Assembly: GCF_021611515.1 (NCBI RefSeq) | Contig: NZ_CP090960.1 | Location: 744,001-808,000, forward strand | Length of the DNA stretch: 64,000 nt | Source of the DNA: Mariluticola halotolerans | GTDB lineage: Bacteria > Pseudomonadota > Alphaproteobacteria > Rhizobiales > Devosiaceae | Direction: 5' to 3' | Shown here: positions 1 to 64,000 of the stretch, piece by piece | Numbering within the stretch: the first letter of the stretch is position 1 | Layout: every line of letters begins with the position of its first letter | Program-made: the position numbers and the translations under genes | Notes under the pieces: model-generated | What the model saw: the letters and a program-made list of their open reading frames with translations, nothing else | Told to the model about the DNA's origin: nothing | The model's database searches: none

Positions 1-58
1 TTCGACACCTTTGATTTGCAAAGCCAAAGCTGACCCATAACCTGACTGGAGACTACCG

Positions 59-934
59 GTGAACGAACGCGACCTGATGGAAGAAATTGCACGGTCTGTA
101 GCCCGCATCGCCACGGGCATCGAGGCGCTTTCAAGCGCACCGAAGGCCGCAATGATCAGCCTGACCGGGGCCGATGCCTATCACTGGGATGCAGGTACAA
201 GCGCCCTTGTGCCGGTGGAAAAGGTCAATCGTGTGCCACTGGCTCTGCTTCAGGGCGTGGAAGATCTGGCGGAAACGCTCCTGCAGAATACACGTCAGTT
301 TGCAGCAGGACATGGTGCGAACAATGCCCTGCTTTGGGGCGCGCGTGGCATGGGGAAAAGCTCACTGGTCAAGGCGGTTCATGCCGAAGTGGGGCAAACG
401 CTCGATCCGTCCAATCGACTGATTCTGGTTGAGATCAACCGCGAGGACCTCCCTTCCCTGCCGCAACTCATGCGCGGAATTGCCGCGATCGAGGCCCGAT
501 TCATCATTTTTTGCGACGATCTGAGCTTTGACCGCGACGAGGCATCCTACAAATCGCTGAAGACAATTCTCGATGGCGGGATTGAGGGACGCCCCGACAA
601 TGCCCTGTTCTACGCCACTTCAAACCGGCGCCACCTGATGCCGCGCGACATGATCGACAATGAGCGCTCGACCGCGATCAATCCGGGCGAAGCGGTTGAA
701 GAAAAGATTTCCCTGTCGGACAGATTCGGTCTCTGGCTCGGCTTTCATAACTGCGATCAGCCGACATATCTTGAAATGGTGCGCGGCTATGCGACCCATT
801 ATGGCATTGATATTGATGATGCGAAGCTTGTGGCGCGGGCCATTGAGTGGTCAGCCATTCGCGGTTCGCGTTCGGGGCGCGTGGCCATTCAATTCATCCG
901 GCATTTGGCCGGCGAAAAAGGCCAGGCGGTCTAA
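59..934 (+). CDS. DUF815 family AAA+ ATPase
   Basis: Predicted cytoplasmic ATPase of the DUF815 family, 291 residues, which is a normal length. A Walker A loop (GARGMGKSS, residues 94-102) is followed by a Walker B-like stretch (IIFCDDLSF) and by an arginine-rich sensor region near TSNRRH. The GTG start at 59 is preceded by GGAG; an in-frame ATG at 77 is an alternative. The family is common in proteobacteria but its substrate is unknown, so no pathway is assigned. The gene converges on the LytM-like lipoprotein gene with only 17 bases between the stop codons. Confidence 0.85.
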   Translation: MNERDLMEEIARSVARIATGIEALSSAPKAAMISLTGADAYHWDAGTSALVPVEKVNRVPLALLQGVEDLAETLLQNTRQFAAGHGANNALLWGARGMGKSSLVKAVHAEVGQTLDPSNRLILVEINREDLPSLPQLMRGIAAIEARFIIFCDDLSFDRDEASYKSLKTILDGGIEGRPDNALFYATSNRRHLMPRDMIDNERSTAINPGEAVEEKISLSDRFGLWLGFHNCDQPTYLEMVRGYATHYGIDIDDAKLVARAIEWSAIRGSRSGRVAIQFIRHLAGEKGQAV

Positions 935-951
935 CCGCCCGGCCAGCATTG

Positions 952-2157
952 TTACCCGGCCATCAGCGGCACAGGATCGACAGGTGTTGCGCCTTTGCGC
1001 AATTCAAAGTGCAGTTGTGGCCGGTTGACTGAACCGGTCATGCCCGCAAGGCCGATTGCCGACCCACGCGCGACAGAATCACCCTTGGAAACACTGGCTT
1101 GCGACAGATGCGCATAGGCAGAGACAAAGCCATTCTCGTGTTTGATCAGGATCAGGTTGCCGTAACCTTCCACCGCGTTACCGACATAAATGACGGTGCC
1201 AGCATCTGCGGCACGCACCGCCGTGCCTTCGGGCACCTCGATATTGATCCCCGTGCCTTTTGATGCGGCAAAATCCGAGATCAGCTTGCCGCTGGCAGGC
1301 CAACGGAATTTGCCATTACCGGCGGCAGGCTGTGCTGCTTGTGCCGGCCTGGCCTCAGTTGCGGCGACGCTGGCCGTCTGAACCGGGGTCTGCTCGGCCG
1401 CGGCTGGCGTCGTTTTAACCGGCGTGGGTTGCGCCACCTCTTCACGTGTAACGGCAGCCGCGGGCTTTACCGGCGTGCGGGGCTGCGCTGAAACAGCCGC
1501 CGTTTGCATCGGCGCGGACTGTGTCTGGGCGCCAGTGGCACCCGGAACCATGATTTTCTGCCCAACGAAGATCTTGTCGGCAGATGCCAGGCCGTTGGCC
1601 CGCACAAGCGAGTCGGTCGACACATCATATTTACGGGCGATTGCGTAAAGCGACTCGCCGGATTCGATGACATGCGTATAGCCGGTCTGGGGCGACGCAT
1701 TGAGTTTTGCGGCCGCCGCAGCAGATGCGGCGGAACTCACAACGGGCTGGTTAGGCGAAACAGAAAGCTGCGCAGGCATGGTTTGGTTGCTCCCCACTGC
1801 GGACGACGAGTTCAAAGACGGAAGGTCCTGACTGATGACTTTCGGCGCAGACCCTTGAGCGGGAAGGCTGGGAGCTGGGCTGTTGGAGAGCATTGGACCG
1901 GAAGATGCCCCGATATTGGACGGCGGCAAATATGGCGCGGATGAGCTGGAGGCAACCATGAGCGGACCCGGCATGGCCTGCCCCATGTTCGCGCCTGCAT
2001 TGGTTGTTGTGGAGCCGGTGACTACAGGATCCTGAAACATGCGGCTACCAACTGAAGAACAGCCAGTGAGAAAACTCGACGCAGCGACCAGTGCGGTCAG
2101 CGCAAATGCGCTACGAATTGTCCGTCCAGATACGCGGTTACTCATGGGTTTACTCAT
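952..2157 (-). CDS. LysM/LytM (M23-like) lipoprotein, NlpD-type
   Basis: Cell-envelope lipoprotein of about 401 residues. It has a signal peptide ending in a lipobox (LTGC), a long Ser/Ala/Pro/Gln-rich linker, one LysM peptidoglycan-binding domain (from YTHVIESGESLY to KIMVPG) and a C-terminal M23/LytM domain. Of the M23 zinc ligands, the later histidines (YAHLS, HFEL) are present, but the first HxxxD-type site reads TGINI and has no histidine. This is typical of NlpD/EnvC-like proteins that activate amidases rather than cut peptidoglycan. It lies directly after pcm and surE, the usual alphaproteobacterial position. The start is the ATG at 2157; a TTG two codons earlier and an ATG at 2145 are alternatives. 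Confidence 0.85.
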   Translation of the reverse strand: MSKPMSNRVSGRTIRSAFALTALVAASSFLTGCSSVGSRMFQDPVVTGSTTTNAGANMGQAMPGPLMVASSSSAPYLPPSNIGASSGPMLSNSPAPSLPAQGSAPKVISQDLPSLNSSSAVGSNQTMPAQLSVSPNQPVVSSAASAAAAAKLNASPQTGYTHVIESGESLYAIARKYDVSTDSLVRANGLASADKIFVGQKIMVPGATGAQTQSAPMQTAAVSAQPRTPVKPAAAVTREEVAQPTPVKTTPAAAEQTPVQTASVAATEARPAQAAQPAAGNGKFRWPASGKLISDFAASKGTGINIEVPEGTAVRAADAGTVIYVGNAVEGYGNLILIKHENGFVSAYAHLSQASVSKGDSVARGSAIGLAGMTGSVNRPQLHFELRKGATPVDPVPLMAG

Positions 2158-2208
2158 ACTCAACCATTAAACTTGATTGAGATTAAACCTGTTAAGGTAA
2201 AGATGAGT

Positions 2209-2877
2209 TTAAAGCGGACGCGATTTACCGGGCACAAGCGCTGCCAAGCGGACAGATCCATGCTCGGTCGTCACGAAATCATCGTCGGCACGTTCAATGC
2301 GTGTCACGGTTTGCCGTTCGCCCGCAGCCCCAACCGGGGCGACCAGCACGCCGCCATCAGCCAATTGCTCAAGCAATATCTCGGGAACTTCCGCTACAGC
2401 CCCATTCAAAAGAATACGATCAAATGGCTGATGCCCGGCAAGCCCAAGCAACCCATCGAGATGAAAACCGACAATATTGCTGATGGAGAGCTGCCCCCAG
2501 TTTGTCTGGGCGATATGGGCCAGTTCCTGATGACGTTCGAGGGTGAACACACGTTTGGCCAAGCGCGCCAATAAAGCGGCGGAATAGCCGGTGCCGGTGC
2601 CGATCTCGAGCAGTTTTCCGCTATTGGCAGGCTCGAGCGCCACCAGCATGGCGGCGAGAATCGACGGCGAGGTAATGCTCTGACCGCAGGCAATCGGCAG
2701 CGAGCCTTCCCGATAGGCATATTCGGCATAGTCCCTGGGGATAAACGCCTCATGCGGTACGCTCTCAAAAGCGCGCAAAATATCGGGCTGGGTGATGCAG
2801 TGTTGCCGCAAGCTGAGAATCAGGGACGCCCGGGCCATTTGAACATCGGTGAATTCGATGGGCCCGTCGTCACTCAT
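2209..2877 (-). CDS. pcm: Protein-L-isoaspartate O-methyltransferase
   Basis: Repairs age-damaged proteins by methylating L-isoaspartyl residues with S-adenosylmethionine. The 222 residues show the SAM-binding motif I LEIGTGTGYSAA, a preceding QSITSP segment and the acidic post-I motif (VFTLERH), at the usual length for the family. Its start overlaps the surE stop by four bases (ATGA), so surE and pcm are translationally coupled. A second, more divergent paralogue lies at 22911-23567. Confidence 0.92.
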   Translation of the reverse strand: MSDDGPIEFTDVQMARASLILSLRQHCITQPDILRAFESVPHEAFIPRDYAEYAYREGSLPIACGQSITSPSILAAMLVALEPANSGKLLEIGTGTGYSAALLARLAKRVFTLERHQELAHIAQTNWGQLSISNIVGFHLDGLLGLAGHQPFDRILLNGAVAEVPEILLEQLADGGVLVAPVGAAGERQTVTRIERADDDFVTTEHGSVRLAALVPGKSRPL

Positions 2878-3662
2878 TGCGCGACCTTTTGGCGGATGGA
2901 AAGCCGCCCCTCCAGTCTTGCCGCCGCGTCGGTGTCGGTTTGTTGCAGCAGCAGCGGCGTCACTGTGATGGCATGGTCATGATGCAGGACATGGAAATCA
3001 TGCCCCGGATTGAGCGGTTGCGGCGTTTCGGGAATGGCGACGAAGAATTTTCCCTTGTTCCGGCTTGGATAATACTTGAATGGCGATATCGAAAACCGCT
3101 GGTGCGGCACCACGCGCACATCAGGCACTTGCCCTTGCCGGGCCATTGGGAAATTGACGTTATAGACGGTGTCTTTTCCCTGCTGTTCCGCGATCAGGCC
3201 GCGCACGACATCTGCGCCATAGTCCCGCGCAGTATCCCAATTGACCTCGTGCTCGCGCTCAAAATCAATTGCCTGGCTCATGGCAATGCCGAGACAACCC
3301 TGCATAACGCCTTCACGTGCTCCGGCCATGGTGCCGGAACAATGGATTATATCACCCAGATTCTGCCCGTGATTGACGCCAGACAGCACAATGTCGGGTT
3401 TATGATCGGCCAGAAGATGGGTGCAGCCGATGATGACGCAATCCGCCGGGGTGCCGGGCAGCGCGTATACATTGGGTTCGCGCTTGTCGAGCGTCATCTC
3501 CGTGCCAAAGGACAGCCGGTGTCCAACCCCGCTCTGGTTACCCTCAGGGGCGACAACCCAGACATCATCGGAGATTTCGGCAGCAATTGCCCGCATGATG
3601 GCGATACCCGGCGCATCGACACCGTCATCATTGGTGATGAGGATGCGCGGGTTTTGGGTCAT
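2874..3662 (-). CDS. surE: 5'/3'-nucleotidase SurE
   Basis: Metal-dependent nucleoside monophosphate phosphatase of stationary-phase survival. The N-terminus carries the SurE signature [11 protein letters not shown] with the paired aspartates that bind the divalent metal, then the conserved SGVNHGQN segment and a TPADCV motif. The length of 262 residues is normal. It overlaps serS by four bases upstream and pcm by four bases downstream, which places it in the serS-surE-pcm operon. Confidence 0.94.
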
Positions 3663-4939
3663 GACGGGGTGCCGATAAACTCCAGGCCGCCCATATAGGG
3701 ACGGAGAACCTCAGGTACACGGATGGTGCCATCCTGTTGCTGGTAGTTTTCCATCACCGCGATCAAGGCGCGGCCGACAGCGACACCCGAACCGTTGAGC
3801 GTATGCACGAATTGCGGCTTGCCATCGGCATCGCGATAGCGCGCATCCATGCGGCGGGCCTGAAAATCACCGGCGATCGAGACCGAGGAAATCTCGCGAT
3901 AGGCATCCTGCCCCGGCAACCAGGCTTCGATATCGAAGGTGCGTGCCATGGTTGATCCCATGTCGCCGGCACAAAGCCGCAAAACACGATAGGGAATTTC
4001 AAGACGCTGCATGACGGTTTCGGCACAGGAAAGCATGCGCTCATGCTCTTCGTCCGATCTGTCCGGTGTGGTGATGGCGACCATTTCCACCTTGTTGAAC
4101 TGGTGTTGGCGCAGCATGCCGCGCGTATCGCGCCCGGCAGAACCGGCCTCAGCCCTGAAACACGGCGTCAGCGCTGTAAAGCGCAAAGGCAACTCATCTT
4201 CCGACAACAGGGATTCGCGCACAAGATTGGTCAGAGAAACCTCTGATGTCGGCACCAGCCAGCGGCCGTCCGTTGTCTCGAATGCGTCTTCGTTGAATTT
4301 GGGCAATTGGCCGGTCCCGAACAGGGCATCGGGCTTCAGCAATAAGGGCGCAACCACTTCGGTAAAGCCATGTTCGGTGGTGTGCACATCCAGCATGAAC
4401 TGACCGAGCGCCCGTTCCATGCGGGCAATCTGCCCCTTGAGCACGACAAAGCGCGATCCAGCCATTTTGGTGGCGGTTTCGAAATCCATCTCGCCAAAGG
4501 CTTCACCCAGTTCGAAATGCTCTTTCGGCGTGAAATCAAACTTTGGCGGTGTGCCGAAACTGCCGCGTTCCACATTGTCGTTCTCGTCTGCACCGTCCGG
4601 CACATCGTCACGCAACATGTTCGGCAGCACAGCGAGGGCGTCATTGAGGGCCTGTGTCAGCGCCCTCTCCTCTTCTTCGCCCTTCTGCACGACGGTTTTC
4701 AGGTCCGCAACTTCCGCCATCAGCTCTGCGGCCCTGGCTTCGTCCTTTTGCGCCTTGGCCTGACCGATCAACTTGGAAGCGGCGTTGCGCTTTTCCTGCG
4801 CGTCATTGAGGCTGGCGACAAGCGCACGGCGCCGGTCGTCAAGCGCGAGCAGGCTGGCAGATTCAGGTGCAGCCCCGCGCCGTTCAAGAGCACGATCAAA
4901 CGCCGAAGCGTTGGCGCGAATCCATTTAATATCAAACAT
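3659..4939 (-). CDS. serS: Seryl-tRNA synthetase
   Basis: Class II aminoacyl-tRNA synthetase charging tRNA-Ser. The 426-residue protein begins [10 protein letters not shown], has the long N-terminal helical arm (about residues 30-100) and class II motifs 2 ([14 protein letters not shown]) and 3 (NGSGVAVGR). An in-frame extension to 5062 is Cys/Trp-rich and unlike the family, so the ATG at 4939 is chosen. Its stop overlaps the surE start (ATGA). Confidence 0.95.
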
Positions 4940-4970
4940 GAACGGTCCGGTATCCCGGCCTCTAGTTGGC

Positions 4971-5792
4971 TTACTCAGACGATTTCGCACGCACCCGGCG
5001 ACGTTCCACCATGCGCACGGACAGAATAGAAATCTCGTAGAGCAGCAGCAGAGGCAGGGCAAGACCCAGTTGGGAAATCGGATCCGGTGGCGTCAGGAAC
5101 GCGGCCACCACAAGGATCGCCACAACGGCATATTTGCGCCAGGATTTCAGCTTCTTGACGTCAACGATCTCGATGCTGGCAAGCAATGTCAGAACAACCG
5201 GCATCTGAAAGCAGACACCAAAGGCCAGCAGCAGTGTCATGATCAGGCCCAGATATTCTGAAACCCGCGGCAGCATTTCAATGGTGGCTGAGCCCACACC
5301 GCTGACTTCCTGCGAAAGAAAGAAGCCAAGCGCCAGCGGCAGAACGCCATAATACATGACCGAGGCACCGATGACGAACAGTACCGGTGTGGCGACGAGG
5401 TAAGGCAGGAATGCCCCGCGTTCCTTTTTGTAAAGTCCCGGCGCGACAAAGGCATAAAGCTGGGTCGCGATGACCGGAAACGAGAAAAAGATCGCGGCAA
5501 ACATGGCCACGGAAAGCTTTGTGAAAAAGAACTCCTGGGGCGCGGTATAGATCAGGCGGACACTGTCGATGCCCCCCGCGGCGCGCGCATATGGGCCCAG
5601 GAGAAACTCGAACAGCTTATCGGCGACAAAGAAACAGCCCACAAACAGCACAGCGATTACCGCCAGCGCGATGACGAGGCGTTTGCGCAGCTCGATTAGA
5701 TGTTCAATCAACGGCGCTTCGGTGCCGGCCAATTCGTCGGCGGTTTCGCCTGCTCCATCTACCTGGTTCTTGATTTTGTCCGGCGCGTTCAT
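4971..5792 (-). CDS. tatC: Sec-independent protein translocase TatC
   Basis: Integral membrane core of the twin-arginine translocase, which exports folded proteins. The 273 residues contain the family start [15 protein letters not shown] and six predicted transmembrane segments. The short N-terminal extension and charged C-terminal tail are common in alphaproteobacteria. It starts three bases after tatB ends and is followed by serS after 31 bases, so tatABC-serS-surE-pcm looks like one transcription unit. Confidence 0.95.
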
Positions 5793-5795
5793 GGC

Positions 5796-6548
5796 TTAGG
5801 CCTTCTTGGCGCGGGGTTTGCGAACCGCAGGTTTTTTGGCGGCAGGCTTTTTTGCCGCCGTGCCGGTGGTTGTGTCAGATGTCGCTTCATTTGAAGTGGT
5901 GGTCTTATTGGGCGCGCTAGTCTTGGAGGCGCTAGTCTTGGCCGGTCGCGCCCTTGCTGCTGCGGGCTTGCTCGTTGCCGATTTCGAGGCATCCTGTTTT
6001 GCGCTGGCGGCACGGGCACGTGGCTTGGCGGCGGTTTTGGCTTTTGTTGTGCGCGGCTTTGCCTTTGCAGCGGTCTTTGGTTTTGCCGGGGCCGAGACTG
6101 TGTTTTCAGCGGCTTCGGCGGCCTTGCTGTCACGCGCGCGGGTCACGGCGGCAGCCATGCTGGCTTTTGCGGCGGCGGCGGGATCGGGTGCCTCATCGGG
6201 CGTGGCCGAGGCAGATTTGATCTGGTCGTAGACGCTTTCAACCTTTGGATCGGTCGGCTTCAACGCTCCGCTCGGCTCAAAGCCGCCACTGGGGGTCATC
6301 TTGTTGAATTCGCGTTCGATCTCGCTGCGCGACTGGGTCAGCGGCTGTGTGATCGATTTCTTGATATCCTTGACGTCATCAAGGGCTGCGACCTTGTTGA
6401 TCTCGGCCCGGAACTCATTGCCCATGCGCCGCGCCTGACCTGCGACGCGGCCGATATTGCGCAATAGCGCAGGCAGATCGCGGGGGCCAACGATAATCAG
6501 CGCCGCGGCCGCAACGACCATCATCTCTGGCCAGCCAATGCTCAGCAT
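5796..6548 (-). CDS. tatB: Sec-independent protein translocase TatB
   Basis: Single-pass membrane partner of TatC that receives twin-arginine substrates. The N-terminus (MLSIGWPEMMVV) and the GPRDLP motif after the membrane helix are diagnostic of TatB. The protein is 250 residues because the C-terminal half is a low-complexity Ala/Lys/Pro/Thr-rich tail with many SKTS- and KPAA-type repeats. Long, poorly conserved tails are usual in alphaproteobacterial TatB. It is placed between tatA and tatC. Confidence 0.92.
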   Translation of the reverse strand: MLSIGWPEMMVVAAAALIIVGPRDLPALLRNIGRVAGQARRMGNEFRAEINKVAALDDVKDIKKSITQPLTQSRSEIEREFNKMTPSGGFEPSGALKPTDPKVESVYDQIKSASATPDEAPDPAAAAKASMAAAVTRARDSKAAEAAENTVSAPAKPKTAAKAKPRTTKAKTAAKPRARAASAKQDASKSATSKPAAARARPAKTSASKTSAPNKTTTSNEATSDTTTGTAAKKPAAKKPAVRKPRAKKA

Positions 6549-6596
6549 ATAAACATCCTCGAACCGGAAGACCGGCCGCGCTTATTATTTAAGGGG

Positions 6597-6800
6597 CTAA
6601 GCGTCTTTGCTTTTCTTGACCGGCTCGGCTTCAGCCTGCGCGTCAATGTGCGGCACCGGCTTGTCTTCATCTTTCATGCCTTTTTGGAAGGCTTTGATGC
6701 CGGAAGCAACTTCACCCATCATGCCGGAAATCTTGCCGCGTCCAAAAAGCAGCAAAACAGCGACGACGATGACGAGAATTCCCCAGGGGCCCGGATTCAT
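6597..6800 (-). CDS. tatA: Sec-independent protein translocase TatA
   Basis: Pore-forming subunit of the twin-arginine translocase, 67 residues. It has one N-terminal membrane helix ([17 protein letters not shown]), the FGRGKI hinge and an amphipathic helix ([15 protein letters not shown]), then a short acidic tail. The ATG at 6800 is preceded by GAG on the coding strand; an upstream in-frame start at 6830 would add residues in front of the helix that are unlike the family. It is first of the three tat genes. Confidence 0.93.
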
Positions 6801-6861
6801 TGATATTCTCCACTCGGTTTGTCTGGCCATGTCGGCAGAACTTTAAAGACCACAAATATTG

Positions 6862-7986
6862 TCAATCCTGGTCAAAAACAAGGACATGTTCCGGATTTAA
6901 CCGCAAAGACACGTCATGACCAACCTGAATGGTGGGTTCTGCGGGTAAACGAACGCGAATTGGGCGTTCCATTCCCTCAACCAGCACCTCACAGATATCG
7001 ATGCCCAAAGCGCCACGTTTGGAGACAATTCTGCCTAATGTTCCAGGGCCCTGACGCTTTAGCGTAACGTCGCCGACGGGTCTGATAGCGATAATCACCC
7101 GTTCGCCATCACGCCGATTGGGCGTTGCGACGTATCCAAGCGGGGTATCTACCGCGCCATTGCTGACAGTGCAGGCGATTTCGCTAAGGGGCGAGAGGAA
7201 TCGCGCCGCTGCCAGATCGGCCGGCGCCTGGTAGACTTTGGCCGCGGTATCGATTTGCACAATACGCCCTGCCCGCAACAGCGCCACCCGATCCCCCATC
7301 AACATGGCCTCTTCGGGGTCATGGGTGACAATCAGGCTGGTGGCATGGGTTTCGCGCAGTACCGCGAGGGTTTCGCCGCGCACACTTTCGCGCATCCGGG
7401 CATCAAGCCCCGAAAAGGGCTCATCCAGCATGATAATGCCCGGCCGCGGGGCGATTGTCCGCGCCAGCGCCAGACGCTGCTGCTGACCACCGGAGAGCAT
7501 ATGTGGAAAATCGGCTTCGCGCCCGTCAAGGCCGACGCGTTTCAGCGCCCCCCGCGCCTGCCGTCTGGCTTCGGCCTTGCCCAGCTGCGCCAGTCCGAAG
7601 GTCACATTGTCGAGCAGGCTGAGATGGGGGAACAGTGCAAAGTCCTGAAACATCAGCCCAGCACCGCGTTTTTCCGGGGGCACCTGAATGCCGGGCGCGG
7701 AGACGATTTCCGTGTTGATCCGTACGATGCCTTCGTCGACAGGCTGAATGCCAGCAGCAACACGCAGAATTGTGGATTTGCCGGAGCCGGATTCTCCGAG
7801 CAGACAGACAATCTCGCCCGGTGTCAGGCTCAGGTTGAGATGATCAAGAATGACCTTGCCGCCGAGGCGGGCGACAACATTTTCGAAATTCAGCGCGGCG
7901 GCAAAGCTGACGCCCGTTGTGCCGCGCGTGCCCCAATCCTGCCCGGCCACCGTATCGGTGTCGGGCCTGGTTTTGCTGGTTGTCAT
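6862..7986 (-). CDS. ABC transporter ATP-binding protein, Fbp/Pot-like, without nearby permease
   Basis: ATPase of an ABC importer, 374 residues. It shows Walker A (GESGSGKST), signature (LSGGQQQRLALAR), Walker B (IIMLDEP), the switch histidine (IVTHD) and a C-terminal TOBE-like region, an arrangement seen in iron(III), polyamine and related importers. An N-terminal extension of about 30 residues precedes the first beta strand. No permease or binding-protein gene lies nearby, so the substrate cannot be inferred. Its start overlaps the scpB stop by four bases, which couples it to scpAB, and tatA follows. Its presence at this otherwise conserved locus is unusual. Confidence 0.88.
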   Translation of the reverse strand: MTTSKTRPDTDTVAGQDWGTRGTTGVSFAAALNFENVVARLGGKVILDHLNLSLTPGEIVCLLGESGSGKSTILRVAAGIQPVDEGIVRINTEIVSAPGIQVPPEKRGAGLMFQDFALFPHLSLLDNVTFGLAQLGKAEARRQARGALKRVGLDGREADFPHMLSGGQQQRLALARTIAPRPGIIMLDEPFSGLDARMRESVRGETLAVLRETHATSLIVTHDPEEAMLMGDRVALLRAGRIVQIDTAAKVYQAPADLAAARFLSPLSEIACTVSNGAVDTPLGYVATPNRRDGERVIIAIRPVGDVTLKRQGPGTLGRIVSKRGALGIDICEVLVEGMERPIRVRLPAEPTIQVGHDVSLRLNPEHVLVFDQD

Positions 7987-8669
7987 GACCCGCCTTCAAA
8001 CAAATCGTCGTCTTCTTCATCCGGGTCCAACGGATCTTCATCGTCCCGCAACCCACCATCGAATGGCAAGGGTATGTTCAAGTCATTGGGCAAACGGCTG
8101 GAGAGCAGCCCTGCCCCCTTCAGTTCTTCAAGGCCCGGCAGATCCCCAAGGCTTTCGAGACCGAAATGATCGAGAAATGCATCAGTCGTTCCATAGGTCA
8201 CCGGACGTCCCGGTGTCCGGCGGCGGCCACGCATGCGAATCCAGCCCGCTTCCATCAAAATGTCGAGCGTGCCCTTGCCGGTCGCCACGCCGCGCACTTC
8301 TTCAATTTCGGCGCGGGTTGTTGGCTGGTGATAGGCAATGATCGACAGGGTTTCGAGGGTGGCGCGGGTCATCGGCTTGTTTTCGGTTTCCTCGCGCCGC
8401 AGCAGGAAGCCGAGATCTTCTGCCGTGCGGAAAGCCCAGTTCTTGCCGCGCTTGACCAGATTGACGCCGCGTTTCTCATAGCGGCGCTGCAATTCCTCAA
8501 GCAGCGCATCAACATCCGCGTTATCGCTCAGATAAGGGCGCACCTCCTCAATGCCGACCGGATCGCTGGCAGCGAAGAGCAGGGCTTCGAGCACACGCAG
8601 ATTGCGTTCCCGCAATTCATGCACTTCCGCGTCGCCGCTGGTGGGCAATGGTGTGGCGTGGTTATTCAT
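7983..8669 (-). CDS. scpB: Segregation and condensation protein B
   Basis: Non-SMC kleisin-associated subunit of the SMC-ScpAB condensin complex, acting in chromosome organisation. The protein has 228 residues and two winged-helix domains, with the family segments LEALLFAASDPV, TLSIIAYHQPTTRAEIEEVRG and GRPVTYGTTDAFL. The acidic C-terminal tail (many Asp/Glu) is a common extension. It overlaps scpA by eight bases upstream and the ABC ATPase by four bases downstream. Confidence 0.93.
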   Translation of the reverse strand: MNNHATPLPTSGDAEVHELRERNLRVLEALLFAASDPVGIEEVRPYLSDNADVDALLEELQRRYEKRGVNLVKRGKNWAFRTAEDLGFLLRREETENKPMTRATLETLSIIAYHQPTTRAEIEEVRGVATGKGTLDILMEAGWIRMRGRRRTPGRPVTYGTTDAFLDHFGLESLGDLPGLEELKGAGLLSSRLPNDLNIPLPFDGGLRDDEDPLDPDEEDDDLFEGGS

Positions 8670-9474
8670 TTGCGCTCTTCAGACTTTGCGTCGCGTGTTG
8701 CCGGCGGCGCACCAGCAAGGGACCAAAAGCCTCATTCTGGCGGAGTTCCACCTGCCCCTGCCGCACCAGTTCCAGACTGGCGCTGAAACTGGAGGCCATC
8801 ACGGTTGCCCGCTCTTTCGGGCTTGCGAGATATTCGGCCAGATAGGCGTCCATCGGCACCCAATCGAGCGATTCCCCGATCAGGCGTTCGAGGATTTCGC
8901 GCGCTTCCTGCAGTGACCAGACAGTGCGCTCAACAGGTGCATAATCGTCGACCACCCCGCGCTCGCGCTGGGTCGCATAAGCCTTGAGCAAGTCATACAG
9001 GCTGGCTTCCCAAAGCTGGTTGCGTTTGACGATGATCGGCTCGGGCATGCCGCGGGCAAAAATCTTGTGCCCAAGCCTTGGCCGGTTGATCAAGCGTTCG
9101 CCCGCCTGCCGCATGCCCTCGAGCCGTTTCAGGCGGAATTGCAGCATGGCGGCCAGCATTTCGCCGCTGGGGCCGTCATCTGAGGGCAGTTGCGGCACCA
9201 TCAGCCGACTTTTGAGATAGGCGAGCCATGCCGCCATCACCAGATAATCGGCGGCGATTTCTATGCGCTTTTCCCGCACCGTTTCGATGAATGCCAGATA
9301 TTGCTCGGCAAGGGCCAGCACCGAGACATGCGCCAGATCCACCTTCTGGCGGCGCGCAAGCTCAAGCAGCAGGTCGAGCGGCCCTTCATAGCCGTCAACA
9401 TCAACATACATGACCTCGCCGCGTGCGGCGTTTGCGGGCCCCTCATCGAGCCAATTTGAATCTGAACCGGCCAT
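8662..9474 (-). CDS. scpA: Segregation and condensation protein A
   Basis: Kleisin subunit of the SMC-ScpAB complex, 270 residues. The N-terminal kleisin signature is clear (YEGPLDLLLELARRQKVDL), followed by AADYLVMAAWLAYLKSR; the C-terminal winged helix contacts the SMC head (LVRQGQVELRQNE). The gene normally following the SPOR-domain gene in related genomes is nagZ, but here scpA follows directly after a hairpin. It is translationally coupled to scpB. Confidence 0.93.
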   Translation of the reverse strand: MAGSDSNWLDEGPANAARGEVMYVDVDGYEGPLDLLLELARRQKVDLAHVSVLALAEQYLAFIETVREKRIEIAADYLVMAAWLAYLKSRLMVPQLPSDDGPSGEMLAAMLQFRLKRLEGMRQAGERLINRPRLGHKIFARGMPEPIIVKRNQLWEASLYDLLKAYATQRERGVVDDYAPVERTVWSLQEAREILERLIGESLDWVPMDAYLAEYLASPKERATVMASSFSASLELVRQGQVELRQNEAFGPLLVRRRQHATQSLKSANE

Positions 9475-9554
9475 TACCGCCTAATGGTGCCTCAAGAGTG
9501 AAAACCCACCATCACCGCTCCGTCCGGAAGCGTCAAGACTGGCAGAAAGACAAT

Positions 9555-9598
9555 CCCGGCTTGCTGGCACCATTCATGTGAATAGCTGGCAAGCCGGG
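9555..9598 (-). terminator. Hairpin after the SPOR gene, possible terminator
   Basis: A ten-base perfect stem (CCCGGCTTGC with GCAAGCCGGG, 9555-9564 and 9589-9598) encloses a loop of 24 bases. On the minus strand it is followed only by a weak T-rich stretch. It lies in the 161-base gap between the SPOR gene and scpA, exactly where nagZ would be expected, and probably ends the argS-SPOR transcript. Confidence 0.5.
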
Positions 9599-9635
9599 CG
9601 TAATTTACGTGAACTGGCGCTGGATCAGACCAGAA

Positions 9636-11834
9636 TTAATTGGTGCGCACGAAACAGTCGCCACCATTGGCCTTGATATTGGTGCAGACGTCGTTTGCCG
9701 TTTGCAGCGAACTGGCCGGCATGCGCACGCGGAAGAACGTGCCACGGTCATCAAGATCGACGCGCTGCACTTCCAGCGGCCCACCCGTCAGAAGCTGACC
9801 GAAACGCCGTTGTGCCGCGGCCAGCGACTGGTTTGCTGCCTCTTCGCTCCGTTGTGAGGATAGCTGCACATAGGCGCTACCCAGCGTCCCGGCATTGGAC
9901 GACGGCGCGGCAGGGGTGGTCGCAGCTGGTGCGGCGACGGTCTGATTTGCGAGATTGGCGATCAGATCGACGGCCTGGCTGTTTGCATCCGTTGATGTCG
10001 CACCAAACGTATTGTTCGCGGGTGCCGCAATGCTGCCCGCGCCCGGTGTCGGTGTCGTCGGGCGATTGACAGGACGCGGCAACGGCACCGGTATGACAGG
10101 TGTGTTGACCAGCGCCGCTGTTGTGCTTTCGGCTGCGAGACGCGCGACCGCATCAGCTGCCAGAATAGGTTGCGTCGCAAGTTCTGTTGCAGCCGTTTGC
10201 GTGCCTTCCGGCAAGGCGGGCACGTCCGGACGCTCGACCGGCAGCACTTCCGCACCGGCAAGCGTGTCCTCGCCGCTGACAATTGTGCCATCGGGACGGA
10301 CGGTAACGGTGCGGACCTTGCGATTGGCAAGTCCGGCTTCTTCACCATCGTCTTCCGATGTGATGATCCGGCTGACATCGTTGCTGGCGACATCTGTTGC
10401 GACGTCTCCGCTCTGATCTCTGGACACCAGTTGTTCGGTATTACCGGGTGCCGTATTGCCATCAAGGGCATCAAACACGACGGATCTCGGTGCTTCCGAT
10501 TCTGCCTCGGCTGGTTGCTCAGGCTCGATCTTCACCGGTTCAGCAGTCGCACTCAGCACCGGGGCATCGACATCCGTTTCCGGCCCGGCCCCAAATACCC
10601 AATAAAGGCCAAAACCCAAGGCCAGCAACAAAGTGCCTGCAATTGCAGGGCCTGCCAGGCGGCGCAGACCACCGCGTTGTTCTCGCTTCGGTGTCCACTC
10701 AGCCTCAGGGGCTTCGTCAGTGTCGGCACGATGATCGTCAAGAGAATCGTCAAAACGGTCAACATTGGCCCGTGCCTGCGGCGCGGCAGCTTCGCCACCA
10801 CGCATGGAAGTCGTTGCGGCCAATATCGCAGCTTCTGCCGCTGAGGCAGCGCCGTTTACGTCTTCATCAGCGATTTGCGGCTCGCGGCGCAGCGATTCGT
10901 TGCGGGGCGTTTCATTCGAGGCGATACCACTGCGCACAGCATTGCCAATCAGGCTCTCGATATCGTCGAGCGGATCGGCCTTGGGTGGAGTGCGCCCCTC
11001 AGTGTTGATAGCAGCGTTGCCCAACCCGAATACCGGCGGGATAGCAAAATTATCGTTTTCGTCGTCTGCAGCCGGATCGCGCCCGTAATGAGGGTCGCGC
11101 GGCTCTGGCTCATCATGCAATTGTGCTGCAATTAACTCGGCAATCGGATCGTCTTCCGGATCATCCTGCGGCTCGGGTGCCGTCCGGAAACCGGAATGGG
11201 GGTCACGCGGCGTTGCCGGAGGCGTGGATGCCTGCTGCGCAGGTTCAGCCGTGTCGCCAAAATCGATCTCTTCGAACTCCAGATCGGAATCGTCAAACTG
11301 TGGCGCAGCGTTACGTGCATCTGCCCGTTCATCCCCAAACATGCCCTTGAAGGCATCGTCATCCGCAATCTTTTGATGCGGTGCTGGCGCTTGGGCCGCG
11401 GCATGAGACGTGCGGTCTTCTTCTTGTTGAGGCCGTTGATTTTCAACGAATTCCGAGGTTTCTTCCGACACCACTTCGCGCAGCAAATTGGCGCGGGAGG
11501 TGGGGTTGCGAAAGGTGGGGGTCATTTTGGGTGAGACGCGGGTACCGAGGTGATCCTCGTTCGGGCGCTCATCATGTTCGTAAAGCGCATCAGAACTACG
11601 GGTCGCGTTCAAGCGCTCACTGGGCGGCGCGCCGAACGCGGGACGCGCAGAACCAGGTTCCGGGGAAGCAACCGGATTAGGCGCGGGGCGCCCTGACCGT
11701 TCTTGAACCGGCTTGGCAGCAGCGGGCGCAGGCTCGCCACGCGCATCATCTGCCATCAATCTTGCCAGTTCGGCGATCAGATCATCTGACGAGTTTCCAT
11801 CATCCGACATACGCGACATCTTCGCAGTACCCAT
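9636..11834 (-). CDS. Large SPOR-domain membrane protein
   Basis: Envelope protein of 732 residues. A long acidic, Pro/Ala-rich cytoplasmic part (residues 1-390) is followed by a single membrane helix (about 395-415), a periplasmic low-complexity linker and a C-terminal SPOR domain (about 655-730; GSAYVQLSSQRSEEAANQ...). SPOR domains bind denuded glycan strands at the division septum, so a role in cell division or envelope remodelling is inferred. The position between argS and scpA is conserved in Hyphomicrobiales. ATG codons at 11834, 11819 and 11810 are all possible starts. Confidence 0.85.
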   Translation of the reverse strand: MGTAKMSRMSDDGNSSDDLIAELARLMADDARGEPAPAAAKPVQERSGRPAPNPVASPEPGSARPAFGAPPSERLNATRSSDALYEHDERPNEDHLGTRVSPKMTPTFRNPTSRANLLREVVSEETSEFVENQRPQQEEDRTSHAAAQAPAPHQKIADDDAFKGMFGDERADARNAAPQFDDSDLEFEEIDFGDTAEPAQQASTPPATPRDPHSGFRTAPEPQDDPEDDPIAELIAAQLHDEPEPRDPHYGRDPAADDENDNFAIPPVFGLGNAAINTEGRTPPKADPLDDIESLIGNAVRSGIASNETPRNESLRREPQIADEDVNGAASAAEAAILAATTSMRGGEAAAPQARANVDRFDDSLDDHRADTDEAPEAEWTPKREQRGGLRRLAGPAIAGTLLLALGFGLYWVFGAGPETDVDAPVLSATAEPVKIEPEQPAEAESEAPRSVVFDALDGNTAPGNTEQLVSRDQSGDVATDVASNDVSRIITSEDDGEEAGLANRKVRTVTVRPDGTIVSGEDTLAGAEVLPVERPDVPALPEGTQTAATELATQPILAADAVARLAAESTTAALVNTPVIPVPLPRPVNRPTTPTPGAGSIAAPANNTFGATSTDANSQAVDLIANLANQTVAAPAATTPAAPSSNAGTLGSAYVQLSSQRSEEAANQSLAAAQRRFGQLLTGGPLEVQRVDLDDRGTFFRVRMPASSLQTANDVCTNIKANGGDCFVRTN

Positions 11835-11913
11835 AACCTGGCGCTTTCAGAACTTTCATGAATCTGGGCTTCTCCCAGTCAGCGTATTGATTGTTCATAT
11901 CAATGTGCCTTAA

Positions 11914-13668
11914 TTATGAAAGCTCGTCCGGCGCTGTAACCCCCAACATCGCCAGGCCACTTCTGAGAACCTGACGTACCGCGTTGACCAAACCTAGCCG
12001 TGCTAAGGTTATTGTCGAATTATCTGCGTTAACAAACCGTAAATCAACGTTTTCCTTACCCTTGGCCCAAAAGGCGTGAAACCCGCCGGCCAAATCATGC
12101 AGATAAAACGCGACGCGATGCGGCTCATGCGCCTTGGCCGCAGCGGCGACAATACGCGGCCACTGGCCAATCAAGCGGATCAATTCCAGCTCTTCGGGCG
12201 AGTTTATTTCGCTGAAATCGACACCTTGCAGCGCTGTCTCTGAAATATCCAGATCCGGGATATCCCGCTCGGCATTTCGGAAAATGGAGCATGCCCGCGC
12301 ATGGGCATACTGGACATAAAACACCGGATTGTCGCGGGTTTGCTCTTTCACCAGAGCGAAATCAAAGTCCAGCGCTGCATCATTGCGCCGGAACAGCAGC
12401 ATGAAACGCACGGCATCCGAGCCAACCTCGTCAACGACGTCGGCCAGCGTTACAAGATCGCCAGAGCGCTTGGACATCTTGACCGGCTCGCCATTGCGCA
12501 GCAGGCGAACCAGCTGGCAAATGCGCACATCGATCTGCGCCTGGCCGCCTGAGATCGCCTTTACCGCAGCTTGCAGCCGCTTGATATATCCGGCGTGATC
12601 AGCCCCCAAAACAATGACCTGTTCATTGAATCCGCGCAAAAACTTGTCGCGGTGATAGGCGATATCGGAGGCAAAATAGGTATAGGCGCCGTCCGACTTG
12701 ACCAGCGCCCGGTCGGTATCGTCGCCAAAATCGGTGGCGCGGAACAGGGTTTGTTCGCGATCTTCCCAATCTTCAATCGTCTTGCCCTTGGGCGGCTCCA
12801 GCGTGCCTTGGTAGACCAGCCCCTCTTCGCGCAGCCATTCAAGGGTCAACTCGATCTGCCCGCCCTGCCCGTGCAGCGTCTTTTCAGAAAAGAACACTTC
12901 ATGGGTGATATTGAGCTTGGCCAGATCCGCCTTGATCAGATCAAGCATCGCGGCCAGTACGCGGGTTTTGACTGTCTCCAGCCATTCAGTTTCAGGCTTG
13001 CCGAGGAGACTGTCACCGAATTCCGTTGCCAGGGCCTTGCCCACCGGCACCAGATAATCACCGGGATAGAGCCCTGTGGGGATGGCGCCGATATCTTCGC
13101 CCAAAGCTTCCCGGTAACGCAGGAAAGCAGAACGCGCCAGAACATCGACCTGTCCACCGGCATCATTGAGATAGTATTCGCGGGTGACATCAAACCCGCA
13201 ATATTCCATCAGTGAGGCAAGCGCATCACCATAGACCGCGCCGCGGGTATGACCCACATGCATGGGGCCCGTGGGGTTTGCGGACACGTATTCGACATTG
13301 ACCTTGGTACCGCGCCCGATATCGGCCCGCCCGAAATTGACACCTTCGGTGGCAATGGTCGAAAGCATTTTGTGCCAGATATCGTTATGCAGACGGAAAT
13401 TGATAAAGCCGGGTCCGGCAATCTCGACCGAGGCTACGTCAGTATCTGTTTCAAAGGCTGCAACAATCGCGGCGGCGACTTCGCGCGGGTTCATGCCCAG
13501 CGGCTTGGCAACCACCATGGCAGCATTGGTCGACAGGTCGCCGTGCGCAGAATCGCGCGGCGGCTCAACCACGACTTTTTCAAGCAGCGGGGCCAGGCGG
13601 TCATCGCCGGGATAAAGTTTTGTGAGCGCATCAGCGACGCGCCCGGAGAAGATGTCAAAGACGTCCAT
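11914..13668 (-). CDS. argS: Arginyl-tRNA synthetase
   Basis: Class I synthetase charging tRNA-Arg, 584 residues. It has the N-terminal Add-1 domain, the HIGH motif as HVGHTRGA, a KMSKRSG motif and the DALR anticodon-binding domain at the C-terminus. The ATG at 13668 ([10 protein letters not shown]) is preceded by GGAAA; the longer in-frame reading to 13752 overlaps the end of dgt and adds unrelated sequence. dgt lies 31 bases upstream on the same strand and the SPOR gene follows. Confidence 0.95.
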
Positions 13669-13699
13669 AATAGTTTCCGTTGCCAAACCTGCGTTGCGG

Positions 13700-14893
13700 T
13701 TAGCGGAAATCGGGCCGAGCGTCAAACAAGTGCTGGTAAAGATCGAGCGCATAAGGGTCCGTCATGCCGGCAACGAAGTCGCAAACAATGCGGGCGCGCG
13801 CTGTGTCATTTGCCGCAGATCTGGCGGCCTCACCCCATTTGCCGGGCATATCGCCGCTTTCAAAAAGCCGGTCAAACAATGCCGCGACCACGTCTTCGCT
13901 GCGGCTGACATGGACCATAACGGTATCGGCCCGGTAGACCTGATCAAAGAGGAAACGTTTCAACCCGCGCTCCGCCTCAGCCATTTCAGATGAAAAGCCA
14001 ATCAGCGTGCGACCGGCATGCCGCACGTCATCAACGCTGTGCGGCCCCGCTTCCGCAAGTGCGCCTGCACCGGTGCGGATCACGTCTTCAATGGTCCGGG
14101 TGATCAGGCGGCGCTGAACTTCGTGGGTTTGTCGTGTCGGCTCAATATCGGGCCACCTGGCAAGCACTTCCTCGACAATCGGGCCGACCAGGGCCACGTC
14201 GCGCAAATCCTCGATCTTGAGCACCCCTGCCCTGATGGCGTCATCAATATCATGCGCATTATAAGCCACATCATCTGCAATTGCGGCGGCCTGTGCTTCC
14301 AGCCCGGCGAATGTGTGCATTTCCAGATCCGCACTGGCGGGAATGTCATCCAGCCCGGCAGGCAAGCCTTCGAGCGCATATTTCCCTGCCGGGGAACCGT
14401 CCTCGTTCACGATGGGCCCGTTATGCTTGAGGATACCTTCAAGGCTCTCCCATGTGAGATTGAGACCATCATGCTCGGCATAGCGGTTCTCAAGCTTGGT
14501 GACCGTGCGCAGCGCCTGGACATTGTGGTCAAAGCCGCCCCAGGGGGCCATCTTGGCATTGAGTACCCGTTCGCCGGCGTGTCCGAACGGGGTGTGGCCA
14601 AGATCGTGTGCGAGGGCCACGGCCTCTGCCAGATCCTCGTTGAGGTTCAAGGCACGGGCGATTGAGCGGGCGATCTGTGAGACTTCGAGCGTATGGGTCA
14701 ACCGCGTGCGGAAGTGATGGCCTTCGTGATGCAGGAAGACTTGTGTTTTATGTTGCAGGCGGCGAAAAGCCGTGGAATGCAGGATACGGTCGCGATCGCG
14801 CTGGTATTCGGACCGCGTTGGGCTCGCGCCGGGCTGAAAAAGCCGCCCGCGGCTTGTCGCCGGATCAGATGCGTAAGATGCCAACTCGCTCAT
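13700..14893 (-). CDS. dgt: Deoxyguanosinetriphosphate triphosphohydrolase-like protein
   Basis: HD-domain dNTPase that splits dGTP or related dNTPs into nucleoside and tripolyphosphate, about 397 residues. The HD signature is visible as [19 protein letters not shown] and [16 protein letters not shown], with the upstream motif [21 protein letters not shown]. The ATG at 14893 aligns best with known family starts; an ATG at 14917 eight codons upstream is possible. It is divergent from erpA, with 92 bases between the starts. Confidence 0.92.
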
Positions 14894-14985
14894 TGGTGAA
14901 CACAAGCCCCTTTTCATTGCCGCCTTCGCTTCTTATCTTATGGGAAACACATATTGCCGCCGGGCGCGGCAGAAGAGGTATCGGC

Positions 14986-15336
14986 ATGGCTGAAACTGCA
15001 TTAGCACCAAATGATGTCATTTTGACAGAGCGCGCCGCCAAGCGGATTTCAAAAATCCTGTCCAAGGAACCAGAAGGCGCGGTTTTGCGCATTTCAGTCG
15101 CGGGTGGTGGCTGCTCCGGTTTTCAGTACGAATACAACGTCGTGCAGGAAAGCCCGGCCAATGACGATCTGGTTTTGACCAATGGCGATGCCACCGTGTT
15201 GATTGATTCCATGTCGCTGGAATTCATGGGCGGCGCCGAGATTGATTTTGTTGATGACCTGATCGGCCAGTCGTTTCAGATTACAAACCCCAACGCCGTG
15301 GCGGCTTGCGGGTGCGGGACCAGTTTTTCGGTCTGA
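14986..15336 (+). CDS. erpA: Iron-sulfur cluster insertion protein ErpA/HesB type
   Basis: A-type carrier that delivers Fe-S clusters to apoproteins, 116 residues. The three conserved cysteines are present: one in GGGCSGFQY and two in the C-terminal CGCGTSF motif. The ATG at 14986 follows a good AGAAGAGG ribosome site; the much longer in-frame reading back to 14662 runs antisense through dgt and is rejected. The erpA-dgt divergent pair is conserved in related genomes. Confidence 0.93.
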   Translation: MAETALAPNDVILTERAAKRISKILSKEPEGAVLRISVAGGGCSGFQYEYNVVQESPANDDLVLTNGDATVLIDSMSLEFMGGAEIDFVDDLIGQSFQITNPNAVAACGCGTSFSV

Positions 15337-15479
15337 CGGCAGTTTGAAACCAATCCAGCCTTGACGGTGACGGCCGACAAGTTCTGGAAAGCTGCACAAG
15401 TTCGCGTTTCCCGCTTGGCCCTTTGCCGACCTGCCGGTATTTATGACATATCCCTGACGCCAAACCACGAGACCGAGCT

Positions 15480-16265
15480 ATGCGAATTGCGACCTGGAAC
15501 ATCAATGGCATCAAGGCGCGGCTTTCGGTGGTGTTGCACTGGCTTGAACTGCATAAGCCCGACATTGTGTGTTTGCAGGAAATCAAATCAATCGACGAGA
15601 ACTTCCCGCGCGCCGAAATTGAGGCGCTTGGCTATAATATCGAAACACACGGCCAGAAGGGGTTTAATGGCGTCGCCATTCTCTCCCGCCTGCCCTTCGA
15701 TGAAGTGACGCGTGGCCTGCCTGGCGATGACAGCGATGAGCAAGCGCGACTGATCGAGGGCGTGTTTTCCGTGCCCTCGGGCGTTGTTCGGGTTTGCAAT
15801 ATCTACCTGCCCAACGGCAACCCGGTGAGCGAAGACAGCGAGAAATTTCCCTATAAGCTGGCATGGATGGCGCGATTGCGCAGCTTTGTCGAGACCAGGC
15901 TGGCGCTGGAGGAACCGTTTATTCTTTTGGGCGACTTCAATCTCATTCCGACTGCCGCCGATTGTCATGACCCGAAAGCCTGGTGGGGTGACGCACTTTA
16001 TCGCCCTGAAAGCCTTGAAGAATTCCGGAAACTGGCAAATCTGGGTCTGACCGATGCCTTACGCAGCGTTACGGATGCCCCGGCCTATACATTCTGGGAT
16101 TTTCAATCGGGTGCCTGGCGCAAGGATAATGGTATCCGGATCGACCACCTGATGCTCTCTCCACAGTCGGCTGACCGGCTGGACGGCGTCACCATTCACC
16201 GCGATACACGCGGCTGGGACAAGCCCTCCGACCATGTGCCGGTTGAAGGGGTGTTTGCCCTTTAA
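15480..16265 (+). CDS. xth: Exodeoxyribonuclease III (AP endonuclease)
   Basis: Mg-dependent AP endonuclease and 3'-5' exonuclease of base excision repair, 261 residues. Characteristic segments are MRIATWNINGIKARL, the metal-binding glutamate in CLQEIKS, the GDFNLIPT motif and the terminal catalytic SDHVPV. Length is normal. The gene sits between erpA and the convergent exoR-like gene, the order seen in rhizobia. Confidence 0.95.
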   Translation: MRIATWNINGIKARLSVVLHWLELHKPDIVCLQEIKSIDENFPRAEIEALGYNIETHGQKGFNGVAILSRLPFDEVTRGLPGDDSDEQARLIEGVFSVPSGVVRVCNIYLPNGNPVSEDSEKFPYKLAWMARLRSFVETRLALEEPFILLGDFNLIPTAADCHDPKAWWGDALYRPESLEEFRKLANLGLTDALRSVTDAPAYTFWDFQSGAWRKDNGIRIDHLMLSPQSADRLDGVTIHRDTRGWDKPSDHVPVEGVFAL

Positions 16266-16266
16266 T

Positions 16267-16312
16267 TTCAGGGCTAAGAGACCCGACAATCAGGGGCAAC
16301 ATTAGCCCTGAA
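16267..16312. terminator. Inverted repeat between convergent xth and exoR
   Basis: An 11-base perfect inverted repeat (TTCAGGGCTAA at 16267-16277, TTAGCCCTGAA at 16302-16312) lies one base after the xth stop and 30 bases from the end of the convergent exoR-like gene. No long T run follows on either strand, so a bidirectional transcript end is likely but not certain. Confidence 0.45.
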
Positions 16313-16342
16313 ACAAGGCTTAAACCGGGCTGAATCCGGGAC

Positions 16343-17155
16343 TTAGTAACCGCCGAATCGTGGCCCCAGGTTATCGGCGGCCATCATGGCTTCTGCGCGC
16401 TGCTCGGGTGTGGCGACTGACATCGCATCATTGAGCATATCAGCAATGCTGGCCTGCTCGGGCGTTCCGCGCGCATTGTGATCGGCAACGGCAAGCCACA
16501 TCAGGCCTTCAACTGGCTGCGCATCCACATCTTCGGCCCCGTTGAACAACAAGTCGCCCAGCGTCGCCTGTGCCACGGCATGGCCCTTGCGGGCTGCCAG
16601 CGACAGCCACCGCGCGCTTTGCAGTGCATTGATGCCCAGTTCGTTCTGGTCAAGATAAAGCCGTCCGACGCGATATTGCGCATCGGCATCGCCGAAATAG
16701 GAAGCGGCGTGCATCAGCAGTGCGTGCGACCGGCGGCTATCGACCTTGATGCCTGCATCCGGCAGGCCGTCGCGGTAATATTCGCCAACCTTCACGAAGG
16801 ATTGCGCGACAATATCAGCTTCAAGTGATTTGGGTGGTGTGTTGGCGTTGTCATTGGCGATGCGGGAGAAATAGCCAAAGGCCTTGACCCTGTCCTTCTC
16901 AACGCCTTCGCCGTTTTCATACATAACGCCCAACCGCCACATGGCGATAGGCTGACCTGCTTCTGCCGCGCCCTGCAGGGCTGCGACAAGTTCGTCGTTG
17001 GAAATGCCGCCACCGGCACCATCCATGAGATTGGCCATGCCCAGCGCAGCTTCAACTGCGGTCTGCGCGAATACCGGCGCCGTCGCCAGGTTCAAAAACA
17101 ATATGGACGGCACCGCTATGGACAGTACGAAACGCCGGGGATCAAAAATCCGCAT
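16343..17155 (-). CDS. exoR: ExoR-like periplasmic Sel1-repeat protein
   Basis: Secreted protein of 270 residues: a signal peptide of about 30 residues (ending PVFA) and then several Sel1-like helical repeats (for example AMWRLGVMYENGEGVEKDRVKA and AQYRVGRLYLDQ). Length, signal peptide, repeat layout and location beside xth match rhizobial ExoR, which holds the sensor ExoS/ChvG inactive in the periplasm and so controls the ChvI response regulator, exopolysaccharide and motility. Orthology is inferred from architecture and context. The ATG at 17155 follows AGAGGA; the longer reading to 17221 lacks a proper signal peptide. Confidence 0.75.
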   Translation of the reverse strand: MRIFDPRRFVLSIAVPSILFLNLATAPVFAQTAVEAALGMANLMDGAGGGISNDELVAALQGAAEAGQPIAMWRLGVMYENGEGVEKDRVKAFGYFSRIANDNANTPPKSLEADIVAQSFVKVGEYYRDGLPDAGIKVDSRRSHALLMHAASYFGDADAQYRVGRLYLDQNELGINALQSARWLSLAARKGHAVAQATLGDLLFNGAEDVDAQPVEGLMWLAVADHNARGTPEQASIADMLNDAMSVATPEQRAEAMMAADNLGPRFGGY

Positions 17156-17547
17156 AAATCCTCTTTCCACCCCCGCCGTCACAAGGACGGATACAATACC
17201 AGTGCAGCAGGCTTGCAGCACTTGTGCCTCTCTGGCGGTCAGACAATTCCGACATTTCGCAACTCATGGCGCTCAATGCTTCCAACCTCAGTCTCCGGTT
17301 TGTTCACCTGCCCGTTCTTTGCGGGGTTCGCGATTTCATATCCGGTTTATGGATCTACAGCCTGATTTTCAGAACCAAAGCTTTCGATCAGCCACGCCAA
17401 AAGAGACGCGCCTATTCAATAGGTCATCTCTTTTGGGGTAAGATTGTGGCAAATGTCGCGTAGCAAAGCGTGAACAGGGCAACAGGTGTTCGTGTTTTGG
17501 TGCAATTGTTGCAAAATTGCCACGAACTATTTATTGCCCGGCCGGGA
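17156..17547. other. 392-base intergenic region upstream of exoR with a large palindrome
   Basis: This gap lies between the exoR-like start and the valS stop, both on the minus strand. No convincing gene is visible in either strand. Its most striking content is an imperfect palindrome at 17397-17436, described separately. The promoter of the exoR-like gene must lie here, but no clear -35/-10 pair was recognised. Confidence 0.5.
17397..17436. repeat. Forty-base imperfect palindrome upstream of exoR
   Basis: Outer arms CCAAAAGAGA (17397-17406) and TCTCTTTTGG (17427-17436) are perfect complements, and an inner pair CCTATT/AATAGG (17411-17416, 17418-17423) is centred between them. It has no flanking T run, so it is not a typical terminator for valS. 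It could be an operator for exoR or an RNA hairpin in the exoR leader. Confidence 0.55.
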
Positions 17548-20265
17548 TCAACTGAGGCGTTTTAGTGCAGCCTCGATATGCCCCTTACGCTCCACGGCCT
17601 CATCGCGGCGCGCACGCTGTTCGGCGATCACTTCATCAGGTGCTTTTGAGATGAACTGTTCGTTGGACAGCTTTTTGTTCACCTTGCCGATTTCATCATC
17701 CAGTTTGGCGATGTCCTTGGCAAGTCGGGCTTTTTCCGCGTCCAGATCGATGAAGTCGCCAAGCGGCAATGCGTAGATTGCCTCGCCCAGCACCAGTTGT
17801 GCGGCCCCAGCGGGCACAGCGTCTGCCTGGCTCAGCTCAACGATGCGCGCCAGCCGTTCAATGGCCGAGCGATGGGTTTCGATGCGTGCCTGGGTTTGTG
17901 GATTGGCACCCACGACCTGCAATGGAATTTTTGCGCCACCGGGCACATTCATTTCCACACGCACAGAGCGAATGCCGGAGATCAAATCGACAAGCCAGTT
18001 CAGCTCGCTATCCGCTTCGGCATTTTCGAGGCCGGCCAGATCAGGCCATGATGCCACGATCAACTGCGTCTCACGCGCTGGCCCCTGCTTGCCGGTCTCA
18101 GCCCATAATTCTTCGGTGACGAAGGGCATGAACGGATGCAGAAGCTTCAGGATCTGGTCCAGTGTGTAGGCTGCCGTGGCACGGGTTTCTGCCTTTGCTG
18201 CGGCATCCTCCCCCGTCATCACGGGCTTGGCCAGTTCCACAAACCAGTCGCAGAATGTGCCCCAGACGAAATCATAGGCTGAATTGGCCGCTTCGTTGAA
18301 CTTGTAGTCCTCAATGCCCTTGCTGACACTGGCCACTGCGCGGGCGGTTGCGCCGAGAATCCACTGATTGAGCGGCTGGTTGACAGTTTTGGGATCAAAA
18401 CCCTCAACACGGACGCATTCGTTCATTTCCAGAAAACGTGCGGCATTCCAGAGCTTGGTGACAAAGTTGCGATAGCCTTCAACGCGGGTCATCGACAGGC
18501 GCAAATCGCGGCCCTGAGCGGCCATGGCGGCCAGGGTGAAGCGGGTCGCATCGGCACCATAGCCGTCGATCAGTTCCAGCGGGTTGATGACATTGCCCTT
18601 GGTCTTGGACATTTTCTGGCCCTTCTCGTCACGGACCAGCGCATGCACATAGACAGTGTGGAAGGGTTCTTCATCGAGGAATTCGAGCGATGTCATCATC
18701 ATACGGGCGACCCAGAAGAAGATGATATCAAACCCGGTGACCAGAACCGATGTGGGATAATATTTGCGCAATTCTTCGGTATCGTCCGGCCAGCCAAGCG
18801 TGGAGAATGGCCACAGCCCCGACGAGAACCAGGTATCCAACACATCCGGATCGCGGATCAATTCCACGGCTTTGCCGTAGTGTGCGTCCGCAGCTGCCTG
18901 CGCTTCCGCTTCGGTCTGTTTGACGAAAACCATACCATCGGGACCATACCAGGCCGGAATCTGGTGCCCCCACCACAACTGGCGCGAGATACACCAGGGC
19001 TGGATGTTTTCCATCCAGGCGAAATAGGTGTTTTCCCAGTTCTTGGGCACAAATTTGGTGCGGCCTTCCCGGATCGAGGCGAGCGCGGGTTTGGCAAGTT
19101 CTTCGGCGTTGACGAACCACTGGTCGGTCAGGAACGGCTCGATGACGACCATCTTGGTCTTTTCATCATGCGGCACCATGATCTTGCGATCTTCGACGCT
19201 GTCGAGCAGGCCGAGCTCTTCAAGGTCCGCCAGAACCTGCTTGCGCGCCGCGAAGCGGTCCAGGCCCTGATAGGCTGCCGGGGCATTTTCGTTGATGCGC
19301 GCTTCAGTGGTGAAAATATTGATCTGCTCGAGATTGTGACGCATGCCGATCTCGAAATCGTTGAAATCGTGCGCTGGTGTCACCTTCATGGCGCCGGTGC
19401 CGGTTTCGAGATCAACATAATCATCGGCGAGAATCGGCAGGCGCTTGCCCACCAATGGCAGGTCGACAAACTTGCCTTGCAGGCTGGCATAACGTTCGTC
19501 ATCCGGGTGCACGATCACCGCCGTGTCGCCGAGCATTGTCTCAGGGCGTGTGGTGGCGATGACGATATAGTCGCGGGTTTCGTAAGCGGTCGGATTGCCT
19601 TCCTCGTCAAACTCAACCGGATGCTCATAGGTCACCCCATCAGCCAGTGGATAGCGCAAGTTCCACATATGGCCCTTGACTTCTATGCTCTCGACCTCGA
19701 GGTCGGAGATCGCGGTCTGCAGGTCGGGATGCCAGTTGACCAGGCGTTTTGCGCGATAGATCAGGCCTTTTTCGTGCAAGCCCACAAAGACTTTCAGCAC
19801 GGCTCTTGAGAGGCCCTCATCCATTGTGAAGCGTTCGCGTGACCAATCACAGGACGCGCCGAGGCGTTTCAGCTGGTTAAGAATGTTGCCGCCACTCTCG
19901 GCTTTCCATTCCCATACCTTTTCAAGAAATTTTTCACGACCCAGTTCGCGGCGCGTTGGTTCCTGACGCTCCATCAGCTGCCGCTCGACGATCATCTGGG
20001 TGGCAATGCCAGCGTGATCCATACCGGGCTGCCATAAAACGTCCTTGCCGCGCATGCGCTCGAAACGGATCAGGATATCCTGGATAGTGTTGTTGAGCGC
20101 ATGGCCGATATGCAGCGAACCGGTGACATTGGGGGGTGGGATGACGATTGAATAGGTTTCTGCGCCCGGCTTGGCGCCCGCACCGGCGGCAAATGCGCCC
20201 GCGTCCTGCCAGGCTTCATAGATTCGTCCCTCGACCGTGTTCGGCTCGTAGGTTTTTTCAATCAT
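17548..20265 (-). CDS. valS: Valyl-tRNA synthetase
   Basis: Class I synthetase charging tRNA-Val, 905 residues. It shows the HIGH-type motif LHIGHALN after PPPNVTGS, the editing domain, the KMSKTKGN loop and the C-terminal coiled coil (residues about 845-905: DAEKARLAKDIAKLDDEIGKVNKKL). The ATG at 20265 gives the usual N-terminus MIEKTYEPNTVEGRIYEAW; the in-frame extension to 20322 is not conserved-looking. popZ and tolC lie upstream on the same strand. Confidence 0.95.
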   Translation of the reverse strand: MIEKTYEPNTVEGRIYEAWQDAGAFAAGAGAKPGAETYSIVIPPPNVTGSLHIGHALNNTIQDILIRFERMRGKDVLWQPGMDHAGIATQMIVERQLMERQEPTRRELGREKFLEKVWEWKAESGGNILNQLKRLGASCDWSRERFTMDEGLSRAVLKVFVGLHEKGLIYRAKRLVNWHPDLQTAISDLEVESIEVKGHMWNLRYPLADGVTYEHPVEFDEEGNPTAYETRDYIVIATTRPETMLGDTAVIVHPDDERYASLQGKFVDLPLVGKRLPILADDYVDLETGTGAMKVTPAHDFNDFEIGMRHNLEQINIFTTEARINENAPAAYQGLDRFAARKQVLADLEELGLLDSVEDRKIMVPHDEKTKMVVIEPFLTDQWFVNAEELAKPALASIREGRTKFVPKNWENTYFAWMENIQPWCISRQLWWGHQIPAWYGPDGMVFVKQTEAEAQAAADAHYGKAVELIRDPDVLDTWFSSGLWPFSTLGWPDDTEELRKYYPTSVLVTGFDIIFFWVARMMMTSLEFLDEEPFHTVYVHALVRDEKGQKMSKTKGNVINPLELIDGYGADATRFTLAAMAAQGRDLRLSMTRVEGYRNFVTKLWNAARFLEMNECVRVEGFDPKTVNQPLNQWILGATARAVASVSKGIEDYKFNEAANSAYDFVWGTFCDWFVELAKPVMTGEDAAAKAETRATAAYTLDQILKLLHPFMPFVTEELWAETGKQGPARETQLIVASWPDLAGLENAEADSELNWLVDLISGIRSVRVEMNVPGGAKIPLQVVGANPQTQARIETHRSAIERLARIVELSQADAVPAGAAQLVLGEAIYALPLGDFIDLDAEKARLAKDIAKLDDEIGKVNKKLSNEQFISKAPDEVIAEQRARRDEAVERKGHIEAALKRLS

Positions 20266-20460
20266 CGGATATCCGCTCGCAAAAAACATTGCGCCCAAGC
20301 CCATGATGGACCCGGGCGGCAATCATTTATAACCCTGATATGGATAAAGCCAAGCTGAGGCTCAGTGTCAACCGGAAGCAAGCAGATAAGCTGGTTCCAG
20401 GCCGTTGACCTATCGCGTTTTCAAGCCGGATAAATGGCTTTCACCTATCCCGAAAATACT

Positions 20461-21132
20461 CTAACCGCCGCGCGACAGACGCTCGATTTCTTTTTCGACA
20501 ATGTTCTCGACGACGCTGGGCAGGTTTTCGTCAAGCCATTCTTTCAACATGGGCCGCAACATTTCACGGATCATGTTTTCAATAGTCATATCGTGGGTGC
20601 CGAGCGCGACATTGCCAAGCTTGGCGAACGCGCTTTTGACCGCCGCATCTGTTGTCGGCTCGAGCAGGCGTTTTGCCATGTCCGAGGAGAGGTCTTTATC
20701 CGGCATTGGAGCTGTTTCACTCACGGCGGGCTCTTCACGCATCTGGCTTGGCGCCGGCCCATCAAAGGAAATATCATCGGGCACAACGAGCTCGGGCACG
20801 GTGAAGTCGTCACCATCCTGATCGAACGTCTCCTCGTCCGCCGCAGCGCTGAGATCGGGAAAATCAAATCCCTCAACGGGATCGTCGTCCGCGACGCTGT
20901 CGTCGGTCACAATCTGCTCAGCCGAAAGTTCCAGCGCATCGGGCTCTTCTTCCGTCGCGGGCATCATTTCGGGAACATCGAACTGATCGGGAATGTCAAA
21001 GCTCAGCGGTTCGTCTTCAGCTGGCGTGGTGGCAGCGGAAGGCGCAACCCCGGCATCATCATCGGCAATAATTTGCCGAATGGACGACAGGATTTCATCC
21101 ATCGATGGCTCTTTGGCCGCTGACTTGTTCAT
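20461..21132 (-). CDS. popZ: PopZ-like polar organizing protein (DUF2497)
   Basis: Acidic protein of 223 residues with the two conserved ends of the DUF2497/PopZ family: an N-terminal helix (EPSMDEILSSIRQIIADDD) that recruits client proteins, and C-terminal helices (REMLRPMLKEWLDENLP, VENIVEKEIERLSRG) that drive oligomerisation. The middle is an Asp/Glu/Pro-rich disordered spacer. PopZ forms cell-pole condensates that anchor the chromosome origin in Caulobacter, and its homologue marks the growing or new pole in rhizobia. Location between tolC and valS is typical. Confidence 0.88.
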   Translation of the reverse strand: MNKSAAKEPSMDEILSSIRQIIADDDAGVAPSAATTPAEDEPLSFDIPDQFDVPEMMPATEEEPDALELSAEQIVTDDSVADDDPVEGFDFPDLSAAADEETFDQDGDDFTVPELVVPDDISFDGPAPSQMREEPAVSETAPMPDKDLSSDMAKRLLEPTTDAAVKSAFAKLGNVALGTHDMTIENMIREMLRPMLKEWLDENLPSVVENIVEKEIERLSRGG

Positions 21133-21317
21133 TAGTGCCTCACTCTACATGGCTCGAGACGTAGTACATACAAATGGATTTGTACTAAAGCCGTCTGATT
21201 CGCCCTTACACAGTTTAGCTATCTCAAGCATATACGTGAAACGAAAGGGAGGCCCGTATTGCGGTCTTCCACGGCTTGTGCGCCATGTTTTGATCAAAAG
21301 CGGCTGATCTGAACGAA

Positions 21318-21355
21318 ATGAGGGCAGATTCGCTCTCAAGCGCCCCTGCCCTCAT
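21318..21355 (-). terminator. Hairpin downstream of tolC
   Basis: A ten-base perfect stem (ATGAGGGCAG at 21318-21327 with CTGCCCTCAT at 21346-21355) starts 30 bases after the tolC stop. On the minus strand it is followed by TTTCGTT, a weak T tract. It is a likely end of the tolC transcript. Confidence 0.5.
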
Positions 21356-21384
21356 CAAAATTCATCCGGAATTCCGGCGTTGAC

Positions 21385-22749
21385 TTAATTTGCGACGCTA
21401 CGCAGTTCCTGCCATACGTCTTCAATATTCTTGATATAGCCGTCGGCGCTCTTGATCTGCACCGGCAGGCCAAGCTCCCGGGCCGACAATCGTCCGGCGG
21501 CCGCCATCAGGTTGAATCCGGCGGCAATACGGCTGGTCTGCGCGCCGATCAGCCCTTCTTGCGCCGAGGTCAGCTTTGCGCGGGCGTCCAGCACGTCGAG
21601 CGTTGTGCTCTGCCCGACATTACGCTCCTCGATCACGCCATTCAGCACCTGTTCGTTGGCGCGTACCGAGGATTGAGCGGCGTCGATCTGGGCGGCGGCG
21701 TTCTGCAGACTGCTCCATGAAGAGATCACTTGCGCGCGAATCCGGTCCCGCACACTCAACGCATCAATTTCGCTTTGTATCTGACCGAGATTGGCCTTGC
21801 GTGCACCTGCGCCCAGCGCCCCGCCCGCGTAAAGCGGCACACTCAGTGTGAGGCCTACGGAACCTGTGCCTGTGCTGGTGTAAGTGCCGGTGCCGGGGCT
21901 GCTGAAGCTGCCACCGATGCTGCCAATTAATTTGAGTGTTGGCCCAAATGCACGCTCGGCCGCATCGGATGCTGCCTGCGCCGCACGCAATTGCGCCTTG
22001 GCCGCCAGAATTTCAGGATGTGAACTGTCAGCAGAGGATTGGGCCTGATCAATCGAGCCGGGCAATATTCCATTGAAGCTATAATCGAGGCTCAGATTTT
22101 GTGGCTTGTGCCCGATCCAGCGCTGATAGCTGGCCTGGCTCGTCTGCAGGTTTGCAATCGCGGATTTGTAGGAAGCAATTGCAGAAGCAAGGCTTGCATC
22201 GGCTTGGGAAACCTCAATGCGCGTGCCCTCGCCAATATCGAGCCTGTCGTTTGAAGACTGAACTTGTGCCTGCAAAAACTTGACGTTCTCGGCCCGCAAC
22301 TGAACCAGTTTGGTATTGGTCACGACATCGAGATATGCGGAAGCTGCAGAAAGGAGAACATTCTGCTCGGCGGTGCGCAGCCCTTCCTTGGCGACGACCG
22401 AATAGGCACGGGCGCTTTCAATCTGGGCATCCGTCACCAAATTATCGAACAACGTTTGACTATAGCTCAGGCCAACGCTTGACGACTGATTGCTTGTGCC
22501 CGGCCCGCCCGAGACGGTCCATGACGATTTCATCTCTGCGGATGCAGCAATTGTAGGCAGCTTGCCCGCCTTGCGCGTTGCGATATCCTCAGCAGACATT
22601 TTGACGCTTAACAGCGCCGATGCGATCTGAGGATTATTGGCATAAGCGCTTGCCAAGGCGTCGCGCAACGATTCGGCGAATGCCGGCGTTGCCGCAAATA
22701 ATGCAATTGCGGCAAATGTACCCGCCCGCAAAACTCTCTTAGAAATCAT
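21385..22749 (-). CDS. tolC: TolC family outer membrane channel
   Basis: Outer membrane efflux and type I secretion channel, 454 residues. The signal peptide ends in TPAFA, followed by ESLRDALASAYANNPQI, the classic TolC start, and two long coiled-coil halves with the internal repeat; GERNVGQSTTLDVLDA-like segments (ERNVGQSTTLDVLDAR) are conserved. The ATG at 22749 is chosen because the signal peptide begins there. Neighbours pcm and popZ/valS match the rhizobial order. Confidence 0.93.
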   Translation of the reverse strand: MISKRVLRAGTFAAIALFAATPAFAESLRDALASAYANNPQIASALLSVKMSAEDIATRKAGKLPTIAASAEMKSSWTVSGGPGTSNQSSSVGLSYSQTLFDNLVTDAQIESARAYSVVAKEGLRTAEQNVLLSAASAYLDVVTNTKLVQLRAENVKFLQAQVQSSNDRLDIGEGTRIEVSQADASLASAIASYKSAIANLQTSQASYQRWIGHKPQNLSLDYSFNGILPGSIDQAQSSADSSHPEILAAKAQLRAAQAASDAAERAFGPTLKLIGSIGGSFSSPGTGTYTSTGTGSVGLTLSVPLYAGGALGAGARKANLGQIQSEIDALSVRDRIRAQVISSWSSLQNAAAQIDAAQSSVRANEQVLNGVIEERNVGQSTTLDVLDARAKLTSAQEGLIGAQTSRIAAGFNLMAAAGRLSARELGLPVQIKSADGYIKNIEDVWQELRSVAN

Positions 22750-22910
22750 TGTTCGATGCCTCCAAAGCCCGACCACTCTAATTTGCGCAAATAGGAGTCT
22801 CAACCTCAGATCGCAATGGTTGCGTAATTGTAATGTAAATTAAGCTCCAGCGTGCTCGCGCTGCAACATAGGGTGCAGATGGGTCAGTAAGTCGTTTCAG
22901 CGCGACAGAA

Positions 22911-23567
22911 TCAGAATGCGAACTCTGGACGCCCCTTGGTCGATACCAGTCTGGGCATTGTCGCATTGTAAGAGCGGCGCATGGCGATGTCATTGCCGGT
23001 TTTTACGTAAACACGCGCGGTGCAGGTTGCCCCCTCAATCGCCATGGCAACGAGACGCCCGTCGTCACGAAGCTGCTTCAACAATTGGGGCGGCACTTCA
23101 TCAACCGCTCCCTCGAGCACGATAACGTCGAATGGTGCCTCCGAGGCAACGCCGGCCGTCAGGTCACCGGCCAAGACGGCAGCGTTACCGATATCGAGTT
23201 CGGCGAGCAGATCGTTGGCCTGCTCCACCAGTGCGGCATCGTCGTCAAGCGCCACCACGGCGCTGGCCAGATTAGCGAGCACTGCGGTGGAATAGCCGCT
23301 GCCACAACCCACATCGAGCACCACATCGTTCGGTGTCACCTCAGCCAGCTGGACCAGTCTTGCAAAGGGCATGGGGGCCGCCAGGGCACGACCGGTGTCG
23401 TTCAATTCATGGCTTACATCTACATAGGCCAGTGGGCGACGGGCTTCCGGAACGAATCGTTCGCGTGGCACGCGTTCCATGGCTGCCAGCAAAGCGCTAT
23501 CGGTTATGCTGGCCGTGCGCAGCTGGGTGTCCACCATCTGTTGGCGTGCGCGCTCAAAGTTTTCCAT
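22911..23567 (-). CDS. Second protein-L-isoaspartate O-methyltransferase family protein
   Basis: SAM-dependent methyltransferase of 218 residues related to Pcm. It has the motif I VLDVGCGSGYSTA and the preceding family region MPFARLVQLAEV. The QSIT-type substrate motif of true Pcm is not preserved (it reads APMPFARL), so activity on isoaspartate is uncertain. This paralogue upstream of tolC is typical of Hyphomicrobiales. The start is the ATG at 23567; a TTG at 23579 is possible. Confidence 0.82.
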   Translation of the reverse strand: MENFERARQQMVDTQLRTASITDSALLAAMERVPRERFVPEARRPLAYVDVSHELNDTGRALAAPMPFARLVQLAEVTPNDVVLDVGCGSGYSTAVLANLASAVVALDDDAALVEQANDLLAELDIGNAAVLAGDLTAGVASEAPFDVIVLEGAVDEVPPQLLKQLRDDGRLVAMAIEGATCTARVYVKTGNDIAMRRSYNATMPRLVSTKGRPEFAF

Positions 23568-23726
23568 GTCCAAAACCAATCTCGTCGTTTGAATCCAGCG
23601 GTCGACAGGGATTAGCCCCGCTTATGCCGCGATGCAAGGTTTACGAGATTAACAACGACAAAAGAAGAATGCATGACTGACTTGCGTCAATCCGTCTTCT
23701 CCAATAGAAACCGCTTTGGTTGGTGA

Positions 23727-23800
23727 GGCCACGTGGCGGAGTGGTTACGCAGCGGATTGCAAATCCGCGTACTCCGGTTCAATTCCGGACGTGGCCTCCA
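23727..23800 (+). tRNA. tRNA-Cys(GCA)
   Basis: A complete 74-base cloverleaf with encoded CCA. The acceptor stem is GGCCACG paired with CGTGGCC, the anticodon stem GCGGA/TCCGC holds the loop TTGCAAA, giving anticodon GCA at 23759-23761, and the T arm contains GGTTCAATTCC. It precedes mobA and no integrated element is visible next to it. Confidence 0.95.
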
Positions 23801-23820
23801 ACTCTTTTCCGGAGCAGAAC

Positions 23821-24498
23821 ATGCCGTTAGACGGGGTTGCCGGGGTGATTCTGGCTGGTGGCCGCGGCGAGCGGCTTGGCGGCGTTACAAAAGCACATCT
23901 GAAAGTTGCCGGCGTTCGGCTTGTCGATCGCGTGCTGCGCGCTCTTGAGCCGCAATGCGATATTGTTGTGCTCTCGACGGGACGCTTGCCCACCGACGCG
24001 ATCCGGGCTGCAAGGTCTCTTCCCGCCTTTCCCGATTCTGATGCACCCGATTCGGGGCCTGTGGGTGGCTTGTCCGCTGCCGTCGCCTGGAGTGGGATGC
24101 AGGCAAAGCCTCCCACCTTCCTTTTGACCGTTGCTGTCGATACGCCCTTCTTTCCCGACGATTTTGGTGCACGGGCGCTCGATCTTATGTCGCCGGATAT
24201 AGATGTGGTGATGGGCGCATTTGCGGGGCAGATCTATCCCACAAACGCCTTGTGGCGCGTCGCTTCGCTTTCCGCCCTTCCCGCCCTGGTAGCCGCCGGT
24301 CAGGCGCCGCGCGGCCTTAAGGCTGTAATTCCAGAAGAAAGAGCGAAGCTACTCGACTACCGGACGGATAACGGGCACGATCCATTCGTCAATATCAACA
24401 CCGTTGCGGACCTGATCGATTGCGGCCGGCGCGCTTATTCGACGATGAATGCAAAACAGTCCAATTCAGGGCTTGGCAAAGCAGATCAAACGGGCTAA
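23821..24498 (+). CDS. mobA: Molybdenum cofactor guanylyltransferase
   Basis: Transfers GMP from GTP to molybdopterin to make the bis-MGD cofactor of DMSO-reductase-type enzymes. The 225 residues show the nucleotide-binding signature LAGGRGERLGGVTKAHL and the VAVDTPFFP segment containing the Mg-binding aspartate. The ATG at 23821 follows GGAG; an in-frame reading beginning inside the tRNA-Cys gene is rejected. It stands alone between the two tRNA genes, with no other molybdenum genes in view. Confidence 0.88.
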   Translation: MPLDGVAGVILAGGRGERLGGVTKAHLKVAGVRLVDRVLRALEPQCDIVVLSTGRLPTDAIRAARSLPAFPDSDAPDSGPVGGLSAAVAWSGMQAKPPTFLLTVAVDTPFFPDDFGARALDLMSPDIDVVMGAFAGQIYPTNALWRVASLSALPALVAAGQAPRGLKAVIPEERAKLLDYRTDNGHDPFVNINTVADLIDCGRRAYSTMNAKQSNSGLGKADQTG

Positions 24499-24539
24499 AC
24501 GGTGCCCGGCCTGATTGATCAGGCTACACCTTTTGGTGA

Positions 24540-24615
24540 TCCCCGGTAGCTCAGTTGGTAGAGCAAGCGGCTGTTAACCGCTGGGTCGCTGGTTCGAGTC
24601 CGGCCCGGGGAGCCA
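24540..24615 (+). tRNA. tRNA-Asn(GTT), integration target
   Basis: A complete 76-base cloverleaf with encoded CCA. The acceptor stem TCCCCGG pairs with CCGGGGA, the anticodon stem AGCGG/CCGCT encloses CTGTTAA (anticodon GTT, 24573-24575), and the T arm has GGTTCGAGTCC. Its last 16 bases are the first part of a 30-base direct repeat that recurs at 30006-30035, so the gene is the attachment site of the following element and was rebuilt intact on integration. Confidence 0.95.
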
Positions 24616-24629
24616 AAAAGCTCCAAGAA
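24600..24629 (+). repeat. Left attachment repeat (attL)
   Basis: A 30-base sequence beginning CCGGCCCGGGGAGCC and ending GCTCCAAGAA. It covers the T-arm and acceptor end of tRNA-Asn plus 14 bases downstream, and is identical base for base to 30006-30035. The flanking bases on both sides differ (T against A at both ends), so the exact repeat is 30 bases. Confidence 0.9.
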
Positions 24630-24705
24630 TGTCAAGGAAACCAAGGGTTTCAAGGGTTTACGCTTCCTCAGAGGTACACGATTAGGTACACTTGGGGATA
24701 CACCT

Positions 24706-26079
24706 ATGCTCATGGTAATTCGTTACGTTCAAAGACGCGGGAACAGTTGGCGCTACAGGCGCAAGGTTCCTCCCTCAGCAAAATCGATGGTGGGTAAAGG
24801 CGAGATTGTCTTTCCCCTTGGGGCTTCCGAAAAAGAAGCTCTCCGAAATTATCCCCACATTCATGCGCAAGCTGAACGCATGTTGTCAGGTGCCGCGCCT
24901 ACCCGCCTCGCAGCGCAGGCCGCTACGCCGTGGGAACTGCACAAGGCAGCAATCCGAGAAGCGACACGGCTTGGCTTTAACGCTGACTGGCGCGGCTGGC
25001 AGGACGTCGACGACCTCGAGGGGATTTCCCGGGACGTCACCGCCGAGCAGGTTACGCAGCACTACCCCCGAGATGAAGAAGACAATCCCGTTGGGCTTTC
25101 TCCCAGTGACCTCGCGTTGATCAAGGTAATTCGTGGTGGCGCGGCTACACCTGAGCCTGCCCCAACCCTGCAAGACGCCATCCGGGTCTATACGTCCGAG
25201 CGTGTGGGCGATGATCATAAAAAACTGAACCAGCTGGAGCATGTTTCCAAGCTGGTGTCTGAGGTGGTCCCTCTCACAAGGCCTTTGTCTTCGTTGCGCC
25301 GTGCAGATGCCCGTGAGGTCCGCGACAACATTCTCAATGGACGCACAGTAGCTTCCACCCAGCGTTACCTTAACGTGGTGCGGGCCATCATAAATCTCGC
25401 CATCAGGGAGTTCGATCTGGCAGGGATAAATAATCCCTTCGACAAGTTGCCTGTGGGCAGATTGGACCAAGCTGAGCCGGACAAAAGCCTTCGATCTCCC
25501 TTCCCTGAGGCTGAACTCAGGCATGCACGTGCCCGTGTGATGTCTCACGCGACCATCGAACTACAACAGATTTGGCGCATTCTTGAATTCACTGGCTGCA
25601 GGCTGGCGGAAATCTCAGGCATACGCGTGGAAGACGTGGTCTTGGACCATGCTATTCCTCACATAAAGATCGTGTGGCACGACCAGCGGCGCATCAAGAC
25701 AGCGGCGTCCCATCGTTGGGTTCCCTTGATTGATGACGGACTGAAAGCTGCTCAAGAAGCAGTTCAGGCTGCAAGCTCCACAGGTCCCCTCTTCCCATCT
25801 TACTGCCGGGACGGCGGCTCAGATGCAGCGTCTGCAGCCCTAGGCAAGCATGTGAGAGCTAGCACCTCAGACCTTAAGGTCGTCACGCACTCCCTTCGTC
25901 ATCGGGTCAAAGACCTTTTGATCTTGGCAGGCGTTTCTACAGCTGAGCAGGAATTCGTGCTTGGGCATACCTCCGGCAAGGTTTCGGAAGTCTATGGCGG
26001 CAATGACGCCTTGCTTCGCGTGACCCAGAGGGCCCTTGTCAAAGCGTTTGAGCATAGGGGCGACCTCAGCAACCTCTAG
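24706..26079 (+). CDS. Tyrosine-type site-specific integrase
   Basis: Phage-family recombinase of 457 residues that should catalyse integration at the adjacent tRNA-Asn. Catalytic residues are visible: Arg299 (TGCRLAE), His395 and Arg398 (HSLRHR), His421 (LGHTSG) and Tyr430 (VYGG). The N-terminus (RRGNSWRYRRKVP) resembles the DUF6538-type arm domain and residues about 155-240 form the core-binding domain. It starts with ATG at 24706 after GGGGAT; ATG at 24712 is also possible. The gene appears intact. Confidence 0.9.
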   Translation: MLMVIRYVQRRGNSWRYRRKVPPSAKSMVGKGEIVFPLGASEKEALRNYPHIHAQAERMLSGAAPTRLAAQAATPWELHKAAIREATRLGFNADWRGWQDVDDLEGISRDVTAEQVTQHYPRDEEDNPVGLSPSDLALIKVIRGGAATPEPAPTLQDAIRVYTSERVGDDHKKLNQLEHVSKLVSEVVPLTRPLSSLRRADAREVRDNILNGRTVASTQRYLNVVRAIINLAIREFDLAGINNPFDKLPVGRLDQAEPDKSLRSPFPEAELRHARARVMSHATIELQQIWRILEFTGCRLAEISGIRVEDVVLDHAIPHIKIVWHDQRRIKTAASHRWVPLIDDGLKAAQEAVQAASSTGPLFPSYCRDGGSDAASAALGKHVRASTSDLKVVTHSLRHRVKDLLILAGVSTAEQEFVLGHTSGKVSEVYGGNDALLRVTQRALVKAFEHRGDLSNL

Positions 26080-26347
26080 GAGCTTCTCGGGAACCTCGCA
26101 GGGGTGGTTATGCGTGGCTGCGGAGCAGCGGTTGGGGTTGGGTATGTCGTTATTTGCTGGCATGGGCGGCATGTAGGCTGACCAGCCCTTACGAGATCGC
26201 CCTAGGAGTTCACGCTCCGAGGCTTCCGGCGTTAGATTGATTATTAGAACGTTCCCTATTCCATAGCTCTCTATTTGAATACGACGCCTTGGATGAATAG
26301 GCTGACCTTGCCATTAATCAGGCGGCGGACTAGCGGAGGTTATCCTT

Positions 26348-26578
26348 ATGTTCATCGAACCTCATCTCGGAACCATGGGCGTTATCACGGTAGTAGCCTT
26401 GGGTGCGGGAATGCTGGTGCAGGCTGCAAATGCTGCCTCTCTGTGGGACGGTTTTAATCTAATAGACGCCAGCACGCACACGGGCCCGTCCAACGGCAAA
26501 ATGTACGGCGTTAGAAAGCCAATGCCAAAAACTATTAGGTTGGCCCCTGTGGGTGCGATGACAGGAGAAACACTATAG
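26348..26578 (+). CDS. Small exported or membrane-anchored hypothetical protein
   Basis: A 76-residue open frame with a strong ribosome site (GGAGGT ending seven bases before the ATG). The N-terminal 30 residues form a hydrophobic stretch (MGVITVVALGAGMLVQAANA) that reads as a signal peptide or anchor, followed by a short polar region rich in Gly/Pro/Lys. No family is recognised. It lies in the element between the integrase and the small lipoprotein. The good ribosome site is the main argument that it is a real gene. Confidence 0.5.
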   Translation: MFIEPHLGTMGVITVVALGAGMLVQAANAASLWDGFNLIDASTHTGPSNGKMYGVRKPMPKTIRLAPVGAMTGETL

Positions 26579-26639
26579 CGTCGCCCTGAGACCTTATAGG
26601 CCGAGCGGCGCCGAACTTTTATGGCGCTTAAGGTGGACC

Positions 26640-26906
26640 TCAGACGCAATCGAAGGCGGCCCTATATCCCCGAGTGCTTTTGTAGGTGGCTGTCTTTCCA
26701 TACTGACCGCAGAACCGCTCGGCCACTGGAAACGCATCCATCTCATTCCACACGTTACCGATCATAACCCCGTTCTTATTGCCCACCACATTCTGCCCGA
26801 ACGGGCTTCCATAGACATTGGCATTCTTTGGATCAGATGAGGTCGAGCAGCCGGCTAGAATTATGCAGAGCATTGGGGCGGCGGTTAGAAGCTTTACGCA
26901 GTGCAT
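26640..26906 (-). CDS. Small lipoprotein
   Basis: An 88-residue lipoprotein with lipobox LAGC (Cys20) after a hydrophobic leader, and a strong AAGGAG ribosome site five bases before the ATG at 26906. The mature part contains an AERFCGQYGKTA stretch and ends FDCV, a layout (Cys-x2-Tyr-Gly-Lys and terminal Phe-x-Cys) shared by many small lipoproteins of alphaproteobacterial islands and phages; a disulfide between the two cysteines is likely. Function is unknown. It is transcribed opposite to the rest of the element. Confidence 0.75.
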   Translation of the reverse strand: MHCVKLLTAAPMLCIILAGCSTSSDPKNANVYGSPFGQNVVGNKNGVMIGNVWNEMDAFPVAERFCGQYGKTATYKSTRGYRAAFDCV

Positions 26907-28301
26907 AGGGTCTCCTTAGGGTCAGCGCTATTCTGGCGAAAAAATCCAATCTGCCAAGATCAAAAACCACGAACACAAGTTTCCCCCGTATCCCCTCGCC
27001 GTCAGCGGTCATAAGCCGAGGTCACTCAGCTTGCTGCAAACGCTTGTGGTCAGGACGTGGCAGCGTTTTTCGGGAAGCAACATGCCCAGTCCTTCGGGAG
27101 CATTGATAATCTCACCATCCATGCTCCTGCATGTGCCTCCAGTTTTATACCGACATCAACCATGGTCGCGATGCCGCGTGGCGGTACCCGTCCGGTTCGC
27201 ACCGACCGTGTGTACTCTCGCTGTTTGCACGTTTTCACCGAACGGTTGAGTGCCGAGTGCGGCAACGCCGAAATCTCCGCCAGCCCCTGTTATTCAAATT
27301 TTATGAGGCTGGACGCCTGATCGTGCAGAAGGCATGCGCCGCAGCATAACCAGGTGATTACCCCCCACAATAGGAGGTGCCCCCCCGGTTCATATATAGG
27401 TTTGCCCTAGGCAGCTCGCGAAATGGCATGAGAGGTTATACACTCATGCTCCATTCTATCTCCAACAAATGGCTCCACCCATCGTGGAGGCTGCTCCCAC
27501 CACACTGACCCAAGAAGCTGGCCATGGAGAAACGTTCATTTCCCGAATTGAACCTTGGTCTGCCCCTCGAATAACGGTGATGAGGCGGGGCAACAGCGCC
27601 CTGCTCTATACCCCTACCAATCACGGAAAACCTCGGAGACCTGTTACCCAGCATAAGTGATGCGGAAAGCTACCTTTACATACAACGATTGTTGGGTCGA
27701 TGTTGAGCCGAATATAACGGCTTGTGTCCTTCTAAGAGGATAGTTTGCCAAGGCCCCATCTCATCGAGGGTCCGAGTATATATGCTACAAAAATCCGAAC
27801 CGCCAAGATCGAAAACAACGACCGCGAGTTCCCCCGCCCGCCCCTCGATGCCCAGCAAACAGCTGTCGAACATTTCATTCTCCAGCAAACCCACAGGACA
27901 CAGACATTGTCAGCCAATCAAAGCCTTACCTGCAGCGGAACAACGCCGCTCAACTGAACCACCTCAAAAGCATTGAAAGTCTATCCGAACTCTTGAAGGC
28001 AACACCCCTGCTATCAGGGCTAGGCATGAGGCTGCAGTTGCATCAATTTGACCGTAGCCAAGAACCATAGCATCGCTCAGGGTGACCTTCGTGGCGCTTG
28101 TCAGCAAGCTGTGGGATGCCAATTAGGACCAGCCTGCCTATGGCAGTTCCCTGAGTGGGCGCTGCTAGAAATCGACTAGATAGGACGCATGCGCTCTAGT
28201 GTTGTTCGATAGCTTCAAACCGCAGCATCGCGAGCATCTCCAGAGAAGCACTAATTTACACCATGCAGTCGCTTCCATGTATTTTACACCCACAACGACC
28301 G
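26907..28301. other. 1.4-kb low-coding stretch inside the element
   Basis: Apart from one weak candidate frame at 27676-27873, no open frame here combines good length, ribosome site and plausible composition. The segment contains a diverged direct repeat (about 26939-27000 and 27788-27850) and several short C/T-rich runs such as the one near 27360. It probably represents remnants of lost element genes, though a non-coding RNA cannot be excluded. Confidence 0.5.
27676..27873 (-). CDS. Possible small protein of unknown function
   Basis: A 65-residue frame starting at an ATG preceded by GGAG at six bases. It contains a short hydrophobic segment (ELAVVVFDLGG) and no recognisable family. A diverged copy of the DNA coding for that segment occurs at about 26939-27000, where a one-base length change destroys the frame. 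It may be a real small gene or the fragment of a larger one. Confidence 0.25.
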   Translation of the reverse strand: MFDSCLLGIEGRAGELAVVVFDLGGSDFCSIYTRTLDEMGPWQTILLEGHKPLYSAQHRPNNRCM

Positions 28302-28329
28302 TTGACATTAGATAATTGCTAAATATGCT
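28302..28329 (+). promoter_or_regulatory. Sigma-70 type promoter of the serine recombinase gene
   Basis: TTGACA (28302-28307) is followed after 16 bases by TATGCT (28324-28329), a near-consensus housekeeping promoter 23 bases upstream of the recombinase ATG. A short inverted pair TTAG/CTAA sits between the two hexamers and could serve as an operator. Confidence 0.6.
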
Positions 28330-28352
28330 GAAACCCACATTGGGAGTTCGCC

Positions 28353-29012
28353 ATGAAACAATATGTCATCTACACGCGTGTAAGCACCGAAGCACAGAAC
28401 AACAGCGGCTTGGGTCTGGAGGCTCAAGAGCGAGATATCGACATTTTTCTGAACAACTTCTCTGAGGTACCATATGAGGTCATCGGACGGTTTCAGGACG
28501 TGTTCTCGGGTGGCGCGAATGACCGCCCGCAATTGGTCCTTGCTCTCAAGCTGGCGCGCTCTTCTGGAGCCGAACTGTTGGTGGCGAAGCTGGACAGGTT
28601 GAGCCGTAAAGTGTCGTTTATTGCAGCACTGATGGACGATGCAGCCGTAAAGCTCCGGGTGGCATCGATGCCCTCTGCAGACAAGTTTCAACTTCACATC
28701 TATGCAGCTCTAGCAGAGCAGGAAAGGACGTTTATTTCAGAGCGGACGAAGGCGGCATTGAAGGAAGCGAAGGCTCGTGGGAAAAAGCTCGGCGGACTGC
28801 GTGATAAGACAATGAAGCGCAATGCCGCAATACAAGCCAAGGCGAAAGCAGAGGCGGAACGGGTGGTCAAGATTGCGGGGCCCCTGCGACAGTCTGGAGC
28901 TACTTTGGCCAGCATCGCGAAGACACTCAATGAGACTGGCATCCCCACATCACGCGGCGGCGCATGGACACCCACACAGGTCTCTCGGGTACTCCAACGG
29001 ACCGGGGCATAA
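28353..29012 (+). CDS. Serine recombinase (resolvase/invertase family)
   Basis: Site-specific DNA recombinase of 219 residues. The N-terminal catalytic domain has the nucleophile Ser11 in IYTRVSTEAQ, an AKLDRLSRK segment with conserved arginines and an EQERTFISERTKAAL helix; the C-terminus holds a helix-turn-helix (ASIAKTLNETGIPTSRGGAWTP). It follows GGGAG and a good promoter. In a tRNA element already carrying a tyrosine integrase, it might resolve multimers, invert a segment, or be the remnant of a second element. No inverted recombination sites were recognised beside it. Confidence 0.88.
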   Translation: MKQYVIYTRVSTEAQNNSGLGLEAQERDIDIFLNNFSEVPYEVIGRFQDVFSGGANDRPQLVLALKLARSSGAELLVAKLDRLSRKVSFIAALMDDAAVKLRVASMPSADKFQLHIYAALAEQERTFISERTKAALKEAKARGKKLGGLRDKTMKRNAAIQAKAKAEAERVVKIAGPLRQSGATLASIAKTLNETGIPTSRGGAWTPTQVSRVLQRTGA

Positions 29013-29141
29013 TGTCTAACCGCCTATCCGTGGCGGGACGTCTATTGTTTTTGTGAATAATGTTCCGGCTATTCAAGTCAAACATAGACTTAGGCGAATA
29101 TTTTTGCTCTGCTCATGATGCATGCTTTTGAGGGGGTTATT

Positions 29142-29417
29142 GTGCAACTGTTTTTTGGCATTGGCTATTTTGTGATTGGCGCGGTGCAACTATTCGCTGT
29201 TGCCGATGGGATTGGGAAACTTCTTCATTTTAATAACTTTTTCAGCTTCTTCTTCGCCTTCATGGTAACCTACATACCGCTTCTCGGTTCTGCGTTAGGT
29301 GTATACGGCGCTACGACAGTATGGGATTGGGATATCTGGCAAGCTGTAGCTCTGTTTTTCTGGTATATACCGGTAGCTTTATTGCTCACGCTAATCGGCA
29401 CCATCTTTGATCGTTGA
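29142..29417 (+). CDS. Small three-helix membrane protein
   Basis: A 91-residue hydrophobic protein with three predicted membrane helices (around QLFFGIGYFVIGAVQLFAV, FFSFFFAFMVTYIPLLGSA and AVALFFWYIPVALLLTLIG). The GTG at 29142 follows GAGGGGG at five bases and is preferred to the upstream ATG pair at 29115, which has no ribosome site. It overlaps the next gene by one base (TGATG), so the two are translationally coupled. The DNA is distinctly more AT-rich than the chromosome around the element. Function unknown. Confidence 0.6.
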   Translation: MQLFFGIGYFVIGAVQLFAVADGIGKLLHFNNFFSFFFAFMVTYIPLLGSALGVYGATTVWDWDIWQAVALFFWYIPVALLLTLIGTIFDR

Positions 29418-29797
29418 TGATGAGCACTCCGGCGACAGAAGGTTGGTTTTCCCTTTCAATACGGCGAAATCGGAAAAGTTATATAATCGCCACAACGATG
29501 TTGACCGCCATCTTCCTGACGGTTCTTGGTGTTCTATGGATATTGAATGTGCAGGGCCGACCGGCAGTCATTATAATTTTTCTGTTCTTTGTCCCTTACT
29601 TCATTTGCGGATATACTCTCACGTCACAGCGGTTGCGTGATATGGGTTTGACTGGCTGGCTGGCATTGCTCTGGATACCGGTTGCCGTCTCCGACAGATA
29701 CATTGGAGGAGCTGCTTGGGCAGCTTTCGCTATCGTCCTTTGTGTTGTACCGGGAACGGCGGGAGACAATAGATATGGTCCCGACCCTCTGGCTTGA
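29417..29797 (+). CDS. DUF805 family membrane protein
   Basis: A 126-residue membrane protein with the DUF805 pattern: an N-terminal hydrophilic start (WFSLSIRRNRKSYI), helices, the diagnostic SQRLRDMGLTGW loop and the C-terminal PGTAGDNRYGPDPL. DUF805 proteins are widespread and of unknown function, often carried by phages and islands. ATG codons at 29417 and 29420 are both possible; the first overlaps the stop of the preceding gene. It is the last gene of the element, 208 bases before the right attachment repeat. Confidence 0.8.
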   Translation: MMSTPATEGWFSLSIRRNRKSYIIATTMLTAIFLTVLGVLWILNVQGRPAVIIIFLFFVPYFICGYTLTSQRLRDMGLTGWLALLWIPVAVSDRYIGGAAWAAFAIVLCVVPGTAGDNRYGPDPLA

Positions 29798-30005
29798 TGT
29801 ACGGTTCCGCTTCAAAGACCGACCGTCAAGGTTGGCGCAATAGATGCCAACTTCCCCCCGCCCAGCTCTATTGACTTTGAGGTACACCAAAGCTACCCGT
29901 TGGGGTACACCGCATAGCGGTTCTCTTTGATGAAGCGTTACAATAACCCATTGCTCGGCATGGTTTTTTAAGTTCTCCGGCATTCTCTTGGGCATTCCAG
30001 ACACA

Positions 30006-30035
30006 CCGGCCCGGGGAGCCAAAAAGCTCCAAGAA
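30006..30035 (+). repeat. Right attachment repeat (attR)
   Basis: The exact copy of 24600-24629, preserving the tRNA 3' terminus including CCA but with no cloverleaf in front. It marks the far end of the element; conserved-looking chromosomal metabolism genes begin 369 bases later. Confidence 0.9.
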
Positions 30036-30404
30036 ATATTCGCAACGTCATGCGTTGCAGGGTTTGAGATCCCCCCACAGACACACAGCATGTGCGTTGG
30101 GGGAGAGCTTTATATCGTCTGCTTCATCCGGTTTGCAGATGCCCCCCAGATGGCACAGCACGGGCAGATCCGTCGCCTGATGTGAAATGTCAGGCAATGC
30201 CATCAGGTGTGCGTTTCTTACTGGCCCTGCCTCCCCGGCCCGCCGCTGACGCCTTGAGCCTCGCTGTCAGCATTCTCTTTTACAGTGCTTCAAGGGGCCG
30301 GGTCACGACATATAGCTTCAGGCTATAGGTTGGTGAAAATAACAAAGCTTGTTTATGGGACTGGCGCTTGCGAGAAGCTTCCCGAGTTAATCAGGAGGCT
30401 TCGG
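30036..30404. other. Intergenic region between attR and the catabolic operon
   Basis: No gene is apparent. The region contains an inverted repeat CCTGATG/CATCAGG (30176-30182, 30201-30207) and, nearer the operon, the 17-base palindrome at 30311-30327. A strong AGGAGG ribosome site precedes the aldehyde dehydrogenase ATG. The operon promoter and its control sites presumably lie here. Confidence 0.5.
30311..30327. promoter_or_regulatory. Candidate LysR-type operator
   Basis: A perfect palindrome TATAGC-5 bases-GCTATA, containing the T-N11-A form typical of LysR-regulator boxes. It lies 77 bases upstream of the aldehyde dehydrogenase start, at the head of the operon that encodes its own LysR protein (37948-38883). 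Confidence 0.5.
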
Positions 30405-31844
30405 ATGAACAGCGCAGACGTATTCATAGATGGCAAATGGGTTCGCCCATCAAGTGGGGCCACGCTGGACACGGTTGCACCCTCGACTGGCAAAAAGATT
30501 GGCACGATTGCCCGCGGCACAGCACAGGACATTGATCTTGCCGTGCAGGCCGCCCGCCGGGCCTTCGAGGGACCTTGGGGGCAAATGGCAGCGGTCGATC
30601 GTGGCCGGCTTCTGTCCAGGCTGGGGCAAAAAATTCTGGAGCATGAAGACGAGCTGACAGCGCTCGAGGCTCTCGACACAGGCAAGGCGCTCAAACTGGC
30701 GCGCAATGACGTCAAGGCCGCGGCCCGCTATTTTGAGTTCTATGGTGGTGCTGCCGACAAGCTGCACGGCGAAACAATACCCTTCCTCTCCGGCTATCAG
30801 GTCATGATTCTCAGGGAACCCCGAGGGGTCACCGGGCACATCATTCCCTGGAACTATCCTGCACAGATGTTCGGCCGCACGCTTGGCCCGGCACTCGCTG
30901 CTGGCAATGCCGCCGTTCTCAAGCCTGCCGAAGAGGCCTGCCTATCCTGCATCAGGTTGACTGAACTGGCTGCCGAAATCGGCTTTCCTGATGGTACAAT
31001 CAATCTGGTGCCGGGGTTGGGCGAGGAAGCTGGCGCTGCCTTGAGTTCACATGACGGGATTGACCTCATCTCCTTCACCGGTTCGCCGGAAGTGGGCGTT
31101 CTGATCCAGAAATCGGCGGCGGAAAACCACGTTCCCTGCGTTCTGGAACTGGGTGGCAAGTCGCCGCAGATTGTATTCGCCGATGCGGATCATACCAAAG
31201 CGATTGAAACAATCGTTGCAGCACTGGTGCAGAACACGGGCCAGACTTGTTCCGCTGGCAGCCGGGTTTTGATCGAACGGTCGATCTATGACGACTTCAT
31301 GGTCCAGTTGACACGACGCTTCAAGCAATTGCGCACAGGCGCCCATGATCTCGATCTCGATTGTGGCCCCGTCATCTCCAAAGTGCAGCAGGAACGTGTT
31401 CTCGGCTTTCTTGAACGTGCCGAAAAAGACGGCGTGCAAATTGCGGCGCAAGGGACAGTCGATCCCTCCTCGTCTGCTGACGGATATTTTGTGCCCCCGA
31501 CACTTTATCGAATGGTGCCCCGGGACCATGAGCTGGCGCTAGAAGAGGTCTTTGGACCGGTGCTCGCGGCCATTCCGTTCGATGATGAAGCCGATGCCAT
31601 CCGCTTGGCGAACGGCACCGATTACGGGCTGATCGCGGGTGTATGGACCGATTCTGGCGCCCGCCAGATGCGTCTGGCAAAGGCCATCCGGGCCGGCCAG
31701 GTCTACGTCAACGGCTATGGTGCCGGTGGCGGAATCGAGCTGCCGTTTGGCGGCTTCAAGAAAAGTGGCCATGGGCGCGAAAAGGGTTTTGAAGCTCTTC
31801 GCGAGTTCACGGTCGCCAAAACAGTGGTTTTCAACCACGGATAA
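30405..31844 (+). CDS. NAD(P)-dependent aldehyde dehydrogenase
   Basis: Oxidises an aldehyde to its acid, 479 residues. Catalytic Cys282 (GQTCSAGS), general base Glu248 (LELGGKS) and the oxyanion Asn150 (IIPWNYP) are present. The ATG at 30405 follows AGGAGG at six bases. It heads a nine-gene same-strand cluster with a TRAP transporter, an alcohol dehydrogenase, a CoA transferase and a lyase. The substrate is unknown; the context suggests it forms the carboxylic acid that is then activated to its CoA ester. Confidence 0.9.
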   Translation: MNSADVFIDGKWVRPSSGATLDTVAPSTGKKIGTIARGTAQDIDLAVQAARRAFEGPWGQMAAVDRGRLLSRLGQKILEHEDELTALEALDTGKALKLARNDVKAAARYFEFYGGAADKLHGETIPFLSGYQVMILREPRGVTGHIIPWNYPAQMFGRTLGPALAAGNAAVLKPAEEACLSCIRLTELAAEIGFPDGTINLVPGLGEEAGAALSSHDGIDLISFTGSPEVGVLIQKSAAENHVPCVLELGGKSPQIVFADADHTKAIETIVAALVQNTGQTCSAGSRVLIERSIYDDFMVQLTRRFKQLRTGAHDLDLDCGPVISKVQQERVLGFLERAEKDGVQIAAQGTVDPSSSADGYFVPPTLYRMVPRDHELALEEVFGPVLAAIPFDDEADAIRLANGTDYGLIAGVWTDSGARQMRLAKAIRAGQVYVNGYGAGGGIELPFGGFKKSGHGREKGFEALREFTVAKTVVFNHG

Positions 31845-31877
31845 CCGCAACTCAAAACTATTCTCTGGGAGGAGAAC

Positions 31878-32888
31878 ATGAACGCATTACGAACAGCTGC
31901 CTCACTGACAGCAATCTGTGCAATGTTGGCAGCTCAGCCTGCTCTCGCACAGGACATGCGTGCCCGTCTGGCACACGTATTCGCAACAAACAGCCCTGTG
32001 GACCAGGCCAGCCAGGCGTTTGCACAATGCGTGACCGATGGCACCGATGGTGCCATGGACGTCACAGTGTTTCCCAACAGCCAGTTGGGTAGTGACGAAT
32101 CCATTGGCCGTGACCTGTCACGCGGCGGTATTGAATTTGCATTCCTCAATCCTGGCTCGCTGACCGGGCTCGACCCGCTGCTGGACATTCACTACCTGCC
32201 TTACATTGTGAGCAGCAATGACGAAGCGGACGCCGTCTTTTACAATCCCGATGGCATTCTCCAAACCACGATCCGCGAGACTTTGGACAAGCATGGCATG
32301 AAGGCACTCGATTTCTTCGAGCTTGAATTCCGTGCGGTGACGAACTCCGAGCGGGCCGTTGAAAGCCTGGCCGACATGAAGGATTTGCGGTTGCGCGTAC
32401 CGGGTTCTGTGGCCATTCGCAGCTTCTTTGAGCAAGCCGGTACCCAGGCTGTGACCCTGCCCTTCCCCGAACTGTTTGTGGCCTTGCAGCAGGGCACCGT
32501 CGACGGTCAGGATAATGGTGCCAGCATCACCTATAATTCCCGGTTGTTTGAAGCCCAGAAATACATGACGCGGACCAACCACGTCTACGCAATGGGCACG
32601 ATCACAGTTGGCAATGAATTCTGGGAAGGCCTTTCCGAAGACCGGCAGACCCTTATTGCAGATTGTGCGCATGAGGCCGCATCCAATCAGATCGCCGACA
32701 ATCGGGCGCAACAGGCAGAGTTTATCCAGAACATCAAAGATGGTGGCGTGGAAGTGACTGAACTGTCAGCCGACGCGATGGCTGAATTTGTCGAACTCGG
32801 GCGTTCACTCTGGACACAGCTCGAAGACGCCTACGGTGCTGATCGCATCGCTGCCCTTCGGGCTGAGGTCGGAGCCGATGGTAAATAA
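31878..32888 (+). CDS. dctP: TRAP transporter solute-binding protein, DctP type
   Basis: Periplasmic binding protein of a tripartite ATP-independent transporter, 336 residues. It has a signal peptide (ending PALAQ) and a DctP core including the segment LRVPGSVAIRSFFEQAGTQAV, whose arginine normally pairs with a substrate carboxylate, then LFVALQQGTVDGQDN. A GGGAGGAG ribosome site precedes the ATG. It overlaps the small permease gene by 11 bases. The ligand is probably an organic acid. Confidence 0.9.
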   Translation: MNALRTAASLTAICAMLAAQPALAQDMRARLAHVFATNSPVDQASQAFAQCVTDGTDGAMDVTVFPNSQLGSDESIGRDLSRGGIEFAFLNPGSLTGLDPLLDIHYLPYIVSSNDEADAVFYNPDGILQTTIRETLDKHGMKALDFFELEFRAVTNSERAVESLADMKDLRLRVPGSVAIRSFFEQAGTQAVTLPFPELFVALQQGTVDGQDNGASITYNSRLFEAQKYMTRTNHVYAMGTITVGNEFWEGLSEDRQTLIADCAHEAASNQIADNRAQQAEFIQNIKDGGVEVTELSADAMAEFVELGRSLWTQLEDAYGADRIAALRAEVGADGK

Positions 32889-33420
32889 TACCACAAAACA
32901 AGCAGCGCCATACCCGGCGCTGCTTCGTTTGCTCGATGGCATAGAGGGCACTCTTGCCGTTATCGAGAAACGTGTCGCCGCCATATCCATGTTCGTCATA
33001 CTGATTGGCATCAGCATCACGATCCTGACCCGGGTGATCAATCTCCCGATTCCCAGCATGGGCGAAATTGCGATTGTGGCAATGGCACCGCTGGCCTTCA
33101 TTGGCGGGGCATTTTGCAGCTACATGCATCGGCACATCACCATAGATGCTGTGGACGCATTCGGCCCTCCCCGCGTCCGGCGGGCGATCCGGATTTTGGC
33201 CGCCCTGTCGATGATGGTATTTGCAGGCACCTATTGCTGGCTGACCCTTTCCTTTTTTCAATATGTCTGGTCATCCGGCGAACGGCTGATTGATCTGGGC
33301 ACGCCCGTCTGGATTCCGGTTGGGTGCATCGTTCTAGGCGCGTTTCTCATGATGCTGCATGCCTCACTGGACGTCCTGCGCATGGTACTGGGGCTTCCCA
33401 GAACAGGAGGGATGGAATGA
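32878..33420 (+). CDS. dctQ: TRAP transporter small permease, DctQ type
   Basis: Four-helix membrane subunit of the TRAP transporter, 180 residues. It has hydrophobic segments beginning AISMFVILIGISITILTR and the DctQ-family FIGGAFCSYMHRHITIDAV region. The ATG at 32878 follows GGAG inside the end of dctP. Its stop overlaps the start of the large permease (ATGA), so the three subunits are translationally coupled. Confidence 0.88.
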   Translation: MVNNTTKQAAPYPALLRLLDGIEGTLAVIEKRVAAISMFVILIGISITILTRVINLPIPSMGEIAIVAMAPLAFIGGAFCSYMHRHITIDAVDAFGPPRVRRAIRILAALSMMVFAGTYCWLTLSFFQYVWSSGERLIDLGTPVWIPVGCIVLGAFLMMLHASLDVLRMVLGLPRTGGME

Positions 33421-34691
33421 TTATCACCGTCGTCCTGCTTTTGGCGTTTCTGGTGATTGGCACGCCGATCGCCGCCGCTTTTGCGCTCAGCGTTTTCCTC
33501 AATGCCGATGAACTCAATGTCTGGCTGGATTCGATTGCCAGCCTTCCCTATGACGGCATTTCGAGCTTTGCGCTGCTCGCTATTCCCCTTTTCATCCTCG
33601 TGGGTGAAATCATGAACCGCGGCGGCCTGGCCGCGTCGCTTGCATCCATGGCAGACAGCGCCATCGGCCGCATTCGTGGTGCCTTTGGATATGTCATGAT
33701 CCTCGCCAGCGGCTTTCTTGGCGCCATTACCGGCTCGTCGGTCGCGACAGTGGCGGCGATCGGTGCCGCGCTGGGGCCTGAGATGATCGCGCGCGGTTAT
33801 CCGCGGGGCTATGTCGCTTCACTCAACGCTGCCTCTGGTCTTTTGGGCGTATTGATACCGCCCAGCATTCCTCTCATCATTTATGGCTCAACCGTTGGCG
33901 TATCGATTACCCAGTTGTTCATCGCCACCATTGTGCCCGGTTGTGTCATGGGCTTGTCGCTCGCCGCGGTTCATTTTGTTCGCTCGCGCCACTTGCTGCC
34001 TGACGGGCGGGAACGCCAGATTGACACCTCCGATATCGATAGTGTCGGCAAGCGCTCAAAAGGCCGCGCCATTGCTGCATTGTTCATGCCCGTGCTGGTT
34101 CTTGGGGGCATATATGGCGGGATATTCACCCCGACAGAAGCTGCGGCTGCCGCCTGCGTATATGGCATTGCAGTGGTTTTGCTTCAAAAAAGCCTGAAGC
34201 CCTCAGGCGTGGCGCGGACATTTTACATCGCCATCATGCCGGCTGCTGCCATTTTGCTGATCATTTCCATGACAGGCATTCTCAACCGTGCGTTGATCCT
34301 CAATCAGGTTCCTCAGGATCTGGCGGTTTATATGACCAACCTGTTTGCCGACCCGTTGCTGTTCCTGCTGGCAATCAATCTGTTGCTGTTGGCTGTGGGC
34401 ATGTTCATGGAGACCAATGCAGCCGTGCTGTTGATGGGGCCGCTGCTGGCACCTTCGGCCATGGCGTTCGGGATCGATCCGGTCCATTTCGCCATTATCG
34501 TGGTGACCAATATTGAGATTGGCCTGATGACACCGCCATTGGCCGCCAATCTTTATGTGGCTGCACGCACCAACGACGTCCACCTGCTCGAAATGTTGCG
34601 GCATTTCGGTTGGTTCCTGGGCGCCGCTGTGATTGCGCTGGGGCTGATCACCTACATTCCCTCACTCTCTCTTTGGTACCGCTTTCTCTAA
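33417..34691 (+). CDS. dctM: TRAP transporter large permease, DctM type
   Basis: Multi-pass membrane subunit that carries the sodium-driven transport step, 424 residues. Family features are the N-terminal IGTPIAAAFALS, the GSSVATVAAIG segment, LIPPSIPLIIYG and the C-terminal EIGLMTPPLAANLYVA. The ATG at 33417 overlaps the dctQ stop by four bases; a longer frame back to 33324 lies inside dctQ and is rejected. Confidence 0.92.
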   Translation: MIITVVLLLAFLVIGTPIAAAFALSVFLNADELNVWLDSIASLPYDGISSFALLAIPLFILVGEIMNRGGLAASLASMADSAIGRIRGAFGYVMILASGFLGAITGSSVATVAAIGAALGPEMIARGYPRGYVASLNAASGLLGVLIPPSIPLIIYGSTVGVSITQLFIATIVPGCVMGLSLAAVHFVRSRHLLPDGRERQIDTSDIDSVGKRSKGRAIAALFMPVLVLGGIYGGIFTPTEAAAAACVYGIAVVLLQKSLKPSGVARTFYIAIMPAAAILLIISMTGILNRALILNQVPQDLAVYMTNLFADPLLFLLAINLLLLAVGMFMETNAAVLLMGPLLAPSAMAFGIDPVHFAIIVVTNIEIGLMTPPLAANLYVAARTNDVHLLEMLRHFGWFLGAAVIALGLITYIPSLSLWYRFL

Positions 34692-34706
34692 AAGGCCCGT
34701 ATTCCC

Positions 34707-35819
34707 ATGACCAATATCCCCAAATTTTCCAAAGCAGCAGTTTTGCGCGAATTCGGCCAGCCCCTTCAAATTGAAGATGTGCCGGTGCCTGAGAAACTGG
34801 AAGCTGGCTCTTTGCTTGTCAAAACCAGCGCCTGTTCGGTTTGTGGCACCGACGTGCACCTGTCCGGCGGCAATCTGGCGCTCAAGGTGGATCTGCCCGT
34901 CATTATCGGTCACGAAATGACCGGGCGGGTTGTGGCCATGGGCGACAACAGCTCCAAGGACAGTATTGGCCAGGACCTGAAGATCGGCGACCGCATCTTG
35001 TGGACGCACACGTCCTGCGGCTCGTGTTTCTATTGCACGGTGGCAAAGCAACCGACGCTGTGTGAAAACCGGCGCGCCTATATGTACGAGACGATGGCAC
35101 GCTATCCCTATCTGTTGGGTGGCTTCTCGGAATATGGCTATGTTCTGCCGCAGTCCGGGCGGATCAAAGTGCCCGACAATGTCGCTGATGACCTAGCAAG
35201 CCTGTGCTCTTGCGCATTCCGCTCGGTCATGAACGCCATGAACAATCTGGGCGAGATCGAGGCGCACGAACATATCGTCATTCAGGGCGTGGGGCCGCTT
35301 GGCCTGCTCGCAACAGCTGTTGCACGTGCACGCGGTGCCCGTAGCGTTATTGCCATCGGTTCGCCCCAGGCACGACTTGATCTGGCTGGCGAACTTGGGG
35401 CTGATCATACGATTTCAATTGAGAATGCCAGCCATGAAGAGCGGCTTGAAACCATTCGCAGCCTGACAGACGGGCGCGGCGCGGACATTGTCATGGAATT
35501 CACCGGACATCCCCCGGCGTTTGGGGAAGGGCTTGATATCGTCAGAAAGGGTGGCCGGTACGTCGTTGTTGGCCAGCTGGGCGACAAGGAAACCACCCTC
35601 AAACCCTCCACCATTGTGAAAAACAATATCCGGGTTATCGGCTCCTTCTCGGGCGATGCGCGCAGCTATTGGCAGGCACTGGAGTTTGCGGCACAGCATC
35701 AGGCCCAAATTCCGCTGCACAAGATTTTGACGGGCCGTTACCGGCTTGACGATGTGAATACCGCTTTGGACCGCATGCGCCGGTACGAAGAGGTAAAGCC
35801 CGTCATTGAATTCTCATAA
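34707..35819 (+). CDS. Zinc-dependent alcohol dehydrogenase, threonine dehydrogenase-like
   Basis: Medium-chain dehydrogenase of 370 residues. Catalytic zinc ligands appear as Cys in CSVCGTDVH and the histidine-glutamate pair GHEM, the structural zinc site as four cysteines in CGSCFYCTVAKQPTLC, and the Rossmann motif as GVGPLGLLA. It starts 16 bases after dctM. Together with the aldehyde dehydrogenase it could convert an alcohol or polyol to an acid in two steps. The exact substrate cannot be read from the sequence. Confidence 0.9.
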   Translation: MTNIPKFSKAAVLREFGQPLQIEDVPVPEKLEAGSLLVKTSACSVCGTDVHLSGGNLALKVDLPVIIGHEMTGRVVAMGDNSSKDSIGQDLKIGDRILWTHTSCGSCFYCTVAKQPTLCENRRAYMYETMARYPYLLGGFSEYGYVLPQSGRIKVPDNVADDLASLCSCAFRSVMNAMNNLGEIEAHEHIVIQGVGPLGLLATAVARARGARSVIAIGSPQARLDLAGELGADHTISIENASHEERLETIRSLTDGRGADIVMEFTGHPPAFGEGLDIVRKGGRYVVVGQLGDKETTLKPSTIVKNNIRVIGSFSGDARSYWQALEFAAQHQAQIPLHKILTGRYRLDDVNTALDRMRRYEEVKPVIEFS

Positions 35820-35832
35820 CGAGGGTCGTTTC

Positions 35833-37029
35833 ATGCAATCTTTTGATCCCAATGCCCTCGGTCCCCTGGACAAAGTCCGGGTTATCGACATGTCCCGCCT
35901 TGTCGCCGGCAATATGACGACGCATGTGCTTGCAGATTATGGTGCCGACGTCATCAAGATTGAACGTCCCGGCAAAGGTGACGATCTGCGCAACTGGCGC
36001 TGCAAAGACCAGGAAATCTACTGGAAGGTTTACGCGCGGAACAAAAGAAGTTTTGCGTGTGACATCAAGACCGAAGAAGGACGTGAGGACCTGGTTGACC
36101 TGTTGACCACTGCTGACGTGCTGGTGGAAAACTTTGTGCCGGGAACGCTGGAAAAATGGAATCTGGGGCCGGAGGACTTGCACCGGATCAATCCCAAGCT
36201 GGTTATCCTGCGCATATCGGGCTGGGGGCAAACCGGCCCCTATCGCAACCGTCCGGGTTTTGGCACGCTGGTCGAGGCCATGTCGGGCTGGGCGCATCTG
36301 AACGGACATGCCGACAAGCCACCCACCCTGCCCCCATTGGCCATGGCAGATATGGTCGCCGGCCTCTATGGTGTCGGTGCCGTGCTTACCGCTTTACGGG
36401 CGGTCGAGATGGGTGGCGGCAAAGGCCAGGTTATCGACTTGTCATTGTTTGAGCCGATCCTTTCGATCATCGCCTCGGAAGCAGCCCAGGTTCAGCTCAC
36501 AGGCGAGCCGACGATGCGTGCCGGCAACCAGTCTTCGCATACCTCACCGCGAAATGTGTATTTGTGTGCCGACGGCAAATATGTCGCGCTTTCCGGCTCG
36601 ATGCAGTCCATGGCCATGCGTATTATGGACACGATCGGCCAGCCACAGCTTAAAACCGACCCGCGGTTCGCAACCAATGATGAACGTGTCAAAAACCGGG
36701 ATGAACTTGATGCAATTATTGCTGAGTTCATCAGCCGGCGCTCCCAAGCGGAAAATTTGACCCTGTTTGAAGAGGCAGGCGTGACGGTTGGGCCTGTGTG
36801 CTCAATGGGCGATCTTATCGACCATCCTTATGTTCGCGAGCGCGAAGTTCTGGTCGATCTGCCTGATGAAGGCATGGGCAGTGTTCCCATGCACAATATT
36901 GTGCCGCGCATGTCGCTGACGCCCGGCCAGTTCCGCCGCCCCGCGCCGCAACTGGGCGAGCACAATGCCGAAATTGGTGAAGAACTCAAACGTTACAGGT
37001 CCGAAAAGAAGGTATCTACTCATGCCTGA
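35833..37029 (+). CDS. Class III CoA transferase (CaiB/BaiF family)
   Basis: Moves CoA from a donor thioester to a carboxylic acid, 398 residues. The family start VRVIDMSRLVAGNMTTHVLADYGADVIKIE is followed by the catalytic aspartate in MADMVAGLYGV and a FEPILSIIAS segment. The ATG at 35833 is preferred to a TTG at 35806 that lies inside the dehydrogenase gene. It overlaps the following CitE-like lyase gene by eight bases, which argues that the CoA ester it makes is the lyase substrate. Confidence 0.9.
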   Translation: MQSFDPNALGPLDKVRVIDMSRLVAGNMTTHVLADYGADVIKIERPGKGDDLRNWRCKDQEIYWKVYARNKRSFACDIKTEEGREDLVDLLTTADVLVENFVPGTLEKWNLGPEDLHRINPKLVILRISGWGQTGPYRNRPGFGTLVEAMSGWAHLNGHADKPPTLPPLAMADMVAGLYGVGAVLTALRAVEMGGGKGQVIDLSLFEPILSIIASEAAQVQLTGEPTMRAGNQSSHTSPRNVYLCADGKYVALSGSMQSMAMRIMDTIGQPQLKTDPRFATNDERVKNRDELDAIIAEFISRRSQAENLTLFEEAGVTVGPVCSMGDLIDHPYVREREVLVDLPDEGMGSVPMHNIVPRMSLTPGQFRRPAPQLGEHNAEIGEELKRYRSEKKVSTHA

Positions 37030-37903
37030 CCGCAATCTGCCGAACTGGCGCTCCATTCTTTTTGTTCCGGTACTCAATGAGAAATTCGTTGCCGGCGCGC
37101 CGAACCGGGATGCGGACTGCATTCAGCTGGACCTTGAGGATGCCATTCCGCCCGATCAGAAGCAGCAGGCCCGCGACCATGTAGCGGACGTCGCCGACCG
37201 TCTGGCGGATGCCGGGTGCGATGTCATTGTGCGTATCAATCGCCCGTGGTGCATGGCGATGGCCGACATGCAGGCATGCGTGCGCCCATCAGTGCTTGCC
37301 CTGACGCTGCCAAAGGTTCCCGGCCCCGGCCATGTGCGCGCGATTGCCGAGACCCTTGACGAAATTGAACAAAATATGGGGCTTGAAAACGGCCATACCC
37401 GGCTGATTGCCATGGTGGAGACGGCCGAGGCGCTTTCGCAAATGGAACAGATCGCCCGCGCCAGCGACAGGGTCATCGGATTGATTGTCGGCGCGGAAGA
37501 TCTAGCGGTGTCGATGGGCATGAAGCCGACACACCAATCGCTTCTGCTGCCAAATCTTCAGGCAGTTGCAGCGGCCAGAGCTGCAGGTTGTATGCCGCTC
37601 GGCTTTGTTGGATCTGTGGCGGATTATTCAGATATGGCCGCTTATGGCGACCTGATCAGCGAAGCCCGGTCACTGGGTTTCACCGGTGCATTTGCCATTC
37701 ATCCCAGCCAGGTGCCGGTGCTCAACAAGCAGTTTGCCCCCTCGCAGGAAGAGGTCGATGCAGCGCGCGCCTTGATAGCCAGTTTTGAGCAAGGCATAAA
37801 AGAGGGACGCGGGGCGATAAGCCATAATGGCAAAATGGTTGATTTGCCCGTTGTCGAACAAGCGCAGGCAATCCTTTCCGCTCACGAGCAGTTTGCCTCT
37901 TGA
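37022..37903 (+). CDS. HpcH/HpaI aldolase / citrate lyase beta-like (CitE-like) protein
   Basis: TIM-barrel lyase of 293 residues, related to malyl-CoA, citramalyl-CoA and citryl-CoA lyases. The N-terminal SILFVPVLNEKF, the metal and substrate segments DLEDAIPPDQK, VRINRPW, METAEAL and GAEDLAVSMG are present. Known relatives split a beta-hydroxyacyl-CoA into acetyl-CoA (or propionyl-CoA) and a 2-oxoacid. Coupled translation with the CoA transferase supports that role here. Substrate specificity remains open. Confidence 0.85.
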   Translation: MPDRNLPNWRSILFVPVLNEKFVAGAPNRDADCIQLDLEDAIPPDQKQQARDHVADVADRLADAGCDVIVRINRPWCMAMADMQACVRPSVLALTLPKVPGPGHVRAIAETLDEIEQNMGLENGHTRLIAMVETAEALSQMEQIARASDRVIGLIVGAEDLAVSMGMKPTHQSLLLPNLQAVAAARAAGCMPLGFVGSVADYSDMAAYGDLISEARSLGFTGAFAIHPSQVPVLNKQFAPSQEEVDAARALIASFEQGIKEGRGAISHNGKMVDLPVVEQAQAILSAHEQFAS

Positions 37904-37947
37904 GAACCGTGAAGTCCGCACGCGCCTAAAAACGATAGGAAACCGAC

Positions 37948-38883
37948 TTGGACCTCAAGGACCTGCGCTGTGTCGCGATGATCGCCGAGACCGGCTCATT
38001 CGTCGCGGCAGCGGAACGGCTGAACATGTCGCAACCATCGGTGAGCGCCCGCATTCGCCGACTGGAGGCGGATCTGGGGACGGAATTATTCGCGCGCAGC
38101 GCCCGCGGCGTATCACCAACCGCGCAGGGCGAGGAATTGTTGCGCCACGCCCGCTCCATCCTGCGGCAAATGCAGGACGCCGAAGCCGATATGCTGGCGT
38201 TCAATGCGTCACCAGTCGGTCTGGTGCGTGTGGGGCTTCCGACCTCGCTGACGGCAGGGTTGACCAGTCCACTACTGGAATTGTGCATGGCGGAAATTCC
38301 CAATGTTAAGTTGCGGATCGTTGAGAGCATGTCCGGTTATATCGAGCAATGGCTTCAGGATGGCACGCTCGACCTCGGGATCACGTTCGGTTCCCGGCCG
38401 CCCTCCGACATTGTGATTGAGCCGTTGGCGCGCGAGGATTTGCTGCTTGTCGGCAAGGATCAGGCCGCCATGGCCCCGCATCTCGACACCAATGGCAATG
38501 TGCCTTTTGTCAGCCTGGCAAATGTGCCCCTGATCCTGCCCGCCCCCGAACACGGCCTTAGAATTCTGGTGGAGGATGTGGCACGCCAGCAGGCCGTACG
38601 CCTTGGCGTGGTTGTTGAAATTGATGCATTCGGCGAAATCCAGCGGCTGGTGGCCCGCGGGCTTGGCTACACGGTCATGTCGTCGGCAGCCTTTCAGTAT
38701 GGCTATCGTCCCGACCTTGCGGCGGCGCTGATCTTGCGGCCTTCGGTATCGCGGGTGGTCAACCTCACAACAGGTGCCGGACGCACGCCGTCGCGCGCTG
38801 TCAGTGAGGTGGCGCAGCGCCTCAAAAGCGTGGTGCAAATGCGCGTGAAAGAAGATGGCTGGCTGGCGCACCCGATTATCTGA
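37948..38883 (+). CDS. LysR family transcriptional regulator
   Basis: Regulator of 311 residues with the N-terminal winged helix (LKDLRCVAMIAETGSFVAAAERLNMSQPSVSARI, read in pieces) and a periplasmic-binding-like effector domain. The start is TTG at 37948, preceded by AGGA at seven bases; no ATG lies nearby. Unusually for the family it is embedded in the same direction within the cluster it probably controls, rather than diverging from it. Its likely target is the palindrome at 30311-30327. Confidence 0.88.
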   Translation: MDLKDLRCVAMIAETGSFVAAAERLNMSQPSVSARIRRLEADLGTELFARSARGVSPTAQGEELLRHARSILRQMQDAEADMLAFNASPVGLVRVGLPTSLTAGLTSPLLELCMAEIPNVKLRIVESMSGYIEQWLQDGTLDLGITFGSRPPSDIVIEPLAREDLLLVGKDQAAMAPHLDTNGNVPFVSLANVPLILPAPEHGLRILVEDVARQQAVRLGVVVEIDAFGEIQRLVARGLGYTVMSSAAFQYGYRPDLAAALILRPSVSRVVNLTTGAGRTPSRAVSEVAQRLKSVVQMRVKEDGWLAHPII

Positions 38884-38908
38884 AAACACATATCTGACAG
38901 GGGACAGG

Positions 38909-39886
38909 ATGGCTGTTCGTGACGACGTCCACATCGTGATGCTTGACCAGGGCACTTTTCCGCCGGAAGCGGATTTGTCGGGACCCAAGGCCCCGCACCG
39001 CATCACCTTTTATAACCGCACTGCGCCCGAGCAGGTGGCCGAACGCATCGCGGATGCGGATATCGTCATCACCAACAAGGTTCCCATCACGCGTGAGAGC
39101 CTGCAATCGGCCCCAAACCTGAAGCTGATTGCTGTCGCCGCGACGGGCTATGATGTCATCGATGTTGAGGCATGTGCGGCACAAAATGTTCTGGTCTGCA
39201 ATGTGCGCGACTATGCCTATAACACGGTGCCCGAGCATACATTTGCGTTGATCCTGGCATTGCGGCGCAGCGTCATGGCCTATCATAAATCTGTTGCTGC
39301 GGGGCGTTGGCAGGAGAGCGGACAGTTCTGCTATTTCGATTTCCCGATCAATGACCTATCGGGCTCCACCATTGGCATTATTGGCGACGGCACCATTGGC
39401 AAGGCGGTGGGAAATATCGCGCAGGCATTCGGCATGAATGTGTTGCGGGCCGCCCGGCGCGGCGCGCCCCCCAAAAGCGATCGCTATCTGCCTTTTGAAG
39501 AGGTGCTGGCGGCGTCGGATATCATCACATTGCATGTGCCGTTGGGGCCGGAGACGCGGGGGTTGATTGATGCGGATGCGTTTGGGTTGATGGCGCGGCG
39601 GCCGCTTATCATCAATACCGGGCGCGGTGGGCTTGTGGATGAAGATGCTCTTTGCAAGGCATTGATTTCAGGGCAGATTTCCGGTGCGGGATTTGATGTG
39701 ACGGCGGTTGAACCTATCGTTGACGGGCACCCGTTTTTCGACCTGATGGATCGAGACGACTTTATTTTGACGCCGCATGTGGCGTGGGCCAGCCGGGAGG
39801 CAACGCAGGTTGTTGCCGATCAAGTGTTTGGAAACATTGATGCATTTTTGAGCGGCAAGCCTCAAAACATAATATCTGTAAAATGA
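38909..39886 (+). CDS. D-2-hydroxyacid dehydrogenase (hydroxypyruvate/glyoxylate reductase-like)
   Basis: NAD(P)-dependent 2-hydroxyacid dehydrogenase of 325 residues. It has the nucleotide-binding motif GIIGDGTIGKAVG, the catalytic arginine in NTGRGGLVDE, a glutamate in the following loop and the catalytic histidine in TPHVAWAS. The ATG at 38909 follows AGG within GGGGACAGG. As last gene of the cluster it could reduce the 2-oxoacid (for example glyoxylate or pyruvate) released by the CitE-like lyase. Confidence 0.88.
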   Translation: MAVRDDVHIVMLDQGTFPPEADLSGPKAPHRITFYNRTAPEQVAERIADADIVITNKVPITRESLQSAPNLKLIAVAATGYDVIDVEACAAQNVLVCNVRDYAYNTVPEHTFALILALRRSVMAYHKSVAAGRWQESGQFCYFDFPINDLSGSTIGIIGDGTIGKAVGNIAQAFGMNVLRAARRGAPPKSDRYLPFEEVLAASDIITLHVPLGPETRGLIDADAFGLMARRPLIINTGRGGLVDEDALCKALISGQISGAGFDVTAVEPIVDGHPFFDLMDRDDFILTPHVAWASREATQVVADQVFGNIDAFLSGKPQNIISVK

Positions 39887-40003
39887 ATAAGTTTTTGTAT
39901 ATCAAAAATGTTTGTAATGTTTTTTGTTATTTAAATTCAGAGTGTTACAAACAATACATATACCTATAATGTTTCATACACAGCCCTGAGATTTTCCGGC
40001 ATT
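39887..40003. other. AT-rich gap between convergent operons
   Basis: These 117 bases are very AT-rich compared with both flanks and contain a nine-base inverted repeat (TGTTTGTAA at 39909-39917, TTACAAACA at 39945-39953). They separate the end of the catabolic operon from the end of the convergent propionyl-CoA operon, so transcription termination from both sides is the simplest role. Confidence 0.45.
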
Positions 40004-40417
40004 TCAGGTGCCGGACACTTCTTCCAGTTCGATCAACGTGCCGTCGAAATCCTTGGGATGAAGAAACAGGACCGGCAGACCATGCGCGCCGATTTTTGGC
40101 TTGCCGTCGCCAAGCACGCGCGCGCCATCTGCTGTCAGCTTGCGGGAAGCTGTTTCCAGATCATCAACCTCGAAACAGATGTGGTGCATGCCGCCTGAGG
40201 GGTGTTTTTCGAGAAAGCCGGAGACCGGGGAATGCTCGCCCAGCGGGTGCAGTAACTCGATTTTGGTGTTGTCGAGCTGCACAAAGACGACGGTTACCCC
40301 GTGCTGGGGCAGGCTTTGCGGCAGAGAGACCTCGGCCCCAAGCAGGTCGCGATATTTGGCCGTTGCCTTTTTCAGGTCGGGCACGGCAATGGCAATATGG
40401 TTGAGACGGCCGATCAT
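40004..40417 (-). CDS. mce: Methylmalonyl-CoA epimerase
   Basis: Converts (S)- to (R)-methylmalonyl-CoA, 137 residues of the vicinal oxygen chelate fold. Metal-binding positions are seen in the N-terminal [11 protein letters not shown], the middle [12 protein letters not shown] and the C-terminal GTLIELEE. It is the last gene of the propionyl-CoA operon and its start overlaps the mutase stop by four bases. Confidence 0.93.
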
Positions 40418-42555
40418 TGGTTGGTCAATCGCCCCTCGATCCGGTTCAGCACCGCGAAGGCGGCCTGCAAGACATTTGTGCCCGGCCCGAAGATTTCTGC
40501 AACCCCGGCCTCACGCAGAAACGCATAATCCTGTTCGGGAATGACCCCCCCGGCGATTACCGCGACGTCAGCCAGTCCCCTCGCCCGCAAATGTTCGATC
40601 AGTTCGGGCACCAGAGTTTTGTGCCCGGCGGCAAGCGAGGAAACGCCAACGGCATCGACCTGCAATTCCTCGGCGTGAATGGCGACTTCCTCAGGCGTTT
40701 CAAACAGGGAACCAATCTGCACGTCAAAGCCCATATCGGCAAAGGCGGTGGCGATGACCTTGGCCCCGCGATCATGACCATCCTGCCCCATTTTGGCGAT
40801 GAAGATGCGCGGCTTCTGGCCATGGACTTCCGCATAGCTTGCGATGCGGGCGCAAAGGGACTGGTATTCTGGATCATCGTGATATTGCTCGGCATAGACG
40901 CCGGAAATCACCCTGGTCACCGCATTGTAGCGGCCGAACACTTCTTCCATGGCGGCGGAAATTTCGCCAAGGGTTGCGCGGGCACGGGCAGCCTTTACGG
41001 CAGCGGCGAGCAGGTTGCCCTCGTTCATGGCCGCGCACTCCGTCAATCCGGCCAATGCCTCATCGACCAGTATCTGATTGCGGGTGCTGCGGATCTTTTT
41101 CAACTGGGCGATCTGGTCTTCGCGCACCTTGCGGTTGTCGATTTCGCGGGTTTCCAGCTTGTCTTCTGCCTCAAGCCGAAAGCGGTTGACGCCAACGATC
41201 ACTTCTTCGCCCCGGTCGACGCGGGTCTGGCGCAAGGCGGCGGCTTCCTCGATCCGGGCCTTTGGCGTGCCGGCCTGCACAGATTGGGTCATGCCGCCTT
41301 CGGCCTCAGCCTCGGCGATCAGCGCCCCGGCCCGCGCTACCAGCTCACCGGTCAGTGCCTCGATGTAATAGGAACCGCCCAAAGGATCGACGACATCGGT
41401 GACCCGGGTTTCGTGCTGGAGGATCAATTGGGTGTTGCGGGCGATGCGGGCGGAGAAATCCGTTGGCAAAGCAATGGCTTCGTCGAATGCATTGGTATGT
41501 AGACTTTGGGTGCCGCCCAGAACCGACGCCATGGCCTCAAAAGCGGTGCGGACGACATTGTTATACGGGTCCTGCTCGGTCAGGGAGACGCCCGAAGTCT
41601 GGCAATGGGTGCGCAGCATGAGCGAGCGCGGGTCCTTGGCCCCGAGATCACTCATGATTCCGGCCCAGAGCTGACGGGCGGCGCGCAATTTGGCGATTTC
41701 GACAAAGAAGTTCATGCCAATGCCGAAGAAAAAGCTCAAACGCCCTGCAAATGCATCGATATCCAGCCCGTTGGCCTGGGCGGCGCGGACATATTCCATG
41801 CCGTCGGCGAGCGTATAGGCCAGTTCCTGCACCGCCGTCGCCCCGGCCTCGTGCATGTGATAGCCGGAAATGGAGATGGAATTGAATTTGGGCATGTGTT
41901 CGGCGGTATAGGCGATGATATCGCCAACGATCCGCATCGAGGGTTCGGGCGGATAGATATAGGTATTGCGGACCATGAACTCTTTCAGAATGTCATTCTG
42001 AATGGTGCCAGAGAGTTTGTCCGCCGCAACCCCCTGCTCTTCCGCCGCGACGATGAACATGGCCAGCACGGGGATGACCGCGCCATTCATGGTCATGGAG
42101 ACCGACATCTCATCGAGCGGGATGCCATCGAACAGCACTTTCATGTCCTCGACGGAATCAATCGCCACCCCGGCCTTGCCGACATCGCCGGGCACGCGCT
42201 CATGGTCGCTGTCATAGCCGCGATGCGTGGCCAGATCGAAGGCGACGGACAAGCCCTTTTGGCCCCCCGCCAGATTGGCGCGGTAAAAGGCATTGCTTTC
42301 GCGCGCCGTAGAGAAGCCGGCATATTGGCGGATGGTCCAGGGCCTGTTGGCATACATGCTGGCGCGGACGCCGCGCGTATAGGGCGCGGCACCGGGCAGA
42401 TCGGCGGCGGCCCCTTCGGGAATGTCCTCGGCGAAATAGGCGGGCTTGACCGGCAGGTCGCCATAATCGCGCATCAGCGCCTCAAGCGGCTTGTCCTTCA
42501 ATTCCTTCTGGGCACGGGCTGCCCATTGGGCATAGGTCGCGGGTTTGATCGTCAT
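40414..42555 (-). CDS. mcmA: Methylmalonyl-CoA mutase, catalytic chain
   Basis: Adenosylcobalamin-dependent mutase making succinyl-CoA from (R)-methylmalonyl-CoA, 713 residues in a single chain. The N-terminal substrate barrel contains [18 protein letters not shown]; the C-terminal B12 domain holds the base-off cobalamin motif DxHxxG at Asp592-His594-Gly597 ([10 protein letters not shown]) and GVIPEQDY. It overlaps pccA upstream and mce downstream by four bases each. The associated G-protein chaperone (MeaB) is not in the window. Confidence 0.95.
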
Positions 42556-44543
42556 GCGTCTTCGAACTCCATGATGATTTCATCGACGGCGAGAATGGAA
42601 CCGATACCGGCATGCAGTTTGGCGATCTTCAGCCGCTTTTCCGCCCGCAGCACATTTTCCATTTTCATAGCCTCGACAATGGCCAGCGCCTGCCCGTCCT
42701 CGACGATGTCACCCTCGGCCACGTCGAGCCGGACGATGACGCCGGGCATAGGGCAAAGCAGGAATTTTGACATGTCGGGCGGGATCTTGACTGGCATGAG
42801 CGGCATTAGATCGGCGACGCGGGGCAGCAGCACTTTGGCGACAATGTTGGCACCGCGATAGCGCATGCGGAAGCCGCCGGTGACCCGGTCCATGCGCACG
42901 AACATGCGATCGTCGCCGAAACGGGCATGGGCAATGGTGTCGCCCGGCTGCCAGCCGGCATCAAGGGCGATTGGCTTGCCTTTGGCATCGGTCAGGGTGT
43001 CATTACCCGCCATGCCGAAATCCCAACGCTTTCCGTCGATCATCACCGCGCGGTGCGGTTCATCGACATGCATGTTGAGCGTGCCATTGCCGGCAAAACC
43101 ACGGGTTTCGAGGCGGAGTGCTGCCGCACAGGCGATGGCGGCCAGTTTCGCCAGATTGGCATCGCTGAGGGTGACCCCGTCAAAACCTTCGGGGAATTCC
43201 TCGGCGATATAGCCGGTGGTCAGCCGACCGTCGCGGAAACGCTGTTGGTCCATGACGGCGGAGAGGAAGGGGATATTGTGCCCCACCCCTTCGAGCTCAA
43301 AGGCATCGAGCGCATCGGCCATGGCCTCGATGGCCTCGCCGCGGCGTGGGGCCCAGGTGCAGAGTTTGGCGATCATCGGGTCGTAAAAGGTGGAAATCTC
43401 GCCGCCCTCGTAAACGCCGGTATCATTGCGCACGACGATCTTGTTGCTGGCTTCGGCGACCGGTGGGCGATAGCGGGTCAGCCGCCCGACCGAGGGCAGG
43501 AAATTGCGATACGGGTCTTCGGCATAAATGCGGCTTTCAATGGCCCAGCCGGTCATGGTGACCTCGGCCTGACGCAGGGAGAGCTTTTCGCCCGCAGCGA
43601 CGCGCAGCATTTGTTCGACCAGATCGAGCCCGGTCACCAGTTCGGTCACCGGATGCTCAACCTGCAATCTGGTATTCATTTCAAGGAAATAGAAGTTCAA
43701 ATCGCCATCGACGATGAACTCGACCGTGCCGGCGCTGGTATAGCCCACGGCCTTGGCGAGGGCCACAGACTGCTCGCCCATTTGGACTCTGGTGGCCTGA
43801 TCGAGAAACGGACTTGGCGCTTCCTCGATCACCTTCTGGTTGCGGCGCTGGATGGAACATTCGCGCTCGCCGAGATAAAGGCAATTGCCATGGGCATCGC
43901 CCAGAACCTGAATTTCGATATGGCGCGGATCGGTGATGAATTTCTCGATGAAAATCCGGTCATCGCCAAAGCTGGAGGCGGCTTCCGATTTTGAGCGGTC
44001 AAAGCCTTCACGGGCTTCGGCATCATTCCAGGCGATCCGCATGCCCTTGCCCCCGCCGCCGGCGGAAGCCTTGATCATCACTGGATAGCCAACCTCATTG
44101 GCGATTTTTACCGCTTCATCGGCATCGGCAATAAGGCCCATATAGCCGGGCACGGTGGAAACACCGGCTTCAGCGGCCAGTTTTTTCGAAGTGATCTTGT
44201 CGCCCATGGCCGCGATCGCCTTGGGCGGCGGGCCGATAAACACCACACCGGCTGCGGCGCAGGCTTCGGCAAACTTGGCATTTTCGGACAAAAATCCATA
44301 ACCGGGATGAATGGCCTCGGCGCTGGTTTGCTGGCAGGCCTCTAAAATGCGTTCGCCCAGCAAATAGCTATCGGCGGCCGCCGAGCCGCCAATATGCACG
44401 GCCTCATCGGCCATGCGCACATGCAGCGCTTCCCGGTCCTCATCCGAATAGACGGCGACGGTCTTGATGCCCATTTTCTTGGCGGTCTTGATGACCCGGC
44501 AGGCGATTTCGCCGCGGTTGGCGATGAGGATTTTTTTGAACAT
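42552..44543 (-). CDS. pccA: Propionyl-CoA carboxylase alpha chain
   Basis: Biotin carboxylase plus biotin carrier subunit, 663 residues. It begins [17 protein letters not shown], has the ATP-grasp glycine loop GGGGKGMRI, and ends with the biotinyl domain whose acceptor is Lys627 in EAMKMENVL. The 420-560 segment fits the BT domain of propionyl-CoA carboxylases. It overlaps the DUF559 gene by one base and mcmA by four bases. Confidence 0.95.
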
Positions 44544-44929
44544 CAGCTCTTCTTTCTGCCGCCCATATGGGTGGCGAGGCCGGGGCCGTTGGGGGGCTGG
44601 TGCAGCACCTGTAGCAATCGGGTGCCCACGCCTTCCAGATTTTGCATCACATCGGCATTGGCGAAACGCAGCACGGCATAGCCCTCGCCCTTGATGAAAG
44701 TTTCGCGTTCACTGTCATAGGCGATGGCGGCATCTGCGCAGTGGGTTTCGCCATCCACTTCAATCACCAGCTTGGCCGCATGGGTGGCGAAATCGGCGTA
44801 ATAGCGCCCTATCGGCACTTGCCGCCGGAAATGAAAGGCGGCGAACGGTTCGGTGCGCAGCAGATTCCATAGGCGGGCCTCTGCCGGAGGCATGGTTTTT
44901 CGCAATGTTCTGGCGCGCTGGATGGTCAT
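44543..44929 (-). CDS. DUF559 endonuclease-like protein
   Basis: A 128-residue protein of the DUF559 family, which has a Vsr-like restriction endonuclease fold. Visible features are ARTLRKTMPPAEARLWNLLR, FRRQVPIGRYYADF and the putative catalytic glutamate-aspartate strand LVIEVDGETH. The function of these proteins is unknown. The ATG at 44929 follows a GGGGGGC run that belongs to the palindromic repeat just upstream. It ends on the first base of the pccA start codon, so it is embedded in the propionate operon. Confidence 0.85.
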   Translation of the reverse strand: MTIQRARTLRKTMPPAEARLWNLLRTEPFAAFHFRRQVPIGRYYADFATHAAKLVIEVDGETHCADAAIAYDSERETFIKGEGYAVLRFANADVMQNLEGVGTRLLQVLHQPPNGPGLATHMGGRKKS

Positions 44930-44933
44930 GAAG

Positions 44934-45222
44934 CCCCCCACCCGACCCGGCCTTGCCGGGCCACCCTCCCCACGAGGGGGAGGGAGACAGAGGAGCGTGC
45001 CCGAAATGCGGCAGTGTTGGGCAAGAAGCGTTTAACGCGCATCATTTCTTCCCTTTCCCTCCCCCTTGTGGGGAGGGTGGCCCGACGCAGTCGGGTCGGG
45101 TGGGGGGCGCGCGCAAGGCGCGCCAACAATGAGGTTGGAGCGTTGGGTTCGCGAGGAGTCTTTTGTCGGCCCTGCGGGCCAACCCCCACCCTGCCCTCCC
45201 CACAAGGGGGAGGGAAAGAGGG
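44934..45222. repeat. Cluster of three GC-rich palindromic repeats
   Basis: Three copies of an element with core CCCTCCCCACNAGGGGGAGGG occur at 44934-44992, 45050-45107 and 45181-45222. The first and second are inverted relative to each other and match over nearly 60 bases, so together they can form one very long hairpin; the third is a shorter copy in the orientation of the first. Such intergenic palindromes are multicopy in many Hyphomicrobiales. They sit between the DUF559 gene and the membrane protein gene, inside the pccB-to-pccA transcript. Confidence 0.75.
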
Positions 45223-45256
45223 AGTGTGGTTGGGGATGAGGATTTTGCCGAACATC

Positions 45257-45670
45257 TTACCGGCACCAAATAACCAAAAACACGAAGGCACACATTCCCA
45301 CAAAGCCCACAAGGAGCCCTCCTGCTGCAATCGGAAACCATTTTGATGTGACTTTGTTCTGCGCGGTCCACATTTTCTCCGCATGCTCTCGAAGTGCATC
45401 GTCCTCGATGCCTTGAGCGCGCTCATAACGAACCGAAACTATACATAGCTGACACATAACGGTTGATAAGCCCCATAGCGTCAGGCTTAGCATAAATGCC
45501 ACCAACGAAACGGTGGCGACTGCTTTGGTTATGTCGTTAAGGCTGCCTAAGTACCCAAGAGTAGATAGAAAGAAGATTAGGGGTGTAGCGGCCACAGCCA
45601 ATACTAATTTTGCAGCCTTCAATTCGTCTTCGGCCAAGTCCAGATAATTTTCATACTCAAACCTTGCCAT
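45257..45670 (-). CDS. Hypothetical membrane protein
   Basis: A 137-residue protein with three predicted membrane helices (around LVLAVAATPLIFFLSTLGYL, AVATVSLVAFMLSLTLWGLS and FPIAAGGLLVGFVGMCAFVF) and an acidic N-terminus (YENYLDLAEDELKAAK). No family is recognised. The ATG at 45670 follows GAGGGGG; an upstream start at 45700 overlaps pccB. It is 10 bases after pccB and so probably part of the same transcript. Its codon use looks less GC-rich than its neighbours, which suggests later acquisition. Confidence 0.6.
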   Translation of the reverse strand: MARFEYENYLDLAEDELKAAKLVLAVAATPLIFFLSTLGYLGSLNDITKAVATVSLVAFMLSLTLWGLSTVMCQLCIVSVRYERAQGIEDDALREHAEKMWTAQNKVTSKWFPIAAGGLLVGFVGMCAFVFLVIWCR

Positions 45671-45680
45671 CCCCACCCCC

Positions 45681-47213
45681 TCACAACGGAATATTGTCAT
45701 GCTTTTTCGGCGGCATGGTCTGATGTTTCTTTTTCAGCGTTTCGAAAGCCCGCGCCACGCGCCGTCGCGTACCGTGGGGCATGATGACGTCGTCGATGAA
45801 GCCGCGTTCGGCCGCCACAAACGGGTTGGCGAAGCGGGTTTCGTATTCGGCGGTGCGGCCGGCGATTTTCTCGGCATCGCCCAGTTCTGAGCGGTAGAGA
45901 ATTTCCGTCGCGCCCTTGGCGCCCATTACCGCGATTTCGGCGCTGGGCCAGGCATAGTTGACGTCGGCCCGGATATGTTTGGAGGCCATCACGTCATAAG
46001 CGCCACCATAGGCCTTGCGGGTGATGACGGTGACTTTCGGCACTGTGGCCTCGGCATAGGCGAACAGCAATTTGGCGCCATGCTTGATAATGCCGCCGAA
46101 TTCCTGCGCCGTACCGGGCAAAAAGCCGGGCACATCGACAAGGGTGAGGATGGGGATGTTGAAAGCGTCGCAGAAGCGGACGAAACGGGCGGCTTTTTTT
46201 GATGAATTGATATCAAGGCACCCGGCCAGCACCATGGGCTGATTGGCGACAACGCCGACGCTTTCGCCGTTCAACCGGATGAAACCGGTCAGGATATTGC
46301 CGGCATGGTCGCGCTGGAGTTCGAGAAACTCGCCCTCATCGGCCAGTTTGAGGATGATTTCGCGCATGTCATAGGGCTTGTTGGCGCTGTCGGGAATGAT
46401 GGTGTCGAGAGAGGGTTCGGCCCTGTCGATCAGGTCGTTGACGGCGACGGGCGGGGCTTTTTCATTGGCGTTGAGGGGCAGATAGTCGAACAGGCGGCGC
46501 ACTTCGAGCAGGGTGTCGATGTCATTGTCAAAGGCGGCGTCGGCGACCGAGGATTTCTGGGTATGGGTTGTGGCCCCGCCCAGCTCCTCGGCGGTGACAA
46601 CTTCATTGGTCACGGTTTTGACCACGTCGGGGCCGGTGACGAACATGTAGGAGGTGTCGCGCACCATATAGATGAAATCGGTCATGGCGGGCGAATAGAC
46701 CGCGCCGCCGGCACAGGGGCCCATGATCACCGAGATTTGCGGCACTGCGCCAGAGGCCTGCACATTGCGCCAGAACACTTCGGCATAGCCGCCGAGCGAG
46801 GCCACGCCCTCCTGAATGCGGGCGCCGCCGCTGTCGTTGAGGCCGATGACCGGGGCGCCGTTCTGCACCGCCAGATCCATGATCTTGCAAATTTTCTGGG
46901 CATGGGTTTCCGACAGCGAGCCGCCGAAGACGGTGAAATCCTGGGAGAAGACATAGGTCATCCGCCCGTTGATCGTGCCCCATCCGGTGACGACGCCATC
47001 GCCGGGCACAAGCTGTTTTTCCATGCCGAAATCGGTGGAGCGGTGGGTGACGAACATGTCGTATTCTTCAAACGAGCCGGGATCGAGCAGCACATCAAGC
47101 CGTTCGCGGGCGGTGAGCTTGCCCTTTTCGTGCTGCTTGTCGATGCGCCCCTGCCCGCCGCCCAGCCGTGCGTCGGCGCGGCGCTGTTCCAGTGCCTCGA
47201 TTATGTCATTCAT
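45681..47213 (-). CDS. pccB: Propionyl-CoA carboxylase beta chain
   Basis: Carboxyltransferase subunit, 510 residues. The two crotonase-like halves are visible, with [19 protein letters not shown] and [13 protein letters not shown] in the first and the CoA/carbonyl-stabilising VDVPGFLPG and [11 protein letters not shown] in the second. It is first of the operon pccB-membrane protein-DUF559-pccA-mcmA-mce and diverges from pccR across the TTGCAA sites. Confidence 0.95.
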
Positions 47214-47289
47214 CAGCGTATGCTCCCGAAACCGCTTGTACAGACAACAGCGTATCCTCCCCTTCCAGAAACTACCTAGTCGCTTTCAA

Positions 47290-47363
47290 TTGCAAGCATA
47301 AGGCTTGAAAAGGCGAGGCCGCAAACTTATCAATGTTGCAAATTGCAAAAGGAAAAGTTGCAA
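47290..47363. promoter_or_regulatory. Four TTGCAA palindromes, probable PccR operators
   Basis: The intergenic region between divergent pccB and pccR contains TTGCAA at 47290, 47336, 47343 and 47358. The second and third are separated by one base, giving TTGCAAATTGCAA. Members of the short-chain fatty acyl-CoA regulator family (RamB, PccR) are known to bind paired TTGCAA-like half-sites, and PccR controls propionyl-CoA carboxylase in Rhodobacter. The last copy overlaps the ribosome-site region of pccR, which suggests autoregulation. Confidence 0.75.
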
Positions 47364-48785
47364 ATGTCGCGCCAATACAAGCTGTTTGTCGGCCAGAAAA
47401 TCCGCGAAATCCGGCAGGAGGCGGGGCTGACCCAGGCAGAGTTTGCGCAGCGACTTGGCATTTCCAACAGCTATTTCAACCAGATAGAGAATAACCAGCG
47501 GCATGTGACGGCGGCGGTCATGCTGGCGCTGGCGGCTGATTTTGGCGTCGATATCGCCCGGTTGTCGGGGGATGATGGCGAGCGGCTTTTGGCTGATCTC
47601 AATGAGGTCCTGGCCGATCCGGTGTTTGCCGGGCAAATGCCGAGCCTGCATGAGATCAAACTGGTCACCCAGAACGCGCCGGGATTCGTGCATGCGCTGA
47701 TGGCCATGCATAGCGGGTTGAAGAAGGCTGGCGAGCAATTGGCGGAACTCGACAGTTCGATTGTCAGCGGTGGCGGCAATGTTGCGCCGACGGCGTATGA
47801 GGAAGTGCGCGATTTCTTTCATTATCAGGACAATTACATAGATGCGCTCGATCTGGCGGCTGAGGCATTGGCCGGGGCGGTTGAAGAGCTGGGCGGTAAT
47901 CCGGTTGAGCGGTTCAAGGCGCGTTTATGGAAGGCGCACGGGGTGACCGTGATGTTGGAGCGGGCAGCTACAGATCCGCTGATGGTGCGCCGCTATGATC
48001 CGGTTGCAAGGCAATTGCGTCTCAATGCCACCACCCCCACGGCGACACAGGCATTTCAGCTCGGGTTTCAGATTGCGCTTTTGGAGCAGCGTGCCGTTAT
48101 CGACGAAATTATAGCCGCCGCAGGGTTTCGCACCGAAGAAGCCGCCGATATTTGCGTCATCGGGCTGGCCAATTATTTCGCCGGGGCGCTGTTGCTGCCC
48201 TATGGGGCTTTTGCTGGCACGGCGCGGAGCGTGCGCAATGATATTGATGCGCTGGCCAGTATGTTCGGGGCCAGTCTGGAACAGGTGGCGCATCGGCTTT
48301 CGACCTTGCAGCGGCCCGGCAAAAAGGGTGTGCCGTTCTTTTTTGCCAAGCTGGATCAGGCGGGGAATATCACCAAGCGCCATAGCGCCACCAAATTGCA
48401 GTTTGCCCGCTTTGGTGCCGCCTGCCCCTTATGGAATGCGCACAAGGCGTTTGAGACCCCGAACCGGATTTTGCGGCAATTGGCAGAAACGCCGGACGGC
48501 ATCCGTTATATCTCGATTGCCATTGAAGCCCCTGATCGGCCCGGCAGCTATGGCGCGCCGGTGCGCCGCTTTGCGCTCGCAATGGGGTGCGAGATGAAGC
48601 ACGCAGATCAGTTCGTTTATGCCGATGATCTGGACGTGCATAATCCTGACCTTTTCGAGCCAATTGGCGTTTCGTGCCGGATTTGCGAGCGGCCGGATTG
48701 TATCCAGCGGGCGGTGCCGCCCAGCCATGCGCATCTGCATATCGATCCAGACAACCGCATGCTGCTGCCCTATCGCCTGTCCTGA
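47364..48785 (+). CDS. pccR: Short-chain fatty acyl-CoA regulator, PccR-like
   Basis: Regulator of 473 residues with an N-terminal Xre-type helix-turn-helix (GQKIREIRQEAGLTQAEFAQR, read as two parts), a central sensor region and a C-terminal DUF2083 domain with the cysteine motif CRICERPDCIQRAVPPSH. Family members sense acyl-CoA and control propionate or acetate assimilation. The ATG at 47364 follows AAGGA. It diverges from pccB with TTGCAA sites in between, so control of the propionyl-CoA operon is strongly implied. Confidence 0.88.
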   Translation: MSRQYKLFVGQKIREIRQEAGLTQAEFAQRLGISNSYFNQIENNQRHVTAAVMLALAADFGVDIARLSGDDGERLLADLNEVLADPVFAGQMPSLHEIKLVTQNAPGFVHALMAMHSGLKKAGEQLAELDSSIVSGGGNVAPTAYEEVRDFFHYQDNYIDALDLAAEALAGAVEELGGNPVERFKARLWKAHGVTVMLERAATDPLMVRRYDPVARQLRLNATTPTATQAFQLGFQIALLEQRAVIDEIIAAAGFRTEEAADICVIGLANYFAGALLLPYGAFAGTARSVRNDIDALASMFGASLEQVAHRLSTLQRPGKKGVPFFFAKLDQAGNITKRHSATKLQFARFGAACPLWNAHKAFETPNRILRQLAETPDGIRYISIAIEAPDRPGSYGAPVRRFALAMGCEMKHADQFVYADDLDVHNPDLFEPIGVSCRICERPDCIQRAVPPSHAHLHIDPDNRMLLPYRLS

Positions 48786-48830
48786 CCCTCGAAAGGCTGC
48801 TTCCTAAAAAGGTTCCATTATTTATTTGCG

Positions 48831-48855
48831 GAACCGGTCAACCTTCTCTCGCGTT
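48831..48855 (+). promoter_or_regulatory. EcfG-type promoter of csbD
   Basis: GGAAC (48831-48835), 16 bases, CGTT (48852-48855), a perfect match to the EcfG consensus, 49 bases upstream of the csbD start. Confidence 0.85.
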
Positions 48856-48904
48856 TCTGATGCATGAGAGCATTGAGCTCCCAATACGGAAAAGGATGAT
48901 TGTG

Positions 48905-49102
48905 ATGAACTGGGATCAGATTAAAGGCAACTGGATGCAGACCAAAGGTCACGTTCAGGAACAGTGGGGCAAGCTGACCGGTGATGACCTCGATGTCATT
49001 GACGGTAACCGCAAGCAGCTGGTTGGCAAGCTTCAGGAACGCTATGGCAAGGCTGAAGAAGACGCCGAAAAAGAAGTCGATGAGTGGCTGAGCAAGCGCT
49101 AA
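48905..49102 (+). CDS. csbD: CsbD family stress protein
   Basis: Small hydrophilic general stress protein of 65 residues. The family signature MNWDQIKGNWMQTKGHVQEQWGKLT (read in pieces) and a KLQERYGKAEEDAEKEVDEW tail are present. Its molecular role is unknown, but it is a standard member of stress regulons. AAGGAT precedes the ATG at 48905; an in-frame ATG at 48896 is less likely. An EcfG promoter lies upstream and a strong terminator downstream. Confidence 0.92.
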   Translation: MNWDQIKGNWMQTKGHVQEQWGKLTGDDLDVIDGNRKQLVGKLQERYGKAEEDAEKEVDEWLSKR

Positions 49103-49162
49103 AAAACGACGTGAATGCCCTCCCCTGACGCGCAGACCTCCAAAGCCTCGCGCATATACAGA

Positions 49163-49195
49163 CCGGTAAGAGTTTTGGCTCTTACCGGCTTTTTT
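49163..49195 (+). terminator. Rho-independent terminator of csbD
   Basis: A ten-base perfect stem CCGGTAAGAG/CTCTTACCGG with a six-base loop, followed by a T run (49190-49195). It lies 60 bases after the csbD stop and its end overlaps the stop codon of the convergent kinase gene. Confidence 0.85.
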
Positions 49196-50201
49196 ATACG
49201 CTCTCGTCGACGGGAAATTTCAAACGATAAAAGATGCTCTTGTTGGTGACCGTGTATTCGGCGGTGCCCATAACCGAGCCGGGCACAACCCTTTCGAGCA
49301 CGAGGCTACCGAAATGCGGGGCGATTTCCGGGTTCTCTTCGATAATATCGTCCTGCGGATCACCGACGCGTTCATTCCAGGTCACCTCAACGCCCGGACC
49401 ATCATCGATCACAATCCTTTTGCAAACGATGGCAATATGGGTGTCGCCGGCAACCAGGGCGCCATGGCTTGCGGCATTGACGACCAGTTCATGCAGCGCC
49501 AATCCCACATGCAATGACGCATTGGGGGTTAGCAACATATCTTCGCCGCCAATGCTGATCAGATCCGCGTTTTCAGGCATGTAGCGGGATGTCTGGTCGC
49601 GCACGAGTTCGAAAAAGAAGGCCCCGCGCCAGCTGGAGTCCGTGATCAGGTCCTGTGAGGACGACAGGGAATACAAACGGCCCCGAAATTTGCGCAGGAA
49701 ATGTTCCAAAGTGCCGGAGTGTTTCGCCGTCTGGGCGGCAACGCTCTGGATGATGGCCAGAAGGTTTTTCGACCGGTGGCTGACCTCCCGCAACAGTGTA
49801 CGCAGCACCTTTTCGCGCTGACGCTCCTCCGACAGGTCGATAATGGTCGTCATGAGATCGGGGGCACCACCGTCCCTTGAGGGTATCGCCTCAAACATGA
49901 ACTGGAAATGCCGATCCGTACTGATGGGCACTTCAAGAGTGGTTTTCTCACCGGATTCTAATGCGTGTTTCTTGTATGTGGCGATACGGCCGGCCAGCTC
50001 TTCACCGAACAGGTCCTTGTCGCTGGGATGCGCATCTGCATCCACATGCCAGAGATCAAACAGGTTGGCGATAAACAGGTATTCGGAATTGCTATCCTGA
50101 AGGGTAACGCACACACCCGAACGCAAAAGCGCCAGCACGAGGTAACGCCGGAAGCGCTCATCGTCCTGGCCCGGTTTTTCCCATGTCAGGCGCTGATTCA
50201 A
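49194..50201 (-). CDS. HWE/HisKA_2-type sensor histidine kinase of the stress response
   Basis: Soluble kinase of about 335 residues with an N-terminal PAS-like sensor region (LLRSGVCVTLQDSNSEYLFIAN, in parts) and a kinase core whose phospho-acceptor is the histidine of REVSHRSKNLLAII, followed by an atypical ATPase domain (ALHELVVNAASHGA). No membrane helix is present. Kinases of this class (PhyK, LovhK) phosphorylate PhyR, whose gene is two genes away. No ATG is available: TTG at 50201 has GGAG eight bases upstream; TTG at 50231 and GTG at 50210 are alternatives. Confidence 0.85.
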   Translation of the reverse strand: MNQRLTWEKPGQDDERFRRYLVLALLRSGVCVTLQDSNSEYLFIANLFDLWHVDADAHPSDKDLFGEELAGRIATYKKHALESGEKTTLEVPISTDRHFQFMFEAIPSRDGGAPDLMTTIIDLSEERQREKVLRTLLREVSHRSKNLLAIIQSVAAQTAKHSGTLEHFLRKFRGRLYSLSSSQDLITDSSWRGAFFFELVRDQTSRYMPENADLISIGGEDMLLTPNASLHVGLALHELVVNAASHGALVAGDTHIAIVCKRIVIDDGPGVEVTWNERVGDPQDDIIEENPEIAPHFGSLVLERVVPGSVMGTAEYTVTNKSIFYRLKFPVDESV

Positions 50202-50237
50202 TAGCCCCACTCCAAACCCAAACCGCTTCAAACAATC

Positions 50238-50265
50238 GGGCGCCCCGTGCTGGGGCGCCCTTTTT
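50238..50265 (+). terminator. GC-rich hairpin with plus-strand T run
   Basis: A nine-base perfect stem GGGCGCCCC/GGGGCGCCC with loop GTGCT, followed by five T on the plus strand. Both flanking genes run on the minus strand, where no T tract follows, so it could stop antisense transcription, or act as a weak barrier between the DUF1328 gene and the kinase gene. Confidence 0.5.
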
Positions 50266-50292
50266 GTATCAATTCAAGCGGCTTTCAAAAAA

Positions 50293-50463
50293 CTAGCCTC
50301 TGCCTCTGCGAAACAACCCCACAACCAGCGAAATCACCAGAAACAGCAGGAAGAGATAGAATAGTATCTGCGCAATGCCCGCAGATGCGCCGGCAATGCC
50401 GCCAAATCCAAAAACGCCCGCGATGACGGCCACAACCAAGAATACCAAAGCATAATAGAGCAT
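50293..50463 (-). CDS. DUF1328 (YtjA family) small membrane protein
   Basis: A 56-residue two-helix membrane protein starting [20 protein letters not shown] and ending GLFRRGRG, a clear DUF1328 member. An AAGGAG ribosome site lies seven bases before the ATG at 50463. An EcfG promoter 30 bases upstream makes it a stress-regulon gene. Function of the family is unknown. It may be co-transcribed with the histidine kinase downstream. Confidence 0.88.
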
Positions 50464-50492
50464 GTGTCTTCTCCTTCATATTATGCTGAGTT

Positions 50493-50517
50493 AACGCCCG
50501 GCCTTTCGTTTGGTTCC
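50493..50517 (-). promoter_or_regulatory. EcfG-type promoter of the DUF1328 gene
   Basis: On the minus strand GGAAC (50517-50513), 16 bases, CGTT (50496-50493); the motif ends 30 bases before the start codon at 50463. Confidence 0.85.
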
Positions 50518-50547
50518 ACATCGCGAAAATTATTGGTTGTCCGAGCC

Positions 50548-51342
50548 TCAGGCTGCAGCAACCTCATTATTATTGAAGAATAATGCCTGACTAATCAACG
50601 CCTTCACCATATCTGGGTTAAAAGGCTTGGTAACAAGGAAAGCCGGCTCCGGCCGCTCGCCCGTCAACAACCGTTCCGGGAACGCGGTGATGAAGATCAC
50701 CGGAATTGTGCCGGTTTTGAGGATATCATTGACCGCATCAATGCCCGAGCTGCCGTCTGCAAGCTGGATGTCAGCAAGGATCATTTTTGGCTGGGTGCGC
50801 TCGAACAGTTCCACGGCTTCCTTGTGCGTACGCGCGATGCCGGTGACGTTATGGCCGAGATCCTCGACCATCTGTTCGATATCCATGGCAATGAGCGGCT
50901 CGTCTTCGATGATCATGATATCCGTCGCCACCTGACGCGATACCTCTGACGAGGCTTCGGCCAGCAATTCGGAAGCGCGTGCTTCGTCGATATCGAGAAT
51001 TGTGCAGATTTCAGCAGGCGAGAACCCTTCAACCGCCACAAGCAGAAAAGCCTGACGGGCAAAGGGCGGCAAGCTCGCCATGTTTGCGGCCGCGCGCTGC
51101 TCCCAGGCAAAGGGTGATTCTTGCGGTTTGATCTCGATTTGGGTGGAACCAAATATCACCGAGAAGAGTTTAAACAATGAAACGCGGTCATTCGATGTGT
51201 CTGGAAACAGGGATACATCACTGATGAGAGCTTCGAGAACAGCTGCCACATAAGCATCACCAGACGTTTGGGAGCCGGTAACGGCCCTTGCGTAACGGCG
51301 CAGGTACGGCAGATGAGATGCAATACGGGTGGAAAGCGACAT
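50548..51342 (-). CDS. phyR: Anti-anti-sigma response regulator PhyR
   Basis: Master switch of the alphaproteobacterial general stress response, 264 residues. An N-terminal sigma-factor-like domain (about 1-135) mimics EcfG and, when the C-terminal receiver (about 140-260) is phosphorylated at Asp191 (LADIQLAD; conserved Lys239 in TKPF), binds the anti-sigma factor NepR and frees EcfG. It diverges from nepR-ecfG and has its own EcfG promoter, a positive feedback loop. Confidence 0.95.
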   Translation of the reverse strand: MSLSTRIASHLPYLRRYARAVTGSQTSGDAYVAAVLEALISDVSLFPDTSNDRVSLFKLFSVIFGSTQIEIKPQESPFAWEQRAAANMASLPPFARQAFLLVAVEGFSPAEICTILDIDEARASELLAEASSEVSRQVATDIMIIEDEPLIAMDIEQMVEDLGHNVTGIARTHKEAVELFERTQPKMILADIQLADGSSGIDAVNDILKTGTIPVIFITAFPERLLTGERPEPAFLVTKPFNPDMVKALISQALFFNNNEVAAA

Positions 51343-51390
51343 ATATAATTCCCCTAATTCTCTACTTCTTGGGCGGACAACAGACCGTTA

Positions 51391-51415
51391 AACGGTGGTC
51401 GGCAAAAAAAGTTCC
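51391..51415 (-). promoter_or_regulatory. EcfG-type promoter of phyR
   Basis: On the minus strand GGAAC (51415-51411), 16 bases, CGTT (51394-51391), a perfect match 49 bases before the phyR start codon. Confidence 0.85.
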
Positions 51416-51424
51416 ACAAAATTT

Positions 51425-51449
51425 GGAACTTTTTTTAATGGCACGCATT
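51425..51449 (+). promoter_or_regulatory. Probable EcfG-type promoter of nepR-ecfG
   Basis: GGAAC at 51425-51429 is followed after 16 bases by CATT (51446-51449), an imperfect -10 element. Its GGAAC is only nine bases from the divergent phyR GGAAC, forming an inverted pair. Confidence 0.6.
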
Positions 51450-51485
51450 ATTGTAACACTAGGCAGAAGTGGATCACCAATTCCA

Positions 51486-51692
51486 ATGAGCACGATGAGG
51501 GATATGACCAACAGCAACAGGCGGCGAGCGTCCGACGCGAGCGATCCGAATAGCCAGATCTCACAGAAATTACGCGAACTGTACAGTTCCGTGCAGGAAG
51601 AAGCGATTCCTGATCGCTTTCTTGATCTGCTCGAACAACTGGACGAAGCCGAAAAAGCTGCAGGATCCGGTGTCAATCATGACAAAAAGTGA
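51486..51692 (+). CDS. nepR: Anti-sigma factor NepR
   Basis: Small anti-sigma factor that holds EcfG inactive, 68 residues from the ATG at 51486. The conserved core ISQKLRELYSSVQEEAIPDRFLDLLEQL is read in two pieces and forms the two helices that wrap the sigma factor. ATG codons at 51495 and 51504 are alternative starts; the last follows GAGGG closely. It overlaps ecfG by 14 bases, which ties production of the inhibitor to that of its target. Confidence 0.9.
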   Translation: MSTMRDMTNSNRRRASDASDPNSQISQKLRELYSSVQEEAIPDRFLDLLEQLDEAEKAAGSGVNHDKK

Positions 51693-52242
51693 ACAAGAAA
51701 GCACAAATTTCAAACGCGAGATGCTCAGCATCCTGCCGAACCTGCGTGCCTTTGCCTATTCACTGATTGGTCGACCGGACAAGGCAGATGACCTTGTGCA
51801 GGATACCATCATGAAGGCCTGGGCGAAGCAGGACAGTTTTGAACCCGGCACCAACCTTAAAGCCTGGCTTTTCACCATTCTGCGTAATGAGTTTTACAGC
51901 CAAATGCGCAAGCGTGGCCGTGAAATCCAGGACAGCGAAGGCGCATTCACCGAAGGCATGTCCGTGCCGCCAGCGCAATATGGCGCGCTCGACATGCAGG
52001 ATTTCCGTGTTGCACTTGCCAAATTGCCGGATGACCAACGCGAAGCGATCATTCTGGTCGGGGCTTCAGGCATGTCTTATGAAGAGGCAGCGGAAATTTG
52101 TGAATGTGCGATCGGCACGATCAAGAGCCGTGTCAGCCGTGCGCGCAACAGCCTCAAGGAATTGTTGCAGGTATCCGGTGAAGCCGATTACGGACCCGAC
52201 GCCAATGATGCTGCCGTCACCTCCAGGCCTTTTGCCCTCTGA
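51679..52242 (+). CDS. ecfG: ECF sigma factor EcfG (ECF15 group)
   Basis: Sigma factor of the general stress response, 187 residues. Region 2 (FAYSLIGRPDKADDLVQDTIMKAWA) and region 4 (LPDDQREAIILVGASGMSYEEAAEICECAIGTIKSRVSRAR) are clear when read in parts. The ATG at 51679 lies within the end of nepR. It directs RNA polymerase to the GGAAC-N16-CGTT promoters listed in this region. Its stop is two bases from that of the convergent response regulator. Confidence 0.94.
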   Translation: MTKSEQESTNFKREMLSILPNLRAFAYSLIGRPDKADDLVQDTIMKAWAKQDSFEPGTNLKAWLFTILRNEFYSQMRKRGREIQDSEGAFTEGMSVPPAQYGALDMQDFRVALAKLPDDQREAIILVGASGMSYEEAAEICECAIGTIKSRVSRARNSLKELLQVSGEADYGPDANDAAVTSRPFAL

Positions 52243-52244
52243 GT

Positions 52245-52607
52245 TCAGGCCAGCGTGACGCAACCGGCTATTGCTGAGGTCAGCGCTTCTTCGCCGTAGG
52301 GCTTCAGCAAGACGCGAATATCAGGAAAGCCCGGGACGCCATTAGCGAAATCGTCGTTGGTTGCTGAGAAAATCAGATGCGAACCGGCGGCGAGTGCTGC
52401 CTCTATTTCTTTCACCAGACCGTCTGTCGTATCTCCGATATCGAGCAGAACGATGTCGAAGCGCTCGGCGCGCAGTTTCTCGCTGCAGGCTGAACGTGCT
52501 GTGATCGTGACGTCGCAATTGATCGCGTCGCGCAGAATACATTCCGCATCCAGTGCGATGAGGTATTCGTTGTCGACGACAAGAATGCGTAAATTATTAT
52601 GAGGCAT
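52245..52607 (-). CDS. Single-domain response regulator
   Basis: A 120-residue receiver without output domain. The phospho-acceptor is Asp56 (IVLLDIGD), with acidic Asp12 (VVDNEY) and Lys102 (LLKPYGEE) around it; one of the paired acidic residues is replaced by Asn13. Small receivers next to PhyR in other alphaproteobacteria (SdrG/MrrA-like) take part in the same phosphorelay, and that role is inferred here. It converges on ecfG with two bases between the stops. Confidence 0.85.
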   Translation of the reverse strand: MPHNNLRILVVDNEYLIALDAECILRDAINCDVTITARSACSEKLRAERFDIVLLDIGDTTDGLVKEIEAALAAGSHLIFSATNDDFANGVPGFPDIRVLLKPYGEEALTSAIAGCVTLA

Positions 52608-52687
52608 TAGGTCCAGTTCTCTATTGAGGTACCCAAAGACGCTGTTTCGCTACCAAAGTCATTTAAAAAAGACATAGTGCGCAACAG

Positions 52688-52712
52688 GGAACCAAATGGC
52701 GGCGGTTGCGTT
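52688..52712 (+). promoter_or_regulatory. EcfG-type promoter of the Crp/Fnr-type gene
   Basis: GGAAC (52688-52692), 16 bases, CGTT (52709-52712), a perfect match. It lies inside the longest possible reading of the regulator gene and therefore argues for the downstream GTG start at 52743. Confidence 0.8.
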
Positions 52713-52742
52713 GTTATAAGATGTCGTTCGGGGGATTTGTGG

Positions 52743-53480
52743 GTGCAGGTCAGGAAAACCGTAAGCTGCAGGGCATGCCCCTTGGCGAAATTCAACCATT
52801 TCCGCGCCTTCAGCGACGAAGAGCTCGCCTTTGTATCCGGTTTCAAAACCGGGGAGCTGGTGGCCGACCGCGGAACCACCGTGTTGCTGGAAGGCTCTGA
52901 CAGCGCCCACCTTTATACCGTTCTCGATGGCTGGGGCTTCCGTTTCAAAACATTGAACGACGGCCGCCGCCAAATTCTCAATTATCTGCTTCCCGGCGAC
53001 CTGGTTGGGTTGCAAAGCAGCCTTTTGGGAGAAATGCAGCATTCTGTTGAGACGCTGACGCCTATGACGCTGTGCGTTTTCGAACGGGAAAAAATGCCGG
53101 TACTGTTTGAGAAACACGCTTCTTTGGGGTTCGATGTGACATGGATCGCGGCCCGGGAGGAACGCATTCTCGATGAACATCTGCTGAGCATCGGGCGACG
53201 TTCGGCCATTGAGCGCGCGGCTTATCTGCTCGCCTTTTTATATAGACGCGCCAAAATGCTGAACCAGCTGAACGGGCAAAATGCCATCCCCCTCACCCAA
53301 CAACACATTGCCGATACGCTGGGCCTTTCAATCGTGCATACCAACAAAACCTTACGCAAGCTGGCCGACAAGAAAATGATTGCCTGGCGCGACCGGGGCT
53401 GTGCTGTGCTGGATTTTGATGGTCTTTCCGAGATTGCAGGCTGGACCGAGGCCCCCTCCACCAACCGCCCTTTTATTTGA
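52743..53480 (+). CDS. Crp/Fnr family transcriptional regulator
   Basis: Regulator of about 245 residues with an N-terminal CRACPL motif, a cyclic-nucleotide-binding-like beta roll (RGTTVLLEGSDSAHLYTVLDG, in parts) and a C-terminal helix-turn-helix (LTQQHIADTLGLSIVHTNKTLR). Only two N-terminal cysteines are present, so an FNR-type 4Fe-4S sensor is not expected. GTG at 52743 follows GGGGG at eight bases and an EcfG promoter; the alternative GTG at 52677 would place that promoter inside the gene. It probably relays the stress response to further genes. Confidence 0.85.
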   Translation: MQVRKTVSCRACPLAKFNHFRAFSDEELAFVSGFKTGELVADRGTTVLLEGSDSAHLYTVLDGWGFRFKTLNDGRRQILNYLLPGDLVGLQSSLLGEMQHSVETLTPMTLCVFEREKMPVLFEKHASLGFDVTWIAAREERILDEHLLSIGRRSAIERAAYLLAFLYRRAKMLNQLNGQNAIPLTQQHIADTLGLSIVHTNKTLRKLADKKMIAWRDRGCAVLDFDGLSEIAGWTEAPSTNRPFI

Positions 53481-53505
53481 CGTCATTGAAAGAAGGCATA
53501 CCGCA

Positions 53506-54426
53506 ATGCGCGCAATAGCTATTCTGAACCGCGATGGGGGCACCCTGAAGACCACCGACCTTGATGCCTATTGCGCTCATATAACCAAGGCGTTTTCCGA
53601 GGCGGGGCACGAGATTGAATGTCACCCTGTCGGGGGCAGCGAGATTGAACAGGCACTCAAAAAGGCAGCGGAAGATCCTCAATTCGAGGCGATTATCGCC
53701 GGGGGCGGCGATGGCACGATTTCCGCGGCGGCAGGGATAGCCTTTAAATCCGGCAAGACGCTTGGCGTTATTCCGGCGGGCACAATGAACCTGTTCGCCC
53801 GGTCACTGGGCATGCCGTTGAACATCGAGGAAGCCGCTACCGCGCTTGCCCGGTCGGAAGTGAAATCCTGCGACATTGCGACAGCGGATGGGCGCCCCTT
53901 TGTGCACCAGTTCTCCGTCGGCATGCAGCCGCGCCTTGTGCAGAACCGGGAAGAGCTTCAATACCGCTCGCGGTTTGGCAAGATGATTGCCAGCCTGCGG
54001 GCGACGTTGAGCATGTTGTCGCGGCCACCCGCCTTCTTGACGCGTATGACGCTCGACGGAGAGACGCAGGAACAGGTTTTCAGCATGATCGCGGTGGCGA
54101 ACAATCCTTATGGCGAGGGGCACATGCCCTATGCCGACCGGCTGGACCAGGGGGTTCTGGGCGTCTATAGCGCCGGCAAAATCGATACCGGTGCCGGCAT
54201 GCGGCTCAGCACCGACCTTGTGCTTGGCAGCTGGCGCACGAACGAGAACATGCGCGAAGAAACAGCACGCGAAGTGGTGCTTCAGTTTCCCCGGCATAAA
54301 CGCAAGGCACGCGCCGTCATTGATGGCGAACTGGTGCCTTTGCGCCGGAAAACAAGCATCGAGATTATTCCCGGCGCCCTTAAGGTTCTTGTGCCGCTGG
54401 CCGCTAATGGAGGATCGCAATCTTGA
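53506..54426 (+). CDS. Diacylglycerol kinase family lipid kinase
   Basis: DagK/YegS-like protein of 306 residues. It shows the nucleotide-binding GGGDGTISAAA and the GVIPAGTMNLFARSLGMP segment characteristic of the catalytic domain. The substrate lipid cannot be told from sequence. The ATG at 53506 is chosen because the longer in-frame reading lies inside the Crp/Fnr gene. It is 25 bases after that gene and overlaps the DUF2254 gene, so the three form one stress-induced unit. Confidence 0.88.
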   Translation: MRAIAILNRDGGTLKTTDLDAYCAHITKAFSEAGHEIECHPVGGSEIEQALKKAAEDPQFEAIIAGGGDGTISAAAGIAFKSGKTLGVIPAGTMNLFARSLGMPLNIEEAATALARSEVKSCDIATADGRPFVHQFSVGMQPRLVQNREELQYRSRFGKMIASLRATLSMLSRPPAFLTRMTLDGETQEQVFSMIAVANNPYGEGHMPYADRLDQGVLGVYSAGKIDTGAGMRLSTDLVLGSWRTNENMREETAREVVLQFPRHKRKARAVIDGELVPLRRKTSIEIIPGALKVLVPLAANGGSQS

Positions 54427-55694
54427 TCTTGAGCACATTCCGCAAACCATTTGTCGTTCTTTTGACGGTGCCGGCCAGCATTGCGCTGGGTATCGGATTG
54501 CTGCCGCTGGTTACGGTGTTTCTTGAACGGCAATTCGCCAGGGATGCCTTCAGCCCCTTCGTGTTGCAATTCTCGGTTGAAAGTGCGCATACGCTGCTTT
54601 CGGTGGTTGCGACAGGGGCGATGACCGCGCTGAGCCTCGCCTATTCACTGGTGCTGGTGGTGTTCACCCTGGCGGCGGGGAATATCGGCCCGCGGCTTTT
54701 GCAACGCTTCACATCCGAGCTGGTCAACCAGATTACGGCCGGGATTCTGGGTGGTACCTTTCTCTATGCCATTCTCACGCTATTGATGACGCAGCCGAAT
54801 TTTGTGCCCAAGATCACGATATTCGGCGCTGTGTTGTTGGCGATTATCAGCGTTCTGCAATTGATCTATTTTGTCCGCCACGTCTCGCAGTCGGTTTCCG
54901 TGGACGATGAGATCGCCCAGATCACGAAACGCATCACCAAGCAACTCAACGACTTGCAACGGACCTCCAACCCCGATGGGAAGACGCCTGCCCGCTCCAA
55001 GTTCAAACATGATATCTGTGCGCAAAAGGCGGGTTATGTCGGGTGGTTTGATGAGGACTATCTGACGGAGATTGCCAAAAAGCATGATCTGATGATCTGG
55101 GTTGAGGTGTCGTCGGGCGGGTTTGTGCTGGCGGGGCAAAACGTGGCGCAGGTGGCCGGTGATGCCGATGACGACGTGCTTGAGAGCATTCGCAAACATA
55201 TCACGATCGAAAATGCGCGGTCGGAGGACCGGTCGCCGGAATTTTCAATCAACCTGCTGGTGGAAATCGCGCTGCGCGCGCTCTCTCCGGGGATCAACGA
55301 CACCTATACGGCGCTGGCCGTGGCCAACAGCTTTTCCAACGCATTTGCCGAGATTGCCGAAGCCGATACGGCGCCGATCCTGACCATTGATGATGACGGG
55401 GATCTGCGGCTGATCCTGCCTGCGATGAGCATGGAGGAATTGCTGGGCCAGGCGTTTCATCCCATCCGGCTGGCGACCGCGGGTAATATCCTGATGGCGC
55501 AGGGTTTTGCGCGTGCCCTCGCCCGGCTCTATGTCGTGGGCGGCAAGGAGATGCGCAAGCTGGTCAAGGAGCACGCCGGGTTGTTGATGCAATCGCTTGA
55601 GGCTTCTGACCATTTCGATCATGACCTGCAGCGGGTGCGGGCTTGTTTTCCCGAAGCGCTGAAATCCAGCGGTAAAAACACCGCCAAATCCTAG
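54423..55694 (+). CDS. DUF2254 membrane protein
   Basis: Membrane protein of 423 residues: four N-terminal helices, the conserved SLAYSLVLVVFTLAAGNIGPRLL segment (in parts), and a large soluble C-terminal region containing LSPGINDTYTAL. The start is TTG at 54423, overlapping the stop of the lipid kinase gene (TTGA) and preceded by GGAGG at eight bases; no ATG is available. Function of the family is unknown. Confidence 0.88.
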   Translation: MILSTFRKPFVVLLTVPASIALGIGLLPLVTVFLERQFARDAFSPFVLQFSVESAHTLLSVVATGAMTALSLAYSLVLVVFTLAAGNIGPRLLQRFTSELVNQITAGILGGTFLYAILTLLMTQPNFVPKITIFGAVLLAIISVLQLIYFVRHVSQSVSVDDEIAQITKRITKQLNDLQRTSNPDGKTPARSKFKHDICAQKAGYVGWFDEDYLTEIAKKHDLMIWVEVSSGGFVLAGQNVAQVAGDADDDVLESIRKHITIENARSEDRSPEFSINLLVEIALRALSPGINDTYTALAVANSFSNAFAEIAEADTAPILTIDDDGDLRLILPAMSMEELLGQAFHPIRLATAGNILMAQGFARALARLYVVGGKEMRKLVKEHAGLLMQSLEASDHFDHDLQRVRACFPEALKSSGKNTAKS

Positions 55695-55705
55695 GCGCAA
55701 AAAAA

Positions 55706-55743
55706 GCAGGGCACGGAAACCGATACGGTTTCATGTACCCTGC
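55706..55743 (-). terminator. Terminator between DUF2254 and dps
   Basis: A long hairpin with outer stem GCAGGG/CCCTGC and inner stem GAAACCG/CGGTTTC. On the minus strand it is followed by seven T (plus-strand A run 55699-55705), a strong terminator for dps; the same hairpin may stop the convergent DUF2254 transcript. Confidence 0.8.
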
Positions 55744-55802
55744 TTCATACAACTCCCCGGGAGGAGCCCGCCGACATGGGGGTCGCCGGCGTTTTCGGAC
55801 GC

Positions 55803-56315
55803 TTAGTCCGAAATTGTCGCGCGCAACATCCACAAGGCCTTTTCGTGGAAGGTCAGGCGTGCGGTGAGCATGTCTTCTGTCACCACGTCACCGGCGTCAC
55901 CGGCCTTTTCGGCGGCCTTGCGCATCGTGCGTACCGCAGCTTCATGGTCATCAATCAGATCGTTGACCATATCGATTGCGGTGGTGTTCTTTACATCGGC
56001 GGCCTTGGGCGAAAAGCCTGCGGCTTCACCCAGCTTTACCGGTGCGAGATGGCCAAGGGCCCGGACGCGTTCAGCGATAACGTCTGCCGCCTGGAACAGC
56101 GCATTGTAATGCTCTTCGGTCAATTCGTGCAGCGGACGGAACAAAGGCCCGACGACGTTCCAGTGATAGAGGTGGCTCTTGATTGTGAGCTTGTAGGTCG
56201 CGGCGAGAATTTCGGACAGATCCGCGGAAATGTCAGAGCGGTAATCGGCTGCCAGACCGATTTTCATATTCTCTTCGTGGGCTGCGGGTTTGAGAGCGGC
56301 TGAGGCTTTCGCCAT
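55803..56315 (-). CDS. dps: Dps-like DNA-protecting ferritin
   Basis: Forms a dodecamer that stores iron and protects DNA from peroxide, 170 residues. The ferroxidase-site residues are visible in KSHLYHWNVVG and in FRPLHELTEEHYNAL, and the four-helix pattern is complete. The Lys/Ala-rich N-terminus may bind DNA. A GGAG-type site precedes the ATG. No EcfG motif lies directly upstream; it is probably read from the DUF883 operon promoter or from a different promoter. Confidence 0.93.
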   Translation of the reverse strand: MAKASAALKPAAHEENMKIGLAADYRSDISADLSEILAATYKLTIKSHLYHWNVVGPLFRPLHELTEEHYNALFQAADVIAERVRALGHLAPVKLGEAAGFSPKAADVKNTTAIDMVNDLIDDHEAAVRTMRKAAEKAGDAGDVVTEDMLTARLTFHEKALWMLRATISD

Positions 56316-56418
56316 GATTATTTCTCCTGTTTGAACTTATGCTTCGCGGTGCCGGCGAAGCGCCTTCATCAAGTTGAACCGAAGCGGATCACGTCCCGGC
56401 TTGCGGCAAATGTGCCGA

Positions 56419-56841
56419 TCAATCCCGGCTTCGACTGGTGGTGCGGGTCAGAGCGAAAACCAGACCACCAATTGCCGCCAGAACGAGGGGATTTTTTGAA
56501 CGTGCGACGGTGCCAAGCGTTGTCAGTGCGGCTGAGGCGGCGAGTGCCCTGCCCGCTCTTGCGGCGCGCTGACGGCGCCGCTCGATGCGGTTGAGAACCA
56601 TGAGCACGGCAAGCAGGATCAAAGCCAGGATCAGCGTCACCAGGGCAATGAACAAGGCGGCGTAAATGCCCCCCATGGTCGCTGCAAGGTAAAGCCCACC
56701 AGCGATCAGACCCGAGACCACAGCCATCGTCATCAACACACCGACAACCACATAGAGAATGGCGTTGCGGCGTGTTTGCCTTGCGATTGCGCCAAGGTCA
56801 CGCGTCGCGGAGGCGGCGAGCGAGTGGGCCATACGACTCAT
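56419..56841 (-). CDS. Holin-like (YqjE-type) membrane protein
   Basis: A 140-residue protein with two close membrane helices (around YVVVGVLMTMAVVSGLIAGG and ALFIALVTLILALILLAVLM), a basic segment (RIERRRQRAARAGRA) and a third weak hydrophobic stretch near the end. It resembles YqjE / phage-holin-like proteins that accompany YqjD/ElaB proteins. It starts three bases after the DUF883 gene, so the two are co-transcribed. Confidence 0.75.
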   Translation of the reverse strand: MSRMAHSLAASATRDLGAIARQTRRNAILYVVVGVLMTMAVVSGLIAGGLYLAATMGGIYAALFIALVTLILALILLAVLMVLNRIERRRQRAARAGRALAASAALTTLGTVARSKNPLVLAAIGGLVFALTRTTSRSRD

Positions 56842-56844
56842 GAT

Positions 56845-57183
56845 TTAGTGCTTGCTCAAAAAGGCCAGCAGAAAGCCGACACCAGCGGCGATGCCGACAG
56901 TCTGGAGCGGCTTCTCGCGAATGTAATCGCGAACATCGTTTTCGAGCGATGCCACTTCCTCTCGGACAGACTCAATCGCCTGCTGCGAGGTTTCAGCCAG
57001 ATCGTCGCGTACTTTTTCGGCACGGCCGGTATACTGATTGGCCTTGGCACTGCCGAAGGCTCCAACCACTTTTGTCAGTTCAGCGATATCCTCGCGGATC
57101 CGGGCGATCTGAGCTTCTACGTCATCACTCGTCGCGGCGGCGCCACTGCCATTCTTACGGGCGCTTGTCGATGCGGTAGCCAT
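56845..57183 (-). CDS. DUF883 (YqjD/ElaB family) membrane-anchored protein
   Basis: A 112-residue protein with a long amphipathic helical body (VEAQIARIREDIAELTKVVG ... SVREEVASLENDVRDYIREK) and a C-terminal membrane anchor (TVGIAAGVGFLLAFL). YqjD of Escherichia coli binds ribosomes at the membrane in stationary phase. The ATG at 57183 follows AAAGGAG. A perfect EcfG promoter lies 30 bases upstream. Confidence 0.85.
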   Translation of the reverse strand: MATASTSARKNGSGAAATSDDVEAQIARIREDIAELTKVVGAFGSAKANQYTGRAEKVRDDLAETSQQAIESVREEVASLENDVRDYIREKPLQTVGIAAGVGFLLAFLSKH

Positions 57184-57212
57184 AATCAACTCCTTTGCTT
57201 TCCTGTTAAGAG

Positions 57213-57237
57213 AACGTGCGGAATGACCAAATGTTCC
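57213..57237 (-). promoter_or_regulatory. EcfG-type promoter of the DUF883 operon
   Basis: On the minus strand GGAAC (57237-57233), 16 bases, CGTT (57216-57213), a perfect match. Confidence 0.85.
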
Positions 57238-57253
57238 GCAGCACTCGCAAAAT

Positions 57254-57285
57254 AAAAAAACGCCGGCCATCAATGATGGCCGGCG
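57254..57285 (-). terminator. Rho-independent terminator of the PRC-barrel gene
   Basis: A ten-base stem CGCCGGCCAT/ATGGCCGGCG (57261-57270, 57276-57285) with a five-base loop, followed on the minus strand by seven T. It lies 24 bases after the PRC gene stop and just upstream of the DUF883 promoter. Confidence 0.85.
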
Positions 57286-57308
57286 TCGATATTCAGGGTT
57301 AGCTGTTG

Positions 57309-58331
57309 TTAGCGCAGCACAACACTGTCACGGTCTTGCTTGTAGGCGTCAGCGTCGTATTCGGCGTGACCCTTCAGCTGCTCCTCATTGAAATCCGTAT
57401 AAATGGACAGGCTGCCATTCGGATCGCGGAGGATGTCGAGCTCTTTCGCGTCGAGAGCGACGGGCTTTTCACCCAGACCCAGGAAACCACCCACATCGAT
57501 GATATAGGCTTCGACGTTACCGTCGCCGGAGACAATCACGTCACCGATTTCACCGAGGTCTTCTTCTTCACGGCCATATACACGGGTGCCGATCAGTTCT
57601 TCCGCGCTCAGACCAGCGGTGTCGACAATTTCCATGCCTTCGCGGGTCGGCTCAACCATGTTGTCGGCTTCAGGCTGCGTGGTTGCAGCAATATCGCCCT
57701 GGGTGTTGTGCGTTGCATCAGCCTTGTTGTCAGTATCAGCCGCGCCACCCATCATGGTGCCATTGTTTGCATCGGAATGCATGGCCTGGTCGTTGTTAAT
57801 TGCATCACGATCAAATGCCGGTGCAGATTCAAGCTCTTCACTTGTTGCGTTGACGAGCAGACGCTGTTCAGTCTGAACATAAGGTTCAGTGCCTTCGGCC
57901 TGTGCCGGGGCGTTTTCAGTTGCTGTGGTATTAGGCGCCATGGTCGAGCCAATGGCAACTTCTGTCCAGCTTACGCGGGAGAAGTCGATAGCAACTTCCT
58001 TTTCACCAATGCCGAGGAAGCCGCCGACACCAATAACGATCGCCTGAGCGCGGCCATCCGGCGCCATGACGACGTCATTTACGTCACCAATGACATCAGC
58101 ATCCGGGCCTGCAGCGTTGTAAACGCTTTTGCCCAAAAGGCTGGAGGCTAAAATCTGGCCGGGGGCACCCGGGAAATACCCGTCAGTGGCCTCGGTGCTC
58201 ATTGCGGCATCCGGGTTGAAGATTGCGCCGCCCATCGTATCGGACTGCATATCCGTCGAGGTAGACTGGGCAAACGCGCCGCCGGTCATCAGGGCGGTCA
58301 ATGCGGTAGTAGCGAGAAGCGTGCGGATCAT
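57309..58331 (-). CDS. Secreted protein with two PRC-barrel domains
   Basis: A 340-residue exported protein: signal peptide (MIRTLLATTALTALMTGGAFA), first PRC barrel (about 60-125, with GVGGFLGIGEKEVAIDF), an acidic Asp/Asn/Thr-rich linker and a second PRC barrel (about 235-315, with VGGFLGLGEKPVALD). Such tandem PRC proteins are abundant in alphaproteobacterial stress regulons; their partners are unknown. The ATG at 58331 follows AAGGAG. An EcfG promoter lies about 97 bases upstream. Confidence 0.85.
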   Translation of the reverse strand: MIRTLLATTALTALMTGGAFAQSTSTDMQSDTMGGAIFNPDAAMSTEATDGYFPGAPGQILASSLLGKSVYNAAGPDADVIGDVNDVVMAPDGRAQAIVIGVGGFLGIGEKEVAIDFSRVSWTEVAIGSTMAPNTTATENAPAQAEGTEPYVQTEQRLLVNATSEELESAPAFDRDAINNDQAMHSDANNGTMMGGAADTDNKADATHNTQGDIAATTQPEADNMVEPTREGMEIVDTAGLSAEELIGTRVYGREEEDLGEIGDVIVSGDGNVEAYIIDVGGFLGLGEKPVALDAKELDILRDPNGSLSIYTDFNEEQLKGHAEYDADAYKQDRDSVVLR

Positions 58332-58427
58332 GTTATGATCTCCTTCGTGTGTCAGTTTTGGCATATCGGCTGCGTCGCAAGAGAAGTTTGCTGACAGATC
58401 ATGCGGCGCGGCCACCTACAGACTAGA

Positions 58428-58452
58428 AACGGGGTGGAGCCTAAAAGGTTCC
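58428..58452 (-). promoter_or_regulatory. EcfG-type promoter of the PRC-barrel gene
   Basis: On the minus strand GGAAC (58452-58448), 16 bases, CGTT (58431-58428), a perfect match. Confidence 0.85.
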
Positions 58453-58476
58453 AAAACAAGACCTGTCGTTTCTGAT

Positions 58477-58508
58477 AAAAAAACACCCCACTCGGAAAGC
58501 GGGGTGTT
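58477..58508 (-). terminator. Rho-independent terminator of the DUF3309 gene
   Basis: Stem AACACCCC/GGGGTGTT (58482-58489, 58501-58508), followed on the minus strand by seven T. It lies 27 bases after the DUF3309 stop. Confidence 0.8.
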
Positions 58509-58534
58509 TTGCATGCGCTGTATTTTCGTACGGG

Positions 58535-58693
58535 CTAGAAGGCACCTAACAGCATCAGGATCAATACGATCACCAGCAGCGTGCCGATGATGCCGCTCGG
58601 GCGATATCCCCAGCCGCGAGCATAGGGCCAGGCCGGAATGGCCCCGATCAACAGAAGCAGCAGAACAATAAAAAGAATGGTCGAAATGGCCAT
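58535..58693 (-). CDS. DUF3309 small membrane protein
   Basis: A 52-residue protein starting MAISTILFIVLLLLLIGAIP, with a polar middle (ARGWGYRPSG) and a second membrane helix (GIIGTLLVIVLILMLLGAF), matching DUF3309. GGGGAG precedes the ATG at 58693. A perfect EcfG promoter and a strong terminator frame it as a single-gene stress unit. Function unknown. Confidence 0.88.
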   Translation of the reverse strand: MAISTILFIVLLLLLIGAIPAWPYARGWGYRPSGIIGTLLVIVLILMLLGAF

Positions 58694-58831
58694 GGTGTAG
58701 CTCCCCAAGGATGTCTGGTGCTGCAAAAGCTTGCGCGGGCTGCGCAGGCTTGCAAGACACCGTTCACGGTCTCCTCCGGCTCTCGAACAAAATTGCAAAA
58801 GCTGTTTTGCGCGTCAACCGGACGCATGATC

Positions 58832-58856
58832 AACGGGTGAACTGACAAAAGGTTCC
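58832..58856 (-). promoter_or_regulatory. EcfG-type promoter of the DUF3309 gene
   Basis: On the minus strand GGAAC (58856-58852), 16 bases, CGTT (58835-58832), a perfect match 138 bases before the start codon. Confidence 0.85.
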
Positions 58857-58868
58857 GCAGGGAACAAA

Positions 58869-58894
58869 CGGCGCATCCTTTTCGGGATGCGCCG
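58869..58894 (-). terminator. Hairpin ending the second TRAP operon
   Basis: A ten-base perfect stem CGGCGCATCC/GGATGCGCCG with a six-base loop, nine bases after the dctM stop. The minus strand continues TTTGTTCC, a short T-rich tail. Confidence 0.65.
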
Positions 58895-58902
58895 TCAGGC
58901 GT

Positions 58903-60213
58903 TTAGATGAGCCAGGTCGCAATTGGCGGGAAGAACAGCAGAATGGCCAACACGGTCAACTGCAGTGCGATAAACGGCAAAAGCGCGGTGTAAATGTGCT
59001 TCAGCGTTATATCTCGCGGCGCCACGCTCTTCAGGTAGAACGCGGCGGGGCCAAATGGTGGCGTCAGATACGAGACCTGCATGTTGACGGCGAACAGGAT
59101 GCCGAACCAGATCGGGTCGTAACCAAGCTGCACCACGATGGGCACAAAGATCGGCAGGGTCAGAAGTGCAATGCCGATCCAGTCGAGGAACATACCAAGG
59201 ACGAGCAGGATCAACATCATCACCATGATGATGACGACCGGCGGCGCATCGATGCTGAGGATGGCGGTGGCGACAAAGCGGTTACCGCCCATCAGATTGT
59301 AGACACCCACCAGCACAGCCGCCGCAATACCGATCCAGATGATCATGCCGCAGGTTTCAAGCGTATGAACCAGACTGTCCTGCAGCATTTTCACGGTCAG
59401 CTCGCGCCGCAGCAAAGAGATGATGAGGACAGATGACACACCGAGCGCTGCCGCTTCCGTGATCGATGCCACGCCGCCATAGATGGACCCGAGAACCACG
59501 AAAACGATGAAACCCGGCGCGGCGAGTGATCGCAGGGCACTGCCCAGGGATTCCTTTGCCATGTCTTCGTCCGACATCGGTGGGCCGAGCTGTGGGTTGC
59601 GCAGGCAAATGAACAGCACATAGGCGATGTAGAATGCCAGAAGCAGCAAGGCGGGTGTGATGGCGGCAATGAACAGGTCGGCAATGGAAACGCTGGCGAC
59701 CAGCCCATAGATAATGAGAACGATAGATGGCGGCATCATTGTGCCAAGGGAACCACCCGCGCAAACAACGCCAATCGACAGACTGCGGTCATAACCCAGC
59801 CGCAGCATTTGTGGCAGTGCGAGAATGCCCAGAAGTACGATCTCGCCGCCGATAACGCCGGACATGGCGGCCATCAGAATGGCCACGATCAGGGTCTGCA
59901 CAGCAACGCCGCCCGGCAGGCGCCCGGCGAGCACGCGCATGCCATTGAACAGATCCTTGGCAATGCCCGATCTGTCGAGCAAGGCGGCCATCAGAATGAA
60001 CATTGGAATGGCCACCAGCGAATATTCGGTGATGAAGCCGAAGATGCGCGAGGTCACCAGGGGCAGCGCATTGCCGCCAAACCAGCCAAAGGTGAAAATC
60101 AACGCAACGAGGCCCGTAACCCAGGCAAGCGGTTGACCGGAGAGCAGCAACAAGAAAATGCTGCCGACGAGAATATAGGTGCCGAGCTCGATACCCAGTG
60201 CGCTCATACCCAT
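58903..60213 (-). CDS. TRAP transporter large permease, DctM type (second system)
   Basis: Membrane subunit of 436 residues with about a dozen helices. DctM features include MSGVIGGEIVLLGILALPQM, SLGTMMPPSIVLIIYG and the C-terminal MQVSYLTPPFGPAAFYL. The ATG at 60213 follows GGGGAG. It starts one base after the small permease gene ends. The mid-length and sequence place it in a subgroup different from the DctM at 33417-34691, so the substrate probably differs. Confidence 0.92.
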   Translation of the reverse strand: MGMSALGIELGTYILVGSIFLLLLSGQPLAWVTGLVALIFTFGWFGGNALPLVTSRIFGFITEYSLVAIPMFILMAALLDRSGIAKDLFNGMRVLAGRLPGGVAVQTLIVAILMAAMSGVIGGEIVLLGILALPQMLRLGYDRSLSIGVVCAGGSLGTMMPPSIVLIIYGLVASVSIADLFIAAITPALLLLAFYIAYVLFICLRNPQLGPPMSDEDMAKESLGSALRSLAAPGFIVFVVLGSIYGGVASITEAAALGVSSVLIISLLRRELTVKMLQDSLVHTLETCGMIIWIGIAAAVLVGVYNLMGGNRFVATAILSIDAPPVVIIMVMMLILLVLGMFLDWIGIALLTLPIFVPIVVQLGYDPIWFGILFAVNMQVSYLTPPFGPAAFYLKSVAPRDITLKHIYTALLPFIALQLTVLAILLFFPPIATWLI

Positions 60214-60214
60214 G

Positions 60215-60787
60215 CTATTTCTCCCCGGCTGCGACGCCGGATACATCGCGCCGGATAGCGGCGACCAGATGCAGCGCGGTCTGTATGAACATCAACGACA
60301 CACATATGAGAATTGTAATTTTCAATAGTGCGGGGGTTGGCGGATTCCATGCGGTGCCCGTGCCCTCAAGGTGAATTTCACCAAGCGGATTATGGGTTGC
60401 CTTCCATGCCATGACCCATCCAGCGTAGCCAAGGCCGGCAAAGAAACACATTGCCACAATCGAATTGAAAATATCGAGCCAGCGCTTCGCCCTGGGTGAC
60501 ACGGTGTCATAGAACATGCGCACGCGAATGTGCTTGTCCCGCGCGAGCGCTACGGGGCCACCAATCAGGAAAATGGCGGCAATCAGAAACGTGGTTGTCT
60601 CGTGCGCCCAGAATGTGGGGCTGTCAAAGACGTAACGCGAAATCACCTCAAATACGCTGACGAGGAAAGCCACGAAAATAGCCCATGCGAGTATTTTGGT
60701 TGAATTGGCTATCCATCTGTCCAGCCGAGACCGCACCTCATGGCCGTCGCCTTCGGTAATTGCGGCAATATCTATCTTGTCGTTCAT
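60215..60787 (-). CDS. TRAP transporter small permease, DctQ type (second system)
   Basis: Membrane subunit of 190 residues with four predicted helices, including the family region FWAHETTTFLIAAIFLIGGPVALARDKHIRV (read in parts). It lies 77 bases after the solute-binding protein gene and one base before dctM. The C-terminal tail is basic. Confidence 0.88.
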   Translation of the reverse strand: MNDKIDIAAITEGDGHEVRSRLDRWIANSTKILAWAIFVAFLVSVFEVISRYVFDSPTFWAHETTTFLIAAIFLIGGPVALARDKHIRVRMFYDTVSPRAKRWLDIFNSIVAMCFFAGLGYAGWVMAWKATHNPLGEIHLEGTGTAWNPPTPALLKITILICVSLMFIQTALHLVAAIRRDVSGVAAGEK

Positions 60788-60864
60788 CTGCCCTGCCCCT
60801 TCAGATACAACTGCGCCCGGCGATCATGTGTGCCGGGCGCAGCAACTCAAACCGTTATTTCAAC

Positions 60865-61890
60865 CTACAGCAGATTGCGGCTGGTGAGATAGGCGGTAAC
60901 TGTATCGTAGTAGCGCTGGGTCATTTCCGTGCGACCGGCCCAGTTCTGCCATTCATCCTTGGCGATGCGACGGAATTTCGCGCGTTCATCGCCAGACCAG
61001 TTGATGATCTCGATATCAGGATTGGCTTTGGCTTCGATCACCGCTTCCGCATCAAGCTTGCGCACCGAATAGACGTGCTGGAAGATAAACTTGTCGACAG
61101 AAGCCTCAAGGATTGCCTGCAGATCAGCCGGCAGACCGTCCCAGACTTCCTTGTTGATCGAAATATCGATCATGGGCAGCGAATGGAAACCCGGATAGAG
61201 CGGGTAATTGGCAATGTCGTTCATGCCCAGGGCCTGGTTGGTGGCGAATACGGTGTTATCCGCAGCGTCCACAACGCCCTTGTCGAGTGCCGAAAAGATT
61301 TCCGAGCCCGGCAGAGCCACAGGGCTTGCACCGGCTTTCTGGAAAATCTCGTAGACCATGCCTTCAGGTGCGCGCAGCTTGACGCCCTTCAGATCTTCAA
61401 CAGTGCGGATGGGCACACCGGATACGAAAGCTTCAGGCTCGGTTGCCGCAGCACCGATAAAGTGTACGCCATAAGGTTCGACCAGTTCGGAATAGAGCTC
61501 ATCGCCGCCACCGGATTGCATGAACCCGAGGAATTCGAACGGATCGCTCCATGCGCCCACGAGGTTGCCCATCATGGCAAACGCCGGATCCTTGCCAGCA
61601 AAATAGCTCGGATCGGTCAGGTGGCCCTGCAGAATGCCGGCGCCAACCGCTTCAAGCGTATCGGTGTGCGGGACGACCGCACCAATTGGCAGAATCTGGA
61701 TTTCGATGCGGCCACCGGATAATACGCCGACATCTTCAGCCCATTTGGTCTTGTTGACAAATCCTGGCTCACCAGCTGTCTCAGACGTCTGGAAGGTCCA
61801 GTTGTAATCGGCGGCAAGCGCCACGCTGGACATGGCGGCAACCGATACGGCGATCGCAGCGGCTCCCATCAACTTTTTCAGTGTGCTCAT
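60865..61890 (-). CDS. TRAP transporter solute-binding protein, DctP type (second system)
   Basis: Periplasmic binding protein of 341 residues. A signal peptide (AAAIAVSVAAMSSVALAA) precedes the mature protein beginning DYNWTFQTSE. The ligand arginine segment appears as GVKLRAPEGMVYEIFQKAG, followed by EIFSALDKGVVDAADN, typical of the TAXI-independent DctP class. The ATG at 61890 is chosen because the signal peptide starts there. It diverges from the FadR-family regulator with two operator-like sites between them. Confidence 0.9.
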   Translation of the reverse strand: MSTLKKLMGAAAIAVSVAAMSSVALAADYNWTFQTSETAGEPGFVNKTKWAEDVGVLSGGRIEIQILPIGAVVPHTDTLEAVGAGILQGHLTDPSYFAGKDPAFAMMGNLVGAWSDPFEFLGFMQSGGGDELYSELVEPYGVHFIGAAATEPEAFVSGVPIRTVEDLKGVKLRAPEGMVYEIFQKAGASPVALPGSEIFSALDKGVVDAADNTVFATNQALGMNDIANYPLYPGFHSLPMIDISINKEVWDGLPADLQAILEASVDKFIFQHVYSVRKLDAEAVIEAKANPDIEIINWSGDERAKFRRIAKDEWQNWAGRTEMTQRYYDTVTAYLTSRNLL

Positions 61891-62036
61891 TCTCACTCCC
61901 CATAGAAATACTGATGCTGAAATCTGTTTCAGCTGCGTTTGAATTGCATCAGCCGAACCAAATCTGCGGCTATGTAGGCATGGTTTGCCGCTTGCGATCA
62001 ATATACGAAATGCGTTCGGGCAAACTCATTCCCAGG

Positions 62037-62052
62037 TATTTGTAGGACCAGT
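62037..62052 (-). promoter_or_regulatory. Candidate FadR-family operator 1
   Basis: Read on the minus strand this is ACTGGTCCTACAAATA. It contains TGGT-CCT-ACAA, the half-site layout (TnGTnnnACnA) of FadR-subfamily GntR operators, and matches the site at 62124-62139 in inverted orientation. Confidence 0.6.
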
Positions 62053-62123
62053 TGGGGAGTTTTTCCAAAAAACTTCCGAAAATTCGGTGGTTTACGCTAG
62101 TTAAGACGTGCCAGCTTGCCTAA

Positions 62124-62139
62124 ACTGGTCCCACAAAAA
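62124..62139 (+). promoter_or_regulatory. Candidate FadR-family operator 2
   Basis: ACTGGTCCCACAAAAA on the plus strand, identical to site 1 over ACTGGTCC-ACAAA apart from one pyrimidine change. It lies 48 bases before the regulator start, suitable for autoregulation. Confidence 0.6.
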
Positions 62140-62186
62140 TATTTTGCCACCCGGTTCAAATAGCCCGCCAGTGGGAGCAATTTCAG

Positions 62187-62903
62187 ATGAAGCAAGAGAG
62201 CCCGACAGCCCAAAAGATACACAAGGGTAGTCCCTCCGCTGTCGATGACCTCGTTATCCATATTCGCGCAATGATCGAGACAAACCGTCTGGGCGTTGGC
62301 GACACCCTTCCCTCGGAACGCGAATTGTGCGAACAGTTTTCGACCAGCCGCAATACCGTGCGCGAGGCCATGCGGATACTCAAGGCCTATGGTGTTGTGG
62401 AGGTCCGCCCCAAGGTGGGTGCTACCATTATTGATAACCGGATGGCGCGGGCGCTGGATCTGTTTTCGTTCAATACGATTGAAATTTCACGCAAGACCTT
62501 TTCCGATATCCAGGGCTTTCGCTGCATGATCGAGGTGGATTCAGCCGAGCGGATTTTTAACAATCTCCAGCCTGACGACCTCGCTGATCTGCATGAGATC
62601 AACAACACCATGGCGGATGCGCCTTCCAAGAGCGCCGCTTCGGACGCGGACTATGCTTTTCATACGCGCCTCATTCAAATTCTCGACAATGAGGCCATTC
62701 TTGAAATCTACCGCATCATGAAGCCGGTCATTATCGGGATTATGGAGAAGGGAAAGTCCCGGCAGGACTTCAAGACCTTCACCTTCCAGCAGCACCTGCA
62801 CGTGATTGAAGCGCTCAAGGCGCGGGACCGGATTACCTATCAATACGCGCTGCAATTTCACCTAAATCTAGGCTTTAACACGTTTGTGCCGGATGAGACC
62901 TGA
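62187..62903 (+). CDS. GntR-family regulator, FadR subfamily
   Basis: Regulator of 238 residues with an N-terminal winged helix (LPSERELCEQFSTSRNTVREAMRIL, in parts) and an all-helical FCD effector domain (residues about 90-230), where metal or ligand positions appear in FHTRLIQ and FQQHLHVIEAL. The ATG at 62187 follows GGGAG. It diverges from the TRAP operon and probably represses it until the transported acid binds. Confidence 0.88.
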   Translation: MKQESPTAQKIHKGSPSAVDDLVIHIRAMIETNRLGVGDTLPSERELCEQFSTSRNTVREAMRILKAYGVVEVRPKVGATIIDNRMARALDLFSFNTIEISRKTFSDIQGFRCMIEVDSAERIFNNLQPDDLADLHEINNTMADAPSKSAASDADYAFHTRLIQILDNEAILEIYRIMKPVIIGIMEKGKSRQDFKTFTFQQHLHVIEALKARDRITYQYALQFHLNLGFNTFVPDET

Positions 62904-62913
62904 GGCCACCGCA

Positions 62914-62941
62914 TGAGGCGGTTGCGCGCTGCACCGCCTCA
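62914..62941. terminator. Hairpin between convergent FadR-type and hydrolase genes
   Basis: An eight-base perfect stem TGAGGCGG/CCGCCTCA (62914-62921, 62934-62941) lies between the convergent stops. No T tract is seen; a bidirectional end of transcription is likely. Confidence 0.45.
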
Positions 62942-62969
62942 CTTGCTTGGTATGGCAAACCGTTTGGCG

Positions 62970-63809
62970 CTAATGCGCCCGGACGATCTTGAACCCATCC
63001 ACATCATGCACGAGCGGCAGGTTCTCCCAGCGGTCCTTGTCATGCAGAATAATGAGTTTGCTCATATCACCGTCCACCACATCATTGATGCGGTCGATGG
63101 TCTTGAGCTGGTCCCAGACGCTGCCAATGGCATTGTTCAAGGGCACGTAGACGCCGTTGTGATTGTGGCCGGTAATATTGGTGGCCGAATAAACGCAATC
63201 GCCGGAAACCACGATATCGCCGCGGGCACATTCCAGAACGATGAATTGCTGGCCGATTGTGTGGCCCGGCCCGAAGCGGGCATGGACACCGGGCAGGACA
63301 TTGTTCTTGTCACCATCCAGCAAGGTCACCCGGTGCTGCACGGAGGCATCGAAAATGTTCCGCAAATCGTCGGGGTTGATGATGTCGGTCAGGTAGCCGA
63401 ACTGCGGCGGCAGCGCCATGGCTTCATGCCATGACAGCAGTTCGGCCTTCTGAATGAATATCCGGGCATTGGGGAATTTGTGCACTGAGCCTGCGTGATC
63501 AAAATGGGCATGGCTGAGCAGGATATCGGTGATATCCTCGGGCTGCACATCAAGCTCGGCAAGCAGGCGCACCGGCGATATCCATTCGGGCACACCGAAC
63601 CGTTCACTCATTTCAGCGCCGATCCCCTCCCGCATGAAGCCGGTGTCGATCAGGATGTTGCGTGTGCCGTTGCGCGCAAACACAAAGGCGAAGGGCGTGT
63701 CCATCACCCCTTCGTCGTGGGTGCCGTTCACCAGGGCGGCAATGGGTTGATCCTTTGCCCGGGCATATTCGAGCACATAGATTTCCCAGTTCCGGTTTTC
63801 TTCAGACAT
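62970..63809 (-). CDS. Metallo-beta-lactamase fold hydrolase, acyl-homoserine lactonase-like
   Basis: Hydrolase of 279 residues with the dinuclear zinc motif HAHFDH (His100, His102, Asp104, His105), then GPGHTIGQQ and SGDCVYS supplying further ligands. The general layout fits the N-acyl homoserine lactonase group, but many members of this fold open other lactones or esters. The neighbouring TRAP and ABC transporters favour a catabolic lactone as substrate. It follows the ABC permease gene by 14 bases on the same strand, so the two are probably one operon. Confidence 0.8.
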   Translation of the reverse strand: MSEENRNWEIYVLEYARAKDQPIAALVNGTHDEGVMDTPFAFVFARNGTRNILIDTGFMREGIGAEMSERFGVPEWISPVRLLAELDVQPEDITDILLSHAHFDHAGSVHKFPNARIFIQKAELLSWHEAMALPPQFGYLTDIINPDDLRNIFDASVQHRVTLLDGDKNNVLPGVHARFGPGHTIGQQFIVLECARGDIVVSGDCVYSATNITGHNHNGVYVPLNNAIGSVWDQLKTIDRINDVVDGDMSKLIILHDKDRWENLPLVHDVDGFKIVRAH

Positions 63810-63823
63810 GACTGTTCCTTCCC

Positions 63824-64000
63824 TTAGCTCTCGGCGATTGTCCGGCCGAGGCTGGAGAGCCCGACAGCGACAATGAGAATGGCACCCTGGAATACATATT
63901 GGGAGAATGTGGGCGCACCGAAAATGTTGAGGCCGTTGAAGCCGAATGCGATGATCAGCGCGCCAACGAAGGTCCCCATAACGTGGAATTCGCCATCGCG
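63824..64000 (-). CDS. ABC transporter permease, RbsC-like, C-terminal part
   Basis: The last 58 codons of a permease gene that continues beyond the window. The readable part (GTFVGALIIAFGFNGLNIFG ... GAILIVAVGLSSLGR) matches the C-terminus of ribose/sugar-type permeases. It is upstream of the hydrolase in the same direction. Start and total length cannot be seen. Confidence 0.75.
   Translation of the reverse strand, partial: RDGEFHVMGTFVGALIIAFGFNGLNIFGAPTFSQYVFQGAILIVAVGLSSLGRTIAES

Follow-up and report, generated by a model that had tools for sequence, protein, structure and literature searches.

The 64,000-nucleotide window of the Mariluticola halotolerans genome analyzed here contains a 5.4-kb element that lies behind tRNA-Asn and is bracketed by direct repeats, in a host related to Devosia and Pelagibacterium (Table 1). 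Taken as a whole, it is fairly likely to be a compact integrative element belonging to an alphaproteobacterial group found at tRNA genes, equipped with two recombinases and related, through shrinkage by deletion, to a longer element of Pelagibacterium lentulum. As an island it is ordinary; its interest lies in the recurring pairing of the recombinases.

Table 1. Features of the tRNA-Asn element, in window positions
Feature	Position	Strand	Basis or remark
tRNA-Asn (GTT)	24540..24615	+	integration target, kept whole; ARAGORN
Left attachment repeat, 30 bases, exact	24600..24629		repeat search and genome-wide count
Tyrosine integrase with DUF6538 N-terminus, 457 aa, open frame	24706..26079	+	starts 91 bp behind the tRNA
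Stretch without a frame longer than chance; contains the lipoprotein gene, the rest probably decayed	26080..28282		shuffling
Small lipoprotein, 88 aa, lipobox LAGC by eye	26640..26906	-	homology to P. lentulum, 77% over 75 aa
Promoter-like repeat ahead of the lipoprotein gene	26939..26961	-	by eye: TTGGCA, 17-bp spacer, AGAATA
Promoter-like repeat, second copy, no convincing gene behind it	27788..27810	-	repeat search
Conserved imperfect inverted repeat, candidate crossover (res) site, overlapping a TTGACA box	28283..28314	+	upstream of the serine recombinase
Small serine recombinase with Resolvase catalytic domain (PF00239), 219 aa	28353..29012	+	Pfam, 3.5e-25
Small membrane protein, phrog_3075	29142..29417	+	PHROGs
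DUF805 membrane protein	29414..29797	+	4-base overlap with the phrog_3075 gene in the listed frame
Right attachment repeat, 30 bases, exact	30006..30035		repeat search and genome-wide count

The original prediction of exact 30-base repeats in tRNA-Asn was borne out. Each consists of the last 16 bases of the tRNA plus the 14 that come after it, and these two copies were the only ones in the whole genome (3.45 Mb, two contigs) at up to three mismatches; the reversed 30-mer, used as a control, did not occur in it. Base-count arithmetic puts the chance of an exact 30-mer pair within 7 kb at the order of 1e-11. The tRNA gene is whole, its 3' end recurs at the opposite side of the element, and a tyrosine integrase lies just inside the left end, as had been claimed; its frame matches Phage_integrase (PF00589, 1e-8) and DUF6538 (1.9e-6) in Pfam. 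The entire element was found as DNA in one of 61 genomes searched (P. lentulum not included), namely its own, and two others match over 485 and 183 bp, inside the serine recombinase gene only. This distribution and the related element in tRNA-Asn of P. lentulum support a reduced integrative element borne by a tRNA gene. The uninterrupted tRNA-Asn junction was not found in the genome sets searched, which hold no other genome of the same genus. As to the view that the element separates conserved chromosome from a catabolic operon, a mobA homologue was present in 14 of 29 loci and the right-flank aldehyde dehydrogenase and TRAP gene in 0 of 29 (1.5 kb of flank per locus, some loci being centred on tRNA-Cys).

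Family scans also support the claimed lack of replication, transfer and capsid genes: no protein matched a replication, relaxase or conjugation, capsid, portal or terminase family (nine proteins in Pfam, seven each in NCBIfam and PHROGs). For relaxase and conjugation genes this covers the Pfam and NCBIfam family scans only; terminase, portal and capsid genes were absent from Pfam, PHROGs and a six-frame PHROGs reading, AlpA and satellite replication genes had no Pfam, NCBIfam or PHROG match, and none of seven proteins matched a known defence gene in PADLOC. The gene inventory of the original prediction was incomplete, missing the serine recombinase (the sole PF00239 match at E 1e-10 in the genome), the lipoprotein gene and two small membrane-protein genes. 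The GTG start of the phrog_3075 gene was chosen by comparison with P. lentulum, the ORF listing giving 29115. In the 2.27 kb between integrase and recombinase the longest open frame has 109 codons against a shuffled median of 129, and a six-frame reading of 26080-28352 in PHROGs gave two weak matches to proteins of unknown function (E 0.013 and 0.049). Since no frame there exceeds chance and one promoter-like copy precedes no convincing gene, reduction is likely; of the proposal that the element is very reduced or helper-dependent, the first part thus stands as likely, and the second we infer.

The closest related element, 18.1 kb long, occupies the same tRNA-Asn in P. lentulum B2 361 (loci L081/L084) and has its own 18-base repeat in copies 18,070 bp apart. 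Both elements share the tRNA, the type of integrase (50% identity over 451 aa), the lipoprotein (77% over 75 aa), the promoter-like repeat and, at the right end, a serine recombinase ahead of two membrane genes, whose products (phrog_3075, 58% over 91 aa; DUF805, 58% over 125 aa) are encoded beside the right repeat; the right-end DNA itself is 85% identical over 40 bp. The P. lentulum element is about 12.7 kb longer and encodes an SNase, a DUF6161 protein, a Bro-N antirepressor, a trypsin-like protease and an ion channel. The serine recombinases of the two elements differ in kind, the P. lentulum one having HTH_7, and both genes stand immediately ahead of that for phrog_3075. Synonymous sites are saturated between the two elements (pS 0.74-0.98), pN is 0.11-0.36 and internal stops are absent; the integrase, lipoprotein and membrane genes therefore appear to have stayed under constraint at the protein level after the two elements diverged. 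Within this lineage, the window element seems to have shrunk and partly decayed. In 26080-28529, outside 26492-26920, no tested piece was at least 3 SD above the null against the P. lentulum element. Two candidates were rejected: the segment 26083-26211 as the remains of a small gene known from P. lentulum (score 135, below a shuffled null of about 187), and the 59-base repeats at 26940 and 27789 as cassette borders, an idea dropped because they look like minus-strand promoters and precede the lipoprotein gene in both species, in a search whose pattern was built from these copies.

Of 20 loci with related DUF6538-type integrases, 15 have the integrase 82-138 bp behind a tRNA gene (Asn, Leu, Phe or Thr); the other five have no tRNA, and their integrase matches are partial or broken. 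The 20 include two members of the query alignment itself (L084 and L092). Eight elements could be delimited, at 2.6-18.1 kb, a range that leans to small elements because in five loci (L086, L089, L091, L092 and L096) a second repeat was not found over about 11.5 kb or up to the contig end. A small serine recombinase is present in seven of the eight, with at least two kinds represented. For L087 and L095 the ends were looked for once the contents were known, and without both the tally is five of six. Among integrase loci, 11 of 16 have one within the stretch examined (10 plus L095). The background is 118 PF00239 matches at E 1e-10 in 61 related genomes of the family and order (about 213 Mb), so that 0.04 would be expected in the 73 kb of the seven elements, a rough figure since genome sizes were rounded and some elements are from other orders. 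One of the five undelimited loci has a terminase-like gene, and larger phages may thus belong to the group. We read the group as small alphaproteobacterial tRNA elements, often with two unrelated recombinases, which probably need another element to travel.

A block upstream of the recombinase gene was seen in all 12 loci examined, the window among them, whose recombinase is at least about 65% identical, and it is single in the genome at up to two mismatches. Its symmetry is marginal: the value of 0.427 lies above the 95% point (0.391) of 500 column shuffles and below their maximum (0.453), and the full second half-site is present only in L050, L087 and L095. Of seven further loci, whose recombinases are about 50-62% identical, five did not show the block (L065, L066, L068, L071 and L072, of which L066 offers little upstream DNA for comparison), and L067 and L070 have only part of it, by eye. 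As it contains TTGACA, it may be just a promoter or operator. GTCTC/GAGAC words, chosen after the sequences had been viewed, stand upstream of two other recombinases.

That a conserved upstream block is single in the genome suggests that the recombinase would resolve multimers, as in SGI1, rather than invert DNA. We regard as doubtful the alternative that it is an independent passenger or a DNA invertase with no part in the life cycle of the element. Names speak for an invertase: the best PHROGs family is called DNA invertase, as are the nearest solved chains (E 4e-10), with the Tn3 and gamma-delta resolvases next. Close homologues also occur in prophages, that of L059 preceding a terminase gene, and in other islands, including that of L051, where a related integrase was not found, so that the pairing with the integrase is not exclusive. 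Against the alternative, the genome has no second site at up to two mismatches, so that no inverted partner was found; a serine recombinase is present in seven of eight delimited elements, and the window and P. lentulum have different kinds at the same place.

It is rather unlikely that the element is a decayed prophage which kept the ends of a temperate phage and lost its middle and its mobility by deletion. The loss of coding capacity in the middle would fit this, as would the Bro-N antirepressor relatives that clustering placed in 6 of 16 loci (P. lentulum included), phrog_3075 homologues in Uetakevirus phages (one of the two shown being near an antirepressor) and, in a 14.0-kb Mesorhizobium element, a match to an internal virion protein (phrog_342, 7e-120). 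Of 44 proteins from other loci, one matches the terminase large subunit (8e-23); the best terminase candidate, L089 17419-18462 of Rhodobacter capsulatus, is similar to the terminase of L059 by phmmer (E 3e-6) and makes the prophage reading slightly more likely than before. Weak matches were to a terminase small subunit in L050 (E 0.0029) and to a virion structural protein in an L093 repeat protein (E 0.0019). Against this, the eight delimited elements span 2.6-18.1 kb, neither ten P. lentulum proteins nor ten of L088, L090 and L093 match a capsid, portal or terminase protein beyond that weak L093 case, and the window integrase, lipoprotein and membrane genes are open and constrained. Still less probable, and in our opinion improbable outright, is an integrative mobilizable element conjugated through an oriT recognised by the relaxase of a helper. 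The tRNA-type island anatomy and the resolvase agree with it, and SGI1, a resolvase-bearing island, is mobilized by IncA/IncC plasmids according to PMC12217951, yet no relaxase family matched in Pfam or NCBIfam.

For the compact integrative element that we favour, the anatomy points to a DUF6538 integrase that would join the excised circle to the tRNA 3' end and could excise it again. The serine recombinase would act at a single site immediately ahead of the gene encoding it, resolving dimers or longer multimers of the excised form to monomers, a role suggested by the one site per genome and the SGI1 precedent. The lipoprotein and the two membrane proteins might, at a guess, be cargo acting at the envelope and possibly excluding phages. 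As no replication, conjugation or capsid gene was found, the element may hitch on another one or be stranded now; a phage is our guess for the most likely helper. The window element itself would be a deletion-shrunk relative of the 18-kb P. lentulum element. More broadly, minimal tRNA elements of Alphaproteobacteria might keep two unrelated recombinases: a tyrosine integrase would insert and excise them, and an exchangeable serine resolvase would reduce multimers, packaged by a phage or formed by replication, to single circles ahead of integration. The 5.4-kb element would be among the smallest of these and near the minimal set; we consider this generalization unlikely at present. A serine recombinase of varied kinds that is seldom missing points to a multimeric stage of the life cycle, which bears on the way in which small islands lacking transfer genes move.

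Tycheposons and VEIMEs are chromosomal islands of marine bacteria with a tRNA site and a tyrosine recombinase and are thought to be carried in virions; the likeness of the window element to them is by description only and concerns these two traits. Both names appear in PMC11389934 and PMC10803314. SGI1 is, like the window element, an integrated island with a serine resolvase; according to PMC12217951 its res site clears multimers, a restored Tn3-like resolution system doing so for the island, and it is mobilized by plasmids, whereas no mobilization gene was found here. The intY genomic islands (PMC12595487) resemble our element in a tyrosine integrase behind an RNA gene (tmRNA), short direct repeats and the lack of transfer genes, and are transduced by a jumbo phage; they differ in size (23-55 kb) and in AlpA and defence genes, neither of which was found in the window element. 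PICMI satellites are likewise small (PICMI115, 6,110 bp), reduced in gene content and devoid of capsid genes (PMC10803314); they are packaged as concatemers, in principle a substrate for a resolvase. According to the same paper they are inserted next to fis rather than in tRNA-Asn and have AlpA and core proteins for excision and replication, whereas the window element has no AlpA or replication match; the word "resolvase" occurs 0 times in that paper.

No literature on this DUF6538 integrase group was recognised in the open PMC subset, where "DUF6538" retrieved no paper. The integrase had no match among phage records or, as a single-protein query, among viral and genome contigs; the alignment query found one partial locus in viral contigs, and six plasmid records matched, none with 80% coverage. 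The window lipoprotein had no match in viral contigs. Among the other proteins examined in tracing the terminase match, by phmmer and against solved structures, L089 19310-20950 had no match, L091 13207-14955 matches a DarT ADP-ribosyltransferase (1e-29), L094 8191-10032 acyl-CoA ligases and L096 18798-20108 a CadC-like/TPR protein.

The window element is a real, compact tRNA-Asn integrative element, and it is ordinary in kind. Its exact 30-base direct repeats (24600-24629 and 30006-30035), composed of the last 16 bases of tRNA-Asn (24540-24615) and 14 bases past it, have no other copy in the 3.45-Mb genome with up to 3 mismatches, and the 457-aa tyrosine integrase starts 91 bp behind the tRNA; thus, both the attachment repeats and the integrase directly inside the left end, as claimed in the original prediction, were borne out. 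Among 61 genomes (its own and 60 of the family and order), the complete element was found in its own genome alone; matches of 485 and 183 bp in two others lie inside the recombinase gene. Family scans of the element found no match to replication, relaxase, capsid, portal, terminase or known defence genes, in agreement with the predicted lack of recognisable replication, transfer or capsid genes. The aldehyde dehydrogenase and TRAP-type genes right of the element (30285-39886) were not detected beside the tRNA in any of the relatives examined; this operon may be a separate acquisition.

Genes of the window element and delimited elements of the group
Feature	Position in window	Strand	Length	Remark
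Integrase	24706-26079
Lipoprotein	26640-26906	-
Serine recombinase	28353-29012
phrog_3075 membrane protein	right end
DUF805 protein	right end
Window element			5.4 kb
Pelagibacterium lentulum element			18.1 kb
Defluviimonas element			7.5 kb
Fuscibacter element			7.5 kb
Bartonella apihabitans element			7.2 kb
Mesorhizobium kowhaii element			2.6 kb	integrase cut short, serine recombinase not found
Two Mesorhizobium elements			14.0 kb and 13.3 kb

Integrase matches at 1e-20 occur in six of 136 family genomes, the window's own included, and two of the others align nearly end to end with the window integrase (51% and 43%). The best relative, from P. lentulum (G154), lies at the same tRNA-Asn, and its element has an 18-base repeat with copies 18,070 bp apart. 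The two elements share the integrase (50% identity), the lipoprotein (77%), the phrog_3075 protein (58%; present in only these two of the 136 genomes), the DUF805 protein (58%; a weak PHROG match to the moron class, 3e-4) and a short stretch of right-end DNA; in the shared genes synonymous sites are saturated and amino acids are kept. The P. lentulum element carries extra cargo, namely SNase, DUF6161, a Bro-N antirepressor, a trypsin-like protease and an ion channel. A promoter-like repeat precedes the lipoprotein gene in both elements, with two copies per element at 0-1 mismatch to a search pattern built from these very copies.

The window element is probably shrunken. In the 2.27 kb separating its integrase and recombinase, open frames are no longer than in shuffled DNA. 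One promoter-like copy (27788-27810) stands without a convincing gene, possibly the scar of a lost cargo gene. In the P. lentulum locus (L081), DNA at about 12377-12691 is 70% similar to a regulator gene lying 2.7 kb off (15044-15403), and no matching open frame of at least 60 aa is listed for this copy.

A search with an alignment of three integrases yielded 19 loci in genome contigs and one viral contig; in 15 of the 20, the integrase is preceded at a distance of 82-138 bp by a tRNA (Asn, Leu, Phe, Thr). Eight elements with repeats of at least 14 bases at both ends were counted as delimited. For loci L085 and L098 only a single repeat copy was found in each genome, and L086, L089, L091, L092 and L096 showed no second repeat within the flanking DNA examined; since this flank was limited, larger members may be missed.

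What deserves attention is that these elements pair two unrelated recombinases. A serine recombinase was found in seven of the eight delimited elements, or in five of six without the 14.0- and 13.3-kb Mesorhizobium elements, which were looked up with their contents already known; about 0.04 would be expected by chance in the seven elements, given the density in the 61 genomes. The recombinases of these two Mesorhizobium elements are of the window kind (71% identity), whereas that of P. lentulum is of another kind, shared with Fuscibacter (65%). In searches of the open-access PMC literature we recognised no paper treating this group.

For the window recombinase, multimer resolution fits better than inversion, because there is one site per genome. 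The candidate site, a block some 32 bp long, lies ahead of the recombinase gene in 12 loci, the window included, with recombinases about 65% or more identical; its centre is CAACG-NN-CGTTG in the commonest form, and it overlaps a TTGACA box. When up to 2 mismatches are allowed, the block occurs once in each of the 12 (at 3 mismatches, L060 and L095 each show one more match), and its symmetry is above the 95% point of column shuffles and below their maximum. Among seven more distant loci, two showed part of the block and in the remaining five none was seen; L081 and L090, with another recombinase kind, gave no match. The window's own genome has four other matches, each with 3 mismatches, and a reversed control pattern also gave four matches. 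A full second half-site is present in L050, L087 and L095 and not in the window. Within 200 bp upstream of the recombinase, GTCTC/GAGAC words, picked after inspection, number five in Defluviimonas and four in Bartonella (about 0.4 expected). Multimer resolution has a tested precedent in SGI1 (PMC12217951). PICMI satellites are packaged as concatemers (PMC10803314); the window element might conceivably be phage-packaged.

In a viral contig (L059, IMG/VR 2728369612; 5107-7628), the gene for a 74% relative of the window recombinase stands directly ahead of two others, one small and one encoding a terminase large subunit; at this position L060-L062 carry genes of corresponding size. L089 (Rhodobacter capsulatus, tRNA-Asn), with a terminase-like gene (17419-18462) about 6 kb beyond the integrase, may be a complete prophage belonging to this group. 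Behind the tRNA-Asn integrase of L091 (Tabrizicola oligotrophica), part of a 583-aa protein (13207-14955) resembles DarT ADP-ribosyltransferases, matching a solved DarT chain at 1e-29. The 14.0-kb tRNA-Leu element of Mesorhizobium sp. SOD10 (L106) encodes a 1255-aa protein (8179-11946, reverse strand reading), and a scan of 1158 aa of it gave a match to an endolysin-domain internal virion protein of phages; an ATPase-like gene, judged by eye, adjoins it. At tRNA-Phe of Devosia psychrophila (L050/L092), one stretch holds two tyrosine integrases, an RNase H gene, a weak terminase small-subunit match and a recombinase related to that of the window (69%).
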